A DNA stretch of 64,000 bases, taken from Parablautia sp. Marseille-Q6255 (lineage in GTDB: Bacteria > Bacillota > Clostridia > Lachnospirales > Lachnospiraceae). A model generated the notes under the pieces. The model did not search any database. It saw only the letters and a list, made by a program, of their open reading frames with translations, and was not told the DNA's origin. Location: contig NZ_CATNVD010000003.1 of assembly GCF_951230155.1 (NCBI RefSeq), positions 62,001-126,000 on the forward strand, read 5' to 3'. Positions 1-64,000 of the stretch are shown here, one piece after another. Numbering within the stretch: position 1 is the first letter of the stretch; every line of letters begins with the position of its first letter. The position numbers were made by a program, and so were the translations under genes.

Positions 1-708
1 AAAGCTCACACCACCTGCCTCCGACGTGCCTGTCCCCGGAAATACAGACGGATCGAGGCAATCCAGATCAATCGTAAAATAGACCGGAACCTTCTGTTCC
101 CGAAGCGCCGCCACTGTCTCCCGCAGTCCTTCAAATCCAAACGGATGCATGTGCGTATGCTCCTTTGCAAAACAAAACTCCTCCCGGTCTCCGCTGCGGA
201 TACAAAACTGATGGATCCGCCCGTCTCCCAGCAGATCGTGGCAGCGCCTCAGAACACAGGCATGACTGAGCCCTGCCCCCAGATAATCGTCCCGAAGATC
301 TGCATGGGCGTCAAAGTGTATGATCTGAAGATCCGGATATTTCTTCCACACTGCACGTACCGCTCCAAGCGTCACCAGGTGCTCGCCGCCAAGCAGCAGC
401 GGAAACTTCCCGTCACTGCAGATACGCTCCGCCCGCGCTTCGATATCCGACAGTGCGGCCTCGGCGCTGCCAAAGCAAAGCTCCATATCCCCACTGTCAA
501 ATATGCGGCAGTCCGTCAGATCCTTGTCCTGATATGGGCTGTACGTCTCCAGTCCAAAGCTCTCATGGCGCATTGCCGACGGGCCAAACCGCGCTCCCGG
601 GCGAAAGCTTGTCGTAGAGTCAAACGGCGCTCCGTACAAAACGATCTGCGCATCCTCATAGGTACTGTCACATCCGATAAAATTCTCTATATTCGGTCCC
701 AGCATCAT
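1..708 (-). CDS. speB: Agmatinase (ureohydrolase family), C-terminus cut by window edge
   Basis: Mn-dependent ureohydrolase that would convert agmatine to putrescine plus urea. The frame reads from an ATG at 708 to the left edge without a stop. The metal-binding family motifs are visible in order: GGEH, DAHADLR, and near the edge DLDCLDPSVFPGTGTSEAGG, which is close to the SxDxDxxDPxxxPGTGTPxxGG signature. The start overlaps the speE stop (ATGA), with GGAGGAG just upstream. It is the last visible gene of a speA-speE-speB operon, which supports agmatinase over arginase or formiminoglutamase. The C-terminal ~50 residues lie outside the window. Confidence 0.93.
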   Translation of the reverse strand, partial: MMLGPNIENFIGCDSTYEDAQIVLYGAPFDSTTSFRPGARFGPSAMRHESFGLETYSPYQDKDLTDCRIFDSGDMELCFGSAEAALSDIEARAERICSDGKFPLLLGGEHLVTLGAVRAVWKKYPDLQIIHFDAHADLRDDYLGAGLSHACVLRRCHDLLGDGRIHQFCIRSGDREEFCFAKEHTHMHPFGFEGLRETVAALREQKVPVYFTIDLDCLDPSVFPGTGTSEAGGVSF

Positions 709-1562
709 CTCTCCTCCACCTCTTCGAGCATCTCCTCCAGAAACGCCGGGAGATAGAACGCCCCCTTATGCAATCTGGTCGTATAATACCGCGTATGCAG
801 GTTGAGCGACTGCCATTCTTCCACATTCAGATCATCGATCGGGTGGTATTTCTTGCTCGCAAAGCCAAACAGCCAGTAGCCTGCCGCATACGTTGGGATA
901 TGTGCCTGATAGACGCGGCTGATCGGGAAGGTACTCACGATCCGCTTATGGCTTCGCTGCATCGCTCCCGCATCCTCTGCATAAAACGGACTTCCCTGCT
1001 GGTTGACCATGATGCCGTCCTCCCGCAGCGCATTGTAGCAGTTCCCATAAAATTCTCTTGTAAACAGTCCCTCTGACGGTCCGAAGGGATCAGTCGAATC
1101 CACAATGATCAGATCATAGGCTGCTTCGCACCGACGGATAAATTTCAGCGCATTTTCAAAATAAATATGTACCCTGCGGTCATCCATCCGGCAGGCATTG
1201 CTCGGCAGATACGTCCGGCACGCTTCCACAACCTGCGGATCCATCTCGACCAGATCGATCCGGCGCACACGGTCGTACCGCGTCAGCTCCCGCACTACGC
1301 CGCCGTCTCCGGCTCCGATCACCAGGATATCGCGGATCCCCGGGTGGACTGCCATTGGCACATGCGTGATCATCTCGTCATAGATAAACTCATCCCGCTC
1401 TGTCAGCATCACATTTCCATCCAGCGTCAGCACTCGCCCGAACTCCGGCGTCTCAAAGATATCAATCTGCTGATAATCGCTCTTTTTTGAGTAAAGATGG
1501 CGCGTGACGCGGATACTGTGCTTCACATCCGGCGTATGAAACTCACTGAACCACATTTCCAT
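705..1562 (-). CDS. speE: Spermidine synthase (polyamine aminopropyltransferase)
   Basis: Transfers an aminopropyl group from decarboxylated S-adenosylmethionine to putrescine. The 285-residue length is normal for SpeE. Visible are the nucleotide-binding loop GAGDGG (residues 83-88), the acidic EMDP (106-109) and the catalytic-site motif DSTDPFGPSEGL (155-166). It sits 16 nt downstream of the arginine decarboxylase gene and overlaps speB by 4 nt, so the three are surely co-transcribed. No S-adenosylmethionine decarboxylase gene is visible here; it must be elsewhere, or the enzyme uses another donor or acceptor such as agmatine. Confidence 0.93.
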   Translation of the reverse strand: MEMWFSEFHTPDVKHSIRVTRHLYSKKSDYQQIDIFETPEFGRVLTLDGNVMLTERDEFIYDEMITHVPMAVHPGIRDILVIGAGDGGVVRELTRYDRVRRIDLVEMDPQVVEACRTYLPSNACRMDDRRVHIYFENALKFIRRCEAAYDLIIVDSTDPFGPSEGLFTREFYGNCYNALREDGIMVNQQGSPFYAEDAGAMQRSHKRIVSTFPISRVYQAHIPTYAAGYWLFGFASKKYHPIDDLNVEEWQSLNLHTRYYTTRLHKGAFYLPAFLEEMLEEVEER

Positions 1563-1578
1563 AGCGTAACTCCTCCTC

Positions 1579-3033
1579 TTATGCTAACACATTGATCCGC
1601 AGCAGATCCGGGTCTTCCGATCCAGTCATGCTGCAGCCCTTTTCCTTCGAATAGCGGATATGCTCCAGGATCTCATCCGTGATCCGCTCTCCCGGCGCCA
1701 GAAGCGGGATCCCCGGCGGGTAGCACATCACAAATTCACTGCACACGCGCCCCTTGCTCTCCTCGAGCGGAAGGCTGATCTTCTCTGCGTAAAATGCCTC
1801 CTGCGGACTCGTGACAACCTCCGGCTCCACATACTCCTGATCCAGCAGTCCGGTTCCGTCCTTCTGATACCGGCGCTTGATCTCTGCCAGCGCACTTACC
1901 AGACGCTCCAGCTCTTGAGCGCGGTCCCCCATAGAAAGATATGCCAGGATGTTTCCGATATCTCCGAACTCAATCTGGATATCATACTCATCCCGCAAAA
2001 TATCATAGACCTCAATGCCTGCCAGACCGATATCCAGCGTATGCACACTCAGCTTCGTCGTATCAAAATCGAAAATAGAATTTCCATTTAAAAGCTCGCG
2101 GCCAAACGCATAATAACCGCCTACCGCGTTGATCTCCTGACGCGCATATTCCGCCATATCAGCCACCTTGTGGAACACCTCGCGTCCGCGAAGCGCCAGA
2201 TTGCGGCGGCTGATATCAAGACTTGACATCAGCAGATAGCTGCCCGACGTCGTCTGCGTCAGATTGATGATCTGTCTGACATAGCCGGCGTGGACCTTCG
2301 GTCCTGTCAAAAGCAGACTCGACTGTGTCAGGCTGCCGCCGCTCTTATGCATGGAGACAGCCGCCATATCCGCCCCCGCTGCCATGGCCGAGACCGGAAG
2401 CCCGCCGCCAAAATAAAAATGGGTCCCGTGCGCCTCATCTGCCAGGCAGAGCATACCGGCATCATGCGCCATCCGTACGATCGCGCGCAGATCGCTGCAA
2501 ATCCCGTAATAAGTCGGATTATTGACCAGCACTGCCACCGCCTTCGGGTGCTCCGCGATCGCCTTTGCCACCTGCTCTCTTTGCATACCCAGTGAGATCC
2601 CCAGATGCTGATCCACCTCAGGATTGACGTACACCGGCACTGCTCCGCACAAGACCAGAGCATTGATCACACTTCTGTGTACGTTGCGCGGCAGGATGAT
2701 CTCATCTCCCCGCTTGCAGGCCGTCAGCACCATACTCTGTACAGAGCTGGTCGTTCCTCCTACCATCAGGAAGGCATTTGCTGCTCCAAAAGCATCCGCT
2801 GCGAGCTCCTCGGCCTCCCGGATCACGGAGACGGGATGGCACAGATTGTCCAGCGGCTTCATACTGTTTACATCGACCCCCACACACTGCTGCCCCAGAA
2901 AAGCAGTCAGTTCCGGATTTCCGCGTCCATGCTTGTGCCCCGGCACGTCAAAGGGGACCACGCGCATCCGCCGGAATGTCTCCAGCGCCTCATAGATCGG
3001 GGCACGGTTCTGGTCAAGATGTGTTCGGTACAT
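1579..3033 (-). CDS. speA: Orn/Lys/Arg decarboxylase, probable arginine decarboxylase
   Basis: PLP-dependent fold-type I decarboxylase of the short Gram-positive type (484 residues, no wing domain). The PLP lysine is K230 in the SMHKSGGSLTQSS motif, and DEAHG is at 199-203. Arginine is inferred as substrate because speE and speB follow directly, giving arginine to agmatine to putrescine to spermidine. The frame is open further upstream to 3147, but the ATG at 3033 is preferred: the protein family begins around MYRTHLDQ and GAGGAGGTTGGAGAG lies upstream. Lysine or ornithine decarboxylase remains possible from sequence alone. Confidence 0.9.
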   Translation of the reverse strand: MYRTHLDQNRAPIYEALETFRRMRVVPFDVPGHKHGRGNPELTAFLGQQCVGVDVNSMKPLDNLCHPVSVIREAEELAADAFGAANAFLMVGGTTSSVQSMVLTACKRGDEIILPRNVHRSVINALVLCGAVPVYVNPEVDQHLGISLGMQREQVAKAIAEHPKAVAVLVNNPTYYGICSDLRAIVRMAHDAGMLCLADEAHGTHFYFGGGLPVSAMAAGADMAAVSMHKSGGSLTQSSLLLTGPKVHAGYVRQIINLTQTTSGSYLLMSSLDISRRNLALRGREVFHKVADMAEYARQEINAVGGYYAFGRELLNGNSIFDFDTTKLSVHTLDIGLAGIEVYDILRDEYDIQIEFGDIGNILAYLSMGDRAQELERLVSALAEIKRRYQKDGTGLLDQEYVEPEVVTSPQEAFYAEKISLPLEESKGRVCSEFVMCYPPGIPLLAPGERITDEILEHIRYSKEKGCSMTGSEDPDLLRINVLA

Positions 3034-3094
3034 ATTCAACTCTCCAACCTCCTCTTTTTTCTTTTGCATCCGTGCGCATCTTGATTTTGCGGTA

Positions 3095-3116
3095 CAGGAA
3101 AGTGAGAACTTTCCTG
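3095..3116 (-). promoter_or_regulatory. Second hairpin in speA leader
   Basis: A perfect 9-bp stem, CAGGAAAGT pairing with ACTTTCCTG around a 4-nt loop, lies between the terminator-like hairpin and the speA start. It has no U-tract, so it is not itself a terminator. It could protect the message or take part in alternative folding. Confidence 0.5.
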
Positions 3117-3123
3117 ATACTGC

Positions 3124-3158
3124 AAAAAACGCAGGCTGTGCTCCCACACAAACCTGCG
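3124..3158 (-). terminator. Terminator-like hairpin in speA leader (possible attenuator)
   Basis: On the minus strand CGCAGG pairs with CCTGCG (3130-3158), with an inner TGTG/CACA helix, followed directly by six T residues (3124-3129). It lies about 90 nt upstream of the speA start and about 280 nt past the deacetylase stop. It could end the upstream operon or act as an attenuator for speA. Confidence 0.6.
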
Positions 3159-3437
3159 CTGATCGTTTTATGATAAGTACGCCTTTCCCTCACCCGATCT
3201 GCTGATCCGGCTGAAAACAAAAAGCGATAAATAACATTCAACTAAGACGGAATGAACAGAGTCTATATAGTAAGGATACTTTTACTACTCTTATTGACCG
3301 TTTCACAAGTATGCGCCAAAGCACATTTTGATTATAAAGTAATCAACTTATAAAATTTGAGCTTTTAACTCCATCAATAAGTTTGAAAAGACTCTTTCTC
3401 AATCTATCCTTTCAAAATCGGATAAATTTTACCATAA

Positions 3438-4358
3438 TCATCCCGCCTCTGTCAAGTCTTTCAGTGTCCCGAACCGGTATCCCATCTCCTCCCATTTCGT
3501 CAGAAGCTCATCGAGGATCGCCCCGTTCGTCGCAGATGTATTATGCAAAAGGACAACTGCTCCCGGGTGGATACGTCCCAGCAGCTTATCAAACGCTTCC
3601 TCCTTCGTCGGCTGCTTATCCTCATACCAGTCTACATAGGCAAGGCTCCAGAAAAAGGTCTGATATCCCAGCTGCTGTGCCATTTTAAGGTTTGCCTGAC
3701 TGTATTTCCCCTGCGGCGGACGGTAGTACTTTGAAATCTCCTGCCCGGTCGTCTCCTTAAATATCTGTTCCAGGTCCCTGATCTCCTTTTCAAACGCAGT
3801 CATTTCTGCGATTCTGGACATATCCGGGTGGTGCATGGTATGGTTGCCAACCGTATGCCCCTCCGCGAGCATCTGCCGGATCAGCTCCGGATTATCCGCG
3901 ATAAAATTGCCTACTGCAAAAAAGGTCGCCGGGGCCTGATGTTTTTTCAGCGCCGCAAGAATCGCCGGCGTGTTTCCATTTTCATATCCGCAGTCAAAGG
4001 TAAGATAGATCACTTTTTCCTGCGTATCCTGCGCATACCACGCTCCGTAGGGCGCGAGCTCTTCCCGGGTCGCATTTGCGACAGGGGGCTTTCCCTCCTC
4101 CTGAAAGCTTAGGCCCCAGTTGCCCTCCGCGCTGTTTGTGAGTATGCCGTCCGCTGTATTTTTGCCGGACGCGGGGTCAGATGGCAGCTCCTGCTGCAGA
4201 TCATGCCCCACAGACGCCGGGACGCTTCCGTACCGCAGCACCGCAGCAGATCTGCCTGCAAAAAATGCGGCGATAAGCAATCCTATCACCGCAGATACCC
4301 GAAATACTCTTTTTTTCTGTTTAAACCTCAGATTTTTGATCTTGATCTTCTGAATCAT
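3438..4358 (-). CDS. PdaA-like polysaccharide (MurNAc) deacetylase, membrane-anchored
   Basis: NodB-domain deacetylase of 306 residues acting outside the membrane. A basic N-terminus and one membrane segment (~18-38) are followed by a linker and the NodB domain (~115-306). Motif 1 reads TFDCGYENGNT (120-130). The first Asp (catalytic base) is present, but the metal-ligand Asp is Cys. Bacillus PdaA likewise has a non-Asp residue here (TFDNGYENG), so delta-lactam-type peptidoglycan deacetylase is the best match. The HxxxH metal pair is in GNHTMHHP (H173, H177). The ATG at 4358 has GGAG six bases upstream and is preferred over a GTG at 4403 that touches the preceding stop. It is the last gene of a six-gene operon. 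Confidence 0.82.
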   Translation of the reverse strand: MIQKIKIKNLRFKQKKRVFRVSAVIGLLIAAFFAGRSAAVLRYGSVPASVGHDLQQELPSDPASGKNTADGILTNSAEGNWGLSFQEEGKPPVANATREELAPYGAWYAQDTQEKVIYLTFDCGYENGNTPAILAALKKHQAPATFFAVGNFIADNPELIRQMLAEGHTVGNHTMHHPDMSRIAEMTAFEKEIRDLEQIFKETTGQEISKYYRPPQGKYSQANLKMAQQLGYQTFFWSLAYVDWYEDKQPTKEEAFDKLLGRIHPGAVVLLHNTSATNGAILDELLTKWEEMGYRFGTLKDLTEAG

Positions 4359-4402
4359 CTGTCGCTCCGGTATGCAAATCCTTACCAAAGCATATGCGTC
4401 CA

Positions 4403-4738
4403 CTACAGAGTATATACCATGACTCCCGTGATGATGATCAGATTGCCGATCAGCTGCCCCTTTGTAAACCGCTCTTTGAGGATCACGTAGGACAATATCA
4501 TCACAAATACGTAGCTGAACGTATCAATAACTGCGCCGTACTTCATGTCGACCTTTGTATAGGCATACGTGTTCAGAAGCAGTACGGAAAACGCGATCCC
4601 ATATGCAACGATCACCCGCCAGTTCAGATATTCATAGATCCAGCTTTTGTGTTCTTCCTGCGCGCTCCGTTTGAGCAGCACCTGAGAAACTGCTGTAAAA
4701 AATGTCGCTGCAAACATCAATAACAGATATGGCCACAT
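4403..4738 (-). CDS. Small EamA/SMR-type membrane transporter subunit (second of pair)
   Basis: 111-residue, four-helix membrane protein of the EamA/small multidrug resistance fold. It ends in a typical LKERFTKGQLIGNLIIITGV helix-4 region. It lies 20 nt downstream of a similar 125-residue gene, so the two probably form a heterodimer, as in ArnE/ArnF undecaprenyl-phosphate-aminoarabinose flippases or paired SMR exporters. The neighbouring ArnC-like glycosyltransferase favours a lipid-linked-sugar flippase over a drug pump. That is inference from context. Confidence 0.75.
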   Translation of the reverse strand: MWPYLLLMFAATFFTAVSQVLLKRSAQEEHKSWIYEYLNWRVIVAYGIAFSVLLLNTYAYTKVDMKYGAVIDTFSYVFVMILSYVILKERFTKGQLIGNLIIITGVMVYTL

Positions 4739-4758
4739 GGTTCATCCTTCCTCCTAAG

Positions 4759-5136
4759 CTATGCATTCCCTGCGTTTTCGTCCTTCCCTGCACTCAGTGA
4801 TACCACAATGACGCCCGCCAGCACGATAAACAGCCCGATGACATTGCGCACGGTCAGATGTTCTCCGAAGATCGTCACCGCCCAGAGCTGACTCCACAGC
4901 AGATACACGCTGCGGTTCGCAAAGCCGATATTCAGGTCAAACTTTTTGATGATCTTCTGCCAGCAGAACGCATACAAAAAGCAGACAAAAAACATCAGAA
5001 ATACAAACAGATACAGCCTCGGATTTTTCAGGCCTCCTGCGTTAAATTCCCGCGAAGCAAACTTGGAAAAAACGCTTGTAAATGAAAACATCATCACACT
5101 CAGATGTAAAAACAGATAATCCTTCAGTCTTTCCAT
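4759..5136 (-). CDS. Small EamA/SMR-type membrane transporter subunit (first of pair)
   Basis: 125-residue, four-helix membrane protein. Helix 4 carries the EamA-like FGEHLTVRNVIGLFIVLAGV stretch. The start overlaps the end of the ATP-grasp gene by 13 nt, indicating translational coupling. It is paired with the next gene; the two differ clearly in sequence, as expected for a heterodimer. The substrate is unknown; a lipid-linked intermediate made by the upstream glycosyltransferase is the obvious candidate. Confidence 0.75.
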   Translation of the reverse strand: MERLKDYLFLHLSVMMFSFTSVFSKFASREFNAGGLKNPRLYLFVFLMFFVCFLYAFCWQKIIKKFDLNIGFANRSVYLLWSQLWAVTIFGEHLTVRNVIGLFIVLAGVIVVSLSAGKDENAGNA

Positions 5137-6335
5137 AATTCCTCCAGTGTGCTGCCGTCTACACAGATACAGCGGTAGACCTGTCCGACGATCTTGTCAA
5201 GCTCTTCTACGCTGTCTGCTGCAGCGACCACGTGACCGATCCGTGTCGTACCGTTCTCCATCGCCTCAACGGCATGACCGACCGGAAAGTCAAGCTCTGC
5301 CACAATCCCCTGTTCCCGTATCCGCGCCAGCCGCCTCTCATCAATCGCGGTGATCGTCCCGTTCACAGGGCTCATCAGAAGCTTCGCCATACACGGAACG
5401 CCCTCTTTTTCCGGAGAAAAGTCAAGCGGTATGCCCATTGCATTTTCCAGGATCTTTTCATAAAAATCAAATCCATAATACATGGAGATCAGCTCCGGGA
5501 TACAGGTCGCGCCGGTCCGCCCTCCGATCTCGATGACGGATACCCGGTCATTATCCACAAATACGTCGGCATTGATGGAGCAGTTATCCAGGCCGAGCGC
5601 CGCTACCGCGCGCTCCATCTGCCTGAGGATCTCCTGCTGTACTTTTTCATCTCCCCGGTAAGGAAAGCCGTGTCCGGCAGGGATCGTGACCGTTTTGCTG
5701 CGGTAGACAAACTTTTCATGCGGCGCCAGAAATACAAGCCTGCCATTTTGCACAATACCGTCCACACCGATCTCGGTCCCGCCAAGCCGTTCCTCTACAA
5801 GCACGTACGGCTTCCCGGAACGCTCCAGCGCTGTCCGGTATGCCGCCTCCAGCTGATCCTCCCGCTTTACGATCGTGATGCCACGGCTGCCGGAGCTGTC
5901 GACCCGCTTGACGACAACCGGATAGCCGATCCGGCGCGCCGCCTGGTACGCCTCCTCAAGGGAGTATGCCTGGCAGTACGCCGCCGCCGATACATGACCG
6001 CGTTCAAAGGCCTGCTTCATCTGCGCCTTGTCCGTCGCCCGCACCGCCGCCTCCTCGGAAAGTCCGGTAAGCCCCATGCGTTCACAGACGTATCCGATCG
6101 TCGAGACAGCTACGTCTGTCCCGGTCGTACAGATCCCGTCTATCTGCTCCTCCTGTGCCATTGCCAGGATCGCTTCTTTGTCTGTCGTATTAATATAATA
6201 TGCCTTATCTGCCAGCGCAAATCCGGGATACTCTCCCGGAATGCTTGCAACGATCGTATAGAGTCCCATACGCTTCGCTGTCTGGATCAGAGGCACCTGA
6301 TAGATACTGGCACCCAGTATGATTATTTTCTTCAT
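5124..6335 (-). CDS. ATP-grasp ligase, carboxylate-amine type
   Basis: 403-residue ATP-grasp protein. It has a Rossmann-like pre-ATP domain (MKKIIILGAS, ~1-110), the ATP-binding lysine strand VVKRVDSSGSRG, and the Mg-binding EIGGRTGATCIPELIS motif. The family joins a carboxylate to an amine through an acyl-phosphate (carnosine synthase, PurK-like and antibiotic ligases). The substrate cannot be read from sequence. The operon partners (PLP enzyme, glycosyltransferase, flippase-like pair) suggest it aminoacylates a sugar or small molecule. The frame is open to 6506, but the ATG at 6335 with GGGGGAAAGG upstream is chosen because the 57 residues before it are Arg-rich shadow sequence. Confidence 0.85.
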   Translation of the reverse strand: MKKIIILGASIYQVPLIQTAKRMGLYTIVASIPGEYPGFALADKAYYINTTDKEAILAMAQEEQIDGICTTGTDVAVSTIGYVCERMGLTGLSEEAAVRATDKAQMKQAFERGHVSAAAYCQAYSLEEAYQAARRIGYPVVVKRVDSSGSRGITIVKREDQLEAAYRTALERSGKPYVLVEERLGGTEIGVDGIVQNGRLVFLAPHEKFVYRSKTVTIPAGHGFPYRGDEKVQQEILRQMERAVAALGLDNCSINADVFVDNDRVSVIEIGGRTGATCIPELISMYYGFDFYEKILENAMGIPLDFSPEKEGVPCMAKLLMSPVNGTITAIDERRLARIREQGIVAELDFPVGHAVEAMENGTTRIGHVVAAADSVEELDKIVGQVYRCICVDGSTLEELWKD

Positions 6336-6354
6336 ATACCTTTCCCCCGGTTCC

Positions 6355-7428
6355 TCACAATCCGGTACTCTCCTGTGCAGGCTGCGCCCCGGCGCCATCC
6401 CGCGCATGATCCGGCTGTGCGCCATCCGGCGCGCCGCCCGTCTGCTCCTTCGCACATGCCGCCTCCGCGCGCATGACCTCTCTGACCATCCCGTGAAGCG
6501 TTCCATCTCCTGCGTTTACCGTCTCCCGCACAATATACTGCGGCGTATTGTTCAGTATCATAATGATCTTTCCCAGATATTCTCCCACAATGCCAAGCAC
6601 CATCAGCACCAGCCCGAACAGAAATACCATCGTGCACAGCGTAGAAGACCATCCCACCGGGATATCCGGGTACAGGATCTTGTTGAGCACGACCAGTATG
6701 GAAATGATCACGCCCGCCATTGCAGAAAAGATCCCAAGGAAAAAGGATACGCGCAGCGGGATCACCGAAAAATTCCAGTATGCCAGCCACAGATTGAACA
6801 GCTTGCGGAAGGTATAGCCCGATGTGCCGACCTCCCTCTTATGATGCTCGACCGGAACATTTCCGATATTATGTGTCACACGGTAAAAGATACCGTCAAT
6901 ATATGGATTATAGCTCTCGTATTTGATCACCTCATCGCGGACCGCCCGCGTGATGATCCAGAAATTGCTCGAGACAATATCCTTTGGGCGGTTCAGCATG
7001 ATCCGTGAGCTCACCTCATTGATCTTGCTGGTAAGATTTTTGAGAGCAGAATTTTTCCTCACCGGATATACGCCGTATACGACGTCATAGCCCTCCTCGA
7101 TCTTGTGCACAAGCTTAAAGATCTGCGACGGATGCGTCTGCATATCATCGTCCATGCCGAGCACAAGCTCTCCTTTCGTATACTGCAGCGCTGCCATCAG
7201 AGCATTATGCTGCCCGAAGTTGCGCATCAGATTGACGCCGCAGACATTCGGATACTGCCGGCCAAGCCCGCAGATCTGGGCATAAGTACCGTCCTTTGAT
7301 CCGTCGTTGACCAGGACAAACTCACACTCATAGCCCTCATTTTTATCAAATTCTTCCATTACCATCTCAACGACCCTGCGGATCGTCTTTTCTGAATAAT
7401 AGCATGGTATTACGATTGAAACTAACAT
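6355..7428 (-). CDS. Family 2 glycosyltransferase, ArnC/DPM1-like, membrane-anchored
   Basis: 357-residue GT2 enzyme. The N-terminal GT-A domain shows VSIVIPCYYSEKTI at the start, VNDGSKDGT and the DDDMQTHP metal site. Two C-terminal membrane helices (~225-290) follow, as in ArnC, GtrB and dolichol-phosphate mannosyl transferases. It most likely transfers a sugar from a nucleotide donor to undecaprenyl phosphate on the cytoplasmic face. The last ~40 residues form an Ala/Gly/Pro-rich tail unlike the family core. The start overlaps the PLP-enzyme stop by 7 nt, with GGGGAG upstream. Confidence 0.88.
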   Translation of the reverse strand: MLVSIVIPCYYSEKTIRRVVEMVMEEFDKNEGYECEFVLVNDGSKDGTYAQICGLGRQYPNVCGVNLMRNFGQHNALMAALQYTKGELVLGMDDDMQTHPSQIFKLVHKIEEGYDVVYGVYPVRKNSALKNLTSKINEVSSRIMLNRPKDIVSSNFWIITRAVRDEVIKYESYNPYIDGIFYRVTHNIGNVPVEHHKREVGTSGYTFRKLFNLWLAYWNFSVIPLRVSFFLGIFSAMAGVIISILVVLNKILYPDIPVGWSSTLCTMVFLFGLVLMVLGIVGEYLGKIIMILNNTPQYIVRETVNAGDGTLHGMVREVMRAEAACAKEQTGGAPDGAQPDHARDGAGAQPAQESTGL

Positions 7429-8393
7429 TCCAGCTCCCCTGCTCCCTCTTTTGCCAGAAAATCATAAAACAGCGGCGCTCCCCCCGTATGCAGGAAAAGG
7501 ATCCTGCTGCCTGTGATCTTCTGTTCCCTGATGTATTCCTTCATTCCCCAGAACGCCTTTCCTGTATAAACAGGATCGAGCGGAATACCATTTTCTATAT
7601 ATTCTGTACGGATACACGACCGGATCGCATCGTCATACACCCCGTATCCTCCGGCCCGGTATCCATCCAGCAAAAGGATCTCCTTCTCAAACTGCTCCGG
7701 AAGGGGCTGCCCGAGCTTCGCAAAATAGTCGCGGATACCTCCTGCGATCACCGAAAACGCCCTGTCCGTCTCGCGTGACGAGATCATAATGCCGATGATC
7801 TTCTTCTTATCCTGCGCCAGAAGATGCCCGCAGATCAGGCCGCTTTGCGTCGCCCCGGTGCCGGAAGGACAGAAGATGTAATCAAATGGTCTGCCGCATT
7901 CCCGCTCAAACTGCAGGATCTCGGAATAGGCCTTCGCATACGCCGAAGCGGCCGTCCCTTCATTCCCGCATCCGTACTTGTCTCCATAAATATAATAGGG
8001 CCGCCTGCCCCTGGCGCAAAGTTCCTCCATCACACGCTCCACGCTGTCCGCGATCGCCGTCTTTTCGCAATGTACGATTCGCGTGCGCGTCCAGTCGATC
8101 AGGTGTGTATTATTCGTCGCAGCGCCATCCTCCTGCTCTTCATGGGAACAGATCATGGTACACTCCACCCCTCTGGAAAAGCAGAGATTAGAAAGTACCC
8201 GGCAGAGATTGGAGTGCCGACTCCCGTATATGATCATAGAGTCACAGCCCTTCTGCTGCATATCCTCAAAAAATGCCTGCGCGATCCGCACCTTATTTCC
8301 GCCCATGGAAAATGGAAGCAGATCATCCCGCATCATATAAAGCTCATTTTCTCTGTCATTTTCGTATCGTATCCGCTGAATCTGCGTCGCCAT
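7422..8393 (-). CDS. PLP-dependent enzyme, D-cysteine desulfhydrase/ACC deaminase family
   Basis: 323-residue fold-type II PLP enzyme. The cofactor lysine is K34 in MGGNKVR, and a Ser/Thr/Gly phosphate loop is visible in SGTGATQSG. The family includes D-cysteine desulfhydrase and ACC deaminase, but members within biosynthetic operons can have other roles. It is the first gene of the operon reading PLP enzyme, glycosyltransferase, ATP-grasp, two EamA-like proteins, deacetylase. The ATG at 8393 has AAAGGAG seven bases upstream; an upstream in-frame start at 8423 lacks one. Confidence 0.83.
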   Translation of the reverse strand: MATQIQRIRYENDRENELYMMRDDLLPFSMGGNKVRIAQAFFEDMQQKGCDSMIIYGSRHSNLCRVLSNLCFSRGVECTMICSHEEQEDGAATNNTHLIDWTRTRIVHCEKTAIADSVERVMEELCARGRRPYYIYGDKYGCGNEGTAASAYAKAYSEILQFERECGRPFDYIFCPSGTGATQSGLICGHLLAQDKKKIIGIMISSRETDRAFSVIAGGIRDYFAKLGQPLPEQFEKEILLLDGYRAGGYGVYDDAIRSCIRTEYIENGIPLDPVYTGKAFWGMKEYIREQKITGSRILFLHTGGAPLFYDFLAKEGAGELEC

Positions 8394-8500
8394 GTCCGAG
8401 CTCCTTTGCGATTTATTTAACAAATATCTACCCGAATATTATAGAGTATTTTCCCCCTGTGCGCAAGTAAATGCGCAAGGAAGTTTACAAAAGCCAATTT

Positions 8501-8547
8501 ACAAAAGGATACCGCGGACAGTATCGGCGCCGACACCATCCGCGGTA
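8501..8547 (-). terminator. Probable terminator of the GH18 gene
   Basis: TACCGCGGA (8510-8518) pairs with TCCGCGGTA (8539-8547), with a self-complementary TCGGCGCCGA inside, followed on the minus strand by CCTTTTG. It lies 55 nt past the GH18 stop. Confidence 0.6.
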
Positions 8548-8602
8548 ATTCACCTGCTTCTTATTTTATTTCATCCTGCGAAAGCCTTCTGCCAGCCCGC
8601 CG

Positions 8603-10330
8603 TCAGCTGATCTCCTCACTGATGACCGCCCACACGCTGTCCTTTTCATTGCCAAGTACCCACGCTGCAATACCTGCGAGATCATACTGTTTTATGAGCG
8701 CTGCCCTCGCCCGGACAGAATCCTCATCCTCCAGCCAGATCTGGCAAAGCCTTCCCTCCTGATCCGTCCACTCGGCATACTGCTGTCCCGTGCTTGCATC
8801 GTAGACCTTCTCGGCGCCCTGCTCCGCCACTACCTGCTCGGCATACTCCATTGATACTGCCTCGCTCGTCACTTCCGTCGAGCCATCCTCCAACGTCTTT
8901 GTATACCAGATCCTGGAGTAAAATGGGATCGCACTTACCAGCTTCTCCTTGGGGACCTCACCAAGCATATTCTCAATGCCTGTGATCTCAAAGTCCATAG
9001 ACGCCACGCTTCCTGCCACCTCAGATCCGGCATAATGCTCATCGTATCCCATCATGATCACATAATCACACACTGCGCCAAGCTCTGCGCGGTTGTAATG
9101 CTTTGAGAAATCCATCGGCACCGGCACATCCACAGAAAGTATGATCTGGTTCTTCCGGCACAGGATCGACAGCTCACGCAAAAACTGTACGTAATCATAG
9201 CCCGCCTCCTGCGCGATCCCCTCAAAATCAATATTGATACCGTCAAAGCCCAGCTCCAGCGCCTGACTGATCAGATAGTTCTGTACGTTCTGGCGCGCAG
9301 TACGGGAAGCCAGAAGCGCCGTAGTGCTGACATCCTCACTGAAATTGCTGATGAGCGCCCATACCTGGAGCCCTTTTTTATGCGCCCGCTTTACATAGGA
9401 AGCATCTGCATATGAGAGCACGCCCCCTTCGTTGTCGCTTAAATAATACCAGGTCGGAGAGATCACATTGACTCCTGACATCCCGGAAATATCCTTTTTC
9501 AGATCAGCGTTCATCTCCGGATAATTGATCTGATGCCATACGAGATTCACCCGCTCCCCGAGCGACATGCTCGTATATTCCGGTCCCTGATAGAAGGTTT
9601 CCGTCATGACCGTCTCCGTATCAGAAAGGCGGCTGTTCTTGATATAACCGATATAGCCGTCCGCCGTCATGATCTGGGACCACTCCTCCATCTGGTCGAG
9701 TACACGCACCTGGGTGCCCTCTGTCACATCTGTGATGATCGGACTCTTGATACCGCCAAGTCTGCGCACGGCGCTGTCCTTCTGTACCGTCGCCACGGTT
9801 CGTTCTGTACTGCCGCGCGTCACGACCACGCGGGACGGCGCATCGAATACTTCAAACTTCAGATCCGAATACTGCTGCATAAAGTTCACAGACAGAAACA
9901 TCCCCGAAGGAGATGTCTTCAGGATCTCATAGCCTGCATCGAAGCTCTGTCCATCTACGGTGTAGGAGGTCCCGTCCGGTGAGATCTCAAATATCTGGTC
10001 CGGCGTCGTGAACAGCAAAAGTCCTGCCGATGCGTCCCAGTGAAAGCGTGAGTTCAGGTCGCGCTGTACCAGTGTGTAATCCACGTATGCGCTTCCGTCT
10101 ATAATGACCGCACGTTCCTGTGCCAGATGATCCTCCACAACGACTGCCGCCTCGGTGCCTCCGAGTGCATTCGCCGCCTCGCCCGTCCCGGTAAGCCCGA
10201 AATACTCCTCTGGAGCGATCCGTTCTCTGGTGGGCATAAACTTTATGATGCAGACTGCCAGTATCGCGATCACGCCGATGCCCGCTATCAGCCCGGCAAG
10301 CACCCGATACTGCCTTCTTCTTTTATTCAT
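8603..10330 (-). CDS. GH18-family cell-wall glycosidase with SH3 domain, membrane-anchored
   Basis: 575-residue surface protein. Order: short basic N-terminus, one membrane anchor (~10-31), a beta-rich copper-amine-oxidase-N-like region (~75-170), a bacterial SH3 repeat (~195-235) and a GH18 barrel (~262-575). The GH18 active-site motif DGINIDFE (363-370) keeps the catalytic Glu (E370), as in the YaaH/SleL spore cortex-lytic N-acetylglucosaminidases. It probably binds and trims peptidoglycan. The ATG at 10330 has GGGGAGG seven bases upstream; an in-frame start at 10378 is rejected. It appears to be transcribed alone. Confidence 0.88.
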   Translation of the reverse strand: MNKRRRQYRVLAGLIAGIGVIAILAVCIIKFMPTRERIAPEEYFGLTGTGEAANALGGTEAAVVVEDHLAQERAVIIDGSAYVDYTLVQRDLNSRFHWDASAGLLLFTTPDQIFEISPDGTSYTVDGQSFDAGYEILKTSPSGMFLSVNFMQQYSDLKFEVFDAPSRVVVTRGSTERTVATVQKDSAVRRLGGIKSPIITDVTEGTQVRVLDQMEEWSQIMTADGYIGYIKNSRLSDTETVMTETFYQGPEYTSMSLGERVNLVWHQINYPEMNADLKKDISGMSGVNVISPTWYYLSDNEGGVLSYADASYVKRAHKKGLQVWALISNFSEDVSTTALLASRTARQNVQNYLISQALELGFDGINIDFEGIAQEAGYDYVQFLRELSILCRKNQIILSVDVPVPMDFSKHYNRAELGAVCDYVIMMGYDEHYAGSEVAGSVASMDFEITGIENMLGEVPKEKLVSAIPFYSRIWYTKTLEDGSTEVTSEAVSMEYAEQVVAEQGAEKVYDASTGQQYAEWTDQEGRLCQIWLEDEDSVRARAALIKQYDLAGIAAWVLGNEKDSVWAVISEEIS

Positions 10331-10486
10331 CGCTGTACCTCCCCTTTTCATGGTAACTCTCTGCGGACAGTTTAACATTTATTTCAGAAATCGTCATTAT
10401 TTTCGGAGTCATTTTTATAAAAAAATAAGAAACATGCCAACAGTAAAATAAGGGGAATACCGCTGCTACGGCTGCTTTCCTTTCTT

Positions 10487-10732
10487 TTAGTATTTTTTCT
10501 GCTCCGGAATCCTGATAAAATGGATCTCTGTGATGCGGTCCTTCTCATCACTGATAAAGTCTCTCATGTACCCGGAGGGCTCTGCAAGCAGACACGCGTT
10601 CGCGATCTCTCCCGCTGCACTTGGCCGCTCGTCCAGATACAGCTGCGTACCCTGCCTTTCATAATCCTGCAGCTCCCGCATCAGAGAGCCTGCACCCTTT
10701 TTCTTTCTTTTTTGTTGTTTCAGTCTGTCCAC
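10487..10732 (-). CDS. Small conserved-looking protein, possibly the second half of a frameshifted gene
   Basis: 81 residues if started at the GTG at 10732, with AAGGAG four bases upstream. It is Lys-rich at the N-terminus, then has a compact domain with YMRDFISDEKDRITEIHF near the end. No family is recognised with certainty. The gene overlaps the frame at 10659-10877, which ends in a different reading frame. A one-base change in the A-rich tract around 10700 would join them into one ~128-residue protein. It may therefore be an independent GTG-started gene or a fragment. Confidence 0.55.
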   Translation of the reverse strand: MDRLKQQKRKKKGAGSLMRELQDYERQGTQLYLDERPSAAGEIANACLLAEPSGYMRDFISDEKDRITEIHFIRIPEQKKY

Positions 10733-10877
10733 TCTTCTCCTTTTTCACACCGCGCGGACGATGGAGATGCTCTGTAAAACTCTGTGATATATTATAATGA
10801 TTTCCTGCTCCCGATATGCCCGAAAGAATACGCTTCCCGTATACCGGAATATCCGATACGGTGCGGTATGTGTTCAT
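10659..10877 (-). CDS. Small ORF, possible first half of a frameshifted gene
   Basis: 72-residue frame starting MNTYRTVSDIPVYGKR from an ATG at 10877. The first ~40 residues look like real coding sequence; the end is low-complexity. There is no clear ribosome binding site. It overlaps the 81-residue gene in another frame across an A-rich tract (AACAAAAAAGAAAG on the coding strand). The simplest reading is one ancestral gene split by a one-base indel. It could also be a short independent peptide or spurious. Confidence 0.4.
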   Translation of the reverse strand: MNTYRTVSDIPVYGKRILSGISGAGNHYNISQSFTEHLHRPRGVKKEKSGQTETTKKKEKGCRLSDAGAAGL

Positions 10878-11078
10878 AAAATATTAACTTGCGTATAAAA
10901 TAGAAATTGATTATAATGCGTAAAAGAAGTGCGGAAAGGGTATATGGGCGTCGTCTCTGTGGGGAAGCACAGCAGTTTTATTTTCCTCCTTTCTTTCAAA
11001 ACTCCACATAACCTTTCTGTTATTTATTATATATAATATGTGTATATTTTGCAAGTGGTTTTTACATTTTATATCCAC

Positions 11079-11107
11079 TTTACTCTTTGCACGTCTGCGT
11101 ATATAAT
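11079..11107 (+). promoter_or_regulatory. mecA promoter
   Basis: TTTACT (-35, 11079-11084), 17-nt spacer, TATAAT (-10, 11102-11107), 36 nt upstream of the mecA start. The 10878-11143 gap otherwise shows no gene. Confidence 0.75.
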
Positions 11108-11143
11108 AATATAGTAGTGATTATTGGGTAAGGATGTGATGAA

Positions 11144-11923
11144 ATGAAGATTGAAAAAATCAGTGACAAACAGATTCGCTGTACTCTGACAAGAGAAGAT
11201 CTCGCAAACAGGGAGATCAAGCTCGCCGAGCTTGCATACGGCTCCGATAAAGCGAAGGCGCTGTTTCAGGATATGATGCAGGTAGCTGCACAGGATTTTG
11301 GATTTGAAGCGGACAACACACCGCTTGTTATAGAAGCGATTCCGCTTTCTATGGATTCGATCATACTGATCATTACCAAGGTGGATGATCCGGAGGAGCT
11401 GGATACGAGATTTTCCCGTTTTTCCCCGGAAGATCCGGACGCAGAAAATGGCGTCTCCTTCTCTGATCTGAAGGACCGCATCGAGGGCGCTGATGATATT
11501 CTCGGTCTGATCAAAAAGATCACAGAAGCCAAAAAGCAGGCAGCATCCTCCGAGCCTGCACAAAAAAAGCAGACAGCTGAACAAAAGGAAGACGTTCCAC
11601 CAGAGCATGAGGATGAAGAGCTTCGCCGTCTGACACGGTTCTATATGTTCCGCTCACTCGATCACGCGATCCGTGCCGCAGGCGTCCTTGGCACGATGTG
11701 CACCAGTCCAAGCTCACTTTACAAGGATCCGGAAAACGGCGAGTATTATCTGCTTGTCAAAAAAGCGAAAAACTCAGCCCAGCAGTTCAACAAGATCTGC
11801 AACGTTCTCTCTGAATACGGTCAGACCTGCAGATTTCACCCTGCTATGGAGGCGCATTTTTCCGAGCACATGGAGACTATCCTGCGGGAGCATGCCCTCG
11901 AGGATCTGCAAAAGCTTCAGTAA
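11144..11923 (+). CDS. mecA: Adaptor protein MecA
   Basis: 259-residue adaptor that recruits substrates to the ClpCP protease. The N-terminal substrate-binding domain starts MKIEKISDKQIRCTLTREDL, which is characteristic of MecA. An acidic, Gln/Lys-rich linker (~115-155) and the C-terminal ClpC-binding domain follow. AAGGA lies upstream of the ATG. It is transcribed alone against the surrounding minus-strand genes, from a consensus promoter to a strong bidirectional terminator. Confidence 0.93.
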   Translation: MKIEKISDKQIRCTLTREDLANREIKLAELAYGSDKAKALFQDMMQVAAQDFGFEADNTPLVIEAIPLSMDSIILIITKVDDPEELDTRFSRFSPEDPDAENGVSFSDLKDRIEGADDILGLIKKITEAKKQAASSEPAQKKQTAEQKEDVPPEHEDEELRRLTRFYMFRSLDHAIRAAGVLGTMCTSPSSLYKDPENGEYYLLVKKAKNSAQQFNKICNVLSEYGQTCRFHPAMEAHFSEHMETILREHALEDLQKLQ

Positions 11924-11927
11924 ACCC

Positions 11928-11991
11928 AAAAAGAGTACTGTCAGGTATACCGGCTATTTGCCGGAAATCATACCTGCAGTACTCTTTTTTT
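11928..11991. terminator. Bidirectional terminator between mecA and the SGNH-like gene
   Basis: AAGAGTACTG (11931-11940) pairs with CAGTACTCTT (11977-11986). Inner AGGTAT/ATACCT and CGG/CCG helices extend the stem, with T7 on the plus side and A-rich flanks on the other. It serves mecA and probably the converging gene at 12018-13151. Confidence 0.85.
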
Positions 11992-12017
11992 ATCTGTTTC
12001 CCTTCACAGGATCTGTC

Positions 12018-13151
12018 TCATTTCACGAGACTGCCCGAATCCGGTCCGAACAGCCCTACGTTTCCGGTTTGTTCATACTCTTCTTTCAGCTCTTCATATG
12101 CCTGCGCACGTTCTGCCAGATACTCATCAATCGTATCCCTGGTCAGCAGAACGCCGAAGCCGTCTTTTGTGCCTTTCCCGTACATCGTATCAACGATCAG
12201 GTCGGCTACTGCATTGTTATAATGCCCCTCATTGACGAAATTGTATGGATTTCTGTTTTCCTGCGTAAATCCGCTGAAATCCCAGATATCTGTGATCTGC
12301 ACGAGCTGGCGCAGATACTCATAATATTCCGGGCTCTCAAACTTATACATCTCGCCGAGGAAGGTCGGTCCGATCACAACTTTAAGCGTCACACCCCGTT
12401 CCTCACACAGCGCCTTGAGTTCTCGCATCGCCTTTACGTTCTTCTTGAGCGCAGGCATGGACGGAGCCTCCTCATCAAACAGCTTTTTCAGATTCTTTTC
12501 GTAGCGCGGCAGCACATATTCCTGCACATATCCGTCCGGATCCTGCTCCATCAGACTGTACGGATAAGAATAATTGCGCTCTCCGGTCGACAGTGCGTCC
12601 ATACCGCGCTCCTGCTGCGTATTCCCCTGTGTCAGATAATCGATCGAGGAAGTGATATTCCTGCAAAGATAATTGAGATTTTCCAGGAGTGTATTCCATG
12701 CGCCGCCTTCTACGACCGCAGGCACCTCATACACCTCATTCGTATCTGCACGCGAATATTTCTGTACCTCAATACTGCTTAAATGCAGCGTGATCTCCTC
12801 GATCCCCGCCACATCGATCAGGTACTGCGCATACGTCAGGAAATCTGCAAAACAGCCGTACGCCACATAAAAATTATAATAATTTCTGCCAGTGTATTCG
12901 GACAGAAGCTCTGTGTCAAGGACGCCCGCCTTTGATCCCCCAAGGACCACCGCATCGTATTCCCCTGCATGTTTCTTCATATATTTACTCTTTGCCGCGC
13001 GCGTGTAGCCGTTCGCATCAATCTCATCAGCGCCGCGCTCTACTGCAAAATACCCGGTCGGATCGACAAAGAAATTAACTGTCATAAACGCTGCGATCCC
13101 TGCGGATACCAGCGCCAGAAACAGCGCGATCCATTGCTTACTCTTCTTCAT
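12018..13151 (-). CDS. SGNH/DltD-AlgJ-like partner of an MBOAT O-acyltransferase
   Basis: 377-residue protein with one N-terminal signal anchor (~5-25) and an extracytoplasmic domain. VVLGGSKAGV (~55-64) resembles the GxSxxG nucleophile block of SGNH-like proteins. It lies 39 nt downstream of an MBOAT gene, the arrangement of AlgI/AlgJ and DltB/DltD pairs, in which the MBOAT moves an acyl group across the membrane and the SGNH-like protein finishes the transfer. The polymer acylated is unknown. The ATG at 13151 has AGGAGG four bases upstream. Confidence 0.75.
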   Translation of the reverse strand: MKKSKQWIALFLALVSAGIAAFMTVNFFVDPTGYFAVERGADEIDANGYTRAAKSKYMKKHAGEYDAVVLGGSKAGVLDTELLSEYTGRNYYNFYVAYGCFADFLTYAQYLIDVAGIEEITLHLSSIEVQKYSRADTNEVYEVPAVVEGGAWNTLLENLNYLCRNITSSIDYLTQGNTQQERGMDALSTGERNYSYPYSLMEQDPDGYVQEYVLPRYEKNLKKLFDEEAPSMPALKKNVKAMRELKALCEERGVTLKVVIGPTFLGEMYKFESPEYYEYLRQLVQITDIWDFSGFTQENRNPYNFVNEGHYNNAVADLIVDTMYGKGTKDGFGVLLTRDTIDEYLAERAQAYEELKEEYEQTGNVGLFGPDSGSLVK

Positions 13152-13190
13152 ATAGCCTCCTGTCTGCACATTGACCACTCGATACTTACC

Positions 13191-14618
13191 TTAGAACTGG
13201 AAATACAGGAACTGTACCACCTGGTTCATCTGCATGATACACAGTAAAAGCAGCACCGCTGCATATACCGCACTCTTCCATCCCGGTTTGAACCGCTCCA
13301 TCATCTGACGCGAGTTCGGCAGGAACCAGCAGATAAACAGACCTGCCGCAAGCAGGATGGTGCACTGCGCGTTTCCTTTTACAAAGCCCCATACGTGCTG
13401 TGCGATCTCATATACGCTGCCGCCCAGCGAGCCGACATTGACCATGCCGCGGTAGACATTCCAGGCATCCGTAAAGGTCGTGGATACGAACAGGACACGT
13501 ACGCCGACTACACCAACTGCCGTCAGGAAAAACGCGATCGGGAACGGGAATTTCAGATTTTTCCGACGCATCCACGCAGCCATACACACAAACACGCCAT
13601 TGACGATTCCCCAGACTACAAAGGTCCAGCCTGCGCCGTGCCAGAAGCCTGATACGAAAAAGGTAACCATGGTAGCAATATAATAATTGCGCCACTTATC
13701 GCCCTTGCGGTACACGGAACGGAAAATATAAGCCGACAAAAACCGCGACAGCGTCATATGCCAGCGCTTCCAGTAATCCTGGAAGTTGCGCGCCTTGTAC
13801 GGAGAGTCAAAGTTGTGCGGGATCGCAATGTTAAACATCAGTCCCAGTCCGATCGCCATGTCCGCATAGCCGGACAGGTCAAAATAATACGAAACCGTAT
13901 ATTCGATCGAATGATACCAGGATTCCAGCATGGGAAGCGAGTCCGTGATATTCCCGAAGAAAGCCTGCGCATCCGTTGTCAGCGGGTCTGCCAGAAGGAT
14001 CTTCTTGGCACAGCCGATAGAAAACAGAAACAGTCCCGCCGCGATATTATCAAAATTAAGCTTCAGATTCTTCTCATCCTCAAACTGCGGCACGACCTCT
14101 GCATGATGGATGATCGGACCGACAATAAGCTGCGGGAAGAAGGTGATAAAAAGCAGATAGTTGATCACATCATACTGCTTTGTCTCCCCACGATAGGAAT
14201 CCACCAGAAAAGCGATCAGCTGGAACGTAAAGAAGGAAATACCGATCGGCAGCACAATATGCTTGAGGGCATAATCACTTCCGGTCAGCAGATTATAGTT
14301 TTCAATAAAGAAATCTGTATATTTATAGTAGCCAAGCAACCCTACATTGCCCATGATGCCAAGAAAGAGCAGGAGCTTCTTCTGCATCCTCTGTTCTCCA
14401 TCCATCCGGGTCAGGCAGGAGCCGACTACATAGTTTCCGATCACACTTCCAAGAAAGAATGGAAAGAAATCAGGACTTCCCTGTCCGTAAAAATAGAGGG
14501 AAGCCAATACGAGCCAGATCTTTGCAATAGAATAATAGCGAAACCGGTTCAGCAGAAAATAGACAAAAAACGTGACCGGCAGAAATGCAAAAATAAACTG
14601 GTATGTTGAAAATATCAT
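13191..14618 (-). CDS. MBOAT-family membrane O-acyltransferase (AlgI/DltB-like)
   Basis: 475-residue polytopic membrane protein of the MBOAT family. Signatures include the RNFQDYWKRWHMTLSRFL block and the catalytic-His block FFVSGFWHGAGWTFVVWG. It probably O-acetylates a surface glycan together with the downstream SGNH-like protein. GGAGG lies upstream of the ATG. It starts 13 nt after the carboxyltransferase stop, so it may be co-transcribed with the serine dehydratase/carboxyltransferase genes, although no metabolic link is evident. Confidence 0.9.
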   Translation of the reverse strand: MIFSTYQFIFAFLPVTFFVYFLLNRFRYYSIAKIWLVLASLYFYGQGSPDFFPFFLGSVIGNYVVGSCLTRMDGEQRMQKKLLLFLGIMGNVGLLGYYKYTDFFIENYNLLTGSDYALKHIVLPIGISFFTFQLIAFLVDSYRGETKQYDVINYLLFITFFPQLIVGPIIHHAEVVPQFEDEKNLKLNFDNIAAGLFLFSIGCAKKILLADPLTTDAQAFFGNITDSLPMLESWYHSIEYTVSYYFDLSGYADMAIGLGLMFNIAIPHNFDSPYKARNFQDYWKRWHMTLSRFLSAYIFRSVYRKGDKWRNYYIATMVTFFVSGFWHGAGWTFVVWGIVNGVFVCMAAWMRRKNLKFPFPIAFFLTAVGVVGVRVLFVSTTFTDAWNVYRGMVNVGSLGGSVYEIAQHVWGFVKGNAQCTILLAAGLFICWFLPNSRQMMERFKPGWKSAVYAAVLLLLCIMQMNQVVQFLYFQF

Positions 14619-14631
14619 AAATCCTCCGTTT

Positions 14632-16212
14632 TTATAATGGTATATTGCCGTGTTTCTTCATATAAGGCTGCGCTTCCTTCGTCCGCAGCAGCCGGAATGT
14701 CTCTTTTAATCTCCCGACCGTCTCCTCCGGAAGGATGATCTCATCGACATATCCCTTTTTCGCCGCGAGAAACGGGTTGGAAAATTTCTCCTCATACTGT
14801 GCTTTCTGCCGCTCGTACTCCTGCTGCGGATCCGCTGCCTGTGCGATCTGACGCCGGCTGATGATCTGTACCGCTCCGTCTGCCCCCATGACTGCGATCT
14901 CCGCGATCGGCCATGCGTACACCGCATCCGCGCTCATCATCTTGCAGTTCATGGCAATAAAAGCGCCGCCGTACGCCTTTCTCATGATCAGCGTGACCTT
15001 CGGGACAGTCGCCTCTGCATACGCATACAGGATCTTCGCGCCATGACGTATGATACCGCTTTGCTCCTGCTGCACCCCCGGAAAGAACGCCGGCACATCC
15101 ACAAGCGTCAGAAGCGGTATCCCAAAGCAGTCGCAGGTACGGATAAAGCGCGCGATCTTGTCCGCAGCATTGCAGTCAATCGCTCCTCCCAGATACGCCG
15201 GCTGATTTGCCACGATACCCAGCACACGTCCGTCAAAAACGCCGAAGCCAGTCACCGCGTTCATCGCGAACGTCTCCTGTATCTCATAGAAGCTGTCATT
15301 TTGCAGGATATTTGTGATCACCTCGTGTACATCATACGCCCGGCGCGGATTGTCCGGAACGATGCTCTCAAACGGCTTTTCAGAAAATCCTCTGGAAGAC
15401 ACCCTCTCCCCGTATGACGCGCTCCACCTGGAAATGAGCTCCTGTGCTGCTTCCCGGCTGCTGTTTGACGGCAGATAGGCAAGAAGAGCCCGGATGCGGT
15501 CAAGGCACGCCTTCTCATCCGCACATACCATATGTGCGACACCGCTTTTGCATCCATGTACCTGCGTACCGCCAAGCTCATCCAGCGTCGCCTTCTGCCC
15601 GAGCACCGACTCTACGACCGCCGGCCCCGTCAGGCACATCTTGCTTAATCCCTCTACCATAAAGACAAAATCGCACAGCGCCGGGGAATAGCTCGCGCCG
15701 CCGGAGCACGGTCCCAGGATCGCTGCGATCTGAGGGATCACGCCGGACGCCTGTACATGGCGCCGGAACATTCCGCCATAGCCGCTCAGAGAAAGGATCC
15801 CTTCCTCAATACGGGCTCCGCCGCTGTCATTTAACAGGATCAGCGGTATCTTCATTTCCAGCGCCATATCCTGGATATTGCAGATCTTCTGCGCATGGAT
15901 CTCTCCCAGTGTTCCGCCGATCACAGTAAAGTCCTCAGCGGCCACGCACACGCGCCGTCCGTCTATCGTCCCCCATCCGGTGATCACACCGTCTCCGAGA
16001 TACGTCTTTCCCTGCAGCAAAGAAGCGCTGTCCTGCCTTGTCTCAAAAAAGCTGTCGACCGGATGGAACGATCCCTGATCAAGCAGATACCCGATACGCT
16101 CCATTGCCGTCATCTTTCCTTTTTCATGCTGTTTGCGGACGCGCTCTCCGCCTCCGCCTGCCAGATGCTCCCGGCGCATCTGCCTTGTCTGTTCGATCCG
16201 ATCCGACCACAT
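14632..16212 (-). CDS. Acyl-CoA carboxyltransferase / decarboxylase alpha subunit (MmdA/PccB family)
   Basis: 526-residue member of the biotin-dependent carboxyltransferase family, with two crotonase-like halves. Diagnostic blocks are DFTVIGGTLGEIHAQKI, LLNDSGGARIEEG and RKAYGGAFIAMNCKMMSAD. Family members are the alpha subunits of methylmalonyl-, glutaconyl- or acetyl-CoA carboxylases and decarboxylases. No biotin carrier, biotin carboxylase or membrane decarboxylase gene lies beside it, so the substrate is undecided. The ATG at 16212 with AGAGGTG upstream is chosen over a GTG at 16314 inside the preceding gene. Confidence 0.85.
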   Translation of the reverse strand: MWSDRIEQTRQMRREHLAGGGGERVRKQHEKGKMTAMERIGYLLDQGSFHPVDSFFETRQDSASLLQGKTYLGDGVITGWGTIDGRRVCVAAEDFTVIGGTLGEIHAQKICNIQDMALEMKIPLILLNDSGGARIEEGILSLSGYGGMFRRHVQASGVIPQIAAILGPCSGGASYSPALCDFVFMVEGLSKMCLTGPAVVESVLGQKATLDELGGTQVHGCKSGVAHMVCADEKACLDRIRALLAYLPSNSSREAAQELISRWSASYGERVSSRGFSEKPFESIVPDNPRRAYDVHEVITNILQNDSFYEIQETFAMNAVTGFGVFDGRVLGIVANQPAYLGGAIDCNAADKIARFIRTCDCFGIPLLTLVDVPAFFPGVQQEQSGIIRHGAKILYAYAEATVPKVTLIMRKAYGGAFIAMNCKMMSADAVYAWPIAEIAVMGADGAVQIISRRQIAQAADPQQEYERQKAQYEEKFSNPFLAAKKGYVDEIILPEETVGRLKETFRLLRTKEAQPYMKKHGNIPL

Positions 16213-16304
16213 CGTTTTTTCACCTCTGTTTTCCACCAGACCTGCCGCATATCCCTGCTGTTTTCCACAGGCGCCCCGGTCTGCATGCTGTTTTTTGTTC
16301 TTTA

Positions 16305-17165
16305 TTACTGACACAGTCTCTTTGCCGCAGGCGCAGCGGCACAGCCGCTGAGCGCAGTCTCTCTCAGACTTGGAGGGATCTGGCGTCCCACCTGGTACAT
16401 GGTCTGGAGCATCTCATCAAACGGGATCAGCTGTGTCACGCCGCTTAAAGCAAGCTCTGCCCCCGTAAGCGCCACAGTCACACCGGCCGCATTCCTTCCC
16501 TGACACGGACACTCGACAAGCCCCCCGATCGGGTCGCAGACCAGACCGAGAAAATTCATCAGTACAAAGGTCGCCGCATCCAGACATTGCTGCGGCGTGC
16601 CTCCCATAAGCTCCACCGCAGCGGAAGCCGCCATCGCGCCTGCCACGCCCACCTCTGCCTGACAGCCGCCGACCGCGCCTGAGACCGTCGCGTTGCGCAT
16701 GGCGAGATAGCCGACCGCACTTGCATTAAAGAGCGCATCAATGATCTGCGCATCATCCAGCCCGTATTCTTCCTGCAAAGCAAGCAGAAGTCCCGGTATC
16801 ACCCCCGAGGACCCTGCTGTCGGAGCCGCGACGATCAGGCCCATTGTTGTATTCGTCTCCAGCACTGCCATAGCGTAGGAGATTGCCCGTGAGAGTACGC
16901 TGCCGCAAATTGCCTTTCCCTCTGTGCGGTGACGGCAGACCTTCTGCGCCTCTCCCCCGATCAGTCCTCCGATCGAACGCTTCGGCGCTTCGACCGGAGC
17001 AGTCACAGATTCGCGCATGACCCAGAGCGCATGCGCCATCTGCGCGTAAATAGCTTCCTGCGTTGTCTCTCCCAGCGCACACTCGCGCATCTTCATGACT
17101 GAGGAGATCGGAGCATCCTGCGCCGCGCACAGCTCCAGAAGCTCCTTTGCATTCTTAAAATCCAT
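16305..17165 (-). CDS. sdaAA: L-serine dehydratase, alpha subunit (iron-sulfur)
   Basis: 286-residue alpha chain of the two-subunit Fe-S L-serine dehydratase, converting serine to pyruvate and ammonia. The family blocks AAPTAGSSGVIPG, NASAVGYLAMRNATVSGAVG and CDPIGGLVECPCQGRN are visible and carry the cysteines that bind the [4Fe-4S] cluster. It starts 2 nt after the beta-subunit gene. Confidence 0.94.
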   Translation of the reverse strand: MDFKNAKELLELCAAQDAPISSVMKMRECALGETTQEAIYAQMAHALWVMRESVTAPVEAPKRSIGGLIGGEAQKVCRHRTEGKAICGSVLSRAISYAMAVLETNTTMGLIVAAPTAGSSGVIPGLLLALQEEYGLDDAQIIDALFNASAVGYLAMRNATVSGAVGGCQAEVGVAGAMAASAAVELMGGTPQQCLDAATFVLMNFLGLVCDPIGGLVECPCQGRNAAGVTVALTGAELALSGVTQLIPFDEMLQTMYQVGRQIPPSLRETALSGCAAAPAAKRLCQ

Positions 17166-17167
17166 AG

Positions 17168-17848
17168 CTATACTCTCCTTTGGATCGGGATAAAGGTAAC
17201 ATCCTGCACGTTATCATTTTGAAGGATCTGCTCCTTCGTATCCTCCGGCAGGGAGCCGTCAAACTCAATAATGCTGTATGCAATGTCCCCTTTTTTCTCC
17301 CGGAACAGCTTCATAAAAGCAATATTCACATTTTTCTCGCTCAGGCACCGCGTAATATGCGCGATCACGCCCGGCCGGTCATAATGGATAATGATCAGAG
17401 TACTGTACTCGCCGGAAAAATCCACGTCAATGTGATTGATCCTGCTGATCCTCATCTTTCCGCCGCCAAGAGACTCTCCGCGCACCGTATAAGAGCGCCC
17501 GCCTGCACAGGTGATCCGGATATCTACGGTATTGGGGTGAATATCCGGATCCTCCCCCGCCTCAATAAACCGATAAGAGATCCCCCGCTCCCCTGCGATA
17601 GAAAATGCAGACGGGATCCTCCTGTCATCCGGGGCAAAGCCCATCACGCCTCCCAGCAGGGCCAGATCCGTTCCATGTCCGTGATAGGTCTGCGCAAAGG
17701 AATTGTAAAGGATGAATTCTACCTCCACAACAGGGCCGTCCGCCATCTGCTGCGCCAGAAGCGCGATCGAACACGCTCCTGCTGTATGAGAGCTCGATGG
17801 ACCGATCATCTCCGGTCCGAGCACATGAAATGCACTGATAAATGACAT
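17168..17848 (-). CDS. sdaAB: L-serine dehydratase, beta subunit with ACT domain
   Basis: 226-residue beta chain. The N-terminal domain contains the ISAFHVLGPEMIGPSSSHTAG motif region. A C-terminal ACT regulatory domain (~145-226, IIHYDRPGVIAHITRCLSE) probably senses serine. It is the first gene of the sdaAB-sdaAA pair; the carboxyltransferase and MBOAT genes follow on the same strand. Confidence 0.93.
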   Translation of the reverse strand: MSFISAFHVLGPEMIGPSSSHTAGACSIALLAQQMADGPVVEVEFILYNSFAQTYHGHGTDLALLGGVMGFAPDDRRIPSAFSIAGERGISYRFIEAGEDPDIHPNTVDIRITCAGGRSYTVRGESLGGGKMRISRINHIDVDFSGEYSTLIIIHYDRPGVIAHITRCLSEKNVNIAFMKLFREKKGDIAYSIIEFDGSLPEDTKEQILQNDNVQDVTFIPIQRRV

Positions 17849-17965
17849 AACCTGTTCCTTTCATCCGCATACTGCGGTGCTGCTTCATAAAATCCTTTTC
17901 CATTTATAACAGAAATCCGCCAAAAAAACAATACGTCTTCTTTCCAAAATCAAATTTCCCGCATC

Positions 17966-19549
17966 CTACATCAAAGGCGCCATAATCTTTAAAAACATCC
18001 CGGCAAGCTTTCTTGTCCATCTGTCATGCCGCACATCAAACATGGTCATAAGCTGACATTTGGGCAGGGTCGCGCGAAAATCTGCTTCAATATCACAGAT
18101 CTGCGGCACGCCATACAAAAATACTGCACACTCAAAATTGAGATACAGGCTGCGGTAGTCCAGATTGATCGCCCCGACGACCGCTCTCTTATTATCACTT
18201 ACAAATACCTTGGAATGGATAAATCCCGGAGTATACTCATAAATCTGTACGCCTGCGCAGATCAGCTTCTTATAATAGGAATGTGCCAGTGCAAACGCAT
18301 ACTTTTTATCCGGAATATGCGGAAGAATGAGCTTTACATCAACGCCGCGCTGCGCTGCATAGACAAGCGCCTGCATCATCTCATGCCCCGGCACAAGATA
18401 CGGCGTCATGATATGCACGTACTGACTGGCGCTGTTCAGAATATCAATATAGATGCGCTCTGCTGTCTTCTCCTTCCCAAACGGGTTGGCGGCGTAGGGC
18501 ATCACAAAGCCGCGGCTCTCCTGCGCAGGAACGGACACATCTCCGGTCTTCAGATATACAGAAAAATTCTCCAGCTTATCATAAATGTTCCACATCCGCA
18601 AAAACATAACCGTAAAGCTTCTGACCGCCTCTCCGCGCAGCATGATCGCCGCATCCTTCCAGTGTCCGAAGCGCTCTCTGCGGTTGATGTATTCATCTGC
18701 CAGATTCACCCCGCCTGTAAATGCCGTATGCCCGTCTATCACGGCGATCTTGCGGTGATCTCTGTTATTATAATGTGTCGATATCACCGGATACACCGGA
18801 GAAAACGCTCTGCACCGGATCCCTGCACTTTTTAGCCGGGACGAAAAGTCAGACGGCAGATTATACAGCTCATTCATACCGTCATACAGCACGCGCACCT
18901 CAACCCCCTCCTGCACCTTTGCTTTGAGGATCTCAAAAACGCTGTCCCACATATACCCTTCGGAAATAATAAAATATTCCAGAAAAATAAACCGCTGCGC
19001 AGCGGCCAGCTCCTGCAGAAGCTGCTCAAATTTCTCCTCGCCGCTTCTAAAATACCGGACCTGTGTATTCTGATAGACCGGGTATCCGTCATTCTTCCAG
19101 ACATATTTGATCAGCTGCGCCGTCCGCCTGCCCGTCTGCTGCAGGGCATGCACAGTCGCCGGATCCTGCGAGAGCAGCTGCGCCGTGCGCTCGTCGATCT
19201 CCCGGATCCTTCCCGCAAGCACACGGGTCCCGGGCTGCATCTCGACATACAGATATAAAAGTCCTCCAAATACAGGAAAGAGCAGCACCAGGGCAGTCCA
19301 CGTAAGCTGGAACACCGGATTTTCCTGTCGGTTCACAATGATCACAAGCATCAGTATCCCGAATACGATCTGTCCTCCAAAAAACACATACACATACTGC
19401 GCCAGAAACCGGATGATGACAAACAGAAGCAGAAGCTGGAGCAGTAAAAGACCGAGAAGTATCCCGGTGCGGCCGAACACGACCCGCATGATCCCCCGTT
19501 TGCCTTTTCGGATCGAGGCATCCTTTAATGCCTGAAGCTGAACATCCAT
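17966..19549 (-). CDS. cls: Cardiolipin synthase (phospholipase D family)
   Basis: 527-residue membrane enzyme joining two phosphatidylglycerols to cardiolipin. Two N-terminal membrane helices (~22-80) precede two phospholipase D HKD motifs: HYNNRDHRKIAVIDG in the first half and HSKVFVSDNKRAVVGA in the second. The ATG at 19549 has GGAGGAG five bases upstream; an in-frame start at 19600 has none. Confidence 0.93.
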   Translation of the reverse strand: MDVQLQALKDASIRKGKRGIMRVVFGRTGILLGLLLLQLLLLFVIIRFLAQYVYVFFGGQIVFGILMLVIIVNRQENPVFQLTWTALVLLFPVFGGLLYLYVEMQPGTRVLAGRIREIDERTAQLLSQDPATVHALQQTGRRTAQLIKYVWKNDGYPVYQNTQVRYFRSGEEKFEQLLQELAAAQRFIFLEYFIISEGYMWDSVFEILKAKVQEGVEVRVLYDGMNELYNLPSDFSSRLKSAGIRCRAFSPVYPVISTHYNNRDHRKIAVIDGHTAFTGGVNLADEYINRRERFGHWKDAAIMLRGEAVRSFTVMFLRMWNIYDKLENFSVYLKTGDVSVPAQESRGFVMPYAANPFGKEKTAERIYIDILNSASQYVHIMTPYLVPGHEMMQALVYAAQRGVDVKLILPHIPDKKYAFALAHSYYKKLICAGVQIYEYTPGFIHSKVFVSDNKRAVVGAINLDYRSLYLNFECAVFLYGVPQICDIEADFRATLPKCQLMTMFDVRHDRWTRKLAGMFLKIMAPLM

Positions 19550-19655
19550 ATCGACTCCTCCCATCTTTCTCTCCATGCCAGCCGGATATATCTGCTGCAC
19601 ATCCGCATACTCTCACAAAGCAGCCGACAGCAGTCCCTCAGTTCACTTTGTGCTC

Positions 19656-19684
19656 ATTGTACTGTATAATCCAGATGCATGCAA
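19656..19684 (-). promoter_or_regulatory. cls promoter
   Basis: Minus strand TTGCAT (19679-19684), 17-nt spacer, TACAAT (19656-19661), about 100 nt before the cls start. Confidence 0.65.
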
Positions 19685-19767
19685 GATACTGTGCGCATAA
19701 CTTATGTCTTATACAAAAACAAACGTGCGTTTTGCACACTCCCACGCTTTTACACAACGGACACTAT

Positions 19768-19826
19768 GAAATAATCCGGACCGGTCAGGAAATCACCTTT
19801 GATCCCTGACCGGTCCGGATTATTTC
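19768..19826. terminator. Terminator after nrdD (22-bp perfect inverted repeat)
   Basis: A perfect 22-bp inverted repeat (19768-19789 and 19805-19826) around a 15-nt loop, with core ATCCGGACCGGTCAGG. It lies 16 nt past the nrdD stop. The A/T ends of the stem give short T-rich tails on both strands. Confidence 0.8.
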
Positions 19827-19842
19827 TGTTATATTTATATTT

Positions 19843-22275
19843 TTATGCCAGACGGGCTTCTTCTACGTATCGTTTGATATTAGAAGCATTTACATACTTG
19901 TCAACGGTATTGCCGCACAGTACCACGAGCGTTGGAGCCTGCATGATCCCGTATTCGCTGACAAGCTCCTGGTTTTCCTCAGCATCAACGGTCTCATAGG
20001 CTACACCTCTTAGCATCTCCTTTGCGATCCGGCAGTTTGGGCACGACTTTGTCGTAAAAAGATACCGCACCTCGCCGCTGCCCTCTGTCTGAGCCCCGGC
20101 CACATCGCAATCATCCGGGCGGCTGATCTCTTTCGGAACAACCACATTCATACCAGCCTGATACACAGCGCCTGCGCCTGCGTCCGCGTGCTTCTTCAGT
20201 ACCGAATGCTCGATATCGTACAGCTTACGATTCGCAAATTCCTGCGTCTTTCCATCATTCCAGTTCTGCACCGGACGATAGTATCCGGTAATACGGCTGT
20301 AGACCTCGGTCCGTTCTCCGCAGATCGGGCAGACCTCCTGCTCTCCGTCCAGATACCCATGTGCCTGACAGATCGAATACGTCGGCGACAGAGTATAGTA
20401 CGGCAGCTTATAATTCTCCGCGATCTTGCGCACCAGCGTCGCCGCTGCCTTCCAGCCTGGAAGCCGCTCTCCGAGGAAGGCATGAAAGACCGTGCCGGAG
20501 GTGTAGAGTGTCTGCAGGTCATCCTGGATATCAAGCGCATCAAAAATATCGGACGTATAATCTACCGGCAGATGCGAGCTGTTCGTATAATACGGTGTAT
20601 CACCCGGCTTTCCTGCTGTGATGATCTCCGGCCAGCGCGCACGGTCATGCTTTGCCAGGCGGTAGGTCGTAGATTCTGCCGGCGTTGCCTCCAGATTATA
20701 CAGATCTCCGTATTCCTCCTGATACTTCACAAGGCGTTCTCTCATATGGTTGAGCACATCCTTCGCAAACTGCTGCGTCTGCGGATGCGTCAGATCCTTA
20801 CGCAGCCAGTTTGCATTCAGTCCCGCCTCATTCATACCGATCAGACCGATCGTTGAAAAGTGATTATCGAAGGAGCCAAGGTAGCGTTTCGTATACGGAT
20901 ACAGCCCCTCATCCAGCAGCTTCGTGATCACATCCCGCTTGATCTTCAGAGAACGGGCGGAAATATCCATCATATGATCCAGTCTGTGATAAAAGTCTTT
21001 TTCATTTGCCGCAAGGAAGGCAAGTCTCGGAAGATTGATCGTCACGACCCCGACACTTCCCGTACTCTCTCCAGAACCGAAAAATCCGCCCATCTTCTTG
21101 CGCAGCTCGCGCAGGTCAAGGCGCAGACGGCAGCACATGCTGCGCACGTCGCTCGGCTCCATATCACTGTTGATATAATTTGAAAAATACGGTGTGCCGT
21201 ATTTCGCTGTCATGGTAAAGAGCAGCCGGTTGTTCTCTGTCTCCGACCAGTCAAAATCCTTTGTGATCGAATACGTCGGGATCGGATACTGGAACCCGCG
21301 GCCATTCGCATCCCCCTCGATCATCGTTTCGATGAAGGCGCGGTTGATCATATCCATTTCCTTCTTACAGTCCTTATAGCAGAAATCCATCGGCTGTCCG
21401 CCAACGATCGCCGGAAGCTCTGCCAAATCGTTCGGGACAGTCCAGTCCAGCGTAATATTGGAAAACGGCGCCTGTGTCCCCCAGCGGCTCGGAGTATTCA
21501 CACCATAGATAAAGGACTCGATGCATTTCTTGACCTCCGGATAAGAAAGCCCGTCCGCCTTTACAAAGGGAGCCAGATACGTATCAAAGGAGGAAAATGC
21601 CTGCGCGCCTGCCCACTCATTTTGCATGATACCGAGGAAGTTCACCATCTGATTGCACAGTACGGACAGATGCTTGGCAGGAGCAGATGTGATCTTTCCT
21701 TTTATCCCTCCAAGCCCTTCCAGAATAAGCTGCTTTAAGGACCAGCCTGCACAGTAGCCTGTAAGCATCGAAAGGTCATGAATGTGGATATCTGCATTGC
21801 GGTGCGCCTCCGCGATCTCCTGATCATAGATCTCTGAAAGCCAGTAATTTGCCGTAACGGCGCCTGAATTGCTCAGGATCAGCCCGCCCACAGAATACGT
21901 GACGGTAGAATTCTCCTTTACTCTCCAGTCCTCTACCTTTACATAGCTGTTCACGATCTCTTTATAATCAAGGATCGTTGACTTCATATTCCGGATCTTC
22001 TCCCGCTGCTTGCGGTAAAGGATATATGCCTTCGCCACATCCGCATAGCCTGCCTGGATCAGCACATGCTCTGCACTGTCCTGCACACTCTCTACATCGA
22101 TCAGACCATCCTTTATTTTACTCTGAAAATCTGCTGTCACACGCAGCGCCAGAAGATCTACCATGTCTTTGTTATATTCCATCTGTTTTGCTTCAAATGC
22201 CTTCGCTATCGCCCCGCTGATCTTTGCGAGATCAAAATCAGCGACTTCTCCATCCCGCTTTATCACTTTAAACAC
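19843..22275 (-). CDS. nrdD: Anaerobic ribonucleoside-triphosphate reductase with C-terminal thioredoxin/glutaredoxin-like domain
   Basis: 810-residue class III ribonucleotide reductase making dNTPs without oxygen. It has an N-terminal ATP-cone (~1-95), a ten-stranded barrel with STGSVGVVTINLPR, a CPIC zinc half-site (649-652) and the glycyl-radical motif RITGYYRPVQNW (radical Gly ~664). Unlike Escherichia coli NrdD, the chain continues for ~140 residues and ends in a thioredoxin/glutaredoxin-like domain (~735-810) with a CPNC redox pair (745-748) and a cis-Pro motif APTLVV. That domain is probably a built-in reductant. The activase gene nrdG is not beside it in this window. Confidence 0.93.
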   Translation of the reverse strand: MFKVIKRDGEVADFDLAKISGAIAKAFEAKQMEYNKDMVDLLALRVTADFQSKIKDGLIDVESVQDSAEHVLIQAGYADVAKAYILYRKQREKIRNMKSTILDYKEIVNSYVKVEDWRVKENSTVTYSVGGLILSNSGAVTANYWLSEIYDQEIAEAHRNADIHIHDLSMLTGYCAGWSLKQLILEGLGGIKGKITSAPAKHLSVLCNQMVNFLGIMQNEWAGAQAFSSFDTYLAPFVKADGLSYPEVKKCIESFIYGVNTPSRWGTQAPFSNITLDWTVPNDLAELPAIVGGQPMDFCYKDCKKEMDMINRAFIETMIEGDANGRGFQYPIPTYSITKDFDWSETENNRLLFTMTAKYGTPYFSNYINSDMEPSDVRSMCCRLRLDLRELRKKMGGFFGSGESTGSVGVVTINLPRLAFLAANEKDFYHRLDHMMDISARSLKIKRDVITKLLDEGLYPYTKRYLGSFDNHFSTIGLIGMNEAGLNANWLRKDLTHPQTQQFAKDVLNHMRERLVKYQEEYGDLYNLEATPAESTTYRLAKHDRARWPEIITAGKPGDTPYYTNSSHLPVDYTSDIFDALDIQDDLQTLYTSGTVFHAFLGERLPGWKAAATLVRKIAENYKLPYYTLSPTYSICQAHGYLDGEQEVCPICGERTEVYSRITGYYRPVQNWNDGKTQEFANRKLYDIEHSVLKKHADAGAGAVYQAGMNVVVPKEISRPDDCDVAGAQTEGSGEVRYLFTTKSCPNCRIAKEMLRGVAYETVDAEENQELVSEYGIMQAPTLVVLCGNTVDKYVNASNIKRYVEEARLA

Positions 22276-22342
22276 AATATAACCCTCCCTGACATTATAT
22301 ATATAACTATATCTTGTTTCGCATCACTGCGACCCGGACTCC

Positions 22343-22371
22343 AGTATAACACCGCAGCGCAGGTAAGTCAA
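22343..22371 (-). promoter_or_regulatory. nrdD promoter
   Basis: Minus strand TTGACT (22366-22371), 17-nt spacer, TATACT (22343-22348), 68 nt upstream of the nrdD start. AT-rich near-palindromes lie on both sides, but none fits the NrdR box well. Confidence 0.7.
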
Positions 22372-22455
22372 TGGACTTTCCCCAGATCCCCGCCGGGATC
22401 CATACTATATATATGTATTATTTTTCCAGAAAACAACTAAATATAGATATGTAAA

Positions 22456-22493
22456 ATGCCGCAAACGCCCTGTTATACGGGTATTTGCGGCAT
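22456..22493 (-). terminator. Terminator after hflX
   Basis: ATGCCGCAAA (22456-22465) pairs with TTTGCGGCAT (22484-22493), with an inner CCC/GGG, followed on the minus strand by TTTTAC. It lies about 45 nt past the hflX stop. Confidence 0.7.
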
Positions 22494-22537
22494 CTGTAAG
22501 CTGTCTGTTTTTCTTTTTATGAAAACTTTTGTACGGT

Positions 22538-23779
22538 CTATACATTCATATAAATACTCTCCGGCACGTATGCACGCACAAAGATCCCATCCTCCTGATA
22601 GGCCTCCTCGACCAGCTCGCCCTTTTTGCGGATCAGCTGTATCACTCCTGCCTTCTCATACGGATAAAGCCGTTCGATGTAGATCTTCTGCGAGCGGAGC
22701 ACATCAGCCACTGCCTCCCTAAGTTCAGGGAGCCCCTCGCCCGTATGCGCAGACGTCAGTATACTGCGCTCCGCGCGAAAATCACGAAAGGTCTGGCGGT
22801 CCGCGAGCAGATCCTGCTTGTTAAATACGGTAATGACCGGCTTGCCGTCTGCTCCGAGCTCATGCAGCGTCTCATATACTACCTGCATCTGCGCCTCCAT
22901 CTGCGTACTGGAGGAGTCGACCACATGGATCAGGATATCTGCGCAGCAGACCTCCTCCAGGGTACTCTTAAACGCCTCCACGAGATGATGAGGCAGCTTT
23001 CTGATAAAGCCTACCGTATCTGTCAGAAGCACCTCCTGACTGCCTGACAGGCGAATACCGCGCGTTGTCGTATCCAGCGTCGCAAAAAGCTTCGCATCCT
23101 CAAGGACATCCGCCCCTGTCATTGCGCGGAAGATCGCTGATTTTCCGACTGAGGTATAGCCCACCAGCGCAACGATCTTCTGCTGCGCCCTGCGGCGCTG
23201 CGACCGGATCAGCTCCCGGTGCCGGATCACCTCTTCCAGCTCCCGTTTCAGATGGCTGATCTTTGTCCGTATCAGCCTCCGGTCCATTTCCAGCTTTTTC
23301 TCTCCCGGTCCTCTCGTACCGATACCGCCTCCCAGTCTGGAAAGAGAATTCCCCAGTCCCGTAAGCCTTGCCGCCCGGTAACGCAGCTGCGCCAGCTCGA
23401 CCTGGAGCTTTCCTTCCCGGGAAGTGGCATGACGCGCAAAAATATCCAGGATCAAAAGCGTGCGGTCCATCACCTTGCAGTCAAGCTCGCTTTGCAGATT
23501 ATTCAGCTGCGCCGGAGACAGCTCATCATCGCAGATGATGCCGGTCGCCTCTGTCTCCCAGAGAAGGCGGCGCACCTCGTCCAGCTTGCCCTTCCCGATA
23601 TACGTCCCCGGATGGATCCGCTCTCTCTTTTGTATCACAGAGGCCACTGCACTGGCGCCCGCCGTCTCAGCCAGATCGCCGAGCTCGCGGACCGACTCCT
23701 CCGTATCATCGCCCACAGCCTGCTGTACGCCTACAAGGATCACCCGCTCCTGTATTGCTTTTAATTCTGTCATTTCCAT
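22538..23779 (-). CDS. hflX: GTPase HflX
   Basis: 413-residue ribosome-associated GTPase that splits or rescues stalled ribosomes. The N-terminal HflX domain includes GGIGTRGPGEKKLEMDRR, a coiled-coil follows, then the G domain with GYTSVGKS (P-loop), DTVGFIRKLPHHLVEAF (G3) and NKQD (G4). The ATG at 23779 with an AGG-containing site is preferred to the longer frame starting at 23851, which would run into the TPR gene. Confidence 0.93.
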   Translation of the reverse strand: MEMTELKAIQERVILVGVQQAVGDDTEESVRELGDLAETAGASAVASVIQKRERIHPGTYIGKGKLDEVRRLLWETEATGIICDDELSPAQLNNLQSELDCKVMDRTLLILDIFARHATSREGKLQVELAQLRYRAARLTGLGNSLSRLGGGIGTRGPGEKKLEMDRRLIRTKISHLKRELEEVIRHRELIRSQRRRAQQKIVALVGYTSVGKSAIFRAMTGADVLEDAKLFATLDTTTRGIRLSGSQEVLLTDTVGFIRKLPHHLVEAFKSTLEEVCCADILIHVVDSSSTQMEAQMQVVYETLHELGADGKPVITVFNKQDLLADRQTFRDFRAERSILTSAHTGEGLPELREAVADVLRSQKIYIERLYPYEKAGVIQLIRKKGELVEEAYQEDGIFVRAYVPESIYMNV

Positions 23780-23826
23780 ATATAGAACCTGTTCTTTCCT
23801 AAAATATAAAACGCTTCCCGATGCAC

Positions 23827-24888
23827 TCAGCGCGTTGACAGAAACGTCCATTCCTTCTGTCCCGCCTCGTCTCCCGGATACCGCTGCACATACTCCTGCG
23901 CCTTTGCTTTTGCTGTCTCAAAATCCTGCATGTTCTCGTATGCAATGATCTCATTAAAATACAGCTCCTGCTTTCCCGCGCTTCCCTCCAGCGCAAGCCC
24001 TTCCCCGATATAGGAAAGCGCCGTGCTGTAATCACCGTCTGCCATCGCACACAGAGCAAGTCCATTATAGGACTGAGGCGTCTTTCCAAACTCCTCCTGG
24101 ATCTGCTGGTACGTCGCAAGCGCGTGCTCATAATCGCCAAGCCTGAGATACACCTGTCCGATCAGCTCCATCGCCGGCTCATACTTCTGCTCCACCGGTC
24201 CGATCAGCTGGCTTTGCGCAGTCTCATAATCCTCCAGATAATAATAAATGCGCCCCCTGTTATAATAGTGTTCCATATCCTCGCCCTGAATATTCAGCGC
24301 GCTCTGCAGATACTCTCCTCCCAGCCCGGAGATATTCTCGTCATTATAGCACTGGTAAATATTCAGATACAGATCATAATCTTCCGGCGCAAGCTTTACA
24401 GCGGCGTCAAAATCTGCTTTCGCCTCCTCCTGCTCGCCCCGGTAGAGATGGCTCGCCCCTCTTAAAAAGTATGCGTCCGCATTTCCCTTCTTTTCCTCCT
24501 GCAGGATCTCATCGCACGTCTCGATCGTATCCTCGTACTCTTCCTGCCTGTACTGCGCCGTCGCCAGGTGCAGCCGAAGATCCAGCTTATTTTCCGGCAT
24601 ACGCCCGTCTGTATACTCCAGCGCGTCCGAAAACGCCTGCTGTGCATCCTCATACTGTGCCAGCCCCATATAAGAAAGCCCCAGTCCACGGTATGCAAGC
24701 ACGGCTTCCTCACCGCTTTGGACTGCATCTGCAAAAAGCTGCTGTGCCTGCTGATACTCTCCCGCATCGAGCGCCGCATTGCCGGCAACTGTATTCTGCC
24801 CCGTCGCGCCGCCCATCGCACAGCCGCCAAGCATCATAGCCGCTGCCATAATAAAAACACTGTTGATCCTCTTCAGACTTTTTTTCAT
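23827..24888 (-). CDS. TPR-repeat lipoprotein
   Basis: 353-residue secreted lipoprotein. The signal peptide ends in a lipobox, MLGGC, with the lipidated Cys at ~23. The mature part is a run of about nine tetratricopeptide repeats (for example AYRGLGLSYMGLAQYEDAQQ), so it acts as a protein-binding scaffold on the outer face of the membrane. The partner is unknown. A consensus promoter lies ~115 nt upstream. hflX follows 47 nt downstream and may be co-transcribed. Confidence 0.85.
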   Translation of the reverse strand: MKKSLKRINSVFIMAAAMMLGGCAMGGATGQNTVAGNAALDAGEYQQAQQLFADAVQSGEEAVLAYRGLGLSYMGLAQYEDAQQAFSDALEYTDGRMPENKLDLRLHLATAQYRQEEYEDTIETCDEILQEEKKGNADAYFLRGASHLYRGEQEEAKADFDAAVKLAPEDYDLYLNIYQCYNDENISGLGGEYLQSALNIQGEDMEHYYNRGRIYYYLEDYETAQSQLIGPVEQKYEPAMELIGQVYLRLGDYEHALATYQQIQEEFGKTPQSYNGLALCAMADGDYSTALSYIGEGLALEGSAGKQELYFNEIIAYENMQDFETAKAKAQEYVQRYPGDEAGQKEWTFLSTR

Positions 24889-25001
24889 TCTCTAAACTCC
24901 TTATCCGTTCTCCAGCCTCCCGCACCGGCCCTTTTTGCAGGGCTGCGCCGCCGGCATCCATACATATGCAGGGACTGCTTTGTCCCTTACACGCTGACGC
25001 T

Positions 25002-25030
25002 ATCATAGCACAAAAAAATCCTTTCGTAAA
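25002..25030 (-). promoter_or_regulatory. Promoter of the TPR lipoprotein gene
   Basis: Minus strand TTTACG (25025-25030), 17-nt spacer, TATGAT (25002-25007). The rest of the 24889-25144 gap shows no gene. Confidence 0.65.
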
Positions 25031-25144
25031 TGCTGCGGTTGCGGATTGTCCATCCTCTCCCTTCTGCGACAGACGGAGCTGCCGCAGCAGCCCCGTCCCT
25101 TCTTTCCTGTTTTGTCTTTTTCTCCCTTTCCAGGTAAACCTGTC

Positions 25145-26686
25145 CTATGCCTGCTCCCCAAGCTCTACAAGCTTCTGCATCTCATCCCACAGCCCGTCAA
25201 GACAGGTGAGCGTTTTTTTATAGACTGCGTACTTGCGGTCATATATATCTGCAAGCTCCTGATTCGGCGCGATCGTCCTGCCAACGACCGTCATATGACT
25301 GATCGCATCCTCCATAGACGCATACGCCCCTGTCGCAGAAGCGGCCGCGATCGCGCAGCCAAGCGCCCCGGCTTCCTCCGCCTCGACCGTCTCGATCGGA
25401 AGCTTCATCACATCTGCAAACATCTGCGCCCAGACCGCCGACTTTGCCGCACCTCCGGAGAGACGGATCGCACGCGGCTCCTGTTCCATGGTCGCCAGAA
25501 GCTTTTCCAGATGGTATCTGTGGCAAAAAGCGATGCCCTCATAGACACTGCGCGCCATATGCTTCCTCGTATGAGACACATTCAATCCCACAAAACTTGC
25601 CTTTGCATTCGGATGCACATTCGACGCCATTAAAAATGGAAGGAATACCGGCACAAAGGTCTGCGGGGAGATCTCACTCACCCACTCATTGACTATCTCA
25701 TAGACACTCTTCCCTGCCGCCTTCGCCTCTTTTTTTACCTCCGGCAAAAGCTGACTGATAAACCACTCATTATTGCCCGCTGAGGTCGCACTGGACTCCT
25801 CGATCAGATAATACTGCGGCAGTGCAAACAGAGAGTTCATCTGCACCCTTCCATCGACTACGGCTTCCTTTCGGATATATTCGTTGATCGACCACGTTCC
25901 TGCGATCATACAGATCAAATCCGGATAGATCACGCCGGAAGCCACCGCGCACGCATTGATATCAAAGAAGCCTCCGACGACCGGCGTCCCCTCTTTCAGA
26001 CCGCACCTGTCTGCCGCCTCCCTGGTCACATAGCCCGCGATCTCGTCTGCACGGCAAAGCGGCGGGAGCGCTCCCTCCATCTCTTCAATGCCAAAGAGGC
26101 GCAGAAGCTCGGGATCATACTCTCCCGTCTTCAGATTCATAAAATGTGCACCGGAATAGTCCGTGATCTCCGCTCTTGCTGATCCGGTGAGGCGGAACCG
26201 GATATAATCCTTGCACTCAAACACGTATTTGATATTCTTATAATTCTCCGGTTCATGCTCCTTCAGCCACGCCAGAAGCGCCACCGGCTGGCAATTCATC
26301 AAATGCTGACAGGAACGTTCAAACGCCTTTTCTTCTGTCCCGTCCGCCTTCCAGCGCTCCACATACCGGTATGCGCGGTTGTCTGTTGAGATGATACCAT
26401 TTCGTGCCGGTCTGTCATCCTTTCCCCACAGGTACAGCCCCTTCCCATGGCCGCACACGCCGATCCCGGCAACCTCCTGCGCCGCGATCCCTGTCTGCTC
26501 CAGCACGCCGCGTACCACCTGACAGTTTGCGTCCCACATCTCCTCCATATCGCGCTCAACAAACTCCGGGCGCGGAGTCAGCGCTGCTGTTGCCACGCTG
26601 CAGCAGCCCAGCTGCCGTCCGGTATTGTCAAAAATGGCAGCCTTTGTCGTTGTACCGCCGTTGTCTAAGCCTATATAATATTTCAT
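25145..26686 (-). CDS. FGGY-family carbohydrate kinase (LyxK/xylulokinase-like)
   Basis: 513-residue sugar kinase. The N-terminal phosphate-binding motif is GLDNGGTTTKAAIFD. GKGLYLW and NGIISTDNRA resemble the matching region of Escherichia coli L-xylulose kinase LyxK. The C-terminal half carries the FGGY signature region and IRLSGGAAKSAVWAQM. It is the last gene downstream of a polyol- or sugar-type ABC operon that begins with an alcohol dehydrogenase, so it probably phosphorylates the ketose the dehydrogenase makes. The ATG at 26686 has AAGGAGG upstream. Confidence 0.85.
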   Translation of the reverse strand: MKYYIGLDNGGTTTKAAIFDNTGRQLGCCSVATAALTPRPEFVERDMEEMWDANCQVVRGVLEQTGIAAQEVAGIGVCGHGKGLYLWGKDDRPARNGIISTDNRAYRYVERWKADGTEEKAFERSCQHLMNCQPVALLAWLKEHEPENYKNIKYVFECKDYIRFRLTGSARAEITDYSGAHFMNLKTGEYDPELLRLFGIEEMEGALPPLCRADEIAGYVTREAADRCGLKEGTPVVGGFFDINACAVASGVIYPDLICMIAGTWSINEYIRKEAVVDGRVQMNSLFALPQYYLIEESSATSAGNNEWFISQLLPEVKKEAKAAGKSVYEIVNEWVSEISPQTFVPVFLPFLMASNVHPNAKASFVGLNVSHTRKHMARSVYEGIAFCHRYHLEKLLATMEQEPRAIRLSGGAAKSAVWAQMFADVMKLPIETVEAEEAGALGCAIAAASATGAYASMEDAISHMTVVGRTIAPNQELADIYDRKYAVYKKTLTCLDGLWDEMQKLVELGEQA

Positions 26687-26882
26687 ACGTTCCTCCTTCT
26701 GTCCCGTCCATTCATGCACACGCCTGCATTTTTACACAACGCTCTTATAAAAATACTCATACAAAAAGGCTGGCGCAGACCATGCAGGATCCGATTTCCC
26801 CGCATTCTCCGCCCAGCCCCTTATTCAGCACACCGTGCTTCTATTTATTTTTCGATACCTGAACCATCTTTTTTCGTATTTG

Positions 26883-28004
26883 TCATCCCTTTTCCCGGAT
26901 ACGCTCGCCGCTCTCCAGATCAAACAGGTGAGTTTTTTCCCCGCGTACCTCCAGACGGATGATATCACCGCTTCTATAGCGTTTCTCGTCATCTGTGATC
27001 AGCATCATCAGTGTTGATCCTACACGGATACCGATACGGCGCTCGTCGCCGAGGTTCTCGAATGTCGCGATGCGCTCCGGCGTCCCTCTGGAATTTTCAT
27101 CACCGATCAGCAGGTCCATCGGACGTACGCCCATCTTGCACCGGAAGCCATCGCTTACTACGCTGTAGTAACGCTCCGGTACAGGGATCTCCAGATCACT
27201 GTCTGCAAAAGTAAACAGGAAGTGCGCATCCTTTTTCACGATTGTTGTCTCCAGAATATTCATTGGCGGCTCACCGATAAACGATGCGACAAACTCATTT
27301 GCCGGATCATCGTATACCTCTGCCGGAGTACCGAACTGCTGCAGTACGCCGAAATTGATGATCGCGATCTTGTCTGCCAGAGACATCGCCTCCAGCTGGT
27401 CATGCGTAACGTAGATCGTCGTACACTTGATCTCATTGATCAGTCTTTTGATCTCCACACGCATCGCCTGTCTTGCCTTTCCGTCCAGATGGGACAGCGG
27501 CTCATCCATCAAAAGCAGCTCCGGCCGCCGGATGATCGCGCGCGCGATATTGACACGCTGCTTCTGTCCTCCGGAAAGCTTCACCGGCATCATATCCAGG
27601 ATATCCTCGACCTGCATCAGCGGCGCGATCTCGCGTACTCTCCGGTCGATCTCCGCTTTGTCTACGCCCTTTGCGCGCAGATTAAATGCGATATTATTGT
27701 AAACAGTCAGAGGCGGATACATCGCATAGTCCTCAAACGCAAGACCAATGTTGCGGTCCTTCGGCTCCAGATCATTGACGCGTCTGTCTCCGATAAAGAT
27801 ATCGCCCTGTGTGATATCCTCCAGTCCCGCGATCATACGCAGTGTTGTCGTCTTTCCGCATCCGGACGGACCGAGCAGTGCGACAAATTCTCCCTGACCA
27901 CATACAAGATTTAAATCCTTTACAGCAAAATCATTTTTTACCTTTTTCTTTTTTCCGCTGTTGTCATATCTTTTATAAAGATGTGAAAGTGTCAGACCTG
28001 CCAT
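26883..28004 (-). CDS. Sugar/polyol ABC importer ATPase, second of two
   Basis: 373-residue MalK/UgpC-like ATPase. It shows Walker A GPSGCGKTT, signature LSGGQKQR, Walker B LLLMDEP, a switch His in VTHDQ and a C-terminal regulatory/OB domain (~240-373). The Q-loop reads AFEDYAMYPPLTV, with Glu where MalK has Gln. It starts 1 nt after the paralogous ATPase gene; two different ATPases in one importer operon recalls the glycerol GlpS/GlpT pair. GGGGGGA precedes the ATG at 28004. Confidence 0.92.
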   Translation of the reverse strand: MAGLTLSHLYKRYDNSGKKKKVKNDFAVKDLNLVCGQGEFVALLGPSGCGKTTTLRMIAGLEDITQGDIFIGDRRVNDLEPKDRNIGLAFEDYAMYPPLTVYNNIAFNLRAKGVDKAEIDRRVREIAPLMQVEDILDMMPVKLSGGQKQRVNIARAIIRRPELLLMDEPLSHLDGKARQAMRVEIKRLINEIKCTTIYVTHDQLEAMSLADKIAIINFGVLQQFGTPAEVYDDPANEFVASFIGEPPMNILETTIVKKDAHFLFTFADSDLEIPVPERYYSVVSDGFRCKMGVRPMDLLIGDENSRGTPERIATFENLGDERRIGIRVGSTLMMLITDDEKRYRSGDIIRLEVRGEKTHLFDLESGERIREKG

Positions 28005-28005
28005 A

Positions 28006-29163
28006 TCACTGTCCCCCCTGTTCTGCCGATAATGCCCGGATCTCAGCCTCATTGTACCGTCCGATCAGCGTCTTGCCCGCTGCATCAAAGAACATGGCAT
28101 GATCGAGCTGCAGATCAAGATAAATGTCCTGATCAATCTTAACATTCAGTCCGTTCGGCGCGATCATGCGGAACTGCACCTTGTCTTTGTACGCCTCGAT
28201 CACGGACTTGTTGCCGATACTTTCATAGCTGTAAACCTTAAATTTCATATAGCCTTCCCGCATCTCGAAGGAGTATTTCACATTCTGCGGACGGATCGCC
28301 ATATCCACCCTGCTTCCGGCACGGCTTTCCAGCTTCTCCATCAGCTCCTGATCCTCTGGAAGCACAAAGGCTGCACCGATATCCTCCATCTCAAACGTAA
28401 ATTTTCCTCCGTTCTTATGAAGCGCTCCATTTACGATATTAATCTCCGGATCACCCATAAGCTGCGCTACGAATTCATTGCACGGCATGTAATAAATATC
28501 ATCCGGCGTACCGATCTGTACTACCTTTCCTTCATTAATAATAGCGATCCGGTCGCCAAGAGACATCGCCTCCATAAAGTCATGCGTTACATAAATACTT
28601 GTTGTACCGAAATTCGCCTGAAGCTCCTTGAGCTCTGTACGCATGGCATTTCTCAGCTTTGCATCCAGATGCGCGAGCGGCTCATCCATCAAAAATACGT
28701 TCGGCGTGCGCACCAGAGCGCGTCCCATAGCCACACGCTGCTTCTGGCCGTTCGAGAGCTGGCTTGGCAGACGCTCCAGAAGATGCTCCATCTTCATCAT
28801 TTTTGCGACATTGTAGACCTTTTCCTTGATCGTCGCCTCGTCCTGCCGGTACAGCTTGCTGCGCATCGGAGAAGCGATATTGTCATAGACGGTCATATGC
28901 GGATACAGCGCGTAGTTTTCAAATACCATCGCCACATTTCGGTTTGCAGAATCCACAAGGTTCATTACCTCACCGTCAAATTTAACAGTCCCCTCCTCCG
29001 GCATCGCGATCCCCGCGATACAGTTTAAGATCGTCGTCTTTCCTGCACCCGCCGGTCCAAACAATACAAAAAACTCTTTATCTTTTACATCAAGCGTTAC
29101 TCCATCGAGCGCTGTGACCTTTCCAAAGGTCTTTTTTACATTTTCGATCTGTATTCTCGCCAT
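28006..29163 (-). CDS. Sugar/polyol ABC importer ATPase, first of two
   Basis: 385-residue MalK-like ATPase. Walker A is GPAGAGKTT, the signature is LSNGQKQR (Asn in place of the usual first Gly) and Walker B is VFLMDEP. The Q-loop reads VFENYALYPHMTV, again Glu for Gln. A regulatory/OB domain (~235-385) follows. It probably forms a heterodimer with the next gene's product. The start is ATG 29163 with GAGAGGAG seven bases upstream; a TTG two codons earlier is poorly spaced. Confidence 0.92.
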   Translation of the reverse strand: MARIQIENVKKTFGKVTALDGVTLDVKDKEFFVLFGPAGAGKTTILNCIAGIAMPEEGTVKFDGEVMNLVDSANRNVAMVFENYALYPHMTVYDNIASPMRSKLYRQDEATIKEKVYNVAKMMKMEHLLERLPSQLSNGQKQRVAMGRALVRTPNVFLMDEPLAHLDAKLRNAMRTELKELQANFGTTSIYVTHDFMEAMSLGDRIAIINEGKVVQIGTPDDIYYMPCNEFVAQLMGDPEINIVNGALHKNGGKFTFEMEDIGAAFVLPEDQELMEKLESRAGSRVDMAIRPQNVKYSFEMREGYMKFKVYSYESIGNKSVIEAYKDKVQFRMIAPNGLNVKIDQDIYLDLQLDHAMFFDAAGKTLIGRYNEAEIRALSAEQGGQ

Positions 29164-29176
29164 AGCCAAACTCCTC

Positions 29177-30001
29177 TCAACCTTTTACTGCTCCGAAGCT
29201 CAATCCTCTTACGAGATGCTTCTGGATACAGAGTGCAAAGATAATTGCCGGCAGTGCGGAAACAGTAGCTGCCACAGCCAGCTGTCCGTAGTGCGCCGTA
29301 TCGGTCCCGAGATACTTCGTAACTGCAACTGTGATCGGCTGCACATTGATACCGCCGAGCATCAGCGGGAAGGTAAAGCTGTTCCATGCAAAGATGAATG
29401 CCAGAAGCGCTGCGGATACAAGACCCGGCTTGATCAGCGGAAGCAGCATCTTAAAGAAAATCTGATACCAGCTGTAGCCGTCCACCTGCGCCGCATGCTC
29501 GATCTCCACAGAAATATCCTCAAAATATCCGCGTACAACCCAGATCAAAAGCGGCATGGAGATGAGCTGATAAACCCAGATCAGTCCAAAATATGTATCA
29601 TACAGGCCCAGCTTCTGATAGATCATAAAAAGCGGAAGCACGACCAGGATCTCCGGTGCAAACTTAAAGGAGAGGATCTGGAACGCAATGTCTTCTTTCT
29701 TCTTAAAATCATACCTTGCCAGAGCATAGGCAGCCGGAACACCTGCCAGCACGGAGATCAGCACCGCGCCGCCTGAGACGATCAGACTGTCAAGCATATA
29801 CCGGAAGTAATCCGAATTCATCAGAACTTCTGTATAATTGCTGAGCGTCGGATGAAATACAAACGTTGTTGTAAACATCTCCGTATCCGACTTAAAGGAC
29901 AGGATAAGCATCCAGACAAGCGGAAACAGAGCAAATATCGCATAAATGGCAAGCAATCCATTTTGCAGAATGGAAAGCACCCGTTTTTTTCCTGTTTTCA
30001 T
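29177..30001 (-). CDS. Sugar/polyol ABC importer permease (MalG type)
   Basis: 274-residue inner-membrane permease with six membrane helices. The EAA coupling loop is visible near EHAAQVDGYSWYQIFFKMLLP (~180-200). It starts 33 nt after the MalF-type permease gene and is followed at 13 nt by the first ATPase. It forms half of the transmembrane channel. Confidence 0.92.
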   Translation of the reverse strand: MKTGKKRVLSILQNGLLAIYAIFALFPLVWMLILSFKSDTEMFTTTFVFHPTLSNYTEVLMNSDYFRYMLDSLIVSGGAVLISVLAGVPAAYALARYDFKKKEDIAFQILSFKFAPEILVVLPLFMIYQKLGLYDTYFGLIWVYQLISMPLLIWVVRGYFEDISVEIEHAAQVDGYSWYQIFFKMLLPLIKPGLVSAALLAFIFAWNSFTFPLMLGGINVQPITVAVTKYLGTDTAHYGQLAVAATVSALPAIIFALCIQKHLVRGLSFGAVKG

Positions 30002-30034
30002 ACGTCATAACTCCTTTCAGATCTTCTGGTTTTA

Positions 30035-30970
30035 TCAGCTTTCCAGACCGGAGGCCTGCTTCTGTGCCGCCCGCTGTCTCTTTACGATCTGTTTTGCCGT
30101 AATATTGACGATCACCCACAGTACAAGGATATACGGCAGCGCATATCCAAATTTCTGGAATTTAAATCCAGTCAGGTGTGCAGTCAGCGACAGGTTCATC
30201 AGCGTATCGCCCGGTCCTCCCTTTGTCAGTCCGAAGATGATCGCATACTCCTGAAGCGCTGCCATCAGACGGAACAAAAGTGCAATGTAAAGACTCGGCT
30301 TTAACATGGGAAGCGTCAGGTTCTTGAAATTGAACCATGCGCTGCCGCCGTCGATCTTTGCGGATTCAAACGGTGATTTCGGCAGTGACTGAAGCCCCGC
30401 CAGCACCAGAAGCATAACAAATGCCGTATTGACCCATACGTCTATCATAACAACCGTCAGCATCGCCGTATCCGGGGAAGCTGCCCACGGGAAATTGTAA
30501 ACGCCAAATACATTTAAGAACTTCTCCACGATACCTACGGAGCTGTTCAGCATCAGCTGCCATACGATCGTAGCTGTGATCGGAGCGATCATCAGCGGGA
30601 AGATCAGCACAACTCTTAAAATCTTGGAAAACGCATTGTTCAGCTTGTTTAAAAGCATCGCTACTCCCATTCCCAGGACCATCTCTACCAGCGTGCTCCA
30701 GAATGCGTAGCGCAGCGTTACCCACAGCGCTCTCCAGAAATCTTCTGATTTCAATATCTTGATCCAGTTCTCGAACCACACGAATTTATACGTCGGCATA
30801 CGGAACGAATAATTTGTCAGAGAAAAATAAATTGCCATTGCGAACGGAATCATGATACCGATCGTAATAATCAGCGCCGGCGCGACGATCAGATACGGCC
30901 GCATTCTCGTTTTTAATGGCAATGCATTCATATTGCATGAAACTTTGTCTGTAGCATTTTTCTTTGCCAT
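30035..30970 (-). CDS. Sugar/polyol ABC importer permease (MalF/UgpA type)
   Basis: 311-residue permease. A cytoplasmic N-terminus and six helices are visible, with the EAA-like loop in ESAKIDGGSAWFNFKNLTLP. The ATG at 30970 has AAGGAGGGGG upstream; the longer frame to 31012 runs through that site and the hairpin. A stable hairpin separates it from the binding-protein gene, typical of operons needing more binding protein than channel. Confidence 0.92.
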   Translation of the reverse strand: MAKKNATDKVSCNMNALPLKTRMRPYLIVAPALIITIGIMIPFAMAIYFSLTNYSFRMPTYKFVWFENWIKILKSEDFWRALWVTLRYAFWSTLVEMVLGMGVAMLLNKLNNAFSKILRVVLIFPLMIAPITATIVWQLMLNSSVGIVEKFLNVFGVYNFPWAASPDTAMLTVVMIDVWVNTAFVMLLVLAGLQSLPKSPFESAKIDGGSAWFNFKNLTLPMLKPSLYIALLFRLMAALQEYAIIFGLTKGGPGDTLMNLSLTAHLTGFKFQKFGYALPYILVLWVIVNITAKQIVKRQRAAQKQASGLES

Positions 30971-30994
30971 ACTGTGCCCCCTCCTTATAAACGA

Positions 30995-31022
30995 ACAAGG
31001 AGGGGCAGGCAACCCTCCTTGT
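30995..31022 (-). promoter_or_regulatory. Intra-operon hairpin between binding protein and permease genes
   Basis: ACAAGGAGGG (30995-31004) pairs with CCCTCCTTGT (31013-31022), 8-nt loop, followed on the minus strand by TCGTTTAT. It is likely an mRNA-stabilising or partial-termination element giving excess binding-protein message. It carries an AAGGAGGG sequence inside the stem. Confidence 0.6.
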
Positions 31023-31114
31023 CATTCAACTTTCAGATACCCAACTATATCATACTGGTATTCAATATATTTTCGTAACTATTCTGATAGCTACCGCATA
31101 CCTATTGCTGTTTT

Positions 31115-32497
31115 TTATTCTACTTCCAGATCAGAAACAAGCTCTGTCAGATTTGCTGCCAGTGTCTGCATTGCTTCCTCTGTAGACTCATACGTATCAG
31201 AGATCACAAGGTCCTGAAGTGTCTCTGCCCACATTGTCGTACACTCGAAGAAATACGGCTGCGGTGTGAAGAAGATACTTGCGTTTGCAGAAACTGTCTC
31301 GAAGGACTCGAGGTAACCTTCTGCCTGACCTACGATCGCCTTATACTCTTCGCTCTCCATAACAGATGTACGCGGAGTATCTGTACAAGCGCCCTCTGTA
31401 CCGGAGTACAGCATGAAGTCCGGGCTTGTGAAGTACTGTAAGAAGTACCATGCTGCGTCTTTGTTCTTGGAATCAGCATTCATACCCATTGCCCATGTCC
31501 AAAGGTTGGAAAGCTGCTCTGTCTTTCCTTCCGGAAGCGGGATACCTGCAAATGCAAGATTTCCAGCCTCTGCAGAAGCGCCTTCTACGTTCTGTGTATA
31601 ACCGCCACGGTCTGCATCCCACATCATAGCTGCTTTTCCTGCTCCGAGGTCAGCACCGCAAAGCTCCCATCCATATGTGGACCACTGCGGAGCGCCGCCG
31701 TCCTTGATCAGTTTTACCCAGTAATCAGTCATTTCGATTGCTTCCGGAGAATCCAGCTTGCAGACAAGCTTGCCGTCTTCTACTTCAAAGTCTTTTGCTC
31801 CCCATGTTGCAAACAGGGACATATATGCCGGATGGATTGTTCCCCAGTCACGCAGACCACGAACTGCCAGTCCATATGTGCCGGATCCGCCAAACTCTTT
31901 CAGGGCAACTGCTGCATCATACAGCTCCTGTGTCGTTGTCGGAGGAGTGATCCCTTTTTCTTCGAATATCTTCTTATTATAAGTAAGTGTGTTGATCTCC
32001 CAGCCCATCGGAAGTGCCCAGAGCTCGCCTTCACCTACTGCATGGCCCGGAACAAGATCCCAGCGGAGTGCGTTGATGATACCCGGAATGAAATCATCAT
32101 AATTGTAATCCGGAGAAGTCTTTGTCGCATCTTCGATGTAAGCATCGAGCGGCTCCATATATCCTGCCGGAGCGTACTCCCATGTCTGGTAAGCACCTGT
32201 CATAAAGATATCCGGCTGTCCGGAACGGCTGCTCAGTGCTGTATTCAGCTTGTCGAAGTAGTTTGCCTCAGGAGTCGTGGAGTACTCTACCTTGATTCCT
32301 GTCAGCTCCTCAAACTCCGGAAGCTTTGCAATAACTGCGTCTGCATACGTATGCTCGTTGAACATAACATTCAAAGTGGTTCCCTCATATGCCTTCCAGT
32401 CAAACTCAGAACCTTCCTCTGCAGATACACCTACAGATGCAAACATAGAAGCTGCCATCACCGCGCTCATCGTAATTGCCAATGCTCTCTTTTTCAT
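31115..32497 (-). CDS. Extracellular solute-binding protein of a sugar/polyol ABC importer
   Basis: 460-residue family-1-type (carbohydrate) binding protein. A signal peptide (1-~25) ends VSA before an acidic mature start. There is no lipobox Cys, which is unusual for a Gram-positive binding protein unless it is held another way. The mature protein contains typical GEGELWALPMGWE and TYNKKIFEE stretches. The substrate is unproven; the flanking alcohol dehydrogenase and kinase point to a polyol. AAGGAGG lies upstream of ATG 32497. Confidence 0.88.
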   Translation of the reverse strand: MKKRALAITMSAVMAASMFASVGVSAEEGSEFDWKAYEGTTLNVMFNEHTYADAVIAKLPEFEELTGIKVEYSTTPEANYFDKLNTALSSRSGQPDIFMTGAYQTWEYAPAGYMEPLDAYIEDATKTSPDYNYDDFIPGIINALRWDLVPGHAVGEGELWALPMGWEINTLTYNKKIFEEKGITPPTTTQELYDAAVALKEFGGSGTYGLAVRGLRDWGTIHPAYMSLFATWGAKDFEVEDGKLVCKLDSPEAIEMTDYWVKLIKDGGAPQWSTYGWELCGADLGAGKAAMMWDADRGGYTQNVEGASAEAGNLAFAGIPLPEGKTEQLSNLWTWAMGMNADSKNKDAAWYFLQYFTSPDFMLYSGTEGACTDTPRTSVMESEEYKAIVGQAEGYLESFETVSANASIFFTPQPYFFECTTMWAETLQDLVISDTYESTEEAMQTLAANLTELVSDLEVE

Positions 32498-32587
32498 TTT
32501 TACCTCCTTACTTTCCCTGAATATAATTGGTTTTCTTTCCGTTTTGTATTGCTGTATTCGTGCTGCCTGCCGAATTACTTTCCACAT

Positions 32588-33676
32588 TTAGTCAAATGTA
32601 AATGCTACCTTGAAGTCACCGTACTTTCCTGTCGCATATTCAAATGCCTTTTCCCACTCCTCCAGCTTGAAGATATGAGATACCACGCCGTTTGTCTTCA
32701 GATTGCCTTTCATCATATTGTCGATCACAAACGGATATGCGTACGGGCTTAAATGAGAACCGCGGATATCCAGCTCTTTTCTGTCACCGATGATCGACCA
32801 GTCAACCGTAGTCTCGGAACCAAATACACTGAACTCTACAAAGGTGCCCAGCTTTCTGATCACGGTCAGACCCTGACGTACGCTTGCCGGATTTCCTGTT
32901 GCTTCAATATAAATATCGCAGCCGTAATCATCTGTCAGCGCTTTGATCTCTTTGTCTATATCGCATTTGCCCGGATTGAATACGAGGTCTGCGCCAAACT
33001 CTTTTGCCTTCTCCAGACGATTGTCCTGCATATCAAGTACGATCAGAAGCTTTGGATTTTTCATTCTCGCATATGTAATCATGCCAAGTCCGAGTGTTCC
33101 TGCACCGGAGATCACTACGACATCTTCATTTGTAATGCCGGCGCGGTCTACTGCATGCTTGGAGCATCCGTACGGCTCGATCAGAAGTGCCTGCTCTACG
33201 CTCATCTCTTCCGGCACACGTGTGATCACGCTGTTCTTTACATATTTCACATACTCGGCCATTCCGCCGTTATTGTAATACTGATATCCGTACATATCAT
33301 GCGGCTGGCACATCCAGTAATGTCCGTCCTTACAGAATCTGCACTTTCCGCACGGTACGATCTGATCTGCTGTGATCCTGTCGCCGATCTCATACTCTGT
33401 GACATTCTCACCGATCTGTACCACTCTTCCGAAAAACTCATGTCCCGGAATGAACGGCGGCTTTACCCATGCCGGCTGCATCTCATCGCCCCAGAACATC
33501 GCTACGCCGTGCTGGCACTTCAGATCGCCTGCACATACGCCGCAGCCCTCTGTCTTGATGATGATATCGTCCGGTCCGCACTCAGGCGTCGGATATTCCG
33601 GTTCAAAACGGTACTCGTTTCTGCCGTATGCGACCAGCGCCTTCATTGTCTTTGGAATACTTCCTTTTGCTGCCAT
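32588..33676 (-). CDS. Zinc-dependent medium-chain alcohol dehydrogenase, probable polyol dehydrogenase
   Basis: 362-residue NAD-type MDR dehydrogenase. The catalytic zinc region GCGVCAGD and GHEFFGRVV, the structural-zinc cysteines in CGKCRFCKDGHYWMC, and the nucleotide fold GAGTLGLGMI are present. By recollection it resembles sequences annotated as erythritol/L-threitol dehydrogenases, which oxidise a tetritol to L-erythrulose. It is the first gene of the operon, so oxidation would follow uptake and precede phosphorylation. AAGGAGG precedes the ATG at 33676. Confidence 0.85.
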   Translation of the reverse strand: MAAKGSIPKTMKALVAYGRNEYRFEPEYPTPECGPDDIIIKTEGCGVCAGDLKCQHGVAMFWGDEMQPAWVKPPFIPGHEFFGRVVQIGENVTEYEIGDRITADQIVPCGKCRFCKDGHYWMCQPHDMYGYQYYNNGGMAEYVKYVKNSVITRVPEEMSVEQALLIEPYGCSKHAVDRAGITNEDVVVISGAGTLGLGMITYARMKNPKLLIVLDMQDNRLEKAKEFGADLVFNPGKCDIDKEIKALTDDYGCDIYIEATGNPASVRQGLTVIRKLGTFVEFSVFGSETTVDWSIIGDRKELDIRGSHLSPYAYPFVIDNMMKGNLKTNGVVSHIFKLEEWEKAFEYATGKYGDFKVAFTFD

Positions 33677-33759
33677 AGTCTTCTTCCTCCTTCTGTCTGC
33701 CGCGGGCATCCCGTCCCGTTCCGGCATTCCAACATATTCTTCCGTCCATTAATAAAATC

Positions 33760-33792
33760 ATTTTATAAACAATTTTATAATTAATTTTATAA
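33760..33792. repeat. Three ATTTTATAA repeats at exact 12-bp steps (operator candidate)
   Basis: ATTTTATAA occurs at 33760, 33772 and 33784, just downstream of the -10 box of the importer promoter. The position would block transcription start, so it suits a repressor such as the divergent ROK protein. A run of AT-rich chance repeats is the alternative. Confidence 0.55.
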
Positions 33793-33796
33793 TCGA

Positions 33797-33825
33797 ATTA
33801 TATCCGCATTGTGAGATTATTTCAA
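33797..33825 (-). promoter_or_regulatory. Promoter of the polyol importer operon
   Basis: Minus strand TTGAAA (33820-33825), 17-nt spacer, TATAAT (33797-33802), about 120 nt before the dehydrogenase start. Confidence 0.78.
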
Positions 33826-34035
33826 TTGACTTAATTCCCAAATAGACACTTTCCTTTTTATTCATATTGCACAACCATACCGTTATTATGCTTGTGTTTG
33901 CCGTCATTTTTCGACCGTTTACGCCGTTTTTCACCTTTCACCTACCATTTCATACAACAATCGTAAATATTATCGCCGTTTCTTTGACTGTGCGAACTGT
34001 CACGGGACATTTCTACCAAAACGTCTGCAACTCTA

Positions 34036-34044
34036 TGCAAACCA
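34036..34044. repeat. Left 9-bp target-site duplication of the IS
   Basis: TGCAAACCA directly abuts the left inverted repeat and recurs at 35298-35306 directly after the right one. Confidence 0.92.
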
Positions 34045-35297
34045 CAGGACAAACGCATGAGTAAATAAATTGTGAACAAATTCCCTTTTTCTGGTATGAT
34101 AAAAAGAAAAAGGGGGTTTTGCTATGGATGAGCTGCTGGAATGGATGGATTATATCGAAGATAAACGACAGCAGAGGAAAGTACGGCACAAGCTGAAGGA
34201 CATAATCGTGATTGTTTTGTTTGCTACACTTGCAAATGTGGATGACTGGGTTGAAATGGAGTATTTTGCCCATTATCATGAAGCATATTTGAAAAAATAT
34301 ATCGAATTGAAAAACGGGATTCCGTCTCATGATACACTTTGCCGTGTGTTTGGAATGCTGTCACCGGAAATCCTGCAGCAGCTTTATGGTAAATGGCAGG
34401 AATTACTGAATCAAAATGAAGGAGAAACATTGCGTAAGCTGATCTGCATTGATGGAAAAACAATGCGTTCCAATAAAAGAAAAGAAGGAAAAGCGAACCA
34501 TATCATAACCGCCTGGAGTAAAGAAGATGGCTTCAGTCTTGGTCAGAAGGTGGTAAATACCAAGAGTAATGAGATTACGGCGATACCGGAATTACTGGAG
34601 AAAATCCGGATCAAAGGTCAGGTTGTGACGATTGATGCTATGGGAACGCAGACAGCCATAGCCGAAAAGATCCGTTCGAAACAGGGAGACTATGTATTGG
34701 CGTTAAAGGAAAACCAAAGGACGCTGCATGAGGATGTGAGTCTGTACCTGAATGATATGAAGATAAAAGAAGAACTGCGTAAGAAGGGGAATTATAAAAA
34801 AACAATTGAAAAAGCCCACAGCCAGTTAGAAATCCGGGAATATTACCAGACAAAAGAAACTGGATGGCTGTCTCAGAAGAAGGACTGGAAAGGGCTTAAA
34901 AGTATTGGAATGGAAGAAAAGACGATTCAAAAAGATGGCGAGGAGAAAAAAGAGTTCCGTTATTATATCAGCAGCCTAAATGAAGATATAGAGCTGTTCA
35001 GCCGTGCAGTGAGAGGTCACTGGAGTGTAGAAAGTATGCACTGGCAGCTGGATGTAACATTTAAGGAAGATGGCAACACAACGCTGGATAAGCAGGCAGC
35101 AGAAAATTTAAACATCGTAAGGAAATGGTGTTTAAGTATACTGAAAATGGTAGAAATTTTCCGCTCTAATCTGTCAATGAAAAAGAAACGGTTTGTAATC
35201 AGTATGAACCCAGCGGAGTTTTTGGAGCAGGTATTAAATTTTTAAAAACAAGATATTTTGAGAAAGAGGAAGGAAAACAATTCATGCGTTTGTCCTG
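34045..35297 (+). mobile_element. ISAs1-family insertion sequence, intact, 1253 bp
   Basis: It is bounded by 16-bp perfect terminal inverted repeats: CAGGACAAACGCATGA at 34045-34060 and its complement at 35282-35297. It carries one transposase gene and is flanked by a 9-bp TGCAAACCA duplication. Length, repeat and duplication size all fit ISAs1-type elements. It sits between the importer promoter and the ROK promoter; its right end is 10 bp upstream of the ROK -35 box. Intact ends and duplication suggest a recent insertion. Confidence 0.93.
34124..35245 (+). CDS. ISAs1-family DDE transposase
   Basis: 373-residue H-repeat-associated/ISAs1 transposase. The N-terminal domain begins MDELLEWMDYIEDKRQQRKV. 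The DDE core contains LICIDGKTMRSN, VVTIDAMGTQ and RGHWSVESMHWQLDV with the acidic residues in place. No frameshift is seen, so it is potentially active. AAAAAGGGGG lies upstream of the ATG. Confidence 0.93.
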   Translation: MDELLEWMDYIEDKRQQRKVRHKLKDIIVIVLFATLANVDDWVEMEYFAHYHEAYLKKYIELKNGIPSHDTLCRVFGMLSPEILQQLYGKWQELLNQNEGETLRKLICIDGKTMRSNKRKEGKANHIITAWSKEDGFSLGQKVVNTKSNEITAIPELLEKIRIKGQVVTIDAMGTQTAIAEKIRSKQGDYVLALKENQRTLHEDVSLYLNDMKIKEELRKKGNYKKTIEKAHSQLEIREYYQTKETGWLSQKKDWKGLKSIGMEEKTIQKDGEEKKEFRYYISSLNEDIELFSRAVRGHWSVESMHWQLDVTFKEDGNTTLDKQAAENLNIVRKWCLSILKMVEIFRSNLSMKKKRFVISMNPAEFLEQVLNF

Positions 35298-35306
35298 TGC
35301 AAACCA
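35298..35306. repeat. Right 9-bp target-site duplication of the IS
   Basis: TGCAAACCA, identical to 34036-34044. The next base pairs lead directly into the ROK promoter. Confidence 0.92.
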
Positions 35307-35307
35307 C

Positions 35308-35336
35308 TTGACACCTGTTCAAACTTTGACTACGAT
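35308..35336 (+). promoter_or_regulatory. Promoter of the ROK regulator
   Basis: TTGACA (35308-35313), 17-nt spacer, TACGAT (35331-35336), 60 nt upstream of the start codon. The -35 box begins one base after the IS target duplication, so the core promoter was left intact while everything upstream was displaced by 1.26 kb. Confidence 0.75.
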
Positions 35337-35395
35337 ATAGCTTAGAATCATTTACATATGCAACTGACAAACTCTCAACTGACAAGGAGTCTGCC

Positions 35396-36532
35396 GTGTT
35401 TGAACAGATGGAAAGCATTACGAGAACAGATATAAAAAGAAACAACCGGCTCAGGATCTACAACCAGCTCAGAGAAGCTGGCGAGTCCTCCTGTCCTGCT
35501 CTGGCAAAAAAACTGGGACTTAGTCTGCCCACAGTAAGTAAAAATATCGCCAATCTGGAAGCAGACCATCTGATCTTTTCTTTTGATGGGAAAAGTGACA
35601 CCGGAGGACGCAGCCCCAAGATCTACGACGTAGTATCAGACTATCGCGTGGCGATCGGAGTAAACATTACCAACCGCCATATTTCAGCAGTCGCAAGCGA
35701 CCTGCGCGGGACGATAATCGCTCACGTGCGCTATCGCCAGAAATTTGTAAAAAGTGACGCCTACTTTAAAAAAATCGCAGATACGATCTCTGACGTGATC
35801 AAAGAGGCAGGTGTGGCAGATACCCAGGTGCTCGGAGTCTCTCTGGTCGTCCCCGCACTGATCACAAAGGACGGGGATCATACCTACTACAATGGTGTGC
35901 TGCGGCTCGATCCGTACGTCACCTGCGCGGAATTCTCCAGGTATATTCCGTATCCGACCCGTTTCTGCCATGACGCCCGCTCCGCTGCCTACGCAGAAAA
36001 CTGGTACAACCGCAATGTCTCAGATTTTTTCTATATGATGATGAGCGATACGATCTGCGGCGCGCCGATCCTGGGACGGGGACCATACTCCGGCCTGGAT
36101 AACCGCAGCGGAGAGATCGGCCACATGAAAATCGTCCGCAACGGCAGACTCTGCTACTGCGGCAAACGAGGCTGCATGGATTCCTACTGCTCCACCAAGG
36201 TCCTATCCAACATGACAAAGGGGGATCTGGCACTTTTCTTCCAGCTTCTTGAGCAAAAAGACGAAAAAGCGGTCACCCGGTGGAAAGAATATCTTCACTA
36301 CCTCGTCATCACGATCAACACCGTCCGCATGCTCTTTGACTGCAGCATCGTCATCGGAGGCTATCTCGGCCAGTACATCGAGCCATACCTGGATGAGATC
36401 CGCCAGCTGGTGCAGCAGGAAGATCCCTTCTGCGACAATGCGGATTATCTCTCCGTCTGCGTCTGCAAGAGCGAAGCCTCTGCGACAGGCGGCGCACTGA
36501 TGCTGATCGACCAGTTCATCAAAACAATTTAA
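35396..36532 (+). CDS. ROK-family transcriptional regulator (NagC/XylR-like)
   Basis: 378-residue regulator. An N-terminal winged helix-turn-helix (~10-75, SCPALAKKLGLSLPTVSKNI) is joined to a ROK sugar-kinase-like domain. The GEIGHMKI block and the zinc-type CYCGKRGCMDSYC motif (~260-275) are present. The kinase ATP motif is not obvious, as expected for a regulator. Divergent placement next to the dehydrogenase/importer/kinase operon makes it the likely repressor, released by the sugar or its phosphate. It starts at GTG 35396 with AAGGAG six bases upstream. Confidence 0.88.
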   Translation: MFEQMESITRTDIKRNNRLRIYNQLREAGESSCPALAKKLGLSLPTVSKNIANLEADHLIFSFDGKSDTGGRSPKIYDVVSDYRVAIGVNITNRHISAVASDLRGTIIAHVRYRQKFVKSDAYFKKIADTISDVIKEAGVADTQVLGVSLVVPALITKDGDHTYYNGVLRLDPYVTCAEFSRYIPYPTRFCHDARSAAYAENWYNRNVSDFFYMMMSDTICGAPILGRGPYSGLDNRSGEIGHMKIVRNGRLCYCGKRGCMDSYCSTKVLSNMTKGDLALFFQLLEQKDEKAVTRWKEYLHYLVITINTVRMLFDCSIVIGGYLGQYIEPYLDEIRQLVQQEDPFCDNADYLSVCVCKSEASATGGALMLIDQFIKTI

Positions 36533-36537
36533 AAACC

Positions 36538-36568
36538 CCGGCAGATTCTTCAAACGAAAATCTGCCGG
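36538..36568. terminator. Bidirectional terminator between ROK gene and lpdA
   Basis: CCGGCAGATT (36538-36547) pairs with AATCTGCCGG (36559-36568). T-rich tails lie on both strands (AGTTTTGCTTTTT on plus; GGTTTTT on minus), so it serves both converging genes. Confidence 0.88.
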
Positions 36569-36603
36569 AGTTTTGCTTTTTCACCGTACTTTTGCATCAT
36601 GGC

Positions 36604-38025
36604 CTATACTCTGACGCTCTCTCCGATCCCCTCGCAAAATGTCGGATGAGGATAGATAACGGACGCCATCTGCTCCAGTGTAAGACCATTTACGATCGCA
36701 GCCGTAAACTGGCTGATCATATCGGATGCCCGGGCACACATCATCTGAGCGCCGAGCACTCTGCGGCTCTCTTCGTCTGCTATGACTTTTACAAAGCCTC
36801 TCTCCTGAGCCGAAAGGACTGACTTTCCATTTGCCGACATCGGATACTTTTTGACGATCACATGCAGTCCTTCCTTCTTCGCCTCATCCTGCGTCATGCC
36901 GACGCCTGCGATCTCCGGATCAGTATATACGCATCCCGGTATACACTTCACCGAAAATACCGGTTCTTTTTCCGCCATATGGCAGACTGCGTTTACTGCC
37001 TGCGCCGTCGCCGCATGCGCGAGCATCGCGCCTCCTGTCACATCACCTGCCGCATAAATATCAGGGACGCTCGTCCGTCCGAAGTTATCCACACAGATGC
37101 GGCCGCGGTCTGTCTTTATAAACAATTTCCCGGCCGGCATGTTCACATCCGCTTCCTCTTTGCACACAAATGCATCTGAAAACAGTCCTTCCGTATATGC
37201 CCTGCGACCGACAGCAGCTAAAATACCATCAGAGACAACCTCCTGCAGGACGTCTTTTTCTCTATAACGGCAGATCAGCCGTCCGCTGCCATCCGCCACG
37301 ATCTCTTCTACCCGTGCTCCTGTAAAAATATCGACGCCGCGCTTTTTGAGGATCATTTTCAGGTTCTGTGAAATTTCCCGGTCCATATTCGCAAGAATAC
37401 GGTCAAGAAACTCGATCACTGTGACCTTACAGCCGAGCGCGCTGTATATCGCCGCGAATTCCATTCCGATCACACCACCGCCGATGATCGTAAGAGCTGG
37501 AAATACGTCCTTTTTATCAAGCAGCTCATCGCTTGTCAGCACATTCGGAAGGCGGATGCCTGGGATCGGAGGCACTGCCGGTACGGAGCCCGATGCGATC
37601 AGAATCCTTCGTGTTTCCAAAAACACTTCAGGAGCCATTGCTTCTTCTGCGCACACCTCTACGTGGTTTGCGTCCAAAATCCTGCCGCGCCCGTCATACA
37701 CTGTGATCCTGTTCTTTTTCATCAGCGCGCGTATCCCGTCGCGAAGCGTCTCCAGCACCTCGTCTTTGCGCCCCTGTATCTCCTCCATACTGTACCGTAT
37801 CTCATCGCCGTGCACGCCAAAGACGCTGCTTTTCTTCATCTGCGCATACAGCTCACAGGAATGAAGCAATGTCTTTGTCGGAATACAGCCGCGGTTTAAA
37901 CAGGTACCGCCGATTTCGTCTTTCTCTATGAGCGCCGTCTTCATTTTGTACTTTGCGGCTTCTAGCGCCGCCTCATATCCGGCGGGACCTCCGCCGATGA
38001 TCACCAGATCAAATCTCTGTTCCAT
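36604..38025 (-). CDS. lpdA: Dihydrolipoyl dehydrogenase (glycine cleavage L-protein)
   Basis: 473-residue FAD disulfide oxidoreductase. The FAD motif GGGPAGYEAALEA is near the N-terminus, followed by the redox pair GGTCLNRGCIPTK (Cys ~42/47), an NAD motif GGGVIGMEFAAIY and a C-terminal dimer domain with HPTFCEG. It reoxidises the lipoyl arm of GcvH. It is the last gene of the gcv operon, 24 nt after lplA. Confidence 0.93.
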   Translation of the reverse strand: MEQRFDLVIIGGGPAGYEAALEAAKYKMKTALIEKDEIGGTCLNRGCIPTKTLLHSCELYAQMKKSSVFGVHGDEIRYSMEEIQGRKDEVLETLRDGIRALMKKNRITVYDGRGRILDANHVEVCAEEAMAPEVFLETRRILIASGSVPAVPPIPGIRLPNVLTSDELLDKKDVFPALTIIGGGVIGMEFAAIYSALGCKVTVIEFLDRILANMDREISQNLKMILKKRGVDIFTGARVEEIVADGSGRLICRYREKDVLQEVVSDGILAAVGRRAYTEGLFSDAFVCKEEADVNMPAGKLFIKTDRGRICVDNFGRTSVPDIYAAGDVTGGAMLAHAATAQAVNAVCHMAEKEPVFSVKCIPGCVYTDPEIAGVGMTQDEAKKEGLHVIVKKYPMSANGKSVLSAQERGFVKVIADEESRRVLGAQMMCARASDMISQFTAAIVNGLTLEQMASVIYPHPTFCEGIGESVRV

Positions 38026-38049
38026 CCCTTATCCTCTCGCCTGTCAAAA

Positions 38050-39090
38050 TTATTTCATCACTTCCCGCAGGATCAGCCTTCCGATATCCGATCGGATCTG
38101 CCGGTCCGCTTCTTCATTTTCACGATCCAGCCGCGCCTCTTTCAGCCGCGCCAAAAGCGCATTCCTCCGGTACGCACAGCCCTTCATACACTCCTCCAGA
38201 CGTCTGGCAAGCTGCTCCTGCATCGCGTCAGAATAGACCTTTATCTCCTGGATCACTCCGCCGTTCACATGAAAGCAAAGCTCTATCCCACCCCAGGGAA
38301 AGCGCTGTGACACGGTATATTCAAACGGGAGTTTTCTCCCGTATTTCCACTCCCAGGAGGAAAGGCGCCGCTCATACTGCGCGATCTCCTCCCAGTCCGG
38401 ACGGTCTGCAAAAAGCGGTGAAAAAGCCTGGTTTTCTGTTTCTGCGTCCGCACATCGGGCTCCATATACTTCTGAAAACGATCGCAGCAGCGCTTCCTTC
38501 ATCTGCGCCACCCCAAGTCCCGGTAAAAGCTCCCGCAGATTGACAGTCCTCGCTCTCACGGAATCTACGCCCTTTGCCCGCAGCTTTTCCGGTGAAACGT
38601 TCAGATAGCGCCCCATCTGCTGCTGGTCAACGCCGATCAGCAGCGTACCGTGATGGCAGCAGCAGCCCTTTGACTTCAAAAAAGCATTGCCGGAAAATTT
38701 GCGTCCGTCAGCGACGATATCATTGCGCCCGGTTCTCTGCGCAGGTATCCCAAGACTTTTTACAGCGCGCAGGATCACTTCGCTCTGACGCTCCACACTG
38801 TAATCTTCTTCCCGTACGCAAAACGAGAAGTTCAGATTTCCAAGATCATGAAATACTGCTCCTCCGCCGGAGGTACGGCGGGCAAGATGCCCGCCTTCTG
38901 CTTCCAGCAGCTCTATATTACACTCTTTCCATGCATTCTGATTCTTTCCGATCACTACTGTCCGCTGATTCTGCCACAAATACAGCACACACTCCGACGG
39001 CTGTACATGGTACGTCAGATATTCCTCGACTGCAAGGTTCCGGTATGGATCGGTACTCTCCGCCTCATAGACGCTCAGTCTTCTGACCAT
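38050..39090 (-). CDS. lplA: Lipoate-protein ligase A
   Basis: 346-residue ligase that activates lipoate with ATP and attaches it to GcvH. Family blocks RRTSGGGAVFHDLGNLNFSF and GRNDIVADGRKFSGNAF are clear, and a C-terminal accessory domain is present. The start lies inside the last codons of gcvPB (16-nt overlap), so translation is coupled. Position inside the gcv operon makes GcvH the obvious target. Confidence 0.93.
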   Translation of the reverse strand: MVRRLSVYEAESTDPYRNLAVEEYLTYHVQPSECVLYLWQNQRTVVIGKNQNAWKECNIELLEAEGGHLARRTSGGGAVFHDLGNLNFSFCVREEDYSVERQSEVILRAVKSLGIPAQRTGRNDIVADGRKFSGNAFLKSKGCCCHHGTLLIGVDQQQMGRYLNVSPEKLRAKGVDSVRARTVNLRELLPGLGVAQMKEALLRSFSEVYGARCADAETENQAFSPLFADRPDWEEIAQYERRLSSWEWKYGRKLPFEYTVSQRFPWGGIELCFHVNGGVIQEIKVYSDAMQEQLARRLEECMKGCAYRRNALLARLKEARLDRENEEADRQIRSDIGRLILREVMK

Positions 39091-40505
39091 CTCAGCACCG
39101 CTTTTCTTGCCGCACGCACCTCGTCCGGCCTTCTGATATATGTTTTCACCGGAGCCTCATGCAAGATCCGGGGATCCTTTCCTGCCGTTTCATAGATCTC
39201 CCGGAACACCGCGATCACTTCATCCAGCGTTTCTCTGCTTTCTGTCTCCGTCGGCTCTACCATCAGCGCCTCGTGGACGATAAGCGGGAAATACATGGTA
39301 GGCGGATGGATCCCGTAGTCCAGCAGTGATTTGGCAACGTCCATTGCAGATACGCCGATCTCATGCTTCATCTTCTCCAGACTCATGACAAACTCATGCA
39401 TGCACGTTCCGTCATATGCCATCGGATAGATGTCCTTTAATTTCTGCATCATATAATTTGCATTGAGAACTGCATTTTTTGCTGCTGCCGGAATGCCCTC
39501 CCGGCCAAGCATCAGAATATACGTCATAGCCCGAACTACGACAAGGAAATTGCCATAAAAGGCCTTCACACTGCCAACCGAATGTTCCGGCGCTTCCATA
39601 CAAAGCCCGCCGTCCGCCGGCACCGGCAAAAGCCCCGGCAAAAACTCTGCCAGAAATGCCTTGCATCCGACTGGTCCGCTTCCCGGGCCTCCGCCTCCGT
39701 GCGGGGTCGAAAACGTCTTGTGCAGATTCAGATGCACGACGTCAAAGCCCATATCCCCGGGGCGCACCAGACCCATGACCGCATTTAAGTTTGCGCCGTC
39801 ATAATAGGTCAGGCCGCCCGCCTCGTGCACAATGGATGTGATCTCCAGAATATTCTTATCAAACAGGCCTACCGTATTCGGATTGGTCAGCATCAGCCCC
39901 GCCGTATCCGACCCGACAGCTTCTTTCAGCTTTCCGATGTCTACGCATCCGTCCGGTCCGGAAGGGATACTGACCACATCGTAGCCGAGCATGGCTGCGC
40001 TGGCCGGATTCGTCCCGTGTGCGGAATCCGGTACGATGATCTTTGTACGCGCCGTATCGTTTCTGCTGTCATGGTACGCCTTGATCAAAAGCAGTCCCGT
40101 AAACTCGCCGTGCGCGCCTGCCGCAGGCTGCATCGTCATGCGGTCCATGCCGGTGATCTCACAGAGCATCTGTGAAGCTTCCCTCAGGACTTCCAGACAG
40201 CCCTGTACGGTATGCTCCGGCTGAAGCGGATGAATACCTGTAAAGCCGGAAAGCGCAGCTGCCCTCTCATTTACTTTCGGATTGTATTTCATCGTGCACG
40301 ATCCAAGCGGATAGAAGCCGTCGTTCACCCCGTGCACCTGCTTTGCAAGTTCCGTGTAATGGCGGCTCAGCTCATTTTCTGATACATGCGGAAGCTTCGG
40401 TTTTTTTCCGCGCATCGGGACCGGAAGCTCCACCTCCGGCACATCGCACGGCGGAAGCAGCGTGCAGCCCTGCCCTTTTTTCCCTCGTTCAAATATCAGC
40501 TTCAT
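39075..40505 (-). CDS. gcvPB: Glycine dehydrogenase (decarboxylating) subunit 2
   Basis: 476-residue P2 subunit of glycine decarboxylase. The PLP lysine lies in NLHKTFSTPHGGGGPGSG. Together with GcvPA it decarboxylates glycine and passes aminomethyl to lipoyl-GcvH. The ATG at 40505 overlaps the gcvPA stop by one base (TGATG), with GGAGGTG upstream; the longer frame to 40577 lies inside gcvPA. Confidence 0.95.
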   Translation of the reverse strand: MKLIFERGKKGQGCTLLPPCDVPEVELPVPMRGKKPKLPHVSENELSRHYTELAKQVHGVNDGFYPLGSCTMKYNPKVNERAAALSGFTGIHPLQPEHTVQGCLEVLREASQMLCEITGMDRMTMQPAAGAHGEFTGLLLIKAYHDSRNDTARTKIIVPDSAHGTNPASAAMLGYDVVSIPSGPDGCVDIGKLKEAVGSDTAGLMLTNPNTVGLFDKNILEITSIVHEAGGLTYYDGANLNAVMGLVRPGDMGFDVVHLNLHKTFSTPHGGGGPGSGPVGCKAFLAEFLPGLLPVPADGGLCMEAPEHSVGSVKAFYGNFLVVVRAMTYILMLGREGIPAAAKNAVLNANYMMQKLKDIYPMAYDGTCMHEFVMSLEKMKHEIGVSAMDVAKSLLDYGIHPPTMYFPLIVHEALMVEPTETESRETLDEVIAVFREIYETAGKDPRILHEAPVKTYIRRPDEVRAARKAVLRWSED

Positions 40506-41818
40506 CAACTGCACACCTCCTTCACAACCGAAGCGACCAGATCCATCGTCTCTTTCGTATTCTTTTCTGTCGCGCACCAGAGGATCTCATCTCCGTTAAG
40601 CGGATAGCCGCCCAAAATACCTTTCTCCTCAAGCGCCTGCAGGATATCTGCCGTTTTTCCTCTGGCGACTGTCACAAACTCGTGGAAAAACGGACGGTCA
40701 TACTTTGGCGAAAGTCCTGCTTCCGAAAGAACCTGCTGCAGATAATGTGCCTTTGACACACAAAGCCTGGCCGCCTGCGTCATTCCCGCTTCTCCCATCG
40801 CAGCCATATAAACGCCTGCTGCCAGCGCGCACAGCGCCTGATTGGAGCAGATATTGCTGCTTGCCTTTTCTCTTCGGATATGCTGCTCGCGCGCCTGCAG
40901 TGTCAGTACAAATGCGCGATTCCCTTCCTGGTCTTTGGTCTCTCCGACGATCCTTCCCGGAAGCCTGCGCACCATCTTTTCTGACGCCGCCATAAATCCC
41001 AGATACGGTCCTCCGAATGCGAGCGGCAGCCCCAGCGGCTGACCTTCTCCCACAGCCACATCAGCTCCACACTCTCCCGGCGTCTGCAAAATGGCGAGCG
41101 CGATCGGATTGCAGCCCATGATAAACTTTGCGCCTGCCCCGTGCGTGATCTCTGCAAGTCCTGACGCATCCTCTATATTTCCGTAAAAATTCGGCTGCTG
41201 CATGTAGAAGCACGCGCTCTCCTCATCAAGCGCTTCGCGCAGGGCATCCATATCCGTCACTCCGTCTTTTTGCCGGATCATTACGACTTCTGTATTGCTG
41301 GCATAGCAATACGTTTTGATCACCTTTATCACTTCCGGATGAGCCGTTTCCGATACGTATGCGGTACGTCTCTTTCTCTCCCGGCACATGGCGACTGCTT
41401 CCGCAGCTGCTGTCGCTCCATCATATACCGATGCGTTTGATGCCGCCATCTGAGTTAATTCACAGATCATCGTCTGATATTCAAAAATAGACTGCAGAAT
41501 ACCCTGGCTGATCTCTGCCTGATAAGGCGTATACGCCGTCACAAACTGCTCCTTCCCGATTACGCTTCCCACAACGGATGGGATGTAATGGTCATACGCT
41601 CCGGCGCCGCGGAAGATATGACGAAACTGTCTGTTTTTCTGCGCCAGCTCCTCCATACGTTCCAGCGCCTGCATCTCTGAAAGCCCCGCCGGCAGATTCA
41701 GCTCCCCAAGCCTTACCTGCTGCGGAATCTGTGAGAACAGCTCCTCAAAGCTGTGAAAGCCGATCGCCTCCAGCATTTCCTGCTGCTCCTGTGCGGTATT
41801 GGGCAAAAAAGATCCCAT
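40505..41818 (-). CDS. gcvPA: Glycine dehydrogenase (decarboxylating) subunit 1
   Basis: 437-residue P1 subunit. The N-terminus has the family block SFEELFSQIPQQVRL, followed by HYIPSVVGSVI and TPYQAEISQGILQSIFEYQT. The split P-protein is usual in Firmicutes. The ATG at 41818 with GGGGGGA upstream is chosen over an in-frame start at 41896 that would enter gcvH. Confidence 0.95.
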   Translation of the reverse strand: MGSFLPNTAQEQQEMLEAIGFHSFEELFSQIPQQVRLGELNLPAGLSEMQALERMEELAQKNRQFRHIFRGAGAYDHYIPSVVGSVIGKEQFVTAYTPYQAEISQGILQSIFEYQTMICELTQMAASNASVYDGATAAAEAVAMCRERKRRTAYVSETAHPEVIKVIKTYCYASNTEVVMIRQKDGVTDMDALREALDEESACFYMQQPNFYGNIEDASGLAEITHGAGAKFIMGCNPIALAILQTPGECGADVAVGEGQPLGLPLAFGGPYLGFMAASEKMVRRLPGRIVGETKDQEGNRAFVLTLQAREQHIRREKASSNICSNQALCALAAGVYMAAMGEAGMTQAARLCVSKAHYLQQVLSEAGLSPKYDRPFFHEFVTVARGKTADILQALEEKGILGGYPLNGDEILWCATEKNTKETMDLVASVVKEVCS

Positions 41819-41852
41819 AACAAAGTCCCCCCTTTCTTCTGCTGCGCTTTCT

Positions 41853-42236
41853 TTACTCTTCCTCGCTCTCGTAGAACGCAATATAAGCTGCCGCATCGAG
41901 CAGCTCTTCCTTATCTGTGATATGCTCCACCCTGATCATCCATGCGCCGTACGGGTCTTCATTCAGATTTTCCGGCGCATCGAGAAGATCCTCATTGATC
42001 TGTGCCACCGTACCCGTTACCGGTGAAAAAATATCAGAAACTGCCTTTACAGACTCTACGTCGCCAAACGGCTCCCCGGATGTCACCTCGTCTCCGACCT
42101 CGGGAAGGTTCACAAATACGAGATCGCCGAGCGCGTCCTGCGCATAGTCTGTGATCCCGATCAGCGCCGTCGTTTCGTCAATAAATTTTACCCATTCATG
42201 GGATCTGCTGTATACAAGATTTTCCGGATGCTTCAT
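41853..42236 (-). CDS. gcvH: Glycine cleavage H protein
   Basis: 127-residue lipoyl carrier. The lipoylated lysine is in GDVESVKAVSDIFSPV. It shuttles the aminomethyl group between the P, T and L proteins. It sits 60 nt after gcvT and 34 nt before gcvPA. Confidence 0.95.
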   Translation of the reverse strand: MKHPENLVYSRSHEWVKFIDETTALIGITDYAQDALGDLVFVNLPEVGDEVTSGEPFGDVESVKAVSDIFSPVTGTVAQINEDLLDAPENLNEDPYGAWMIRVEHITDKEELLDAAAYIAFYESEEE

Positions 42237-42296
42237 TGTGTTTTCCTCCTGATTGATAAAATAATATGTGATACTGATCTTTTCCCTGCCTGTCTT

Positions 42297-43385
42297 TCAC
42301 TGTCCTCTTTTGTAAAATGGCAGGCGTACTACCTCTGCCTCTACCCGTCTGCCTCTTACGTCTGCTTCGACCTGCGTGCCCGGCTCCGTGTACGCACAGT
42401 CGACAAGCGCCATAGCCAGCGGAGCCTTCAGGTACGGACAATGTGTGCCCGACGTCGTCACGCCGATCTGCTTTCCATCTGCATAAACACTGCAATGCTC
42501 GCGTATGATCCCTCTTCCCGTCACTCTAAGTCCGACTCTTTTCTGCTTCGGAGCGCCCCTTTCTTCCAGCGCCGCCCTGCCGATAAAATCGCCCTTGTCC
42601 ATCCTGACAAAATATCCGAGTCCCGCTTCAAACGGCGTAATATCGTCCGTCATCTCATGTCCGTACAGCGGCATCGAAGCTTCCAGACGCAGCGTATCCC
42701 GTGCGCCGAGGCCACAGCAGATCACTCCCTCTTCCTTTCCCGTCTCAAGCAAAAGCTCCCACAGCCTCTGCGCTTCCTCTGCCGCAAGATAAAACTCAAA
42801 CCCATCCTCGCCCGTATAACCCGTTCTGGAGATCATACATCTGATCCCGCCGATCCTGCCGTCAAAGTTGCAGCTGTAATACTTTTCCGGGATCATCTCA
42901 TCCGGCACGAGCTTTCGCAGGATCGCCTCCGCCTTTGGTCCCTGAAGAGCAATCTGCGCTACCGAAGCAGAAATATCTGTAAAGCTTACCTCCCCGAACG
43001 CATGCTCTTTCATCCACACAAAGTCCTTATCCTTATTTGCCGCATTGACAACGATAAGGTAATGATCCTCCCTTACCTTATACACGATCAGATCATCTAC
43101 CACGCCTCCGCTCTCATTGCACATCGGACTGTACCTCGCCTGCCCGTCAGCCATTACCGTATAATCATTGGTCAGCAGAAAGTTCAGGTTTTTCACAGCA
43201 TCCCTGCCCTCACACAGGATCTCGCCCATATGCGATACATCAAATATACCGCAGGCGGTACGGACTGCCATGTGCTCTGCGATCACACCAGATCCATACT
43301 GCACCGGAAGCAGATACCCGGCAAACGGCACGATCTTCCCTTTGTGCTGTACGTGCGTTTCATACAGTGGTGTTTTTAATTCCAT
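42297..43385 (-). CDS. gcvT: Glycine cleavage T protein (aminomethyltransferase)
   Basis: 362-residue folate-dependent aminomethyltransferase of normal length. Blocks include FDVSHMGEI, SRTGYTGEDGFE and YGHEMTDDITPFEAGLG. It releases ammonia and makes methylene-tetrahydrofolate. It is the first gene behind the glycine riboswitch, with AAAGGAG five bases before the ATG. Confidence 0.95.
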   Translation of the reverse strand: MELKTPLYETHVQHKGKIVPFAGYLLPVQYGSGVIAEHMAVRTACGIFDVSHMGEILCEGRDAVKNLNFLLTNDYTVMADGQARYSPMCNESGGVVDDLIVYKVREDHYLIVVNAANKDKDFVWMKEHAFGEVSFTDISASVAQIALQGPKAEAILRKLVPDEMIPEKYYSCNFDGRIGGIRCMISRTGYTGEDGFEFYLAAEEAQRLWELLLETGKEEGVICCGLGARDTLRLEASMPLYGHEMTDDITPFEAGLGYFVRMDKGDFIGRAALEERGAPKQKRVGLRVTGRGIIREHCSVYADGKQIGVTTSGTHCPYLKAPLAMALVDCAYTEPGTQVEADVRGRRVEAEVVRLPFYKRGQ

Positions 43386-43466
43386 TTCTACTCCTTTCCC
43401 ACGGCTCCGGAATAAAGGGCGTCATATTTTGCGATAGAAAAGAGCCGTCTGTCTGTCGCCAAAATC

Positions 43467-43503
43467 ACAAAAAGACGCACAGAATAAATCATCCTGTGCG
43501 TCT
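43467..43503 (-). terminator. Riboswitch expression-platform terminator
   Basis: AGACGCACAG (43473-43482) pairs with CTGTGCGTCT (43494-43503), followed on the minus strand by TTTTTGTG. It directly follows aptamer 2, so glycine binding should prevent its formation and switch the operon on. Confidence 0.85.
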
Positions 43504-43676
43504 CTGTCTCTTTACCTGAAAGATTAGCTCTGCGGATGCAGAGTTGCTTCGTCGGTGAACTTGCCCTTTCCAGAGTGTCGTCCGAATCCAGTCCTTTTGC
43601 CTGAGAGTTTACCGCGACTTCACCTTCGGCGTCATACGATCAAAATGCTTTGTATGATCTCTTCCAGATTCTTCAT
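43504..43676 (-). ncRNA. Tandem glycine riboswitch
   Basis: Two aptamers upstream of gcvT. The first has the conserved GCCGAAGGTG (43622-43631) and CTCTCAGGCAAAAGGAC (43591-43607). The second has ACCGACGAAG and CTTTCAGGTAAAG near 43511-43560. Spacing and order match the cooperative tandem class, and the genes controlled are the glycine cleavage system. Confidence 0.92.
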
Positions 43677-43702
43677 TCGACGTATTCACTTCGTATATTT
43701 AC

Positions 43703-43731
43703 ATTATATTGTACAATTTTTCCCGTGTCAA
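43703..43731 (-). promoter_or_regulatory. gcv operon promoter
   Basis: Minus strand perfect consensus: TTGACA (43726-43731), 17-nt spacer, TATAAT (43703-43708). The predicted start is ~20 nt before aptamer 1. The -35 box overlaps the stop codon of the upstream helicase gene (TGA, 43728-43730). Confidence 0.88.
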
Positions 43732-46700
43732 GCGTTCTTTTTTGTATATAATTGCTCCAGAATACGAATTGTTTTGTTCGCAGTCTCACTTCCCAGCGAC
43801 TGATAGAGCTCTTTATCTCCGATAATATAAAACTCTTTCTTTGCGCGTGTGGCTGCAACATTCATAATATTCGGCTCTGACACTGCCCAGGCTGCGGCGC
43901 CCCTGCTTGCCTCGTCTGCTCCCAGGACCAGATAGACGATTTTCGCCTCTTTCCCCTGAAACGTATGGACTGTCCCCACATTGACCGGACCCTTCTTATC
44001 ACGTCTTGTAAATTGAATGCGGTCTAATTCCCTTGCCATCTGCTGTGCCACATTCCGAAACGGAGAGATAACATAAATTTCTTCCTTCAGGTTTTCCTCT
44101 TCCTCTAACCGTTTGGATATCAGATCTACAAGAAAATCCGCCTGTTCTTTTACAAATTTGTCATTTGCAGTTCCTTCTACAGAATACCAGCACGCTCTTC
44201 CCTGTGCCTCATCCTCCGGTTTGCCCTGCACCATCAGACCATTGTAAGAAATCTCGTTGGAAATCGTAAACATCGGATCGTCAGAACGCCTGTGCACCCA
44301 TAGGGGAATTCCAATCCATTCTTTTTCCTTTTTATAAAATCCATACTTACCGGCAGCATCCATAAGCGTCTGCACAGAAGTATTTTCTGACAGATACTTT
44401 TCGCTGACATCATAATGCATTCCTATCAGACGTAAAACCTTTGAATCCAGCGTAAGCACGGGCTTGATCTGCGCCGGATCCCCGACCGCCATAATCCTTC
44501 TGCTGCGGAATGCGGCGCCCACACATGCCTGCGGCAATGCCTGTCCTGCCTCGTCAACAAACAGATTATAAATAGAATTTACCGGCATATTGAAAAACAT
44601 ATTTCCCAGGCTTGCAAATGTCGTGCTGATCACAGGAACTGCAAAATTCAGCCACTGCCACGCCTCTGTAATGATTTCTGCACCATTTTCTTTCGGTGCA
44701 TATTCCGATTGCTTTTTCCAGATCGTTCTCGCCTTCGTCAAATTTTTTCTGTTTTCATAAAGGAACTGCTTTTTTACTTTTAAAGAATCGATGAATAATT
44801 CCGTCTGCATGATACGAAACTGCTTATCCGACCATGGATTGCTTTTCTGAAGCGCTTCATAAGACTGCGAAAAATCAATTCCTTTTACTCCCGGCCGCTC
44901 ATTTTCCCCTTCCAGCTCCTTTATCCTTTCCAGCTGTATTTGCAGTTCCTTCTCCCTTTTTTCCTTCCATCGGGAGACCTTCTCCCTGTCCTCGCGCTGC
45001 TGTCTGATCAGGTCGGCAATTCTTCTGTTCTTCTCCAGAATACGCTTTTCCATGTCTGCCTGTTCCTTCATCCGCTCACTTTTCTGCTTTTCTACATGAG
45101 TCAGCGTATCATTTGCACGCGTAAGAGACGCAAAATATGATTTCACGCCGGAAGGATTAAAAATTTTCTGTATCCAGAGAAAAGCCGGCTTCTGTAATCG
45201 GACGGTATCATAGTTCCTCTGTGCCTGCTTTAAGCCTTCTTCTAAATCCGCCATATCAGAGGTAACCTCTGCAAGCCTGTTTTCCAGCTCTTCTTTCTCC
45301 TGCCTGCATTTCTGTGCTTCTCGCTCCTGCTTTTCAGAATCTGCAGATATCTGCCGCTGTTTTTCTTCTTTTTCTTTCTCAAAAACCGCCCGTTCCTGTT
45401 CATACTGATTCTTCAGCCGGATCAGCTTTGCTGACCTTTCCCGACATTTCTGAAGCTCTCTTTTTCTTTCTTCTACTGTGTGATATTTTGAAAGAAAGCG
45501 CTGATAGATACGGTCATCCGGCACATAGGAGGTCTCAAGCTCCTCCTCCATCGCTTCAATAGCCAGAAGCAGCTTCTTTACTTTTGCAGAAGCCCCTCCT
45601 TCCATTGAAAAAGTACCCCAGTTTTTTTCTTCCTTTTCTTTTAATACTAAAATCCGATCTTTTCCGCTTACTTCCTCCTCGATGTCACAGTTAGAAATAT
45701 GCATAAAATAATCGGCTTCTTTTATTTGTTCAAGAAATTCCCCTCCGATACTTGTACTTTTCGGCAGCTCCCTGACAATATTTTGGACGGCTCCGTTATT
45801 AGAGCTTGCAACCACGATATTCTCCCCTGCGATCTCCTTTGGCAAAACTCCGATTTTAGCCTTTTCCCAGTAGTTCAGCTCCCCCTGTATATATTTATCG
45901 GGACGGCTGCAGATTTCCAGAGCCTGCCGCACAAGCATATGCGCAAAAATATCTCTTAAAAGAGTAGTTTTTCCAGTGCCGGGCGGCCCATTTACGCTCC
46001 GCATATTTTCCGGATCATGAATCGCAATATTTGTCGCTACCTGCTGCATAAATGCAAGGGCATAGTCAGAATTTCCCGGGAAACGCCCGTCCGGGTAATT
46101 TTCCGGCTGCAGAATATCCTCGAAAATCTCCGGATAAAAATTAGAAGATTCCTTTTTGCTGTCCAGATTTATTCTTTCCCCCGGACTCTCCTGCAAATAT
46201 CTTTTTAAATTTTCCGTATCGAGCTTCTTTGCCTTTTCCAGATCCCGGATAAAAAAGGAGTGCAGATTCACTACGTCCCTCTCCAGATTCCGTACAAACT
46301 TATACCGGAAATTACTTAAATCTGCATGATACTTCTCTAAGAGCCACAAAATAACAGAATGGAAGGCGTGTTCTTTGTCCCTCTCCCTGTCAAATTTTCC
46401 TCTTATCTCATTCCCAAAATCCCCCTCAGCTCTTCCTATATCTTTTGGAAAGTCTCCGTAATTCCGAATATACCCGCTCATTGTATAAAAAAATCTGTTT
46501 TGCAGGAATTGCAGGTCTTTATCAAAAAAGAGAGCCACCGTAAATTTTTTCGATTTACTTCTGTCCTCATATGTATGTTCAAGATTGTACTTCTTCTTCA
46601 GGATATCAATCACTTCATCGAAATCAAAAATCCCAAAAAACAGTACAATCCCTGATTTCCGAAATGCCTTATCCGAGAGTTTTTCCCTCTCTTTATTCTC

Positions 46701-46844
46701 TCTTAAAAACTCTCTGAAATATTCCTCCCAGTCCTGTATTTCTCTGTCCAGAGTCATCATCCCCTGCTCCCCCGGCTCAATGAAACCCTCTGACAGCTTT
46801 TCCACTACAATCCACGCATCCAAAATATTTTCTTTTGTATTCAT
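43728..46844 (-). CDS. Large SF1 (Upf1-like) helicase with long coiled-coil insertion
   Basis: 1038-residue AAA/SF1B helicase-like protein. An N-terminal domain of unknown function (~1-255) precedes Walker A GPPGTGKTT (286-294). A long charged coiled-coil (~430-660) splits the motor. RecA1 then resumes with Walker B VDEAGQA and GDPAQIKPV, and RecA2 has GTVHTFQGKEAKIVYLV and a conserved Arg near AATRAKKEF. The fold suits nucleic-acid translocation or unwinding; proteins of this general layout are common in defence islands, but no named system is assigned. It is AT-rich relative to genes on the left, stands alone, and ends inside the gcv -35 box. Confidence 0.85.
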   Translation of the reverse strand: MNTKENILDAWIVVEKLSEGFIEPGEQGMMTLDREIQDWEEYFREFLRENKEREKLSDKAFRKSGIVLFFGIFDFDEVIDILKKKYNLEHTYEDRSKSKKFTVALFFDKDLQFLQNRFFYTMSGYIRNYGDFPKDIGRAEGDFGNEIRGKFDRERDKEHAFHSVILWLLEKYHADLSNFRYKFVRNLERDVVNLHSFFIRDLEKAKKLDTENLKRYLQESPGERINLDSKKESSNFYPEIFEDILQPENYPDGRFPGNSDYALAFMQQVATNIAIHDPENMRSVNGPPGTGKTTLLRDIFAHMLVRQALEICSRPDKYIQGELNYWEKAKIGVLPKEIAGENIVVASSNNGAVQNIVRELPKSTSIGGEFLEQIKEADYFMHISNCDIEEEVSGKDRILVLKEKEEKNWGTFSMEGGASAKVKKLLLAIEAMEEELETSYVPDDRIYQRFLSKYHTVEERKRELQKCRERSAKLIRLKNQYEQERAVFEKEKEEKQRQISADSEKQEREAQKCRQEKEELENRLAEVTSDMADLEEGLKQAQRNYDTVRLQKPAFLWIQKIFNPSGVKSYFASLTRANDTLTHVEKQKSERMKEQADMEKRILEKNRRIADLIRQQREDREKVSRWKEKREKELQIQLERIKELEGENERPGVKGIDFSQSYEALQKSNPWSDKQFRIMQTELFIDSLKVKKQFLYENRKNLTKARTIWKKQSEYAPKENGAEIITEAWQWLNFAVPVISTTFASLGNMFFNMPVNSIYNLFVDEAGQALPQACVGAAFRSRRIMAVGDPAQIKPVLTLDSKVLRLIGMHYDVSEKYLSENTSVQTLMDAAGKYGFYKKEKEWIGIPLWVHRRSDDPMFTISNEISYNGLMVQGKPEDEAQGRACWYSVEGTANDKFVKEQADFLVDLISKRLEEEENLKEEIYVISPFRNVAQQMARELDRIQFTRRDKKGPVNVGTVHTFQGKEAKIVYLVLGADEASRGAAAWAVSEPNIMNVAATRAKKEFYIIGDKELYQSLGSETANKTIRILEQLYTKKNA

Positions 46845-46964
46845 AAATACACCTTCCCAAATAAAACTCTGTGTACTCTGCCTGCCTTTTTCTTATTTCA
46901 TTGTACCAAGTGCCTTTTTATTTATCAAGCTCCCCGTACAGATATTAAAATCCCTCACGCACAG

Positions 46965-47073
46965 TGCCCCCGGGGATGTCAAGTCATTGCTACAAAAATA
47001 TGCGGCTTTTTTGCCATGAAAATGGCTTAAAACCGCATGTTTCTGTATAGAGGATGTTATATTATTGTTACAA
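46965..47073. repeat. Repeat unit A: two copies of a ~21-nt motif 78 nt apart
   Basis: Copy r1 is at 46975-46995 (GATGTCAAGTCATTGCTACA plus A) and r2 at 47053-47073 (GATGTTATATTATTGTTACA plus A). r1 is preceded by TGCCCCCGGG. The unit recurs 1742 bp to the right (48707-48815) with the same 78-nt spacing. Between r1 and r2 is a hairpin (ATGCGG/CCGCAT with inner GCCAT/ATGGC, ~46999-47038). The HipA-like stop codon lies within r2. Confidence 0.85.
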
Positions 47074-48225
47074 TACAGCATTTTTTAATTCTTCAAGTCT
47101 TCGAAAAAACATTTCTTTCCATACTGTCATATCTTCAAAAATTTCTTCATCTATATCTTTTATCTGATGCAGCCCAACATGTCTGACTGCTTCTATTGCC
47201 GCCTCCCGCTGCGTTTTTTTCTCTGGATAAACCGTTTGACAGTTTGCTCCATCTATCGTGTCATAACTTCCAAAGCTCTGATTAAAATCCATGATCGGAT
47301 ACAGGGAAACATATTTATTGGTCCGATTATCAACCAAAAATCCCCAGTTTTCCGGATGTCGGTCTATATTACCAACCAGATAATCAAGGATATTCATTCC
47401 ATAATACGTCTCTTTATCAATCCGCAAACACTCATTCAATACATTCAAGTCATGATTTAACGCATATATCTCAAATGCCATTTTTGAAACGATAGAATAC
47501 TGCCTGGATGTTATAATTTTACTCTGAGTTACTCTTTGCCCATCATAAAAGCCTTCATCATATTTCACCTGTTTAAAGTCAAAGCATTGACATAATCTAC
47601 TTGCTAAAAGTTCTTTCCGAACAGCATCGTCACCGCCATCTTTTAATAAAATGAAATCTTTTCCCCTTCTGATCCATGCTTTGGGAAAGCATCCTTTGGT
47701 GGATAAATCCGGTGCCAGTTCCTGATTTGTAACTGTCATCGGTTTTCCACGTAAAGAAAGTTCTACCACCGCCTCATTTAACGAATTATCATACAAATTT
47801 ATTTTTTCGTAAGAAATCTCTTCATCACTCTTTTTTACCCAATAAACATCTGTCAATGATACACAGTGATATGATAATGCTATTTTAGCACGATCCCGAT
47901 CCGTCATTGCCTGTGCCATTCCGATACTGTTTAAAATTTCTTTTGCATATTTCCTGTCCAAAGACAACACCCGCGAGGCACACCAATGATAAAAATTATT
48001 TATATTATTGATCAGCGTATCAAAATCACGATCATTCTCCAAATAAAGATCATACGGAATAAACTTTTCGTCCAAAATAGCAGCCTCTCCACGTATATTA
48101 ATCTCTGCTACTTTTCGTTCACCATGCATGACATCGTAATACGCAATATCCGGATTGTATCTTTTTCTTGCGTTATTATCGTTAAGCTCAATTATTGTTT
48201 TCGGCTGCAACAAACCATTATTCAT
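47068..48225 (-). CDS. HipA-like protein kinase
   Basis: 385-residue protein with a HipA/PI4-kinase-type catalytic region in its C-terminal half. NIDRHPENWGFL (~292-304) matches the catalytic-loop pattern and PIMDFNQSFG (~315-325) the metal-binding motif. An ATP-site Lys is likely in the DFILLKDGG stretch. The N-terminal ~170 residues are not recognised. HipA proteins phosphorylate tRNA synthetases or other targets and are usually held by a partner. Here the partner candidate is the 120-residue gene 16 nt upstream, not a typical HipB helix-turn-helix. The ATG at 48225 is chosen (GGTGATAAT upstream); its stop codon lies in repeat r2. Confidence 0.75.
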   Translation of the reverse strand: MNNGLLQPKTIIELNDNNARKRYNPDIAYYDVMHGERKVAEINIRGEAAILDEKFIPYDLYLENDRDFDTLINNINNFYHWCASRVLSLDRKYAKEILNSIGMAQAMTDRDRAKIALSYHCVSLTDVYWVKKSDEEISYEKINLYDNSLNEAVVELSLRGKPMTVTNQELAPDLSTKGCFPKAWIRRGKDFILLKDGGDDAVRKELLASRLCQCFDFKQVKYDEGFYDGQRVTQSKIITSRQYSIVSKMAFEIYALNHDLNVLNECLRIDKETYYGMNILDYLVGNIDRHPENWGFLVDNRTNKYVSLYPIMDFNQSFGSYDTIDGANCQTVYPEKKTQREAAIEAVRHVGLHQIKDIDEEIFEDMTVWKEMFFRRLEELKNAVL

Positions 48226-48241
48226 ATTATCACCATTCCAA

Positions 48242-48604
48242 TCACTCACGATACAACGTATATTCAACTTTACGTACTTTCGATTTTTTGTCCTCGCTTC
48301 CCTCCATATATGCCCAGAACATCAAATATATTTTTTTACCATCAATTACTGCAAGTTCCAATGGAGTGGTCAGTCCTGTACCCATTGCCGTAAAATTAAT
48401 ACATATTATCTTAAAATGATTTTCAAAAATATCTGTCTCTATCCTTTGTTTATGAGAAATATCTTCAACAAAACTAATAGTTAAAATCAATTCAAAATAA
48501 TTATCTCCGTTAATATTTAAAGTAAGATCACTATTCTCATCAAATAAAAACACAGTTCCGTAACTGATGATTTCCCGATTCTGAGAGCTTAATTTTACTT
48601 GCAT
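48242..48604 (-). CDS. Small protein encoded with the HipA-like kinase, family not recognised
   Basis: 120 residues starting at ATG 48604 with AGAGGTG six bases upstream. The composition suggests a beta-rich fold (ILTISFVED, FKIICINFTAMG, KIYLMFWAYMEG) without membrane segments or helix-turn-helix. It ends 16 nt before the HipA-like gene and is co-directional, so the two are probably one transcript and one functional unit (regulator/antitoxin, or substrate). Confidence 0.7.
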   Translation of the reverse strand: MQVKLSSQNREIISYGTVFLFDENSDLTLNINGDNYFELILTISFVEDISHKQRIETDIFENHFKIICINFTAMGTGLTTPLELAVIDGKKIYLMFWAYMEGSEDKKSKVRKVEYTLYRE

Positions 48605-48706
48605 TTTGTCACCTCTCAACTAAAGATGTTTTTATTGTAACATGTTCCTATTTTACAAACAAGGCATTCTCCATTTTCACACTGGTATGCTGTCACGAAC
48701 GCATAA

Positions 48707-48884
48707 TGCCCCCGAGGATGTCAAGTCATTGCTACAAACTTTTTTGCCACTTTTTCCTCGATTTTTCCCATAAAACCGTTGTTTTGGAACAGAGGACGTT
48801 ATATTGTTGTCACAAAATCAGCAGGGAGGATGTAACGTCATTGCTACAAGTTCAGTAGTAGTGGACGTTACATTATTGCTACAA
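48707..48884. repeat. Repeat unit B: four copies of the ~21-nt motif
   Basis: Copies are r3 at 48717-48737 (identical to r1), r4 at 48795-48815, r5 at 48829-48849 and r6 at 48864-48884. r3 and r4 are 78 nt apart, exactly as r1 and r2; r4-r5 and r5-r6 are 34 and 35 nt apart. TGCCCCCGAG precedes r3. The consensus of the six copies is GAYGTHAMRTYRTTGYYACA plus A. r6 ends one base before the stop of the third recombinase. All copies have the same orientation. Confidence 0.87.
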
Positions 48885-48885
48885 A

Positions 48886-50448
48886 TCAAGCCAGTGATTT
48901 CCATTCCACCTCCACTCTCCCATCATCATACACATATATCCCCTGCACATATTCTTCCAGCATCTCTCGTGTCAGCTTTTCATAGCCTAAATACATCAAC
49001 ATCTGCTCCACCGGAACATTCTTTTTCATCAGGATTTCTTTCTCACCGTTTATCAGTTCTTCCAACTCCTGTATACGTTTCTGCAATCGTTCTCTTTCTT
49101 CTTCCAACTGCTTCTTGGCTTCCATGAACTGTTTCTGGTTCATCTGTCCCTCGTGATACTTCTCATAGTTCTGACGGTTCTGAAGCTTTATCTGCTCCTG
49201 ACGTTTTTCACAGTCCGTACTTTCCAGCTCATAGGCTTCTATGCTGTCCGTATGCTGTTTTCTCATAGATTGCTGCATCTGTTCCTGGCTGATATTCTGA
49301 CGTAAATATGCCTTAATTTCTGCCAGCACGATATGCTCTAGCATTTTGTTATCAGCTTTTCCGGCAAAGCATCCTGTATCTTCTTTTCCTTTACTGTAAG
49401 CACAGCTATAAAGGATATGACCATGAACCGGACTGCTTGAAGTCAGGCTTCTGCGACAATTTCCGCATTTCACATAGCCACCTAACAATGTTGTTTCCCT
49501 GTCGAATTTGCTTTTCTTGGTGTATCTGATCTGCAAGGACTGTGCTTTTTCAAAAATTTCTTTTGATACGATCGGCTCGTGATGATTTTCCATCACTTTC
49601 CACTGATTTCTCGGTACCGGTACTTCTTTCCCTGTTCCGGGATCTGGAATTTTTGTCTTTCCATAGACCATACAGCCTATATAAGTTTTATCATCCACAA
49701 TCTTCCGTATCATATCACTCGTCCACTGCAGTCCTCTTGATGCAGCTTTCTTGCTGTCTGATTTCTGTCGTCTGCTCATGGACTGCAAGGGAGTCAGTAC
49801 CCCCTCTTCATTAAATAACCGACAAATCTCCATCTTGGAATACCGCTGATTTGTCAGTTCAAATACTCTGCGAATCACTTCTGCTTCGTCCTCTACAATC
49901 ACCAGTTCTTTCTTATTTTCAGGATTGATTCGATACCCATAAGGTGCAGATCCACAGCAATACTCACCTTTTCCTCGTCTGGTACTGACTGCCGATTTTA
50001 CCTTTACAGACTGGTCTTTCACATAAAAATCTGCGATCAGTCCTTTAAACTGTACTTCGATGTCGGAACTCTTTCCTATATAATCTTTAGAATCATATCG
50101 GTCTGAGATAGAAATAAATCGTACTCCCAGGAATGGAAAAATCTGTTCCAGATAAGTTCCCATCTCAATATAGTTTCTGGCAAAACGTGAAAAATCTTTT
50201 ACCACAATACACTGCACTTTATTCTCCCTAGCAAGTTCCAGAACCTGCTTAATTGCCGGACGCTCCATACTGGAACCAGAATATCCATCGTCGTAGAACT
50301 CCTGAAATGGCATAGAAGCCAGTTCCGGGATATTGGAAATATAATCTTTTACCAGTTTTCTCTGATTGATAATGCTGTTACTTTCTCCCTCTGAATCATC
50401 TTCCATGGAAAGACGGTAATATCCAATAATCAGTTTCTGATCACTCAT
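48886..50448 (-). CDS. Large serine recombinase, third of three
   Basis: 520-residue large serine recombinase. The N-terminal resolvase domain has the nucleophile in YYRLSMED (S14), SNSIINQ and VKDFSRFARNYIEMG. The recombinase domain follows (~165-270), then a zinc ribbon (KCGNCRR and CAYSKG), and a C-terminal coiled-coil. It overlaps the preceding recombinase gene by 8 nt. Its stop lies one base from motif copy r6, so the putative recombination site is directly at its 3' end. Confidence 0.92.
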   Translation of the reverse strand: MSDQKLIIGYYRLSMEDDSEGESNSIINQRKLVKDYISNIPELASMPFQEFYDDGYSGSSMERPAIKQVLELARENKVQCIVVKDFSRFARNYIEMGTYLEQIFPFLGVRFISISDRYDSKDYIGKSSDIEVQFKGLIADFYVKDQSVKVKSAVSTRRGKGEYCCGSAPYGYRINPENKKELVIVEDEAEVIRRVFELTNQRYSKMEICRLFNEEGVLTPLQSMSRRQKSDSKKAASRGLQWTSDMIRKIVDDKTYIGCMVYGKTKIPDPGTGKEVPVPRNQWKVMENHHEPIVSKEIFEKAQSLQIRYTKKSKFDRETTLLGGYVKCGNCRRSLTSSSPVHGHILYSCAYSKGKEDTGCFAGKADNKMLEHIVLAEIKAYLRQNISQEQMQQSMRKQHTDSIEAYELESTDCEKRQEQIKLQNRQNYEKYHEGQMNQKQFMEAKKQLEEERERLQKRIQELEELINGEKEILMKKNVPVEQMLMYLGYEKLTREMLEEYVQGIYVYDDGRVEVEWKSLA

Positions 50449-52096
50449 GTTCTACCGCCCCCTTAAACCCGAAGTTGATTTCCAGTCTGCCATCACCATG
50501 CAGATACATACTTTCAATCAAGCCCTCCGCAAGTTCCGCATTGATTCTGGTTGTCCCATCCAGTTCCAACAGACTTCGTAAAAATCTGGCTTCTTTTTTC
50601 TGTTGTTTTTCCAGCTTTCGTATGGTCTGCTCCAGAGACTTCTTTCTCTCTTCACAAAACTCTTTCCAGTTATTACGGTCATCTTTCATTTCTATATAGG
50701 CTTCTTTGGAAAATTCACCCTCTTTATATTTCATAAATGCCTGTGCCAGTTTTTCTGAACGTCTTTCCATATCTGCATCCAATTTTCTGATCTCAGTTTG
50801 AATCTCATTGATTTTGGAAAGAAATACCGCACTGCTTATAGCAGACATATCCTTTTTCCGCAATCCAGATAACTGAAACTGTCTGGTTAGCTCCGAACGG
50901 ACAATTTTCTGCAGCTTCTCTTCGGAAATAGATTTGTGACTACATTTTCTTTCATCCCGATACCAGGCAGCATTGCAAAAGTAATACACATTGCCTCTGT
51001 ATCTACGTGTACACATTTTCCGCTTACAATCACCACAATAGAATACATTGTAAAATGCTCTTTCATCATCTTCCCACCCTGCAGTAGTTTTTGTTGCTTT
51101 CTGTTGTGCTGCTTTTAGCCTGACCTGTGCTTTTTCAAACAATTCTCTGCTAATAATTGGCTCATGGGCATTTGGCGTAATAATCCACTGGCTCTCGTCC
51201 AATATGTCACACCATTTTTCACCTCTTTGAAATCTGGATTCATATTTTCTCTGAACCAGATCGCCATAATAATTATTCCGGTTCAGCACTGCACGTATCG
51301 AAGAATTTCCCCACTGATGAAGGTTCTCTCCGTCCTGACAGTACACATGATGATATTGGTTATAATCTGAAATCCGATGTACCCTATCCTCAAACAGCCT
51401 GTCAATAATGCTCTGTACGCCATCTCCCGAAGCATATTCTTCAAAAATCCTGCGGACAATCTTTGCAGCTTCCGGTTCCACCATCAACTTATAAATTCCA
51501 TTTATCTTTTCCACACAATATCCATATGGAGCTGTAGATCCCACATACTCACCATTTTTCTGTGCAATACGTTTCGCTGCCCGTTCTTTTGCGGAAATGT
51601 CTTTCGCATAAGCATCATTCACCAGATTCTTGATATTCATGGATAATTCCTGATTCTTGGCATCCGGTGCAAATGAATCATAGTTGTCACATACAGAAAT
51701 AAACCGCACTTTCATAAAAGGAAGAATCTTTTCCAGATAGTTGCCAGTTTCGATATAATTTCTTCCAAATCGTGAGAAATCCTTTACCAGAATACAGTTT
51801 ATTTTACCTTCCCTGACATCATTCATCATCCGTTCAAATCCCGGTCTGTCAAAATTTGTTCCGGTTTTTCCCAGATCAGAATAAATGTTATATACAGCAA
51901 TTTCATACTCTCTGTTCGGATTTTCATTGTGCTTCTGAATGAACTCTTTTATCAGCGTAACCTGTGTTTCAATAGGTTCTGACTTTTTTTCATCACTGTC
52001 TACGGATAATCTGACATAAATTGCAGCCATACATACCGGAATCCCAAGAACTTTCTTCTCTGTGTTTTTCTTATATCTTTTTGCTGTCCTTGCCAT
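50441..52096 (-). CDS. Large serine recombinase, second of three
   Basis: 551-residue large serine recombinase. Nucleophile region YVRLSVDSDEKKS (S31), ETQVTLIKEF, and VKDFSRFGRNYIETG. The zinc ribbon has YCGDCKRKMC and FCNAAWY. A C-terminal coiled-coil follows. An N-terminal extension of ~22 basic residues precedes the catalytic domain. The ATG directly follows the stop of the first recombinase (TAAATG). Confidence 0.92.
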   Translation of the reverse strand: MARTAKRYKKNTEKKVLGIPVCMAAIYVRLSVDSDEKKSEPIETQVTLIKEFIQKHNENPNREYEIAVYNIYSDLGKTGTNFDRPGFERMMNDVREGKINCILVKDFSRFGRNYIETGNYLEKILPFMKVRFISVCDNYDSFAPDAKNQELSMNIKNLVNDAYAKDISAKERAAKRIAQKNGEYVGSTAPYGYCVEKINGIYKLMVEPEAAKIVRRIFEEYASGDGVQSIIDRLFEDRVHRISDYNQYHHVYCQDGENLHQWGNSSIRAVLNRNNYYGDLVQRKYESRFQRGEKWCDILDESQWIITPNAHEPIISRELFEKAQVRLKAAQQKATKTTAGWEDDERAFYNVFYCGDCKRKMCTRRYRGNVYYFCNAAWYRDERKCSHKSISEEKLQKIVRSELTRQFQLSGLRKKDMSAISSAVFLSKINEIQTEIRKLDADMERRSEKLAQAFMKYKEGEFSKEAYIEMKDDRNNWKEFCEERKKSLEQTIRKLEKQQKKEARFLRSLLELDGTTRINAELAEGLIESMYLHGDGRLEINFGFKGAVEHE

Positions 52097-53770
52097 TTAT
52101 CCCACCTCTTTCCTGCACTCTGTCCGGTGTTCCGCATAAAACCGTCTTATGACTTTCATTTTCTCAATCATATCCTGATAACGGATATGAATTTTGATCT
52201 GTTTGTTTTCATAAATATAGATTTTATCTACAGTCAGTGCCAGCAATGTGCGATCCAGTTCTTTGATTTCCAGTGATTTCTTCCAGTCCTCCAACTGAAC
52301 GGTTGCAGACACTCCACCCTCAAACATTTGCTTTACCAGTTTTTTCTGGTTTTCAATCATCTGCTCCAGTTCTTCACATTTTCTTCCGTAACTTTCCCGA
52401 AAATCATCGAACTCCTCTTTGCTGATCAATCCCTCTTTCAAGTCATCACCCAAAGATGCTTTCAGGCTGTAATAACGGTTATATTCTTCCTGCAACTTAC
52501 TAATCTGCGTATCATAACCGATTACCTGATCGTAACTGACTTTCATTTCACAAAGTTCTTCCATAATCATCTGATAGTCTACGAAAAGTGCCGTATATGC
52601 CTGAATCTCTTTCAATACAATCCTTTTCAGCACCTCTTCCGGAATACTGTGTCTGGTGCAATCTCCACCTTTATTTTTTGTCTGGCAAATATAAAAGGCT
52701 TTTTTCTTTCCCTTATACTGATTTACCCTGCGTATCATCGGTGTATGGCAATCTCCGCAAAATACAAAACCCGAAAAAAAGTTTGCACTGTCCGATGTTT
52801 TCGATGCCCTGCCATCATACTGAAGTAGCTTCTGCACCACATCAAAATCATTCTGCCTGATTATTGCCGGATGCGTATTTTCTACTTTCACCCACTCTGA
52901 TTCTGGCTTATCCAGACGTTGCTTTACCTTATAGCTGATTCGTTCCTGCTTGCCTTGCACCATGTTTCCAATGTAAACCTCGTTGGTCAGAATCCTTTTA
53001 ATCTGCACTGCCGACCATTTCGGTGTGTCTGAGCTGTGAAATCCAGAATTGTAATTCTCGCCATTTGCCTTTTTATATTCTTTTGGCGACTGCACATGAC
53101 GTACATTCAGTTTTTCTGCGATTGCTCCAAGACTGAATCCATCAATTTTCCACGAAAATATTTTTCTTACAATATCTGATGCATAAGAATCAATCACCAG
53201 ACAATTCTTATTCTCTGGATCTTTGCAGTAACCATACGGGGCAAACGCTCCAATAAATTCACCTTTTTCACGTTTGATTTTCTGGTGGCTTCGCACTTTA
53301 CCGGAAATGTCCCGACAATAGCTTTCATTTACGAAATTTTTGATTGGAACTACAAATGACTTCTCTGAAAAATCTGCTGTTTTACTGTCAAACTGGTCTG
53401 TAACTGAAATAAAACGCACATTTAAAGCCGGGTAGGTCTTTTCGATCCATCGCCCGGCTTCTATATATTCTCTTCCGAATCTGGATAAGTCTTTTACAAT
53501 CACGCAATTTACTTTTCCAGCTTCTATATCAGTTGTCATTCGTTTAAACTCAGGTCGATCAAAATTTCCTCCTGAGTATCCGTCATCCACATATATATCA
53601 AAGATCTGAATATCCGGCTGGCTTTTTACAAAGCTCCGAAGTAACTCTCTCTGATTTGCAATGCTGTTGCTCTCTGACTTCGCACCGCCCTCTTCCATAT
53701 CATCTTTCGATAATCGAAGATACAATGCAGCATCGTATATATCTGGCATATTCATTTGCATCTGTTCCAT
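52097..53770 (-). CDS. Large serine recombinase, first of three
   Basis: 557-residue large serine recombinase. Nucleophile region YLRLSKDD (S21), SNSIANQRELL, and VKDLSRFGREYIEAG. The zinc ribbon has FCGDCHTPM and CQTKNKGGDC, with a coiled-coil after it. GGGAGCG lies before the ATG. Three consecutive, divergent large serine recombinases in one operon imply that they act together, as reported for several Firmicutes integrative elements. Confidence 0.92.
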   Translation of the reverse strand: MEQMQMNMPDIYDAALYLRLSKDDMEEGGAKSESNSIANQRELLRSFVKSQPDIQIFDIYVDDGYSGGNFDRPEFKRMTTDIEAGKVNCVIVKDLSRFGREYIEAGRWIEKTYPALNVRFISVTDQFDSKTADFSEKSFVVPIKNFVNESYCRDISGKVRSHQKIKREKGEFIGAFAPYGYCKDPENKNCLVIDSYASDIVRKIFSWKIDGFSLGAIAEKLNVRHVQSPKEYKKANGENYNSGFHSSDTPKWSAVQIKRILTNEVYIGNMVQGKQERISYKVKQRLDKPESEWVKVENTHPAIIRQNDFDVVQKLLQYDGRASKTSDSANFFSGFVFCGDCHTPMIRRVNQYKGKKKAFYICQTKNKGGDCTRHSIPEEVLKRIVLKEIQAYTALFVDYQMIMEELCEMKVSYDQVIGYDTQISKLQEEYNRYYSLKASLGDDLKEGLISKEEFDDFRESYGRKCEELEQMIENQKKLVKQMFEGGVSATVQLEDWKKSLEIKELDRTLLALTVDKIYIYENKQIKIHIRYQDMIEKMKVIRRFYAEHRTECRKEVG

Positions 53771-53883
53771 TTTACATCGCTCCCAACTTACTTATTCCAT
53801 TGAATTTGAAGTCAGAAACCATGTATCACGTTCATTTTCCCTGACCTCACATTAACATAACATCTGTACCTTTGCAAGACATT

Positions 53884-54129
53884 TTAATACATCAACTCCG
53901 TCCTTTTTCTCAGATAATCACTAATGGCATCTGTGGCATCCATTTCTCCTGTCATCTCCACAACCACTACATATCCTTCATTCATGTGAGCATACGGCTG
54001 ATCGCCGGATTTATCCAGAAAAGTTTCCACTTTCTCAGAAATAGCTTTATCCATATCAGGAATTAAATCTTCAATGTCCTTTAACTGCTCCAGATCAACA
54101 CTAGAATCTATTACCGACTGATTCACCAT
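53884..54129 (-). CDS. Small acidic protein upstream of the recombinases
   Basis: 81 residues from ATG 54129, with AGAGGTG six bases upstream (a GTG three codons earlier is worse placed). It is acidic and probably alpha-helical at the N-terminus (LEQLKDIEDLIPDMDKAI), then contains EGYVVVVEMTGEMDATDAI. No family is recognised. It lies 113 nt upstream of the first recombinase, same strand, and may belong to the mobile module. Confidence 0.65.
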   Translation of the reverse strand: MVNQSVIDSSVDLEQLKDIEDLIPDMDKAISEKVETFLDKSGDQPYAHMNEGYVVVVEMTGEMDATDAISDYLRKRTELMY

Positions 54130-54239
54130 GATGCTCACCTCTTTTCCAACATATTCTTTGTATCAGTTGTCCTATACCTACAATTTTCTCAATCACATCA
54201 CCTTACCTTTCACATTTTGTTCTCAAATTTTATCTATTA

Positions 54240-54401
54240 CTATGGCATTGCATATTCTGTTCGGCGTGTTGGCTTCCATTTGTATAACCCGTTGTCAACG
54301 TCACAGTCAACCTCTATCAGAGTATTTCTGAATACTGCCAGCTTCTTCGCAAGCCTACCAGTCGTTTCCGGAGTATCTTCGACGCTCGCCCATAAAATCA
54401 T
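54240..54401 (-). CDS. 53-residue orphan ORF
   Basis: Reads from ATG 54401 to TAG 54240. The peptide begins MILWASVEDTPETTGRLAKK and ends with a WKPTRRTEY stretch. The composition looks protein-like, but a stop directly precedes the ATG and no ribosome binding site is seen. It may be a fragment of a longer element gene. No family assigned. Confidence 0.35.
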   Translation of the reverse strand: MILWASVEDTPETTGRLAKKLAVFRNTLIEVDCDVDNGLYKWKPTRRTEYAMP

Positions 54402-54619
54402 TTACAGGGTTATGGCATCTGTGAGATCAGATTATACAGCTCATGTAATTTTCAAGGTACAAAAGAGTTTTTTTGAATATCCTTTCACTTATTACAGCCT
54501 GGAAACACCAAAATGTTGTTCACTTCAAAAAAATCCTCTCACTAATAAAGCCTGACAGAAGGATTTTACCAACCTCATTTTGCAATAATTTGCAAAAAGT
54601 ATTTATCCTCATCTGTACA

Positions 54620-54704
54620 TTCGCTTTCATGCGAACCTTTATCGTACTGTTATTTTAATTCGCATTCATGCGAATGTCAAGTGTTTTGTTCGCTTCAATG
54701 CGAA
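54620..54704. promoter_or_regulatory. Three operator-like palindromes upstream of the XRE gene
   Basis: TTCGCTTTCATGCGAA (54620-54635), TTCGCATTCATGCGAA (54659-54674) and TTCGCTTCAATGCGAA (54689-54704). Each is a TTCGC-N6-GCGAA inverted repeat; the last ends 8 bp before the -35 box. They probably bind the adjacent XRE protein. Confidence 0.7.
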
Positions 54705-54712
54705 TCTTTCTG

Positions 54713-54741
54713 TTTACATTCACTGTTTTTGGTAGTAAAAT
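54713..54741 (+). promoter_or_regulatory. Promoter of the XRE gene
   Basis: TTTACA (54713-54718), 17-nt spacer, TAAAAT (54736-54741), 32 nt before the start codon. Confidence 0.7.
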
Positions 54742-54773
54742 GGATTTATCAAAAAGAAAGTGGGAAATCTGAT

Positions 54774-55349
54774 ATGACAATCGGTGATAAAATAAAAAAA
54801 ATCCGGACATTCCGGAATATGACACAGGCAGAACTTGGTGCTGCCCTCGGTTGGGGCGATAAAGGTGCAAATCGTCTTGCCCAATATGAAACGAATTACC
54901 GGGTTCCCCGCAAAGATCTGGTAACTGAAATGGCTAAGATTCTGGACGTAAACCCACTGACACTACATGAGCCAACCACGATGGACGCCTCTGAACTGAT
55001 GGAAATTCTGTTCTGGATTGATGAATTTAACCCAGCAGCTATTAATCTCTTTCAGTTAGAAACCTATCCGGGTAAAAAATGCAATTCCAGTGAGGGTACC
55101 GCTGTCCGTTATCATGATTCTGATAACTGGCCGGCTCATCCACCTGTTGGTATGTGGTTCAATTATGGAGTTCTCAATGATTTTATGAAAGAATGGCTTC
55201 TCAGAAAAGAAGAATTGAAATCCGGTAAAATTACCAGAGATGAGTATTTTGAGTGGAAAATTAACTGGCCACAGACCTGTGATGGGTGTGGGAAATATGA
55301 GCCGAAAAGGCAATGGCGATCTGCAAATGCAGAACTTAGTGAAACTTAG
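54774..55349 (+). CDS. XRE-family transcriptional regulator with C-terminal extension
   Basis: 191-residue protein. An N-terminal Cro/CI-type helix-turn-helix (1-~62, IRTFRNMTQAELGAALGWG) is followed by a ~125-residue domain ending in a CDGCGKYEPK stretch. The ATG at 54774 is chosen; the frame is open to 54681, but that part overlaps the promoter and operators. It is the only plus-strand gene between the IS region and the right edge regulator. It probably regulates itself, and perhaps the recombinase side. Confidence 0.82.
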   Translation: MTIGDKIKKIRTFRNMTQAELGAALGWGDKGANRLAQYETNYRVPRKDLVTEMAKILDVNPLTLHEPTTMDASELMEILFWIDEFNPAAINLFQLETYPGKKCNSSEGTAVRYHDSDNWPAHPPVGMWFNYGVLNDFMKEWLLRKEELKSGKITRDEYFEWKINWPQTCDGCGKYEPKRQWRSANAELSET

Positions 55350-55389
55350 CAAAACTTAAATTTATTATGTTTTTTCTCTTTAACCAAAG

Positions 55390-55436
55390 AAAAAAGCACT
55401 GAAAACCATCAGTCCAACGGTTTTCAGTGCTTTTTT
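55390..55436. terminator. Bidirectional terminator between XRE gene and ABC exporter
   Basis: An 18-bp perfect stem: AAAAAAGCACTGAAAACC (55390-55407) pairs with its complement at 55419-55436 around an 11-nt loop. A6/T6 ends give U-tracts on both strands. Confidence 0.88.
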
Positions 55437-55552
55437 CATATTGCTCTATTGAATTTTCCTCATTCCACCTATACAAGTGAAACTTAGAGAAACTTAAATT
55501 AAATCTCTTTCAGACAATTCAATTTGGATATTCACCAACTGTGGATTATTTC

Positions 55553-57292
55553 TCAGTGGGCCAGTTTCCAGCTTACTGCCTGCTGCCTTGCATCCACAAA
55601 TCTCTTATAAATGCCTTCCTGCTTCATTAGTTGCTCATGTGTTCCCTGCTGTACAATTCTTCCTTTGTCAACAACCACAATCTGGTCTGCATGTCTGACC
55701 GTTTTTAATCTGTGGGCAATCATAATAATCGTTTTTTCCTTTGTAAGTGCATCTACTGCATCCATCAGCTCCTTTTCATTCTCTGGATCAACATTTGCCG
55801 TTGCTTCATCCAATATGACGATTGGCGCATCCTTCATAATCGCTCTGGCTATCGAAATACGCTGTTTCTCACCGCCGGAAAGTGTGGCTCCACCTTCTCC
55901 AATCACTGTGTCGTACCCATCCGGAAGTTTGCTGATAAAATCATGACAGCACGCTTTCTTCGCCGCTTCCACCACTTCCTCATGACTTGCATCCTGACGT
56001 CCGAATTTAATATTATTCTCAATGGTGTCTGCGAACAAATACACCGACTGAAATACAAATGAAAAATTACGCATCAGACTGTTCATGCTGTAGTCTTTTA
56101 CATTCACACCTCCAAGTGTCACTTCCCCGGAATCCACATCCCAGAACCTGGCAATCAGATTGCAAAGTGTTGATTTTCCTCCACCAGATGGTCCAACGAT
56201 TGCTGTCGTCGTTTTCTGCGGAATAGAGAGCGATATATCATCAATGATCTTCCGTTTGTCATAAGAAAACGAAACATTAGAAAGTCTAATATCGTAATTT
56301 TCCGGCTGTATTTCTTTACCGTCGATATCCATGGTATCCAGCTCCAATATTGCATTTGCTTTATCTACACATACGCTTACCACATGTAAAAGAGATGAAT
56401 AATTTCCTGCACATTCCAGACTGGCATAAAGCATAAATGCTGAGATTGTCATACCAATTGCATAGACCGCACTCATAGTTCCATTAATATAAAAATATGC
56501 ACTGCATGCTACGATTACTGCACCTGTGGTTTTTGTTATGACGCTTTGCAGAAAATGATAAGGGACAAACAACATCTCCATCTTTGTATTAATCTTTTCG
56601 CATGCTTCATTTGCATCATTTAATCTTTTTGCCTGTTTTCCAAGCAGGTTGTATGATTTTACTTCTGATATTCCCTGCAGATACTCCATGATCTGATTTA
56701 CAAGCTCTGTATCGCATACCACTTTTTGCTCTGAATCGTTTTTCCCTGCATTCTGCATCACAGCATTTACACCAAAGAAAATAAGCACTCCTGCTGCAGC
56801 TGTCAGTCCAATTCTCCAGTCAAAAAGAAACAGCATAAGAATGATCATGGATGTTTCCAGAATTCCCTGCATGGTCAGCATAACCACTCTCGCAGCTACA
56901 TCGCCAAGTGTTTCCATTGTATTCGTCGTAATAGAAGAAATTTCCCCGATGCTGTTGGCATTAAAATATCCCATCGGCAGATAGCGCAGATGCTCTGCAA
57001 TCTTGATTCTCATAAAAGCACTCGCATTATATCCTCCTTCTGTCTGAAGCACTGTAGAGTATCTCTTACAGATGACATCAACTACAATTGCAATCACCAT
57101 GATCGCAATTGAACCACCAATATATTTTCCTATTGGTTTTCCACTCATCAAACCAATCAATATGTACATAATAGCCGGTATCTTCATTGCTGAAGCGAGA
57201 GCCTCTATAAGTCCGATCACTATCGACAGTTTAAATTTATTACCATTTTCCCTACCTGAAAAACGAAAGAATTTTGCCAGAATTCCAAACAT
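55553..57292 (-). CDS. ABC exporter half-transporter, second of heterodimer
   Basis: 579-residue type IV ABC protein: a six-helix domain (~1-320) and a nucleotide-binding domain with Walker A GPSGGGKST, Q-loop VFQSVYLFADT, signature LSGGEKQRIS, Walker B IVILDEA and switch His in AHRLKTV. It starts 1 nt after the partner gene. The pair under a TetR regulator resembles drug or siderophore-type exporters; the cargo is not known. Confidence 0.9.
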   Translation of the reverse strand: MFGILAKFFRFSGRENGNKFKLSIVIGLIEALASAMKIPAIMYILIGLMSGKPIGKYIGGSIAIMVIAIVVDVICKRYSTVLQTEGGYNASAFMRIKIAEHLRYLPMGYFNANSIGEISSITTNTMETLGDVAARVVMLTMQGILETSMIILMLFLFDWRIGLTAAAGVLIFFGVNAVMQNAGKNDSEQKVVCDTELVNQIMEYLQGISEVKSYNLLGKQAKRLNDANEACEKINTKMEMLFVPYHFLQSVITKTTGAVIVACSAYFYINGTMSAVYAIGMTISAFMLYASLECAGNYSSLLHVVSVCVDKANAILELDTMDIDGKEIQPENYDIRLSNVSFSYDKRKIIDDISLSIPQKTTTAIVGPSGGGKSTLCNLIARFWDVDSGEVTLGGVNVKDYSMNSLMRNFSFVFQSVYLFADTIENNIKFGRQDASHEEVVEAAKKACCHDFISKLPDGYDTVIGEGGATLSGGEKQRISIARAIMKDAPIVILDEATANVDPENEKELMDAVDALTKEKTIIMIAHRLKTVRHADQIVVVDKGRIVQQGTHEQLMKQEGIYKRFVDARQQAVSWKLAH

Positions 57293-57293
57293 A

Positions 57294-59048
57294 TCATTCT
57301 CCCTCCTTCACCGTATCTTTTACAGAAATATGGGCATCCCACATTTCCTTATAAAGCGGGCATAACATCAGTAGTTCCTCATGTGTACCATGTGCTGTTA
57401 CATTTCCATCATTTACGACAAAGATCTGATCACTGTCCTTAACGGTAGAAAGCCTGTGTGCGATTACGATCAGTGTCTTCCCTGCTACCAGTTTTGCAAT
57501 AGAATTCTGCAGAATCGCCTCATTTTCCGGATCCGTATAAGCAGTTGCCTCATCAAGAATTACAATCGGAGCATCCTTCAGCATTGCCCTTGCAATGGAG
57601 ATACGCTGCCTCTCTCCTCCTGACAGATGTCCTCCTGCACCTCCTACAACCGTATCAAATCCGTTCTCAAGCTGCATGATAAATTCATAGCATCCGCTTT
57701 TCTTTGTCACCTCGATGATCTGTTCATCTGTAGCCTCCGGATTTCCCTGTCTAATATTTTCACGTACCGTTTCATTGAACAGATAATTATCCTGTGCAAC
57801 ATATGCAATTTTCCGATTAAAATCTGCAAGCGACATTTCTTTGACATCAACTCCACCGATTTTAATACTTCCGGAATCCACATCCCACAAGGACGCAATC
57901 AGCTTTGCGATGGTTGACTTTCCGCTTCCGGAAGGTCCTACGATTGCATTTACCGTTCCTGCTTTTAGCTCCATAGTTACTCCATGCAGAATCTCTTTGT
58001 CGTGATAACCAAACCTGACATTTTCAAGTGTAACGGAGTTATCTTTTGGAACACTTTTACTTTTCTCTGGACGTTCAAGCTCCGGCTGTTCCAGAATTCC
58101 TGCCACTTCACTAACAATCACTCCGATCTTGCCAAGATCATCTGTATAGGAACCCACTGTGATCAACGGTCCAACGATTCCAAGTGATAAAATAATGCAG
58201 ATGACAAAATCTGAAATCGCAAGTGTTCCATTGGCTACATAATGTGCCCCAAACGGCAATACCGTAAGAAGCGTATAAGGTGTGACCACCATCATCAGTC
58301 CATGAAAGATCGAGCACCGTTTCATCCAGGAAATAAAGGAATCTGCATATTCAAAAGCCGCCTTTGTAAATTTGGCATAAGAACTTTCTGTCTTTCCAAA
58401 TGCCTTGATCACTTCGATTCCGTCAATATATTCCACTGCCGCATCATTCAGATCTTTTGTTGTCTGAACCGTTCTCTCGAAGCTTGGTTTATAATCCAGC
58501 ATCATTCCAAAATAGGAAAGAAATCCCACTATAACCGGCACCAATGACCAGAGTGCCAGTCTCCAGTCTGTCAGGAAGAAATAAATCAAAATCACAATCG
58601 GTGCCAGCAGATTGGACGTGAATTCCGGGACAATATGCGCCAGTGTTGTCTCGATACTGTCGATTCTTTCCACCATAATATTTTTAAATGTACCGGAAGG
58701 TGTGTCTTTCACATAGCCAAGAGGTACCCGCGCCAGCTTGTCACAGCAGGATTTTCTTATATTTGCAAGTACTGCAAACGTTGCTTTATGTGACAATGCT
58801 GTCGAAAGTGAATGAAGCAGTTCTGCAATGATAAACGATAATGCAATCAGAACCGCTTTTGCAAGATATATTTCAAACTCCTTTTCACCATTTAAAAACA
58901 GCTTTACTATATCTGCAATAATAAAATACGGCAAAATCTTAAAAATCACATTTCCGATTGCAAGTAACACACTCCATACATAGGCAATTCTTTTTTGTCC
59001 GGCCCATGTCAGGATCCAGCTGATTGCCGACTTCTTTTTTTCTTTCAC
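57294..59048 (-). CDS. ABC exporter half-transporter, first of heterodimer
   Basis: 584-residue type IV ABC protein: a six-helix domain (~15-315), then Walker A GPSGSGKST, Q-loop VAQDNYLFNET, signature LSGGERQRIS, Walker B IVILDEA and AHRLSTV. The first helix begins WILTWAGQKRIAYVWSV, a style seen in IrtA/YbtP-like pairs. It lies 111 nt downstream of tetR on the same strand. Confidence 0.9.
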   Translation of the reverse strand: MKEKKKSAISWILTWAGQKRIAYVWSVLLAIGNVIFKILPYFIIADIVKLFLNGEKEFEIYLAKAVLIALSFIIAELLHSLSTALSHKATFAVLANIRKSCCDKLARVPLGYVKDTPSGTFKNIMVERIDSIETTLAHIVPEFTSNLLAPIVILIYFFLTDWRLALWSLVPVIVGFLSYFGMMLDYKPSFERTVQTTKDLNDAAVEYIDGIEVIKAFGKTESSYAKFTKAAFEYADSFISWMKRCSIFHGLMMVVTPYTLLTVLPFGAHYVANGTLAISDFVICIILSLGIVGPLITVGSYTDDLGKIGVIVSEVAGILEQPELERPEKSKSVPKDNSVTLENVRFGYHDKEILHGVTMELKAGTVNAIVGPSGSGKSTIAKLIASLWDVDSGSIKIGGVDVKEMSLADFNRKIAYVAQDNYLFNETVRENIRQGNPEATDEQIIEVTKKSGCYEFIMQLENGFDTVVGGAGGHLSGGERQRISIARAMLKDAPIVILDEATAYTDPENEAILQNSIAKLVAGKTLIVIAHRLSTVKDSDQIFVVNDGNVTAHGTHEELLMLCPLYKEMWDAHISVKDTVKEGE

Positions 59049-59121
59049 ATTCGTTCACTCCTTACTTTGGTTTTATTGTTGTTTCTTTCATTAGTTTATT
59101 CTAACTCATATATAATAAAAT

Positions 59122-59147
59122 AGGTGGCTTACTGGCATTAGCCACCT
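59122..59147 (-). terminator. Hairpin between tetR and the ABC genes
   Basis: AGGTGGCT (59122-59129) pairs with AGCCACCT (59140-59147), followed on the minus strand by ATTTTATTATATATG. It may partly terminate the tetR message or serve as a leader for the exporter genes. Confidence 0.5.
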
Positions 59148-59159
59148 GACTTACATTAG

Positions 59160-59789
59160 TTATACCGGGAATTCAATATTCCACAATCGTTCCCAGCCAC
59201 CTGTATTGAATTCTTTCAGCTGATGCACATTTTTCTTTGCAGTCTCCCTGTCTATATCATGCTCAATGATCTGAAATACTGATGAAAAAAATCCCGTATA
59301 GATCATATGCATAAGGCTTTCCTCTACAATCGGTATTTTCACACCGTTCTCTTTCATCTTTTCCATATATTTCAGGCTGGACTTCATTTCCCGTTCTACC
59401 ATATTGTGTATGAATAGTTCAAATTTTCCACTGTCTCCACATTTCAACAATAATCTGAAATTATCATAATGATCATAAATATAATCAACCATCTGCTCCA
59501 TTCCATCACTGGATGTATACGACATATTCCTTGTCTGATCACTGGCCGAAAGCTTTTCAAACTCCTCAACGATCTGATCATAAATCTGATAAATGTGTTC
59601 CATATAGGGATCTGTCAGTGCATCAAAAAGTGCCTCTTTCGTCGGATAATATTTGTAAAATGCACCAGTAGTAAGTCCGGCATCTTTTACAATGTTTCTT
59701 AAAGATGCTCCGGTCAGACCATCTTTCAGGAAATGTTTTCTGGCTGTATTTAATATATTTTTTTGTGTATCTTCTGCTTTTGTCGACAT
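59160..59789 (-). CDS. TetR-family regulator of the ABC exporter
   Basis: 209 residues. The N-terminal helix-turn-helix (~8-60) contains TGASLRNIVKDAGLTTGAFYKYYPTKEALF; the C-terminal helical ligand domain is divergent. The ATG at 59789 with AGAGGAT upstream is preferred over 59843, which lies in the operator. A 32-bp perfect palindrome covers its own promoter, so autoregulation is very likely, and it probably controls the two ABC genes downstream. Confidence 0.88.
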   Translation of the reverse strand: MSTKAEDTQKNILNTARKHFLKDGLTGASLRNIVKDAGLTTGAFYKYYPTKEALFDALTDPYMEHIYQIYDQIVEEFEKLSASDQTRNMSYTSSDGMEQMVDYIYDHYDNFRLLLKCGDSGKFELFIHNMVEREMKSSLKYMEKMKENGVKIPIVEESLMHMIYTGFFSSVFQIIEHDIDRETAKKNVHQLKEFNTGGWERLWNIEFPV

Positions 59790-59820
59790 TCTTTTCGTAT
59801 CCTCTAAAGTTCTTTCCAAA

Positions 59821-59877
59821 AATATAACAGTGCTATATAGCACTGTTATATTTTAACTCATTACAGGAATTTGTCAA
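59821..59877 (-). promoter_or_regulatory. tetR promoter with 32-bp perfect palindromic operator
   Basis: The half-site AATATAACAGTGCTAT (59821-59836) is followed directly by its exact complement (59837-59852). A TTGACA -35 box (minus strand, 59872-59877) is placed so that the -10 (AAAATA, 59849-59854) overlaps the palindrome edge. Binding would block transcription. Confidence 0.8.
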
Positions 59878-59921
59878 GTCTGCTGTTTCGATTTTTTATT
59901 TTCCCGTGTATTCAATTTTCA

Positions 59922-60184
59922 CTTAGCAGATGCATCTGTAGTTTGATTTTGCCGTCGTCACACCACATGATTCTCTTCAGCATCTTTCCTTTTGACCAAT
60001 ATAAACTTTTCATTGCTATATATAAGAACGGAACCATGATTCTGCGTGTTGCCTTTCCAATTTGTACAAACTGTCCACCATCAAAAAATACATGCTTTAA
60101 CGGTATTTTTGCCTATGTCAGAAATGCCATGGCAAGATCTGCACCAATCGAAGATGCAACTACAAGTTCTATTTCTTTGATTCC
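59922..60184 (-). pseudogene. Remnant of an alpha/beta-hydrolase-like gene
   Basis: A minus-strand frame reads ELVVASSIGADLAMAFL, then an in-frame TAG (60113-60115), then KIPLKHVFFDGGQFVQIGK and further similar sequence to a TGA at 59922. ASSIGAD resembles an altered nucleophile elbow of an alpha/beta hydrolase. There is no start codon, and both ends are missing. Confidence 0.7.
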
Positions 60185-60188
60185 ATGT

Positions 60189-60404
60189 TTAAGCCTCCTC
60201 TTCGACTTTTTCAAAATCTACTGTCAGTTCCTTCATAGAAATTTTTACCACCTTAAAACCATACTGCAAAAGTTCCTTTTTGAATGTAAGGAACGAATGA
60301 TCTATAGGCACTCCGGCAATGTTTTCAATTTCAGCAAAAGTCAACTTGAAATCGTCTGTTTTATTTTTATTGATTCACTTCCATAAAGGATTATATTTGC
60401 TCAT
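60189..60404 (-). pseudogene. Small gene broken by a stop codon
   Basis: From ATG 60404 the frame reads MSKYNPLWK, then TGA (60375-60377), then INKNKTDDFKLTFAEIENIA through to VEEEA and TAA at 60189, 72 codons in all. A TGG-to-TGA change would explain the stop. The family is a small protein often seen in gut Firmicutes, function unknown. It lies immediately before the hydrolase remnant. Confidence 0.65.
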
Positions 60405-60452
60405 AATTATCATTCATCTACTTTCCAAAACTATTTACAATATCCTTTGCCA

Positions 60453-61943
60453 TCAGTCAGATTTACTCCACTTGCCACAACACTTTTCCTGGATAAAATA
60501 TTTTCTTATCTTCTCCATTCCTTCTGCATCCATCTGATACTGATCTGCAATAGTTCCATTTTCAAAATGAATGACATCAGTGCAACACTCTATAATCAGT
60601 TCCAAATCATGTGTGATCACATAAACCGAAATTCCGGTATCCCACACTTCTCTTAGAACCTCTGCAACCTCCAGCATATGCTTATGATCAAGACCACTGG
60701 TTGGTTCATCCAAAAACAGCACAGAGCGCCCGGAGGCAATTGCAGATGCGATAGCCGCCCGCTGCTTCTGACCTCCGGAAAGTGACATTGGATGACGGTC
60801 TTTGACTTTTATCAGATCCAGCATATCAAGAAATTTGTCTGCTTCTTTCTCATTTTCTTCTTTCATGCTAATCATAACTTCATCCTGTATTGTCTCTGTA
60901 AAAAGCTGATGATTCACTTCCTGCATAACCATATAACAGGCTTTCAGCCTTTCTTTTGGTCTGTAAGTTTTTCCATTCCAGATGATTGTGCCACATTGTT
61001 TTTCCAAACCACAGAAACAACGGGAAAAAGTAGATTTTCCAGCTCCATTATTGCCCGTAATTGCGACAATCCGATTTGCCGGAATCTCACATTCTCTGAT
61101 ATATAAAATCTGTGGACCATTCTTATATGCAAAATTAAAATCATGAAGTTCCATTGTGGTTCTTTCTGATATCAACATCTCTGGCATAAGGAGATTTTCC
61201 AGAACATAAGCCCGCAGTCCCATCTCTTCTCGCTTTTCTTCTGTCAGATTTTCAAACTCTGTGGCTGAATAATCCTGAATAATCTGTCCCTCTTTCATAT
61301 AAATAAACCGATCCGCCAGCCCACGCAGATAATACAGGCGATGCTCCGATATAATAATCGTTTTTCCCTGTTCCTTCCAGTGGGCGATTATTCTTCGCAG
61401 ATCCATGATTGAAGCTGCATCCAGATTAGAAGAGGGTTCGTCCAGGACAAAAATATCCGGTTTCATAATAGAAACCCCTGCACAGGCAATCTTCTGCTTC
61501 TCTCCACCTGAAAGCTGAAAAATATTGCGTCCAATCAATTTTTTCAGATGCAGCTCCTGAATTGTAGCCTGCAATCGATCTTTGATTTCTTCCTTTGGCA
61601 TTCCAAGATTTTCACATCCAAAAGTAATCTCGCTTGTTGTATCTACATTAAAAAACTGTGACCGTGGATTTTGAAAAACACTTCCAACAATTTTTGCTGT
61701 ATCATACAGTGGCTGCTGCGAAACATTTATCCCATTTATCCATATCTCACCAGTTAATTTTCCTTCATAATAATGTGGAATCAACCCATTGATCATTCGA
61801 GTGAGTGTTGTTTTTCCACAACCGCTCTCCCCACATAGCACAATAACCTGACCATCTTCTATCTCCAGATCAATATCCCGGATTCCCACAGAATATTCAT
61901 TATTTTCTCCATATGTAAATGTTGCATGATCTATTTTTATCAT
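60453..61943 (-). CDS. ECF-type importer ATPase, two ATPase domains fused
   Basis: 496 residues containing two CbiO-like ATPase domains. Domain 1 (~1-235) has GESGCGKTT, LSGGEKQKIA and FVLDEPSS; domain 2 (~265-480) has GNNGAGKST, LSGGQKQRAA and LFLDEPTSG. It replaces the EcfA/EcfA' heterodimer. It follows the EcfT gene by 11 nt. The last residues (EKCCGKWSKSD) run beyond the domain. Confidence 0.9.
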   Translation of the reverse strand: MIKIDHATFTYGENNEYSVGIRDIDLEIEDGQVIVLCGESGCGKTTLTRMINGLIPHYYEGKLTGEIWINGINVSQQPLYDTAKIVGSVFQNPRSQFFNVDTTSEITFGCENLGMPKEEIKDRLQATIQELHLKKLIGRNIFQLSGGEKQKIACAGVSIMKPDIFVLDEPSSNLDAASIMDLRRIIAHWKEQGKTIIISEHRLYYLRGLADRFIYMKEGQIIQDYSATEFENLTEEKREEMGLRAYVLENLLMPEMLISERTTMELHDFNFAYKNGPQILYIRECEIPANRIVAITGNNGAGKSTFSRCFCGLEKQCGTIIWNGKTYRPKERLKACYMVMQEVNHQLFTETIQDEVMISMKEENEKEADKFLDMLDLIKVKDRHPMSLSGGQKQRAAIASAIASGRSVLFLDEPTSGLDHKHMLEVAEVLREVWDTGISVYVITHDLELIIECCTDVIHFENGTIADQYQMDAEGMEKIRKYFIQEKCCGKWSKSD

Positions 61944-61954
61944 AATGTACTACC

Positions 61955-62692
61955 TCAAAAAACAATATACTGATGCAAAAAGAACAATATAAAGCATGCA
62001 AAGCAAACAACAATGGCACTAAAATCCTGTACATGAAAGCCAATCTCGCAGACATTGGTTCTTCTGACCGGTGCACCAAGTCCCCTTGTTAGAGCTGCTG
62101 CAGACAGCTCATCACCAATTTTTATTACGGATACCATCAATGGTATCAGCCGGTATTCAATCATAAGGAATGGATTTTTACCACCAAAACGGATATTTCT
62201 CATTTTCATTGCATCCCGGATTGCCTGATATTCTTCCTTGATTGTAGGAAAGAAACGGAAAATAACTGACAACGGTATTATGATTTTTTCTGTGACATGC
62301 ATCCGCTCCATTGCACTGATAAACTCACTTACAGATGTAGAAGAAATCAGATATGCGCCTGTCATAATTCCCGGTGCAAAACGCGTCATAATTGATGTTG
62401 CTGCCAATATCAGAAAAGAAATCATACCACTCCAAACATTCAATGCCAGCCGCTCCAGTACAAAGCATACCGCATAGAGAACTGCATATTTACCGGCTGT
62501 TTTGAATTTGTGCTCTGACAAAATCAATGCAAATGGTATAAGGCTTAGTATTGGTTTCACTATATTCATGATTCCATCATTGCTGGTACTGAACATCAAT
62601 GTTGTAATCGTTATAAGCATAAACAATTTTGTTCTAGGATCTAAAACAATTCCATTTCTGCTGTCAACAGTAGCAGATAATATCTCATCCAT
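61955..62692 (-). CDS. ECF importer transmembrane coupling protein (EcfT)
   Basis: 245-residue CbiQ/EcfT-type membrane protein. DPRTKLFMLI near the N-terminus is typical; the cytoplasmic coupling helices carry AMKMRNIRFG and ALTRGLGAP, matching the Ala-Arg-Gly motifs of EcfT. The start overlaps the S-component stop (TAATG). The longer frame to 62800 lies inside that gene and is rejected. Confidence 0.88.
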   Translation of the reverse strand: MDEILSATVDSRNGIVLDPRTKLFMLITITTLMFSTSNDGIMNIVKPILSLIPFALILSEHKFKTAGKYAVLYAVCFVLERLALNVWSGMISFLILAATSIMTRFAPGIMTGAYLISSTSVSEFISAMERMHVTEKIIIPLSVIFRFFPTIKEEYQAIRDAMKMRNIRFGGKNPFLMIEYRLIPLMVSVIKIGDELSAAALTRGLGAPVRRTNVCEIGFHVQDFSAIVVCFACFILFFLHQYIVF

Positions 62693-63276
62693 TACACGAT
62701 TCCTGCTTTTACAAAGTGTTTTTTGAGCAACGCTTTTCCAATCATTCCTCCAATGATTGCGCAGATAAAGATACCTGCAATCACAAGAACAATGCTCCAC
62801 ATAGGCATGACAGCCATTACTTTATCTGCATACTCTTTACCAAAACTGGCTGCGAAGCTGGCTCTTGAATCTTCTACCATGAAGTACATTGGAATATATG
62901 TACCAACCATCCAGAGACTGAATACTGCATATCCAATCAGGCTCCTTTTAGCACTTTTATAATTGCCAAATTTCAGAATCAAATCTCCCAGCAGCCCAAA
63001 GATAAGCCCCAAAGGTACACCCCAATATCCCATTCCGGTAAGTCCCATCAAAAGGCCACTCAGAATTGCCATCAGCGTTACCATACCAAACTTCTTTACC
63101 CTTGTCAGGAATAACATAAATGGAATTCCTGTGATCAGTGTCCACAATGCACCAAGAATCGGAAGAAATATCGGAACAAAGCCAATCGGAATTGCCACAC
63201 AACATCCGAGTACAAAATAAAGGACTGTGAAAAGTCCCAGATTAATCAGGTCCTTCGCCTGTAATTTGTTATTCAT
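62692..63276 (-). CDS. ECF importer substrate-binding S component
   Basis: 194-residue, roughly six-helix membrane protein of the MptD / Trep_Strep-like (TIGR02185-type) group of putative S components. The start LQAKDLINLGLFTVLYFVLG and ILSGLLMGLTGMGYWGVPLG are characteristic. Its substrate is not established. Immediate coupling to EcfT and a fused ATPase makes a dedicated (group I) ECF importer. Confidence 0.83.
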   Translation of the reverse strand: MNNKLQAKDLINLGLFTVLYFVLGCCVAIPIGFVPIFLPILGALWTLITGIPFMLFLTRVKKFGMVTLMAILSGLLMGLTGMGYWGVPLGLIFGLLGDLILKFGNYKSAKRSLIGYAVFSLWMVGTYIPMYFMVEDSRASFAASFGKEYADKVMAVMPMWSIVLVIAGIFICAIIGGMIGKALLKKHFVKAGIV

Positions 63277-63468
63277 ACAGAATACCTCCCTTGTATAATT
63301 AGCTCTATCTAACTACTCCATAAAATACCATATGTTTTGTTATATCTCTACAACCAAATATCATTTTAGCTCCAAACAGCATTGGGTTTTATTGTTGACT
63401 CTGCTCTCTTCAAATCCTATAATATTATCTGTTACAGGGCAAAAGTACTTATATCAGGGAGATCTTCT

Positions 63469-64000
63469 ATGAAAATTAACGACGTGATCAAAAAATGTAT
63501 CAAAATACCAGGTATATCCATAAAACAGGCTGAATATAGTATGGAGCTTATATTAAATACGAAGGAAGGTAAAGGTTCGATGACCTTTTTTTCACTTTTT
63601 CCCGGTCTGTCTCTGGCATATATTTTTATAAATTCTCCAACCTGGACGGCTCCCGACCTTCGATCAGACAGCTCCATTACAAAAGGTCCATTGCTTCTTA
63701 ACTATTGTGTGACAGGTCGTTGTGAAATGATCCTGAACAACAAAAATTTTGTCTACATCAAAGACAGAGAACTTTCTCTCACAGAATGCTTCGCCCAAAA
63801 AGAATATGTTTATCCAAAGCGCATCTATGAGGGGCTTGAATTCTTTATTGATATAGATACATTTACTTTAGAAAATACATGGGTACAAAATGAATTTAGC
63901 ATTGATTTCAGAAAAATCTCAAAGATGTTTTGTCCTCATGGAAGCACTTATATATCGACAGCGACCCACGAAACTGAGGAAATTCTCAAAAAACTATGGG
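63469..64000 (+). CDS. Regulator of AraC type, C-terminus beyond window
   Basis: Open from ATG 63469 (GGGAGA six bases upstream) to the right edge, 177 residues visible. The visible part looks like the N-terminal sensing domain of an AraC-family regulator (LLNYCVTGRCEMILNNKNFVYIK, cupin-like strands); the DNA-binding half would lie outside. It is divergent from the ECF genes across a 192-nt gap and is probably their regulator. The AraC assignment rests on the N-domain and context only. Confidence 0.7.
   Translation, partial: MKINDVIKKCIKIPGISIKQAEYSMELILNTKEGKGSMTFFSLFPGLSLAYIFINSPTWTAPDLRSDSSITKGPLLLNYCVTGRCEMILNNKNFVYIKDRELSLTECFAQKEYVYPKRIYEGLEFFIDIDTFTLENTWVQNEFSIDFRKISKMFCPHGSTYISTATHETEEILKKLW

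Follow-up and report, generated by a model that had tools for sequence, protein, structure and literature searches.

A serine-integrase triplet element and stacked cassettes appear to share the end of a protease gene in gut Lachnospiraceae

A mobilizable element with three large serine recombinases and a set of non-autonomous cassettes quite probably use, on the evidence of their sequences, one attachment site (attB), namely the last codons of a Csp-like S8 protease gene. By way of this three-recombinase element, gut Lachnospiraceae appear to stack and trade phage-defence and sugar-use packages at the end of the protease gene. As judged by comparison between genomes, the ends, the replacement of the gene tail and the exchange of cassettes and elements were demonstrated; the anatomy is well supported, and the activity is predicted.

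The window (the whole 64,000-nt stretch of DNA that was analysed, from Parablautia sp. Marseille-Q6255) contains two repeat units of 117 nt each, 1742 bp apart in direct orientation and 72% identical overall. Motif A (GAGGATGTCAAGTCATTGCTACAA, with G for A at the second base of the first copy) lies at 46972..46995 (A1) and 48714..48737 (A2; C3:110714), the two copies having an exact 21-mer in common, and motif B is found 78 nt after A in both units (B1, 47050..47073; B2, 48792..48815). The second unit holds two additional copies, C2 (48826..48849) and C'2 (48861..48884); all copies are on the plus strand. A1 was read as the left end (attL arm) of a kinase cassette, A2 as the left end (attL arm) of the recombinase element and B1 as an accessory arm-like site.

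Three 21-mers are repeated in the window, every one inside this motif. A chance origin was rejected, since 20 second-order Markov surrogates of the window contained no repeats of 19 or 21 nt. The motif pattern had four exact matches in the 3.79-Mb genome (reversed control, 0), all on contig C3 within 25.3 kb, and the fourth of these lay about 8.2 kb past the window end. When up to 3 mismatches were allowed, 16 matches were obtained in the whole genome (6 copies at the locus and 10 scattered), against 11 for the reversed control. The repeats are genuine and well beyond what chance would give. Transposon ends were rejected as an explanation, the edge of the repeat coinciding with a gene-end half-site. 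The coordinates, orientation, spacing and common TGCCCCCGRG prefix that a sequence-only reading of this DNA had given were all correct, and its proposal that the units are recombination sites is supported, in that they may be read as left attachment sites of a 23.7-kb element.

The recombinase genes of this element, LSR3 (48886..50448), LSR2 (50441..52096) and LSR1 (52097..53770), were assigned to the large serine recombinases with Pfam. They form a serine-integrase triplet, being adjacent on one (the minus) strand with the catalytic motif in each; a YYRLS motif was found in LSR3, a YxRLS motif in LSR2 and LSR1, and a zinc-ribbon region in all three. The mobilizable element (minus strand, 23.7 kb) runs from 48714 to 64000 and on to C3:134411 (window-equivalent 72411), so that its other end, about 8.4 kb beyond the window, was outside the view of the sequence-only reading. 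This right end is marked by the fourth motif match, a stretch that is near-identical between genomes stopping where the S8 protease gene starts; the gene that it abuts, the target, was located at L005:14385-16127 (minus strand). Besides the recombinases, the element encodes a MobA/VirD2-type relaxase (PF03432) and NikA/MobC-like, actin-like and D5-like proteins. Two ABC-transporter-like genes, a TetR-like gene and an ECF-transporter-like set were also read from the translations at 55553-63276. Between G000 and G232, a genome of another genus of the same family, the element is about 99.95% identical over about 23.7 kb (12 mismatches, one gap), and the cassettes beside it differ.

The motif scan gave six right ends, five of which adjoined an S8 match (L054, L057, L064, L067 and L077). 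At the sixth, L051, there was no S8 match and the end of the element lies in frame within another gene (...PNELVGEG joined to EDVIIRLH), perhaps a secondary target. A scan of IMG/VR for the motif gave two viral contigs, one with an A-B-C-C' unit (L156) and one with a right end and no S8 match (L157); the attP joint was found 0 times in the IMG/VR scan. Since the right ends of L051 and L157 have no S8, this gene is the main but not the sole target. LSR3 gave 24 and 17 matches to plasmid and phage records, respectively, all below 60% identity.

Both the element and the cassettes sit in the 3' end of the S8 gene. The best NCBIfam names for the protease were the germination proteins CspBA and CspC, at scores well below the cut-offs, and native S8 genes of the genus mostly end with ...GYGALCVRDSLPx and a stop. 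To test for tails, each A flank was reverse-complemented and fused at the CC dinucleotide to the stub TATGG. Under this rule, of which the register was set after the sites had been seen (some were out of frame under a first rule, which stripped leading Gs and gave native tails mainly at five-C sites) and which was also applied to the null, a short tail (YG.[LIVMF]C) was found left of A in 30/35 sites (null 1.1%) and a full native-like tail (like YGALCVRDSLPx and stop) in 25/35 (null 0.035%). Left out of the 35 sites were L061:4913 (degenerate), L047 (no A found) and duplicate loci. The short tail was missed at L040:3255, L046:527, L050:226, L052:666 (a chance motif match) and L059:1406; L046, L050 and L059:1406 differ by one base in the C run, since they gave native tails under the first rule. 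Native-like tails, each closed by a stop, were also given by the later-found loci L161, L162, L164 and L165 (YGRPCISESILG, YGTLCVRESLPR, YGGLCLRDSIPI and YGALCMRDSLSI, respectively). A half-site score built from 16 native S8 ends placed 30 of the 35 sites above the 99% level of the null and 25 above the 99.9% level. The repeat edge, the S8 gene end and the element end meet at one dinucleotide.

The neighbourhood of S8 and gcv did not show the native left boundary: the S8 gene and gcvT were on different contigs in all nine genomes of the genus in which both were found, these being draft assemblies in which linkage is possible. In three genomes (L121, L122 and L123) the match to this type of S8 gene stops at about residue 547 and is followed by a common tail, GADIIGLS or GAVIIGLS and a stop; a second integrating element may therefore use a different site in the S8 gene.

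The cargo between the two units of the window is a pair of genes on the minus strand. The first (47068..48267) encodes a kinase-type protein that matched CtkA (E 9.9e-6, with a profile of 8 homologues) and PDC-M03A (E 1.1e-10); the label HipA-like given to it earlier holds as a distant match, by way of CtkA, and no Pfam HipA model was reported for the protein. Its partner (48242..48619) is a DUF6864 protein (PF21732, E 2e-25). The outermost S8 3'-end half-site, B'a (46945..46968, minus strand), encodes YGALCVRDFN..., an atypical long tail, with a putative crossover at CC 46969-46970. A replacement S8 3' end, B'b (48687..48710, minus strand), is carried by the kinase cassette and encodes YGALCVRDSIPV and a stop, with a putative crossover at CC 48711-48712. 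Since an S8 gene end lies left of most A copies and mostly gives a native tail when joined to S8, the CtkA/HipA-like pair is taken to be a cassette made of left site A, cargo and replacement S8 end. The body of this cassette was 97.6% identical over 1640 bp to that at L059 (Eubacterium sp. UBA3279), and over 1.5 kb starting 150 bp inside the next element the identity of the two loci was 54.7%. The trio of the L059 genome was 74%, 54% and 80% identical to that of the window, the last two values being over partial stretches and the last on another contig. Kinase homologues of about 64-72% identity occur in several genomes of the genus (L024-L029, L031 and L032), some of them also with a DUF6864 partner; no A unit was detected in the stretches fetched for these loci.

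An SF1 helicase related to MkoC (43728..46844, minus strand; PADLOC MkoC, E 3.2e-71, accessory) starts 128 nt left of A1. No match to it at E 1e-60 was obtained in 24 other genomes of the genus (25 with its own), and no A unit was found on its far side, between the helicase and the glycine riboswitch of the gcv operon. The riboswitch, upstream of the operon at 43579-43676, adjoins the helicase. One promoter-like match lies between the helicase and A1; such matches numbered 7 against a shuffle mean of 8.8, without enrichment. The helicase may be an older cassette with its left end lost.

The exchange of cassettes between hosts was followed in 49 S8-type gene ends (identical ends merged), among which the 70 best-scoring pairs were examined. 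At the right-end loci L005, L035, L037, L039, L153, L064, L077, L054 and L057, identity was 91-100% after the core and 50-74% in the S8 sequence before it, compared over 53 bp or less in L054. Cassette starts gave 93-95% after the core versus 57-69% in S8 before it for L081/L141/L143, 91% versus 58% for L045/L140, and 100% of 129 bp (the contigs end there) versus 74% for L101/L148. L084 and L085 were alike on both sides of the core (98% and 96%), as near relatives would be, and in some pairs with S8 at 77-85% the common stretches start further from the core. In complete cassettes the left boundary is unit A, mostly accompanied by B and C, and the right boundary is a replacement S8 3' end. The nine that were measured span 1.2-21 kb, and the cargo genes scanned beside units lie mostly in one orientation. 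The stepwise accretion of cassettes proposed in the sequence-only reading is supported. The unit search that it had called for in other genomes brought up other cargo beside the same trio; helicase, kinase pair and recombinases are not always kept together, cargo being exchanged between genomes and elements. Nor was the unit found widely away from recombinases: units without them adjoin an S8 gene end where this is readable, many being at contig ends.

The scan of cargo covered part of the cargo genes, and the family names used here are database labels. G232 has one cassette with KilA-N (PDC-S22) and an AbiEi-like protein and another with a 21-kb set including GH3, GH94, GH35 and MFS proteins. 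The cargo between or beside units is a TOTE primase-helicase and a Schlafen-type protein at L041, an AAA_14/DUF4143 protein (PDC-S01) and a DUF6864 relative at L063, and a GH32-like protein and a kinase fragment behind a degenerate A at L061. Within recombinase elements were found NsnABC-like genes (G102), a PD-T4-6-like kinase (G191) and an RnlA-like protein (L070, Blautia sp. XA-2221). With one side read, AbiL-like genes lie beside the unit at L042 and L046, and a helicase with DUF2290 at L049. Cargo proteins without a match include L036:9919-11115 and L076:592-2352.

G399, G468 and G477 have cassettes at the S8 end, and no relative of LSR1-3 was found between S8 and A (E 1e-5). The cargo of G399 is one AAA_14/DUF4143 gene, and its A copy has 2 mismatches, with no B or C detected; G468 (Faecalicatena contorta) has type I-C cas1 and cas8c among its genes. 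In both, the S8 frame stays open across almost the full length of the query. G477 (Blautia caecimuris; loci L131/L138) carries KilA-N, and its S8 was matched in the C-terminal half only, with stop codons. In G471 a full-length S8 match with an A site (no B or C detected) is accompanied by a separate S8 N-terminal fragment about 21 kb away (L117/L134). G474 (Blautia massiliensis) has a relic of LSR3 (93% identity) between S8 and A, which suggests that cassettes can be decayed elements; its S8 coding sequence (L132/L133) is interrupted near residue 272-282, and the two parts are separated by about 21 kb. In both G477 and G474, S8 has other serine recombinases (25-35% identity) immediately upstream. 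The main comparisons are independent of the right ends of L051 and L157 and of the broken S8 genes of G477 and G474, so the odds given below are unchanged by them.

The exact motif pattern was present in 7 of 397 sampled genomes of the family, and A with up to 3 mismatches in 11 of the 397 (reversed control, 0). A scan of a species-genome collection returned 31 stretches, which by inspection were 24 left-type units, 6 right ends and 1 chance match. At L127/L128 (G421/G459) the metagenome contig C159 apparently breaks off at the S8 crossover core, and further contigs of that genome start close to a unit or right end; the assembly seems to fork here, as it would if several junction states or strains coexisted.

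Under the preferred reading of an element and cassettes sharing one attB, attP (R joined to A) would recombine with attB (S8) and insert the element beside resident cassettes. On excision, attR (S8 joined to R) would pair with any nested attL (A2, A1 and so on). Choice of the outer attL (A1) would take the cassettes along in a 25.4-kb circle; choice of the inner one (A2) would give a 23.7-kb circle and leave the cassette on an S8 gene now bearing the cassette's tail. As several attL lie in a row with one attR at S8, circles of 23.7 or 25.4 kb are predicted, and not one of 1742 bp. The cassettes would probably arise from decayed elements, and the whole would amount to SCC- or CIME-like accretion and mobilisation. 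The reactions catalysed by serine integrases are attP x attB and, when a directionality factor is present, attL x attR. Other pairings of their att sites do not recombine, as stated in a passage of PMC3783163. A 1742-bp circle is unexpected because it needs attL x attL, which serine integrases do not normally perform. A cassette's first gain of an S8 end is not explained by the canonical reactions alone.

It is rather unlikely that the triplet is a true cassette-capture system, in which single defence or metabolic cassettes would move in and out at S8 via hybrid sites (S8 end joined to A), as a serine analogue of the integron with B, C and two extra recombinases setting the direction. An integron-like array, as first proposed from the sequence, in which individual cassettes would leave and enter the repeat units as small circles through the action of the recombinases, is unlikely. 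The sizes of the nine cassettes, the prevailing orientation of the scanned cargo genes and the existence of cassettes without recombinases between cassette and S8 are in keeping with it, but the junctions are attL-like (S8 end joined to A) and a single circle would need attL x attL or attB x attL. Identity with an integron was rejected: the recombinases here are serine recombinases (Pfam) whereas the integron IntI is a tyrosine recombinase, and by reading of their ends the cassettes are bounded by A units and, at the far end, by S8 3'-end copies of the target gene instead of attC.

It is distinctly improbable that the cassettes are fossils, that is, decayed elements shuffled by homologous recombination, with recombinases that move their own element only. 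The decayed A sites (L040:3255 and L061:4913) and the LSR3 relics near S8 in G474 and G458 would fit such a history, and the common units would supply homology; against it, breakpoints fall at the core while S8 before the core is only 50-74% identical, and a near-identical cassette occurs beside different trios.

There is hardly any probability that unrelated small elements inserted independently into a hotspot and that the repeats are terminators or regulatory sequences with no role in recombination: the A-B spacer does fold terminator-like in two units with cargo adjoining, but a single dinucleotide is at once the edge of the repeat, the end of the S8 gene and the end of the element, and the unit before the recombinase genes of the window has no hairpin and yet keeps A, B and C.

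Spacers of four units were folded. The one at 46985..47060 (minus strand) gave a strong, terminator-like fold in the sense of the cargo (-26 kcal/mol, z -5.95, 0/200 shuffles), and G102, also with cargo adjoining, likewise had a strong hairpin in this sense (z about -6 for the two); the spacers of window 48727 and G232, identical in sequence, were without one. The hairpin was not flagged in a terminator scan. Under the preferred reading it may end transcription of the cargo, and B and C may be regulatory sites for the recombinases. Of 49 A copies, among which some loci are counted twice, 32 had an A-B spacing of 77-79 and 10 had no second copy; the next spacing was 33-34 in 29. Motifs A and B are about 120 apart at L061, L063, L075 and L078, where an additional hairpin-like insert of about 40 bp separates them. 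In attP, with A joined to the right end, the arms make up an imperfect dyad (24+2+24) with 14/24 pairs; the symmetry is suggestive only, since the best other nearby centre scores 13 against 14.

By analogy, the arrangement would work like SCC/ECC, the Dehalococcoides ssrA islands and CIME accretion, here with a serine triplet and at a new target. SCC/ECC, as described in PMC6222049, have large serine recombinases, insert at rlmH, carry directly repeated att sites (multiple att sites in 16/32 ECCs) and vary in cargo; CRISPR-Cas excised together with SCCmec is described in PMC10434264. The locus resembles SCC/ECC (CcrAB/CcrC) in its large serine recombinases, direct repeats of att and variable cargo, in the in-frame replacement of the target gene end and in its composite arrays (window, G232 and L059). 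It differs in having three LSRs, none of them of the Ccr family by the NCBIfam cut-offs: LSR3 scored 98.1 bits with CcrB, 73.9 with CcrC and 56.6 with CcrA (cut-offs 900, 900 and 700), and LSR2 and LSR1 scored 79.0 and 91.1 bits with CcrB (cut-off 900). The target is a Csp-like S8 protease gene and not rlmH (orfX), the element here has a relaxase, the cassettes bring an in-frame replacement C-terminus, and the hosts are Lachnospiraceae. It is not SCC by membership, because recombinase family and target both differ.

Dehalococcoides belongs to a phylum other than that of the hosts studied here. In the parts of PMC3146451 on its ssrA islands (DsiB/DsiA), a CcrB-like serine recombinase and tandem islands bounded by copies of the target 3' end are described, and 15 islands without an integration module are read as possible cis-mobilizable elements. 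The likeness lies in tandem units, each of which has a 3'-end copy of the target gene at its border; as described there, those islands differ in targeting tmRNA, in having one large and one small recombinase and in their cargo. The CIMEs of streptococci (ICESt1/ICESt3) are presented, in passages of PMC5704250 and PMC7563491, as non-autonomous units that keep their att sites and are cis-mobilised after an integrating element lands alongside. The window kinase cassette, cassette 1 of G232 and the G399 cassette likewise have att sites at both ends and no integrase or transfer genes; the composites are not tied to serine triplets in those passages, unlike the triplet with a predicted 2-bp core described here. 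Three adjacent serine integrases in one orientation are also reported for streptococcal ICE triplets, which disrupt mutT, traG or hsdM (PMC4701971); the passages on these triplets describe no cassettes, and the words accretion and CIME are absent from the main text of that paper. Among the literature matches listed there was no array of this kind in Lachnospiraceae, which is no proof of absence.

The predicted att sites and 2-bp core for a serine triplet make the question of why three integrases are used testable, and the units can serve as markers for locating new defence cassettes. For gut commensals such as Blautia, Faecalicatena and their relatives, the locus would provide an SCC-like route by which phage-defence and glycan-use genes may be gained and swapped at one kind of address.
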